Shown here piece by piece: positions 1-19,201 of a DNA stretch of 19,201 nt (positions within the stretch are counted from its first letter, which is position 1; every line of letters starts with the position of its first letter). The position numbers and the translations under genes were made by a program. Source of the stretch: Fidelibacterota bacterium (GTDB lineage: Bacteria; Marinisomatota; Marinisomatia; Marinisomatales; UBA1611); the NCBI GenBank assembly GCA_002718285.1, contig PBAR01000007.1, positions 107,973 to 127,173 of the forward strand. The letters are read 5' to 3'. The notes under the pieces were generated by a model. The model saw only the letters and a program-made list of their open reading frames with translations, was not told the DNA's origin and ran no database searches.

Positions 1-230
1 CCACCATTTTTAAATTGCAAAGTTCCATTTCCATGTCGCTTACCATCTTTCCAATCACCCTCATATCTATTACCACTAACATATTCGTATATGCCATATC
101 CTGATCTTTTCCCATCAACTAAAGTTCCAATATAGCTATCTCCTTTTTGTATGAGATTTTTTGTTTTAACTTTATTTTGAGAATATATTACTGAAAATAA
201 AAGAAAGGTTATGTTTAGAAAGAGTCTCAT
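1..230 (-). CDS. MORN-repeat protein, exported, partial (3' end outside window)
   Basis: Reading the minus strand from the ATG at 230 gives 76 whole codons open to the window edge. Residues 1-18 (MRLFLNITFLLFSVIYSQ) look like a signal peptide. From about residue 33 come two MORN-type repeats, seen as YIGTLVDGKRSGYGIYEY and YEGDWKDGKRHGNGTLQF, with the usual Y-x-G-x-(W/L)-x-D-G-K-x-x-G-x-G spacing. MORN repeats form elongated beta-hairpin scaffolds. In bacteria they occur in many secreted or envelope proteins of unknown role, so no function is assigned. The protein is cut by the window edge and more repeats probably follow. It is separated from the upstream peptidase gene by about 690 bases that include a terminator hairpin, so it is probably its own transcription unit. 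Confidence 0.8.
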   Translation of the reverse strand, partial: MRLFLNITFLLFSVIYSQNKVKTKNLIQKGDSYIGTLVDGKRSGYGIYEYVSGNRYEGDWKDGKRHGNGTLQFKNG

Positions 231-336
231 TCCGTACAAACTCAATTTACAAATAATTATTAAATAAAATCCTAAATTCAAGCTTCAATCTATTAATTAA
301 ATGTAAACTACTTAAATTGAGGCAAGATAGAAGATT

Positions 337-366
337 AATGAAAATAATCAGAAAATTATTTTCATT
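337..366. repeat. AT-rich inverted repeat
   Basis: Two perfect 12-base arms (AATGAAAATAAT and ATTATTTTCATT) are separated by a 6-base loop (CAGAAA). It lies about 107 bases upstream of the MORN gene start. There is no T-run and little GC in the stem, so it is unlikely to be an efficient terminator. It could be a protein-binding site or chance in AT-rich DNA. Confidence 0.45.
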
Positions 367-423
367 TCAATGTAAAATTTATCATTAAACTATTTTTTAC
401 AATTAGATTTATTTTTTTCTATT

Positions 424-444
424 AATGTTACATTCTGTAACATT
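424..444. promoter_or_regulatory. Operator-like perfect palindrome
   Basis: Arms AATGTTACA and TGTAACATT are perfect reverse complements separated by TTC. The core GTTACA...TGTAAC has the symmetry and size of a binding site for a dimeric helix-turn-helix regulator. It lies between the terminator hairpin at 600-630 and the MORN gene start at 230, so the MORN gene is the likeliest target. The regulator cannot be named from the sequence. Confidence 0.4.
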
Positions 445-518
445 TTATTACATAACAATTTTGATATTATACAATGTGATTCTCGAAGTCTTTGTTCATT
501 TCATCAAATTTGGAACTT

Positions 519-535
519 TTGGCACAGAAATTGAT
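519..535 (+). promoter_or_regulatory. Candidate sigma-54 (-24/-12) promoter
   Basis: The plus strand has TTGGCAC, then AGAAA, then TTGAT. The -24 element matches the sigma-54 consensus TGGCAC and the spacing is right. The -12 element has GA where GC is nearly invariant, which weakens the call. Transcription would run to the terminator hairpin at 600-630, giving an RNA of roughly 90 bases with no coding content. Confidence 0.25.
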
Positions 536-595
536 TATATATAAACAGTAATAAATAATAAAAAAATCAAATTTTTATATATACACACCCAAGAC

Positions 596-640
596 AAAAA
601 AAGGCTCTAGTATCCCAAACTAGGGCCTTTTTCTTTTTAT
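596..640 (+). terminator. Rho-independent terminator, possibly bidirectional
   Basis: A 12-pair stem (600-611 with 619-630, core AGGCTCTAGT / ACTAGGGCCT) closes a 7-base loop. It is followed on the plus strand by TTTTTCTTTTT and preceded by a run of A. In a plus-strand RNA every stem position pairs, one as U-G. In a minus-strand RNA the same position is an A-C mismatch, so the plus direction is better. It may still stop minus-strand transcripts coming from the peptidase gene. Confidence 0.75.
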
Positions 641-677
641 ATTAATCATAATTTGTTTTAAGTATAAAAATGATTTC

Positions 678-806
678 CTAATTAAGCATTATATTTACAC
701 TTGAAAAATGAGCAGATTCTCCTAGTCCATATATTTTAACTAGATTAAAATAAGGACAACTACCATCAAAACTACCAATTATATTTATACCATTATTTAA
801 AGACAA
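678..806 (-). pseudogene. Possible relic of a coding sequence (42 codons)
   Basis: This minus-strand frame is open for 42 codons from a TTG just after an in-frame stop, and ends with TAG. The translation contains GSFDGSCPYFNLVKIYGLGE, which looks more protein-like (Gly, Asp, Ser and Cys amid an AT-rich background) than the surrounding frames. There is no ATG near its beginning and no ribosome binding site. It may be the decayed C-terminus of a former gene downstream of the peptidase, or simply chance. No family recognised. Confidence 0.2.
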
Positions 807-918
807 TTAATTTAAATTACATAAAAAAAATATAATATAAGTAATTGATAATATTGATTATATATTTAATAACTACCAATTTACTACCTTAAATTATATC
901 TAAATTAAAACTATAACC

Positions 919-3900
919 TCATTCTGCGTATAAGGCTTTATTTACAATCAGCATAATATCAAATATATCAATGATGCCATCGATATTCATATCAGCTGAA
1001 AGAATCTGATCTGTATTAAACTCAGTATAACCTAATACATTGGCTACTGTCATTATAATATCTAAAACATTAACATTTTCATCTCCATTTAAATCGCCAA
1101 AATCTATATTCAATATTGGAAAAGCCCCAGCAGGGAAAATTATACGATCCAGCCAAATGCAATCATCTCCTGTACTCTGGGCCTGATCTTTATGGTATAC
1201 CCATTTGAATGAACGTTCACCCGCAGGAACATTAGATACATAATTATTCCAATCTGTATTGCCACCAACATAGATAACCATATCATTATCAATATAAAAT
1301 GCTAAGTAATCGTATAAATTTCCTGAAGCTCCTTGTTCTGTAGATGTTTTTGCAAAAAAAGAAATCACACCATCGTAAGGAATATTAAGATCCAATGATA
1401 ACTCTGTAGCCTGGCTATTTTCTATTATACCTGATTTCGCCGCATATAAACCAGAAAAGACCGTATCTTCTTGGATAGTCCATGGTGCTGCTATTTCACT
1501 ATTTTTCCAATCGAAGGCTTCAAAATTTCCTGATTCAAAATCTTCCATCAATAAGCCCATGCTAATAGAGACAGGTAAATAATATTCATAATTTGTATTT
1601 AAAGATCCGATAGCTAAATCTAGTATAGCTGTATAAGGGACAGGAGAATCTTCGCTAGCATTTATTTCTGAAGTAACTATAACCTGAGATCCAATATCCC
1701 ACCAAAAAGCATTATTGCTTTCAGTTGACCCCACACTTAGATAAGGATCATTGCTAAAAAGATTAAAAGTTGGATAGGTAAGTGGAGCATGACCTGAATT
1801 TTCCATTATTAGCTGAACAGTAACAGATTCCCCTGGGTCAAGTGCGGCATTATCACCGTCAAAAACGGTTATGGAGTTAATCTGATGATCTGGAGCATCC
1901 ACAAGTAGATTAATAAAAAATTCCCAGCTTAATTCACCAGAAGTTATTAACAAGATAAAATCAATAGCACTTTGATCTTCAACATTAAAGGAAACTTGAA
2001 ACTCAAAGGGACCAATAATTGTATCTGCTCCCGCTTCTAATGATTCAATAGTTAAGCTATCTATATTGAAAGCTACCAAATCATCATTATGCTGTAGAGA
2101 TACCAAAATATCATTGGAACTTTCTGCCCCTATATTCTCAAGGCCAATACTAAGATGACTTATCTGCCCAAAACCTAACCGTCCATTATTTCCTCCAGAA
2201 GTAATTGCCCAATCATCCATAACAATATAAGGTCCTGATGGTGCAATCACATCTAGAGAAGTTTCATACGGAAGAGAATTGTAAGCTGTCACAACCAAAT
2301 TTAATTGACCAGGAATTTCAACAGGTTCATCAAATACGATAGTGGCCACACCAGTCTCATCGCTATAAGCAGAGCCTAAAAGTATTCCATTTTTAGAAAT
2401 AGCTGCAAGCGCATCACTATTCCCAGTTTGAACTATAAATTCAGTTGATCCAACGATAATTATATTTTCATGACTGACAACTAGACCAGAAGGAACATTC
2501 GAACGAACGACTAAAGATGGATCACCGAAAATAGTCCAATAAAGGGTTTCCACATCTCCTGCTGATCCATAGTTATCATTCATATGCATACAACCATTGA
2601 AAGAAAGACCGCCAAAAGTCCGTTTTATGTTGTTCTCATAAGATTCAACAAAAATATCATTCATTTCATCTTGAGCATCCATTGGCGGGTTCCAGGCAGC
2701 ATTTACAGTGGAATTGAATGAAGCTACTGCTCCAGTAGGTTCACCCTGTGCAGTGGCCCTTAGCCAAGTCTCAGCAAAGCAAGTACCAATATGGAACTCT
2801 CCAGTTACGCAAGCTACCGTCCATATAAATGGTAGTTTACCTATATTAATTAATCCGTTAACATCAGTATTATTCATAGGGCATCCATTACCCCATGCTG
2901 AGTTGGTACCGTGTCCAGTATAATTAATGATAGATCGACCTTCATTAATAGCTGCTTCTCCATCATTGACAGTTCCAGAAGGATCATAGACCTGATCTAC
3001 TTCATCATAGTTGTAACCAAGTAGTTTTTGACGAATAATATCCATGTGCTCATTATCATATTCACCGTCATCCCCAGGCCCCTCATTGGAAGCAAACCCA
3101 GACCCTTTTCTATACCAATCACCAACGATATCAGGGTAACGTTCATAATTAATTGTACGAGACACCATGGTATTTACATGGCTTGTATCTTCGGCAGAAA
3201 AACGCCCAACAAAAATGTCAGGGTAATAATCATCACCAGCAATAAAACCGTAAGCTGGATCAGCTGGACTATTTGAGCCAGCACCTTCAGAAAATCGCAT
3301 TGATGGAATTTGATCAATATCACCAACTAAAAGTAGATATGTCAATCCTTGTTCATAGTAGTAACTTTCTACAAATTCATCAATATCATAGGCTGTTTGA
3401 CCAATAGAAGCAATATCTACCAATTCAGTTTTTATACCTTTTATATTTTTCCATTCCACCAACGGCTGCATAGCTTCCATGAATGGGCCATAACATATAA
3501 TTAACATTCTGCTACCTTCTTCAACTGGTTCATAGCGAATTGATGATTCAGTGAAGTTTAAAAAATGCTGATCATAAATATTTTTATATTCCCTAGTGAT
3601 ATTATTCACCAGAGAGCGTTGTACTAGAGGATTTATTACGCTTAATCCTCTTTCATAAATCCGTGTCTTTATCTGTGTATAGACTCTCATTATTTGGGTA
3701 ACTGGATTATATTGTAACGGTTGAAAAACAATTGCCTGACCTCGAACTGAACGGAGAATGTAAGGATCTCTTAAAAAAGCAATTTCTTGTGGAAAGAATA
3801 AATCCGTTTCATAAACCTTTCCATAAGTATAAGCAATTGAAGATGGTCTTACATTTCTAGTAATATTTCCTTTAGATGGAAGTAAACCTGATAATGGCAC

Positions 3901-4230
3901 ATCGATATAAGATACATCTGTGATCTCAAGTTCCATATTACTTAGGTCAGAAATAATTATTGATTTTGCAATACAAGGCAGGTCTGGTGACCCTTTTTCC
4001 AGTATGGGTGCACCTCCAGGAAAAGTAATCCGTGTTTCTCCTTTTTTTGCTAAATCAATGTAATATCCTGAAAGATTAAAAATAATTTTTATTTCATTAT
4101 TATTATATGATTCAATATTCCATACAGGCTCCGCTGGAACATCACTTCCTGTATCTATCCATTGCCAAGCCAAAAGAGGCGTAGAAAAAACAGTAACACT
4201 TATTATTATTTTTATATATTTTAAAATCAT
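919..4230 (-). CDS. Secreted gingipain-type cysteine peptidase (C25) with dockerin-like C-terminus
   Basis: An exported endopeptidase of 1103 residues. Residues 1-21 form a signal peptide ending in TPLLA. Residues about 25-235 match the C25 propeptide, including the GAPILEKGSPDLP segment. The peptidase domain spans about 240-575. It carries the catalytic histidine H440 in NYTGHG and the catalytic cysteine C474 in WTVACVTGEF. Ig-like or CARDB-like beta domains follow at about 580-890. A lectin/MAM-like beta-sandwich follows at about 895-1035. A dockerin-like pair of calcium-binding repeats sits at about 1044-1100 (GDLNGDENVNVLDI and ADMNIDGIIDIFDI). There is no recognisable type IX secretion tail, unlike gingipains of Porphyromonas. 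Gingipains cleave after Arg or Lys, and some degrade collagen, but specificity cannot be read here. It lies 110 bases behind the GT2 gene, with a possible promoter of its own at 4273-4301. Confidence 0.9.
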   Translation of the reverse strand: MILKYIKIIISVTVFSTPLLAWQWIDTGSDVPAEPVWNIESYNNNEIKIIFNLSGYYIDLAKKGETRITFPGGAPILEKGSPDLPCIAKSIIISDLSNMELEITDVSYIDVPLSGLLPSKGNITRNVRPSSIAYTYGKVYETDLFFPQEIAFLRDPYILRSVRGQAIVFQPLQYNPVTQIMRVYTQIKTRIYERGLSVINPLVQRSLVNNITREYKNIYDQHFLNFTESSIRYEPVEEGSRMLIICYGPFMEAMQPLVEWKNIKGIKTELVDIASIGQTAYDIDEFVESYYYEQGLTYLLLVGDIDQIPSMRFSEGAGSNSPADPAYGFIAGDDYYPDIFVGRFSAEDTSHVNTMVSRTINYERYPDIVGDWYRKGSGFASNEGPGDDGEYDNEHMDIIRQKLLGYNYDEVDQVYDPSGTVNDGEAAINEGRSIINYTGHGTNSAWGNGCPMNNTDVNGLINIGKLPFIWTVACVTGEFHIGTCFAETWLRATAQGEPTGAVASFNSTVNAAWNPPMDAQDEMNDIFVESYENNIKRTFGGLSFNGCMHMNDNYGSAGDVETLYWTIFGDPSLVVRSNVPSGLVVSHENIIIVGSTEFIVQTGNSDALAAISKNGILLGSAYSDETGVATIVFDEPVEIPGQLNLVVTAYNSLPYETSLDVIAPSGPYIVMDDWAITSGGNNGRLGFGQISHLSIGLENIGAESSNDILVSLQHNDDLVAFNIDSLTIESLEAGADTIIGPFEFQVSFNVEDQSAIDFILLITSGELSWEFFINLLVDAPDHQINSITVFDGDNAALDPGESVTVQLIMENSGHAPLTYPTFNLFSNDPYLSVGSTESNNAFWWDIGSQVIVTSEINASEDSPVPYTAILDLAIGSLNTNYEYYLPVSISMGLLMEDFESGNFEAFDWKNSEIAAPWTIQEDTVFSGLYAAKSGIIENSQATELSLDLNIPYDGVISFFAKTSTEQGASGNLYDYLAFYIDNDMVIYVGGNTDWNNYVSNVPAGERSFKWVYHKDQAQSTGDDCIWLDRIIFPAGAFPILNIDFGDLNGDENVNVLDIIMTVANVLGYTEFNTDQILSADMNIDGIIDIFDIMLIVNKALYAE

Positions 4231-4272
4231 TAGTCTCTAAAAAGTCTTTAATGTCTATTCAAAAATAAAACG

Positions 4273-4301
4273 TTTATGTTTATTGTTTGACTCACGGTCA
4301 A
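4273..4301 (-). promoter_or_regulatory. Candidate sigma-70-type promoter of the C25 peptidase
   Basis: On the minus strand TTGACC (plus 4296-4301) is followed after exactly 17 bases by CATAAA (plus 4273-4278). This leaves a leader of roughly 35-40 bases before the ATG at 4230. The -35 element overlaps a small inverted repeat, TTGAC-N5-GTCAA, that could be an operator. It lies in the 110-base gap after the GT2 gene, in which I see no terminator. Confidence 0.35.
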
Positions 4302-4340
4302 TAGACATAATTTTTTTATACAACCTAAATCTAAGACATT

Positions 4341-5165
4341 TCATATTAGAGTCCAATATTCAATCTTTTTTGTAATCTCATGAGCTAATCCAAAGCGTCT
4401 TCTTTTGATTAACCCTTTAAGGTAAATTTTTAATTTCTTAAGTAACATTTTTCTGGCTGAATTGGCCTGGCTGGAATTTAATTCTGTCGTTTTTAAAATC
4501 TTCTCGATACTTTGTATACGGTATTGCTCAATGCCTCCAGAAATCTTTGATAGCTGCCCTCTATGTCCACCATACTTATAGATTAAGGATTCATCTAAGA
4601 ATAAAATTGGGTGACGTGCAGCGATACGTAACCAAAGATCATAATCTTCGCATACAGGTAGTTTTTCATCAAAAAGTCCAATATCATCTAGAATAGATTT
4701 TTTCAAAAGTACTGATGAAGGAGAAATACGGCAAATATCCAAGCATTTTTCAAATATAAGGCCGCCGTATTTTTGGTGTTTTTTCCCTTGATTTATACGT
4801 ACACCATTTCGAATCCAAGTTTCATTCGTATGACAGAAGAAAGAATTTTGATTTACTTTTAAAGCATTTATCTGTCGCTCAAGTTTATTGGGAAGCCATT
4901 CATCATCTGAATCCAGTAAACCAATCCAGTCGCCTCTTGCAATTTTTATACCTGCATTGCGAGCAGAACTAACACCCAAGTTAGGTTGATATTTATACCG
5001 AATTCGAGGATAATTATTTAAAAGCCATTCCTTTGTATTATCTGTTGAACCATCATCAACTACAATAATCTCAAGTGGATCATACGTTTGATTAAATACA
5101 GAATTTATTGCTCTAGGAAGCATATTTTTTCTATTATAGGAAGGAATAATAATAGATATTCTCAA
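4341..5165 (-). CDS. Family 2 glycosyltransferase (GT-A fold)
   Basis: A 274-residue inverting GT2 enzyme that transfers a sugar from an NDP-sugar donor. The N-terminal strand ISIIIPSYNR starts at residue 3. VVDDGSTDN (about 35-43) is the nucleotide-binding motif, and LLDSDDEW (about 82-89) holds the metal-binding DxD. CEDYDLWLR (about 172-180) is the usual place of the catalytic acidic residue. The start is TTG at 5165. It leaves the first beta-strand complete, and the stop of the gene before lies only 11 bases upstream, so no longer start is possible without overlap. There are no membrane segments; the C-terminus is Lys/Arg-rich. Acceptor and sugar are unknown. A surface-glycan role is as likely as any tie to the neighbouring catabolic genes. 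Confidence 0.88.
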   Translation of the reverse strand: MRISIIIPSYNRKNMLPRAINSVFNQTYDPLEIIVVDDGSTDNTKEWLLNNYPRIRYKYQPNLGVSSARNAGIKIARGDWIGLLDSDDEWLPNKLERQINALKVNQNSFFCHTNETWIRNGVRINQGKKHQKYGGLIFEKCLDICRISPSSVLLKKSILDDIGLFDEKLPVCEDYDLWLRIAARHPILFLDESLIYKYGGHRGQLSKISGGIEQYRIQSIEKILKTTELNSSQANSARKMLLKKLKIYLKGLIKRRRFGLAHEITKKIEYWTLI

Positions 5166-5176
5166 TATAATATTAT

Positions 5177-6112
5177 TTATAGTTTTCCTAAAATAAGACT
5201 TGCTAGTGCATGATCCTGTATAGCATTTCCAACTGATTTAAATAATGTTATTTCACTTAAGCCATCTCTTCCTGCTAGTTTATTATCAGCGATCAGACCC
5301 AACTCTCCGTAAATATCTTTAAAATCCCATTGACCGCTCTTAGCTGGGATGATTAAGTCTCCAGCTTCTTCCTGACATGCATCTTTTTGGTCTACAACAA
5401 CTTTTGATTTCTTTATTGTTGAAGTCGGAATTTCACGCATATGAGGCTCAAAAGAACCTATTGCATTTATATGCACGCCAAGATTTATATGGTCATGATT
5501 AAACAGTGGTTTTTCTGATGGTGTTGCAGTACAAATTATATCTGCTTGATTTAACTGGGATAATTTTGAACATTCTGCATCAACTCCAAATATTTTGGAG
5601 ATCCATCGATGGAAAGATTCGGCATTCTTTTTGGTTCTACTGAAAATAAGAACATTAGTAATATTTCTAACAGCGAGAATTGACTCTACCTGAGTTTTTG
5701 CCTGTATACCTGTTCCAAAAATAGCCATTACCTTGGCTTCCTTTTTGGCCAATAAATCAGTAGCAAGTCCCGAAGCGGCACCAGTACGCAATGCAGTGAT
5801 AGCGCTTCCATCCATAGTTGCAACCAGGCTTCCTTTGAAAGCATCAAAGACCTCTACCACCGAATGGATTAAGGGTAAATTTTTTTTAAGGTTATCATAA
5901 TTTATGGAAACAATTTTTACCGTATAATATGGACTTCCAAATACGTAGGCAGGCATTACTAGCGCCGTTGCATTTTTATCTGGCATTTGAATATTTATTC
6001 TTTTAGGTACCGATACATCATTTCTGCTTAGCTTTATAAAAGCTGATCGCATAGAATTGATAGCTTCTCCCATGGTAATAATGGATCGAATCTTTTTCTC
6101 AGAAATAAACAT
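5177..6112 (-). CDS. Ornithine cyclodeaminase/mu-crystallin family; probable delta1-pyrroline-2-carboxylate reductase
   Basis: A 311-residue cytoplasmic NAD(P)H-dependent enzyme. K66 in YYTVKIVS and R109 in ALRTGAASG lie at the substrate-binding positions of the family. The Rossmann motif IFGTGIQAKTQ is at about 131-141. The family covers ornithine cyclodeaminase, alanine dehydrogenase and delta1-pyrroline-2-carboxylate (Pyr2C) reductase. I favour the last because a trans-3-hydroxyproline dehydratase, whose product becomes Pyr2C, lies three genes upstream; this pairing is known in other bacteria. It would return 3-hydroxyproline to L-proline. It sits 20 bases after the nucleotidyltransferase gene and 11 bases before the GT2 gene, and GGA stands 8 bases ahead of the ATG. 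Family call firm; substrate inferred from context. Confidence 0.82.
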   Translation of the reverse strand: MFISEKKIRSIITMGEAINSMRSAFIKLSRNDVSVPKRINIQMPDKNATALVMPAYVFGSPYYTVKIVSINYDNLKKNLPLIHSVVEVFDAFKGSLVATMDGSAITALRTGAASGLATDLLAKKEAKVMAIFGTGIQAKTQVESILAVRNITNVLIFSRTKKNAESFHRWISKIFGVDAECSKLSQLNQADIICTATPSEKPLFNHDHINLGVHINAIGSFEPHMREIPTSTIKKSKVVVDQKDACQEEAGDLIIPAKSGQWDFKDIYGELGLIADNKLAGRDGLSEITLFKSVGNAIQDHALASLILGKL

Positions 6113-6132
6113 ATTAAAAATCCAATATATTA

Positions 6133-7020
6133 TTAAAAAAGTCTTTCCGGATATATTCCTTTTTTAATCAACATTTGTATTTTTTTCAAAACAAATGCTC
6201 TATCTTTTTTATATGTTACACCAAACCAATCTGCACCACTTCTTAAAACATATACCTTCTCCTTACCAGAGCCTATCAAATTATTTATTACAGATGGGAT
6301 TAAGTATTCACTTTTCAATTCATTTCCATCCTGCTGGAGAAATTCTATAAACATAGATTTCAAATAAATAAATAATTCTGGTGTAAAACCCCATACATTC
6401 ATGGAGACTGGTTCATCACCATGCAATCGAATATTGCTCTTAGATGATATCCCTTTGGGCGTTTGTTTTATTTCTTCCGTTTCTATTACTGTATCTAAAA
6501 AGTCATCTTTTACTGAACATAATCCACGTGTGACTCCACCAAATTCAGATAATGTTTTATCCAACTGAAATGCGACCATAGAAAATCCACTACGCCCACT
6601 TTTATAAAAGTCTGCAATAACTTCAAATGATTCAAGGCCATAAAAATCATCACCATTAATTGCTACAAATGGTTCACGCATAAATTTAGAAGCTGTTAAA
6701 ATAGCATGCCCTGTTCCCCAAGGTTTTTCTCGTTTACTCGGGCAGATAAAACCATCGGGAAGATCATTTAGGTCTTGAAATGCAAATTCAACCTGAATTT
6801 TATCAGAATATTTATTAGTAATCTTCAATTTAAATTGATCTTCAAAATCCTTGCGAATAATAAAAACCACCTTATTAAACCCCGCTCGGATTGAATCGTA
6901 TACAGAATAATCAATAATAGTCTCTCCACACGGTCCAACTATATCCATCTGCTTAAGACCTCCATAACGGGATCCCATGCCAGCTGCCATAACTAGAAGA
7001 GTTAGATTATCCAATTTCAT
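6133..7020 (-). CDS. Sugar-phosphate nucleotidyltransferase-like protein (NTP_transferase)
   Basis: A 295-residue GT-A-fold enzyme. The N-terminal nucleotide-binding signature VMAAGMGSRYGGLKQ (about 10-24) differs from the common GxGTRLxPLT form in having SRYGGLKQ, typical of a subgroup of NDP-sugar pyrophosphorylases. PWGTGHAIL (about 100-108) and INGDDF (about 120-125) supply the usual base- and metal-binding contacts. The enzyme should join a sugar-1-phosphate to an NTP in the cytoplasm. Given the glycosidases nearby, galactose-, glucose- or N-acetylgalactosamine-1-phosphate are possible substrates, but the sequence does not decide. No sugar kinase of galactokinase type is present in the window. 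It begins a second gene block after a 106-base gap that shows no terminator. Confidence 0.75.
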   Translation of the reverse strand: MKLDNLTLLVMAAGMGSRYGGLKQMDIVGPCGETIIDYSVYDSIRAGFNKVVFIIRKDFEDQFKLKITNKYSDKIQVEFAFQDLNDLPDGFICPSKREKPWGTGHAILTASKFMREPFVAINGDDFYGLESFEVIADFYKSGRSGFSMVAFQLDKTLSEFGGVTRGLCSVKDDFLDTVIETEEIKQTPKGISSKSNIRLHGDEPVSMNVWGFTPELFIYLKSMFIEFLQQDGNELKSEYLIPSVINNLIGSGKEKVYVLRSGADWFGVTYKKDRAFVLKKIQMLIKKGIYPERLF

Positions 7021-7126
7021 CCTTTAATATTAAATATTATTTTGTTCTAAAAATTCTCGAAAATTATAAATATAAAATATTTTTATATAAATCACAGACA
7101 TCTAAAAAGGGGATATTAAAAAGGTG

Positions 7127-8488
7127 TTACAGGTCATCATTTAAACCAAAAATTGGTTTATTTTTCTTCCACTTTCCTCTTGTAAAATCAGGAATAGTTA
7201 CTGAAGAACTACCCAGTCTAATAGACTTTTCTGAAAGAGGAGATATAACGCTCAAACTGGCTGCATCATAGACATCAATAGGAGGTGAAACATTTCTTTT
7301 TACGGACTCAATGAAAGCTCTTAGAATAAAATAATCCATACCGCTATGGCCAGAGCCCAATGCGTTTTTTTCAAATCGTTTCCATAAGGAATGATCATAT
7401 TTTTCAAGGTAGCTTTCATCTGATTCCCAACGGTTTTTGTCAGGGCTTACTCCATCGATATAAATAGAGTGATTATCAACCATCCAAATTCCTTTGGTAC
7501 CCTGAACACGAAAATTGAGACTGTAAGGCCTTGGAGAATTGGTATCATGATTTAAAACAATGGTCTGACCATTAGCACATTTAATTACAGTAGTTATTAT
7601 ATCACCTAATTTAAAATTAATTTTAGAATTAGGATGATCTAAGCCACCATGCTGTTTAATATAATTTTTTAAGCCTCTACTTTGTGTTGAAGTAGAAGTG
7701 AGCGAAACCATACGATTTCCTCGATTTATATTGAGCATTGTACTGATAGGTCCTAGACCGTGGGTAGGATAAAGATCACCGTTACGGTCTATTGAATGCT
7801 GTGTACGCCATTTTGATTCAGAATAACCTTTTTCACCAAACTCTACCCCACCGCCATATGGTTTGATACCATCATTGAATTTCACTTCACGAAGATCATG
7901 TTGATAGCCTCCATGGCAATGTAGCAGTTCACCAAATATACCTTGGCGAACCATATTCAAAATTGCCATGACATCTCTACGGTAACAAACATTTTCCATA
8001 ATCATGCAATAGCGATTAGTCATCTCAGAAGTTTTTACCAGATCCCAGCAATCCTTGATCGTAAGCGCTGCTGGGATTTCGGTGCCAACATGTTTACCAT
8101 TAGTCATGGCAGCAACAGACATCGGATGGTGCCATTCCCAAGGTGTTGCTATATAAACAGCATCCATATCTTCATAGGAAACCATATTGCGGAAATCTTC
8201 GTTTCCATTTTGATAAACTATTGGCTCTGCTTTTCCAGCATCTTTAAGAATTTTCAGGGCTATAGAAATCATATCCTGATTAATATCACAAATTGCCGGG
8301 ATTTTTACTTCGGGGTATTTTGCGGCCAAGGAAAGCACCCATTGGCCTCGTAAACCAGTACCAATAAATCCCAACCTTACATCTTTTTTTTGACTGGAAA
8401 ATGCAAATAAATCCCCTGGCATTAAGGCTGAAGTGGCACCTAGGGTTAAAGTTTTAATAAAGTCTCTTCTATTTGTTTTATTATTCAT
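7127..8488 (-). CDS. GH109-type NAD-dependent glycosidase (alpha-N-acetylgalactosaminidase-like), Tat-exported
   Basis: A 453-residue member of the Gfo/Idh/MocA fold. The N-terminus has a twin-arginine signal (NRRDFIKTL, then a hydrophobic stretch to about 30), so it should be exported folded with NAD bound. The Rossmann motif is GFIGTGLRG (about 40-48). ATPWEWHHP, ENVCYRRDVMAILNMVR, GGYQHDLR, YPTHGLGP and a C-terminal PLSEKS all match, from memory, the Elizabethkingia GH109 alpha-N-acetylgalactosaminidase. Y240 and H243 in YPTHG fall at its proposed catalytic residues. GH109 enzymes hydrolyse by transient oxidation at C3 on NAD, without net redox change. The known substrate is alpha-GalNAc on animal glycoproteins. 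The start is 9 bases after the dehydratase stop, with GTGGGG upstream as a fair ribosome site. Exact sugar specificity uncertain. Confidence 0.85.
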   Translation of the reverse strand: MNNKTNRRDFIKTLTLGATSALMPGDLFAFSSQKKDVRLGFIGTGLRGQWVLSLAAKYPEVKIPAICDINQDMISIALKILKDAGKAEPIVYQNGNEDFRNMVSYEDMDAVYIATPWEWHHPMSVAAMTNGKHVGTEIPAALTIKDCWDLVKTSEMTNRYCMIMENVCYRRDVMAILNMVRQGIFGELLHCHGGYQHDLREVKFNDGIKPYGGGVEFGEKGYSESKWRTQHSIDRNGDLYPTHGLGPISTMLNINRGNRMVSLTSTSTQSRGLKNYIKQHGGLDHPNSKINFKLGDIITTVIKCANGQTIVLNHDTNSPRPYSLNFRVQGTKGIWMVDNHSIYIDGVSPDKNRWESDESYLEKYDHSLWKRFEKNALGSGHSGMDYFILRAFIESVKRNVSPPIDVYDAASLSVISPLSEKSIRLGSSSVTIPDFTRGKWKKNKPIFGLNDDL

Positions 8489-8497
8489 TTTACCCCA

Positions 8498-9535
8498 CTA
8501 TTTTAGCAAGAAACCGCTCTGAAGAGGATCATTAGGATCTAACCAAAATCTATGACTGCCAGTAATAAATGCATTACCGCTAACCTTGGATACAACAGCG
8601 TTATAATTCCCAAATTTAGTAGAAGCAATCAATTTCACAGTAAAGGTAGACCCTATAATACTTTCAATTTTAATACTCTCTCCAATTTTTAGATCGCCTT
8701 TGGCATGCATAATAGCAGCGCGCGCGCTAACACCTGTTCCTGTAGGGCTCCGGTCAACCTGTCCATTTGCAAAAATACAAACATTTCGGCTATGGTTTTC
8801 CCTGTTTAGAGCTTCTCCAGTAAAAATAGTTCCGTAGATGAAATTCATTTCTGGATCATTAGGATGCTTCATCTTAACAGATCTGGATATTGATTCTTTG
8901 ATTTTCATCCCTGCATCAATTAACTGGTTTAGATATTTTGAATCACATTTAAGTCCTAACTGGGCAACATCTACAAAAACATAAAATGCACCACCATAGG
9001 CAAGGTCATAACGAAGAATACCTAATTCCGGTACATTTATTTCATGATCAATTAACTGTACAAAGGAGGGAACATTCTGAAAACCTACACTTCGAATTTT
9101 ACCATTATCTAATTCAGCATAGGCTCGCACAAATCCCGATGGTACATCCATTTTTACTTCAGTTATCGGTTCATTTTTACTAATTAATCCAGTTTCAACA
9201 ACGACCTTAGTCAAGGCAATTACTGCATGACCACAACCTGTGGAATATCCATTGTTATGAATAAAAACAACTCCAAAATCTGCATCATGACTATCTGGCT
9301 CCACAATAATTGCGCCATACATATCTGTATGCCCCCTCGGCTCCCACATAAGGGCTTTACGGATTTTATCAAAGTGACTTCTGGCATCTATACGCTTTTC
9401 TTGAATCGTATTACCCGACAGCCTAGGAAAGCCTGATAAAATAATTCTTAATGGTTCTCCACCAGTATGAACATCAATAGTATGTATTTCTATCCATTCC
9501 TTTGGAGGACACCAATCTTTTAATTTTTCAATCAT
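8498..9535 (-). CDS. trans-3-hydroxy-L-proline dehydratase (proline racemase family)
   Basis: A 345-residue cytoplasmic enzyme of the proline racemase fold. True racemases and 4-hydroxyproline epimerases use two cysteines, one in each half. Here the first is kept (C101 in STGCGHA), while the second is threonine (T265 in DRSPTGTG). This Cys/Thr pair is the mark of trans-3-hydroxy-L-proline dehydratase (human L3HYPDH, EC 4.2.1.77), which removes water to give delta2-pyrroline-2-carboxylate, in equilibrium with delta1-pyrroline-2-carboxylate. The early HTGGEP motif (residues 23-28) is also family-typical. A mu-crystallin-family reductase for the product lies three genes downstream at 5177-6112. 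There is no signal peptide, and the length is normal. It is 63 bases from the GH63 gene and 9 from the GH109 gene. Free trans-3-hydroxyproline comes chiefly from collagen. Confidence 0.88.
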   Translation of the reverse strand: MIEKLKDWCPPKEWIEIHTIDVHTGGEPLRIILSGFPRLSGNTIQEKRIDARSHFDKIRKALMWEPRGHTDMYGAIIVEPDSHDADFGVVFIHNNGYSTGCGHAVIALTKVVVETGLISKNEPITEVKMDVPSGFVRAYAELDNGKIRSVGFQNVPSFVQLIDHEINVPELGILRYDLAYGGAFYVFVDVAQLGLKCDSKYLNQLIDAGMKIKESISRSVKMKHPNDPEMNFIYGTIFTGEALNRENHSRNVCIFANGQVDRSPTGTGVSARAAIMHAKGDLKIGESIKIESIIGSTFTVKLIASTKFGNYNAVVSKVSGNAFITGSHRFWLDPNDPLQSGFLLK

Positions 9536-9598
9536 AATATTAAAAAGACCATAAATTAAGAAATTATTTAAACCCCCAAATTATTATATAAAAAACTA

Positions 9599-11527
9599 TT
9601 AATACATAGGTGTTTCTGGTTTAGGAAGATATCCATATTCTATGAATGCCATTATTCCAAATAGAGCACCCCATGAATGAAATCGATCAGAAGATAATCT
9701 TGAGTCATCTCCAGTTCCAGTTATTGCAGAGTAATTCTCACTTACATATCCCTTCCGATCCCATTCTTTCATAATCAGTTTTAAAGATTTATCAGAAAGC
9801 TCCTTTGCAGCATCTGTGTAACCTGCATTCCTAAGACTGAGATATGTAAGAAAATTTAGTGGTGGCCAAATAGCTCCTCTCCAATATCGTTGATCTTTGA
9901 AAGTTGGATCATTACGGGATGTAGACGGTAACATCCAGTCACCATAAAATTCTTGCGGATTATAAAAATGACTTAAAATCTTAGCCTGTTGTTTTTGTGT
10001 CCCAATACAAGCAAGCAACGGATAAAATAGTGTCGGTGAAATTCGTTTTGAAAGTGAATCCACATCTGTTCGATAATTTAAATACGAACCAAATTCATCA
10101 CTCCAGAGTGTTTCTAAATTAATGGTGTAGTCATTGATTCTCCCTTCTAATTCTTTTTTTTCTTTTTCTCTATTTAGGATAACTGCTATTTCCAATAAAG
10201 CTTTGCAATCTGCAATATACAAACTATTTAAACCTACATCTTGAAGTTCTAGAGTATGTTTTTTTTTATTAAATGGCACATCAATATACATTGGTGAATC
10301 ATCCATTCCTGATTCATAACCAGCAGCTGTTTTTGTTTCAAAAACAGGCTCGTTAAATGGGTTATCAGCTGGTGAAGAACCGTAGCTTAATAAGCCTTCA
10401 TTATTTCTGGCATTATTCCACCATCGATTCCATCCAATAAGATCATCAAAAACAGCTTCTAAAAACCATTCTTCAGGATGTGTTTTATATATTTCTTTTA
10501 CCATTATACTACCTACGGGTGGTTGAGATCTGTCGAACGATTTACTCCCATTTCCACGGTTATCATTAGGAATAAATCCTTTTTTTGTTTTACCATGAAG
10601 ATGCTCAATAACATTAGCAAATGCTAGATCACGACTTGAAAGCCCAGTCATATAAGCTAGAAAAAAATTATCCCAACCAAAAGTGCAAAAACCACCATAT
10701 TCTTCATTCCAAAGTCGTCCTACTGTAGATACTATTCGATCAAATTTAGGCTCATAGATAAGGTTCCATGCGATACCTGCCTGTATAGCAATATATTCTT
10801 CAGCTAGATCACCAAATTTTTCCGCTTCATTTTGTAGCGAAATTTTCTGTTTATTTATAGCAAGTTTTATTTCATGAATTGTACGTTTTTCCCCAGTTGA
10901 AATACCAATTTCACCATCGAGCCATACAGATAAATAAGGAGTTTTTACATTTACATATGGGTCATCATCAACCAATTTTGATGTAGTATAAACATTTATA
11001 TTTTTTCCTGGACATTTTGCTTTTAAATAGTTTTTCGATTTGGAAAGACTACCTGGACGGTTCCAAAGCATCCCCGACTCAATTATCACTTTTATCCTAT
11101 CTTTAGGTATTGAATAAGGTGATATCAGGATTATTAAATCTTTACCAATATGTGCCGATTCAATTTTTGCGTCTAACCCCTCCCATTGTATATCCAACTT
11201 TGTGTATGACCCATTGTATGTGTGAGGGCCAGGACGAATAGTCTCGTTTTTTTCGCCACGTCTTCCAATTAAAGCATGAGATAAATATTTTTCTTCTAAA
11301 AAATAATGTTGTTTAAATGCAATATTAATAGTAAAAGCTTCTGGTAATAGAACATGTTGAAGAACGCTTCTAGTGTCCCAGGTATTCCACCCCTGCTTTA
11401 AATCCTTCTGTATTGCTTGATATTGTATAAATTGATGACCGTTTTGTTGACACAGACCAATAGATCTATATAAAAAAACAGTTAGTAAGAATAACAAGTA
11501 TCCTTGATTTTTAAACAAATTGTGCAT
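9599..11527 (-). CDS. GH63-type alpha-glucosidase-like hydrolase, exported
   Basis: A 642-residue clan GH-G (alpha/alpha)6-barrel enzyme. Residues about 8-26 are a signal peptide. The cysteine at 26 does not sit in a proper lipobox. An N-terminal beta-sandwich covers about 35-225 and the catalytic barrel about 235-635. FGWDNFF (283-289), ESGMDDSP with the catalytic acid D409, YWRGAIWPP (548-556) and SENYSAITG with the likely base E597 are GH63 hallmarks. Eukaryotic GH63 removes the terminal alpha-1,2-glucose from N-glycans. Glycosynthase work on E. coli YgjK of this family, as I recall it, pointed to Glc-alpha-1,2-Gal as a favoured motif. That is the disaccharide on collagen hydroxylysine. 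Trehalase or mannosylglycerate hydrolase are less likely alternatives in the same clan. It follows the symporter gene by 21 bases. Confidence 0.82.
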   Translation of the reverse strand: MHNLFKNQGYLLFLLTVFLYRSIGLCQQNGHQFIQYQAIQKDLKQGWNTWDTRSVLQHVLLPEAFTINIAFKQHYFLEEKYLSHALIGRRGEKNETIRPGPHTYNGSYTKLDIQWEGLDAKIESAHIGKDLIILISPYSIPKDRIKVIIESGMLWNRPGSLSKSKNYLKAKCPGKNINVYTTSKLVDDDPYVNVKTPYLSVWLDGEIGISTGEKRTIHEIKLAINKQKISLQNEAEKFGDLAEEYIAIQAGIAWNLIYEPKFDRIVSTVGRLWNEEYGGFCTFGWDNFFLAYMTGLSSRDLAFANVIEHLHGKTKKGFIPNDNRGNGSKSFDRSQPPVGSIMVKEIYKTHPEEWFLEAVFDDLIGWNRWWNNARNNEGLLSYGSSPADNPFNEPVFETKTAAGYESGMDDSPMYIDVPFNKKKHTLELQDVGLNSLYIADCKALLEIAVILNREKEKKELEGRINDYTINLETLWSDEFGSYLNYRTDVDSLSKRISPTLFYPLLACIGTQKQQAKILSHFYNPQEFYGDWMLPSTSRNDPTFKDQRYWRGAIWPPLNFLTYLSLRNAGYTDAAKELSDKSLKLIMKEWDRKGYVSENYSAITGTGDDSRLSSDRFHSWGALFGIMAFIEYGYLPKPETPMY

Positions 11528-11548
11528 AGCCCTATAAAAAATATTAGT

Positions 11549-13176
11549 TTATTTTGAAGCCCATGTTAAAAAGATATAAATAAATACAGTAATCCCTATA
11601 ATAATGAATGAAGCATTTTTTGCGTGGCGCCAAGGTGTCATATCCACAGGTGAAGGATCTCTTTGATCACTTTTTTTAATTTCATCTGCTGTTTTTGGAT
11701 TTATCTCTCCAATAATAATCATTATAATAATTGCTGAAATGAAACTAATAAAATAACCATGTAACCAGTGTAATTCACCGCTCCCATTTGATAGAAAGAG
11801 GGGGACATTCTTAAAATTGATAAATGTAAAAAAAGAATAAAAAAGCATTCCTGCCAGCATACCTATCTTAGCAGCAATTGCAGGAATATGTTTTGTTGTG
11901 ATACCTAATAAAAAGATGCCAATAATTGGAACACTATATAGTCCATTTACTTTTTGTAAATATTCAAAAATAGATTGCATCTGCGCGAGTTTTGGAGCAA
12001 TAACCATTGAAATACCAGCTAGAAATATGCCAAAAATTTTTCCAGCTCTTACGATTTCTTCTCCATCTGCTTCTTTACGTATATAGCCTTTATAAAATTG
12101 CAATGAAAATAAAGTTGAAGCACTATTTAATGCACTATTAAATGAACTTAATATTGATCCCATCAACACCGCAGCAAATAGTCCTATAGACCAATCTGGC
12201 AATACATGACGAACTATAACACCATATACCTGATCTTGTTTTTCTATATTAAGGTCACTCATATGCAAAGCAATAATACCAGGCAAACAAAGCATCATTG
12301 GGCCAATCAGTTTCATTAAGGAAGCAAATAGTACACCTTTTTGACCTTCTGCAAGACTTTGGGCAGCTATTGCACGTTGCACAATTACCTGGTTTGTGGA
12401 CCAATAAAATATTTGGATAAACATCATACCACTAAGAAGAGTAGGCCATGGAACAGAAACAACATTTTCATCAATATTTGTCTGAGCAAGAACAGCAAGG
12501 TACTGCGGATTTTGTAAACCAAGAACTGAAATCCCTTTTAAAAACGAACCTTCACCTATTTCTAACAAACCTAAAAACGGGATTGCAAGCCCTCCGACTA
12601 ACAATCCAATTCCATTAATTGTATCGCTTACTGCTACAGATTTTAGCCCTCCAATAATAGCATAGGAACTACCCATTACACCAATCATAATCACAATTAT
12701 CCATAAGGGAATATTGATGTCAAACATTCCTTTAAGAGCCAAAGATCCAGTATACAATACAACTGGAAGTAAAACAGTCACATAGCCAAAAAGAAAAAGT
12801 CCGGAGACCATAGAACGAGTCATTTTGTCAAACCGTTTTTCCAGGAAAGCAGGTGTAGTTGTGTATCCACTTGCCAGATAGGTTGGTAAAAATAAAAGTG
12901 CAGTGGCTATCATAGCAAAAGCTGCCAGTGCTTCCCAGGCAATTCCTACTAGTGCCTTATCACCGAACACAGTACCATTTAGACCTACCAACTGCTCAGT
13001 TGAAAGATTGGTTAAAAGTAAAGAGCCTCCTACTACAGGCCAAGTCAACGCCCTGCCACCAGTAAAATATTCTACCGATGCATCCTTTGATTTCTTCATT
13101 TTACCTACAATATAAATTGTAGTTAAAGCAACAATTCCTGTAGCTACAACAAAGGAAAGAATCGATATTATATTCA

Positions 13177-13177
<1 letters not shown>
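11549..13177 (-). CDS. Sodium:sugar symporter of the SSS/SGLT family
   Basis: A 542-residue inner-membrane protein with roughly 14 hydrophobic helices. It resembles Vibrio vSGLT along its length. N57, E61 and Q62 in TNLSTEQL match vSGLT galactose-site residues N64, E68 and Q69. Y258 in FYWSTNQ matches the gating tyrosine, K289 in ASLMKLI matches K294, and S344-S345 in GSILSSFNSALNSAS match the sodium-site serines. The asparagine at vSGLT 260 is glutamine here (Q255). The likely cargo is galactose or glucose freed outside the inner membrane by the flanking glycosidases. Its ATG overlaps the stop of the beta-galactosidase gene by one base (TAATG), so the two are probably translationally coupled. 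Other SSS members carry proline or other solutes, so cargo is not certain. Confidence 0.87.
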
Positions 13178-16365
<3,188 letters not shown>

Positions 16366-16370
16366 TTAGT

Positions 16371-17666
16371 TTAATCTATCTCGGTAATAATAGAGTCTAA
16401 TGTTTCAACAAGAAAATCAGCATTTTGCTGATTGAATGCAAGAGGAGGTTTGATTTTAATCACATTATGATCTGGCCCATCAGTACTGAGCAATATGCCT
16501 TTATCTTTCATTTTATTGATCACAAGATTTGCTTCTCTTCCAGCTGGTTGTAAATTTTTGGAATTTTTGTTGAGTTCTATACCAATAAAGAGACCCCGAC
16601 CACGTACATCACCAATCAAGCTATGCTTTCTCTTCAGATTTTGGAACCGATTAATCAAATAATCTCCAACCTCTAATGCTCGTTTTTGAAGTTCTTCCTT
16701 CTGGATTATTTGTAAGACAGCCCTGCCTACTGAACAAGAGACCGGATTTCCACCAAATGAATTAAAATATTCCATTCCATTATTAAAGCTGTCAGCAATT
16801 TCTTTAGTAGTGATTACCGCTGAGATAGGGTGACCATTTCCCATAGATTTTCCTACTGTAACTATATCTGGAACCGCCCCTTCAGATTCAAAGCCCCAAA
16901 AATGGCTACCCATACGACCAAATCCAATCTGAATTTCATCAGCTATACAAAGACCGCCAGCCTGGCGAACCTGCGCAAAAGCATCTGCTAAAAACCCTTT
17001 TGGAAAAACAATCTGTCCACCACAACCCATTATAGCTTCTGTGATAATAGCGCCAAGGCGCTTACCATTTTTTTTCAAGGATGTAAGAATTTTTGACAAT
17101 TCAGATAAATATCCGTTTGCTGCCTTAGAGCCACGATGTTTTCCACGAAATGGATCTGGCATAGGGACAGTATGAACAAAATTCATTGCACCTTTGCCAC
17201 CAGGGCCATCGAATTTATAGGGACTTATCTCAATAAGGGCTTCCGTGTGACCATGGTAGGCTCCATTCAACACAATTGTTTCTTTACTGCTGGTAAAATG
17301 GCGCGCAATCCGTAAGGCAAGATCATTAGATTCACTACCAGAATTGGTAAAATAACAAATTTCTAACTGTTCTGGAAGGAGTGAAGTCAATTCAATAGCA
17401 TATTTTACAATTATTTCATCCAAATAGCGTGTATTTGTATTTAACTTGCCAAATTGTTCTCTAGCAGCCCTTACAACTTCTGGATGGCAGTGGCCAACAT
17501 GCTGTATATTGTTTACTCCGTCAAGGTATTCTTTTCCTTTATTATCATAAAGATATTGTCCAGATCCGCGAACAATATGTAATGGGTTATCATAAGAAAT
17601 GCTAAGAGATGGAGCCAGATGCTTTTGACGTCCTTCAATAATTAGTTTATCAGTTAACAAATTCAT
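16371..17666 (-). CDS. PLP-dependent phospho-lyase (ETNPPL/PHYKPL type; probable 5-phosphohydroxylysine phospho-lyase)
   Basis: A 431-residue class III aminotransferase-fold enzyme of the cytoplasm. FTNSGSESND (106-115) binds the PLP phosphate, D243 in IADEIQIGFGR pairs with the pyridine nitrogen, and K273 in VGKSMGNGHP is the PLP lysine. GK-(P/S)-(M/I)-GNGHP, with FGGNPVSC and LLSTDGP near the end, marks the animal ETNPPL/PHYKPL group. These enzymes do not transaminate. They eliminate phosphate and ammonia, from phosphoethanolamine (giving acetaldehyde) or from 5-phosphohydroxy-L-lysine (giving 2-aminoadipate 6-semialdehyde). The collagen-like context favours the second. Its start overlaps the kinase gene by 17 bases, with GGAGAG upstream as ribosome site, so the two proteins are probably made together. 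Confidence 0.88.
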   Translation of the reverse strand: MNLLTDKLIIEGRQKHLAPSLSISYDNPLHIVRGSGQYLYDNKGKEYLDGVNNIQHVGHCHPEVVRAAREQFGKLNTNTRYLDEIIVKYAIELTSLLPEQLEICYFTNSGSESNDLALRIARHFTSSKETIVLNGAYHGHTEALIEISPYKFDGPGGKGAMNFVHTVPMPDPFRGKHRGSKAANGYLSELSKILTSLKKNGKRLGAIITEAIMGCGGQIVFPKGFLADAFAQVRQAGGLCIADEIQIGFGRMGSHFWGFESEGAVPDIVTVGKSMGNGHPISAVITTKEIADSFNNGMEYFNSFGGNPVSCSVGRAVLQIIQKEELQKRALEVGDYLINRFQNLKRKHSLIGDVRGRGLFIGIELNKNSKNLQPAGREANLVINKMKDKGILLSTDGPDHNVIKIKPPLAFNQQNADFLVETLDSIITEID

Positions 17667-18666
17667 AAAGGCTCTCCGAAATTTCTTTTAGATCTTTTTG
17701 GTTCATAGATCTTAAAAATTTCCAAGCGCTTGATTCAGATATGGTTATATACTTGTTTTCAGAAAATAATTTTTTTCTATAAGAAGCCATAGTGACAGAA
17801 ATTGATAATCTTAAACAGACGAGATAGATAGTGAATTTTAGTTCCTTTTCTGAAAGTTGAAAAAATTCATGATAACCTTTTAAAATTTGTCCCATAGAAT
17901 TTAATGGATCATCTGAATCAATAGCTACATATGCCATGGCTACTGCAGGTTCTGCGACCTGATAAGAATAACCCATATCACCAAAATCGATAATACCAAT
18001 TTTATCATCCAAATCATCGATTAAAATATTATGATCATTTCCATCATTATGGATCACAGCAAATCGAATATCTCTCTTATGTTGCTCAAAATATTTATGA
18101 GCTTCATAAAGGAACCGCTGTACTATTTCCCTATCTTGGCCTGAATCCAACTCTTTACTAAAATTCTTAAGGAAATTATGTTGGGATAGATTCCATGCAA
18201 ATTTTCTTTTTACTGCAGGATGGTTAAAACCGTGCATAGCACTATCCAGTCTGGCCATAAAACTTCCAAGAAAAAACAGCATATCTTTGTTTTGATGATG
18301 ATCTTTCAAAAAAATACCTTTTATAAATGTAACCATACGGATATAATAATCATTGCCATCTATATTATGAGTGATAATATGATTGCCGGTGGAAGATTTT
18401 ATTGTAAAAGGTATATTTAAATTTGGGTCTTGTTGCTGAATATGATTAGTACAATCAATTTGCATCTGAATACTAGATATATCTTCAACCGGGTTTGAAA
18501 TCTTTAATACATATTTTTTATTATTTTCAGCAACAATATAAAAATTTTGATCACGCTCACTGTATAGTTCATCAGCTAAGCAACGAATACCGTAATGGCT
18601 ATACACCAGATCAGATGCTTCTGCTATGGAAAAATTAGGCTGGGCTACATTAAATACTGATCGCAT
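17650..18666 (-). CDS. APH-fold kinase, hydroxylysine-kinase type
   Basis: A 338-residue cytoplasmic kinase of the aminoglycoside/choline kinase fold. K55 in KYVLKI is the likely nucleotide-anchoring lysine. HNDGNDHNIL (206-215) is the catalytic loop, with D208 as base and N213 for metal. IIDFGDMGYSY (225-235) is the metal-binding DFG-like motif. NDHNIL and DFGDM-x-Y are typical of the HYKK group; human HYKK phosphorylates 5-hydroxy-L-lysine with GTP. The next gene encodes the matching phospho-lyase and overlaps this one by 17 bases, which supports a two-step kinase/lyase route. Ethanolamine is the alternative substrate. The ATG at 18666 has no good Shine-Dalgarno site. The gene follows a terminator after about 150 bases and so probably opens the operon. 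Confidence 0.83.
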   Translation of the reverse strand: MRSVFNVAQPNFSIAEASDLVYSHYGIRCLADELYSERDQNFYIVAENNKKYVLKISNPVEDISSIQMQIDCTNHIQQQDPNLNIPFTIKSSTGNHIITHNIDGNDYYIRMVTFIKGIFLKDHHQNKDMLFFLGSFMARLDSAMHGFNHPAVKRKFAWNLSQHNFLKNFSKELDSGQDREIVQRFLYEAHKYFEQHKRDIRFAVIHNDGNDHNILIDDLDDKIGIIDFGDMGYSYQVAEPAVAMAYVAIDSDDPLNSMGQILKGYHEFFQLSEKELKFTIYLVCLRLSISVTMASYRKKLFSENKYITISESSAWKFLRSMNQKDLKEISESLYEFVN

Positions 18667-18815
18667 ATAGAATATTAATCTATTAATAGAATTTATTCTA
18701 ATTTAGAAAATTTTTATATTGTTATATTTTACTGATTTTAAATCAATTAAAATCTCTTCAGATATTACAATTTCTTTTTATATCCTGGTTTACAATAGAA
18801 TTAACCCAGAGTAAT

Positions 18816-18847
18816 AAAAAAAGCCCTGTGGAACACCACAGGGCTTT
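18816..18847 (-). terminator. Rho-independent terminator of the pilin-like gene
   Basis: A perfect 12-pair stem (AAAGCCCTGTGG with CCACAGGGCTTT, 18820-18831 and 18836-18847) closes a 4-base loop. In the minus-strand reading it is followed by a run of T's (the A's at 18816-18820 and the stem end). It lies 35 bases beyond the pilin-like stop codon. It separates that gene from the kinase-led operon, whose promoter must lie between 18667 and 18815. Confidence 0.92.
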
Positions 18848-18881
18848 AATCATTATTTTACTTTTAAGAATTAATAGGTTC

Positions 18882-19201
18882 TTAATTCATCTGAGTTCTA
18901 TTGCCAAGGGTACCAACATCAGCATTGTCACCAGTCTGTGTACCTTTATTGTATTGCCAGTAGTAACGATCATTATTATTTCGTTGATGTACAATTTGGT
19001 TATATTCATTAAATATCCACTCACCATCTGTATCAACGTCAGAATTGCTTGTAGCTGTCGTATATCCTTCTGGTTTTTTTGACAAGGCATCAAATGGATT
19101 TGTCGGCCAACTACGGCGACCATTTTCCATCAACTGCTCTGTAGCATAAGACTCCAGACCTGCTTTAATACTGGCAATCACTGCATCTTCTGCCGCTGCT
19201 T
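18882..19201 (-). CDS. Type IV pilin / pseudopilin-like protein, C-terminal part (5' end outside window)
   Basis: The minus-strand frame is open to the window edge and gives the last 105 residues. The visible start, AAAEDAVIASIKAGLESYAT, looks like the amphipathic end of the long N-terminal pilin helix. After it come WPTNPFDAL, DTDGEWIFNEYN and the HQRNN-x-R-YYW segment, typical of the small beta-sheet head of bacterial type IV pilins and type II secretion pseudopilins. An internal GTG at 19181 could be mistaken for a start, but the coding frame clearly continues upstream. The prepilin cleavage site and hydrophobic N-terminus are beyond the window. A strong terminator follows, so it is the last gene of its unit and unrelated to the operon downstream. 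Confidence 0.78.
   Translation of the reverse strand, partial: AAAEDAVIASIKAGLESYATEQLMENGRRSWPTNPFDALSKKPEGYTTATSNSDVDTDGEWIFNEYNQIVHQRNNNDRYYWQYNKGTQTGDNADVGTLGNRTQMN

Follow-up and report, generated by a model that had tools for sequence, protein, structure and literature searches.

A Marinimicrobia gene run that probably salvages glycosylated hydroxylysine and 3-hydroxyproline from collagen-like protein

We analysed a 19,201-nucleotide stretch of a Marinimicrobia record (contig PBAR01000007.1; hereafter, the window) and found a compact run of genes that probably serves to recover, from collagen-like proteins of animals, the glycosides of hydroxylysine as well as 3-hydroxyproline. This reading builds on the observed gene content and gene families, on two conserved catalytic residues and several conserved motifs, and on the synteny and co-occurrence of the genes among relatives. 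It supports the preliminary description of this DNA, which had interpreted the locus as a salvage system for the modified residues of collagen.

Results

Nine intact open reading frames (ORFs) lie on the minus strand almost end to end, from 18666 to 5177, with successive spacings, from gene 1 to gene 9, of a 17-nt overlap, 8 nt, a 1-nt overlap, and 21, 63, 9, 106, and 20 nt. The tight packing of seven genes plus a reductase that had been claimed for the locus was thus recovered as intact ORFs at the expected coordinates. As the gene order is kept in other species, the run exceeds what chance would produce. The genes, with the end of the run as the last line, are as follows:

17650..18666, minus strand: KIN, APH-fold kinase of the HYKK (hydroxylysine kinase) type (APH, 2.2e-17)
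16371..17666, minus strand: PLP, class-III aminotransferase fold, ammoniophospholyase (ETNPPL/PHYKPL) type (Aminotran_3; PDB 6tor)
13177..16362, minus strand: GH2 beta-galactosidase, LacZ type (NF052611)
11549..13177, minus strand: SSS symporter, SGLT/vSGLT-like (PRK10484; 2xq2/3dh4)
9599..11527, minus strand: predicted GH63-like alpha-glucosidase (MGH1-like/GH63 domain; YgjK alignment)
8498..9535, minus strand: T3HYPD, 3-hydroxyproline dehydratase type (Pro_racemase; best model NF045511; PDB 6r76)
7127..8488, minus strand: GFO, GH109-like Gfo/Idh/MocA protein (PF21252, 4.1e-90; PDB 2ixa)
6133..7020, minus strand: sugar-1-phosphate nucleotidyltransferase-like protein (PF00483, 4.2e-09)
5177..6112, minus strand: OCD-family Delta1-pyrroline-2-carboxylate reductase-like protein (PF02423, 5.9e-62; PDB 6t3e)
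4341..5165, minus strand: GT2 glycosyltransferase, end of the run (PF00535, 9.1e-41)

The GH109-like gene (8488-7127) and the nucleotidyltransferase-like gene (7020-6133) had not figured in the preliminary description. The latter recurs in the same operon stretch in L129-L134, L137, and L239, and the GT2 gene occupies the same place in four relatives (L131-L134).

Collagen hydroxylysine bears a Glc-alpha-1,2-Gal disaccharide (according to the excerpted text of PMC8626586). For the scheme that follows, we infer every substrate, the protein localisation, and the order of steps. Exported glycosidases would trim Glc-alpha-1,2-Gal-beta-O-hydroxylysine, with the GH63-like enzyme removing the glucose and GH2 the galactose, and the SGLT-like symporter would take up the hexose. 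In the cytosol, KIN would convert 5-hydroxylysine to 5-phosphohydroxylysine, which PLP would cleave to 2-aminoadipate semialdehyde, ammonia, and phosphate, and a genome-encoded ALDH7-type dehydrogenase could act next. Finally, T3HYPD and the OCD reductase would turn trans-3-hydroxyproline into proline.

Profile and PDB matches upheld the families previously assigned to the kinase, lyase, GH2, symporter, GH63, dehydratase, and reductase genes. KIN carries the HxDxxxxN and DFGD motifs, as read from the sequence, and among NCBIfam models it scores highest, at 255 bits, against the kinase portion of the fusion NF004799 (PRK06148), where the cut-off of 1128 bits applies to the entire fusion rather than to the kinase alone. 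PLP is closest among PDB entries to 6tor, the human ethanolamine-phosphate phospho-lyase (ETNPPL, 497 bits), followed by the phospholyase 5g4i (317 bits), and its alignment places VGKSMGNGHP opposite MGKPMGNGHP. The two ORFs overlap by 17 nt in the window, and they are neighbours or fused in most relatives with KIN, while PLP occurs without an adjoining KIN in L134, L234, and L236. An APH-fold kinase is hence encoded together with a class-III ammoniophospholyase, the combination expected of a HYKK/PHYKPL pair. We propose that KIN and PLP act on 5-hydroxylysine and its phosphate rather than on ethanolamine. Counting against this is that the solved structure closest to PLP, in a comparison set that contained no hydroxylysine enzyme, is the ethanolamine-phosphate lyase ETNPPL. 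An ALDH7 query scored above the NF050084 cut-off, and ALDH7 was present in 23 of the 26 genomes with separate KIN and PLP genes (see below), which says little because it was found in 135/199 genomes of the phylum; as a marker for hydroxylysine versus ethanolamine it was dropped as too widespread.

Among 199 phylum genomes, 26 carry KIN and PLP as separate genes, a class that was sorted by hand on frame length and score, with the short, low-scoring KIN genomes G060, G076, G125, G142, and G156 grouped with the fused class. Relatives were gathered by a GH63 alignment scan of genome contigs; a KIN single-protein scan yielded no relative. GH2 directly follows PLP in 20 of the 26 genomes (3 lack this arrangement and 3 are cut by contig ends), and KIN directly precedes PLP in 16 of these 20, which bears out the conserved co-occurrence that had been put forward as a check. 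Overall, GH2 is present in 21/26 separate-gene genomes (expected 5.9) and T3HYPD in 15/26 (expected 3.3). The other 21 KIN genomes contain GH2 in 4 cases (expected 4.7, p 0.75) and T3HYPD in 5 (expected 2.6, p 0.10, a small and non-significant excess), with p-values that are uncorrected for the shared descent of phylum members and for assembly gaps. The expectation that the gene set is kept together in relatives was thus not refuted, as PLP-GH2 is contiguous and T3HYPD enriched. The support is weaker than had been claimed in three respects: the window's type of GH63 occurs in 1/199 phylum genomes, T3HYPD is missing from 11/26 separate-gene genomes, and three genomes with PLP-GH2 (G136, G151, and G186) lack KIN, which was found neither upstream nor at 1e-20. 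Also against the collagen reading, locus L239 contains GH2, T3HYPD, and OCD without KIN or PLP, and an in-frame stop interrupts PLP in G175. In G075 and G161, outside the separate-gene class, T3HYPD lies beside an SSS symporter on another contig (L240 and L143). In favour of that reading, a Xaa-Pro aminopeptidase-type gene is located upstream of KIN in 12 of 17 KIN-PLP-GH2 loci; against it, MurQ adjoins KIN in L163 and L166.

These neighbourhoods bear on an ethanolamine salvage route, in which KIN would form phosphoethanolamine, PLP would release acetaldehyde, ammonia, and phosphate from it, and the glycosidases would act on an unrelated or a glycolipid/GPI-type substrate. The best PDB match of PLP, a weak Choline_kinase match of KIN (3.2e-4), and the three PLP-GH2 genomes that lack KIN would all fit such a route. 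Yet no ethanolamine-pathway family appeared among the scanned operon neighbours (unlabelled neighbours lay outside the scan), and KIN and PLP are linked instead to beta-galactosidase, T3HYPD, and Xaa-Pro peptidase genes, so we regard ethanolamine as an unlikely substrate.

GH2 scored 1107 bits against NF052611, above the equivalog cut-off of 999 for a LacZ-type beta-galactosidase, and shows an N-terminal hydrophobic segment by eye. The symporter matched PRK10484 at 590 bits (cut-off 401) and PDB entries 2xq2 and 3dh4 at 192 and 187 bits; its residues are identical at the positions aligned with vSGLT Gln69, Glu88, Asn260, Lys294, and Gln428, whose role and numbering we presume. For the GH63-like protein, which has a signal-like N-terminal segment by eye, a Foldseek search with the structure model returned E. 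coli YgjK entries at all of ranks 1-8, including 3w7w with Glc-alpha-1,2-Gal. Despite an identity of 12-16% in the structure alignments, the YgjK residues Asp501 and Glu727 find their counterparts in its Asp409 and Glu597, such that both the fold and the general acid/base are retained, while a domain scan did not find a YgjK_N domain in the window protein. The presence of Glc-alpha-1,2-Gal in a YgjK entry does no more than hint at an alpha-1,2-glucosidase specificity. In L135, L137, and L139, the GH63 slot is occupied by GH29, and twelve loci (L129-L134, L163, L166, L232, L233, L239, and L240) contain neither. A GH65 collagen glucosidase was considered as the occupant of this slot in relatives and rejected, the slot gene being a GH29 alpha-L-fucosidase. 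GFO, which has a Tat-like signal by eye, is closest to the alpha-N-acetylgalactosaminidase 2ixa (510 bits), whose activity this GH109-like protein may share.

The assignment of the hydroxyproline enzymes draws on profile, structure, and motif matches. TransHydProDhtase (NF045511) is the best model for T3HYPD at 384 bits, below the equivalog cut-off of 540, and the protein is thus typed by best match and motif, not as a curated member. The OCD protein likewise falls under the NCBIfam equivalog cut-offs (NF004793, 233 versus 322 bits; NF006379, 305 versus 417). The best PDB matches are 6r76 for T3HYPD (464 bits) and, for the OCD protein, the Delta1-pyrroline-2-carboxylate reductase 6t3e (211 bits), both of which we take to be Thermococcus litoralis proteins; 6r76 carries the name proline racemase in the PDB listing. 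Trans-3-hydroxyproline dehydratases have a Cys/Thr pair instead of Cys/Cys (excerpts of PMC4364671). This pair is found in T3HYPD, where GYSTGCGH and DRSPTGTG align with 6r76, as opposed to the DRSPCGTG of a proline racemase. OCD and T3HYPD are adjacent in L136, L138, L140, L141, and L142 and stand two genes apart in the window, and of the 18 genomes with both T3HYPD and PLP, 7 have the two less than 10 kb apart, in a T3HYPD set that excludes matches weaker than 1e-100 (8/33 genomes, including short similar fragments in G118 and G176). A 4-hydroxyproline epimerase occurs in 9/199 genomes, 6 of them among the 26 separate-gene genomes (expected 1.2), with DHDPS-, ALDH-, and/or DAO-like genes as neighbours. 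Hydroxylysine derivatives also occur in diatom cell-wall proteins, and the named records are marine phylum members, which would suit a non-animal source of the hydroxylysine. However, the joint presence of beta-galactosidase, 3-hydroxyproline, and 4-hydroxyproline genes indicates collagen, and we consider a source such as diatom cell walls very improbable.

Related gene combinations were found in other phyla. GH63-GH2 lies next to HypD (NF043068, above cut-off) in Cloacimonadota and Acidobacteria loci (L026 and L034), as surveyed in the best 37 of 63 GH63 loci, the remainder being weaker GH63 matches, and in Sulfidibacter, GH63-GH2 is accompanied by galT and a galactokinase-like gene; the GH63 context set comprised 34 of the 37 stronger loci (L025, L029, and L033 omitted), and a weak GH2 match in L021 (23%) was not counted. 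Fused KIN-PLP genes occur in many other bacteria. The fused gene of L154 shares 4 nt with a gene that encodes YgjK_N and MGH1-like/GH63 domains, and in L162, a semialdehyde dehydrogenase-like gene adjoins the fusion; the other fused loci among L150-L162 have neighbours that look unrelated, a call made for most of them by visual inspection of the initial residues (the L149 gene was not recovered by ORF calling).

Relatives of the window locus carry GH29, BNR, and GHMP kinase genes, and L137 and L237 carry GH88- and GH1-family genes. The GH109, GH29, and BNR genes suggest a broader glycoprotein diet and, taken with GH88 and GH1, point to other glycans also being targeted. The same genes would accord with a general animal-glycoprotein (mucin-like) locus that harvests Gal, Fuc, and GalNAc by means of GH2, GH63/GH29, GH109 (close to 2ixa), BNR, a galactokinase-like kinase, and the nucleotidyltransferase, with the amino-acid genes serving ordinary amino-acid catabolism. 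Such a locus would leave the most conserved junction, PLP-GH2 (mostly with KIN), unexplained, and the adjacency of HypD to GH63-GH2 in two other phyla and the overlap of a YgjK-type gene with KIN-PLP in L154 also speak against it. We hence give the mucin-like explanation a small chance and retain collagen-residue salvage as the preferred reading.

Discussion

Every family in the locus is already known. What we lean toward is that their assembly represents a class of operons for collagen's modified residues, with a galactosyl-hydroxylysine module (KIN-PLP-GH2), exchangeable outer-sugar glycosidases (GH63, GH29, and GH109), and hydroxyproline enzymes, which would occur in Marinimicrobia and be separately assembled elsewhere with HypD or fused KIN-PLP, and which would constitute an undescribed microbial route for glycosylated hydroxylysine, with a GH63 enzyme as the equivalent of the collagen glucosidase of family GH65. 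The preliminary description knew of no report of such an assembly, and we likewise found none in the literature searched (titles and abstract openings, with subscription journals mostly outside). If the substrates are as proposed, the locus would offer a genetic handle on the microbial recycling of collagen's glycosylated hydroxylysine, marker genes for marine collagen turnover, an enzyme set with which collagen glycans could be analysed or trimmed, and a hydroxylysine kinase and lyase of bacterial origin that could be studied.

The human hydroxylysine pathway, reportedly described by Veiga-da-Cunha in 2012, comprises HYKK and PHYKPL. The window encodes the same two enzyme families by type, in adjacent genes, but here glycosidases and a hydroxyproline enzyme are encoded in the same operon, and the substrate of the pair is predicted. 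GH63 belongs to a clan other than GH-L. In contrast to this candidate glucosidase, human PGGHG and bacterial FjGH65A, an alpha-1,2-glucosidase of clan GH-L, are members of a different family, GH65 (excerpts of PMC8626586). E. coli YgjK (GH63) has the same fold, with Asp501/Glu727 corresponding to Asp409/Glu597, and differs from the window protein by its YgjK_N match, which is present in the L154 protein. HypD, the trans-4-hydroxyproline dehydratase encoded next to GH63-GH2 in L026 and L034, differs in its 4-hydroxyproline substrate, and its gene is not in the window. Lastly, the T. litoralis cluster of T3LHypD and Pyr2C reductase forms a two-enzyme route for trans-3-hydroxyproline (PMC4364671); the excerpts of that source make no mention of hydroxylysine or glycosidase genes. 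The window would encode the same two-enzyme route, with 6r76 and 6t3e as the best PDB matches.

Gene content of the locus and a proposed route

The ORF listing of the window holds a run of intact minus-strand ORFs (18666 to 5177), which at their junctions overlap by up to 17 nt or are separated by up to 106 nt.

Genes of the window in order of transcription, with the partial ORF last
18666-17650, minus, first: HYKK-type kinase (KIN)
17666-16371, minus, second: ETNPPL/PHYKPL-type phospho-lyase (PLP)
16362-13177, minus, third: LacZ-type beta-galactosidase (GH2)
13177-11549, minus, fourth: SGLT-like symporter (SSS)
11527-9599, minus, fifth: GH63-like
9535-8498, minus, sixth: 3-hydroxyproline dehydratase (T3HYPD)
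8488-7127, minus, seventh: GH109-like (GFO)
7020-6133, minus, eighth: nucleotidyltransferase-like (NTP)
6112-5177, minus, ninth: Delta1-pyrroline-2-carboxylate reductase-like (OCD)
5165-4341, minus, after OCD: GT2
4230-919, minus, after GT2: gingipain-like C25 peptidase, its Pfam domains including a propeptide and a dockerin
18882-19199, minus, upstream of KIN: partial ORF, pilin-like by eye, no Pfam match

Positions 1-918 are AT-rich (GC 0.235 over 1-1000), with no listed ORF of at least 100 aa.

KIN is an APH-fold kinase that, within NCBIfam, best matches the kinase portion of the PRK06148 fusion; its nearest named relative (P0008, 63%) comes from Marinimicrobia (Neomarinimicrobiota), as do the named records among the nearest GH63 loci (L001, L011, L006). 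These relatives make a Marinimicrobia host the most likely. GH2 passes the LacZ-type equivalog cut-off of NCBIfam, and SSS passes that of PRK10484 and aligns with vSGLT, with the same residues at what we take to be the galactose-contact positions of vSGLT. GFO reaches 510 bits to 2ixa. OCD, nearest to the Delta1-pyrroline-2-carboxylate reductase 6t3e, scores below the NCBIfam cut-offs, as does T3HYPD, which carries in alignment the Cys/Thr pair given as the mark of 3-hydroxyproline dehydratases in PMC4364671.

Collagen hydroxylysine carries Glc-alpha-1,2-Gal, according to PMC8626586. We propose that exported glycosidases would yield free hydroxylysine, which KIN would phosphorylate. PLP would then release ammonia and phosphate, leaving 2-aminoadipate semialdehyde, a phospho-lyase reaction known from human enzymes. 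The ALDH7-type aldehyde dehydrogenase of these genomes, a representative of which scores above the cut-off of the L-piperidine-6-carboxylate dehydrogenase model in NCBIfam, could process this product further, while T3HYPD and OCD would convert 3-hydroxyproline to proline. The C25 peptidase (919-4230) is a protease that could feed such a salvage locus. A less likely alternative is that KIN and PLP act on ethanolamine instead of hydroxylysine: the nearest solved relative of PLP is an ethanolamine enzyme, human ethanolamine-phosphate phospho-lyase (497 bits). Next in the PDB comes a bacterial phospholyase (317 bits); the lysine segment of PLP is conserved.

Conservation in Marinimicrobia

In one phylum sample of 199 genomes, KIN was present in 43 (1e-20), PLP in 39 (1e-70), GH2 in 45 (1e-100), T3HYPD in 33 (1e-40; 25 at the stricter 1e-100), ALDH7 in 135 (1e-100), 4-hydroxyproline epimerase in 9 (1e-80) and the window's GH63 type in 1 (1e-40). 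KIN and/or PLP were classed as separate, higher-scoring genes in 26 genomes, and reading these loci placed GH2 directly after PLP in 20 (G030, G055, G079, G111, G113, G121, G124, G131, G136, G147, G151, G160, G165, G168, G175, G177, G186, G190, G199, G201) and not in three (G146, G154, G195); contig ends cut three more (G001, G138, G171). KIN precedes PLP in 16 of the 20; the contig of G190 ends there, and in G136, G151 and G186 KIN is not seen upstream of PLP, nor elsewhere at 1e-20. Outside the sample, G003 has KIN-PLP-GH2 (L237) and carries its GH63 on a separate piece of contig (L006).

By Fisher tests that ignore kinship and assembly gaps, these 26 separate-gene genomes are enriched for GH2 (21 vs expected 5.9, p 1e-11) and T3HYPD (15 vs expected 3.3, p 1e-9). 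No enrichment for GH2 is seen in the remaining 21 KIN genomes, whose KIN is fused, cut or low-scoring (4 vs expected 4.7), and their T3HYPD excess is non-significant (5 vs expected 2.6, p 0.10). T3HYPD lies within 10 kb of PLP in 7 of 18 genomes holding both. The co-conservation expected in the preliminary description is borne out for PLP-GH2 (20/26), usually with KIN before it (16/20). It is weaker for T3HYPD, enriched yet missing from 11 of the 26, and for the window's GH63 type (1/199).

Further points weigh against the salvage reading, as do the three PLP-GH2 genomes without KIN and the extra glycosidase genes and MurQ neighbors described below. The window's GH63 type is an occasional member: in twelve loci its slot holds neither GH63 nor GH29. 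An in-frame stop interrupts the PLP gene of G175, and L239 keeps GH2, T3HYPD and OCD with neither KIN nor PLP. The lyase gene at L166:8170-9471 is broken into two pieces by an in-frame TAG.

Neighboring genes in relatives

The fullest relatives (L131, L132) read KIN-PLP-GH2-SSS-T3HYPD-GFO-SSS2-GALK-NTP-GT2, with a second symporter (SSS2) and a galactokinase-like gene (GALK); to this order are added BNR (L129, L130), GH29 (L135) or OCD (L134, without KIN). The second half (GFO, SSS2, GALK, NTP) may serve another sugar, perhaps GalNAc. A GH29 alpha-L-fucosidase with a PA14 domain (two proteins scanned) occupies or adjoins the GH63 slot in L135, L137, L139 and L011, a GH1-family gene follows KIN-PLP-GH2 in G003 (L237:15138-16553), and a GH88-family gene follows T3HYPD in G055 (L137:4193-5380). 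The GH109, GH29, GH88, GH1 and BNR genes broaden the likely diet.

Upstream of KIN, 12 of 17 KIN-PLP-GH2 loci carry a Xaa-Pro aminopeptidase-type gene (L129-L133, L146, L147, L168, L230-L232, L237). A flavin amine oxidase gene, possibly lysine or hydroxylysine related, lies between the two in L129, L146, L147, L168, L231 and L237. MurNAc-6-phosphate etherase (MurQ; above the NCBIfam cut-off in L163) and an AGCS-type amino-acid carrier directly precede KIN at L163:10339-12624 and L166:10539-12790. Genes resembling, by eye, type IV pilus/T2SS assembly genes occur upstream of KIN or PLP in L164, L165, L167, L236 and L241, as well as close to GH2 in L239; the one scanned (L164) is T2SSF. Together with the pilin-like ORF of the window, they may mark a shared genomic site.

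4-Hydroxyproline genes and GH63 in other lineages

The epimerase occurs in 6 of the 26 separate-gene genomes (expected 1.2, p 1.8e-4), and both scanned proteins of these six pass the NF010578 cut-off. DHDPS-, ALDH- and/or DAO-like genes accompany the epimerase in its loci (L223-L228), within the limits of the contigs. Trans-4-hydroxyproline dehydratase (HypD) adjoins the glycosidases in L026 (Cloacimonadota; Xaa-Pro peptidase, HypD activase, HypD, GH63, GH2, galactokinase-like gene; HypD 1203.7 bits over 1100) and L034 (Acidobacteria; activase, HypD, GH2, GH63; 1210.3 bits over 1100).

A GH63 alignment scan gave 63 loci, of whose first 37 a GH2 relative is found in 15 (adjoining GH63 on the same strand in 10) and not in 22, some of them short contigs. 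L022 (Sulfidibacter corallicola) reads GH63, galT, galactokinase-like gene, GH2. In L005, GH63, glycine-cleavage P-protein genes (GDC-P and GcvP2_C, 3215-6190) and a Xaa-Pro aminopeptidase-type gene form one run; collagen is one third glycine. Many GH63 and GH63-GH2 records are presumably sponge metagenome bins, judging by their names (L007, L013-L020, L024, L027, L028, L036, L037).

KIN is present in 25 of 34 GH63 genomes tested; in all 25, PLP sequence shares the stretch with KIN, and in 22 of these KIN/PLP lie in frames of at least 738 residues, away from GH63. In Gemmatimonadota, KIN occurs in 88/200 and GH63 in 8/200, all 8 with KIN (p 0.0012, kinship ignored). In L154 (6902-11955; G086, Marinimicrobia), a YgjK_N plus MGH1-like/GH63 gene (674-aa protein) overlaps a fused KIN-PLP by 4 nt; this is a second, different GH63 protein linked to the same kinase-lyase pair. 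The L154 link and the absence of KIN from three genomes pull the hydroxylysine-salvage reading in opposite directions and leave its likelihood as it was.

The combination is undescribed in the literature searched, most subscription papers lying outside its reach. All families in the locus are already known, and the operon is catabolic, assembled from known enzyme families; its T3HYPD and OCD step is modelled on the pathway from 3-hydroxyproline to proline described in PMC4364671 and PMC4113996.
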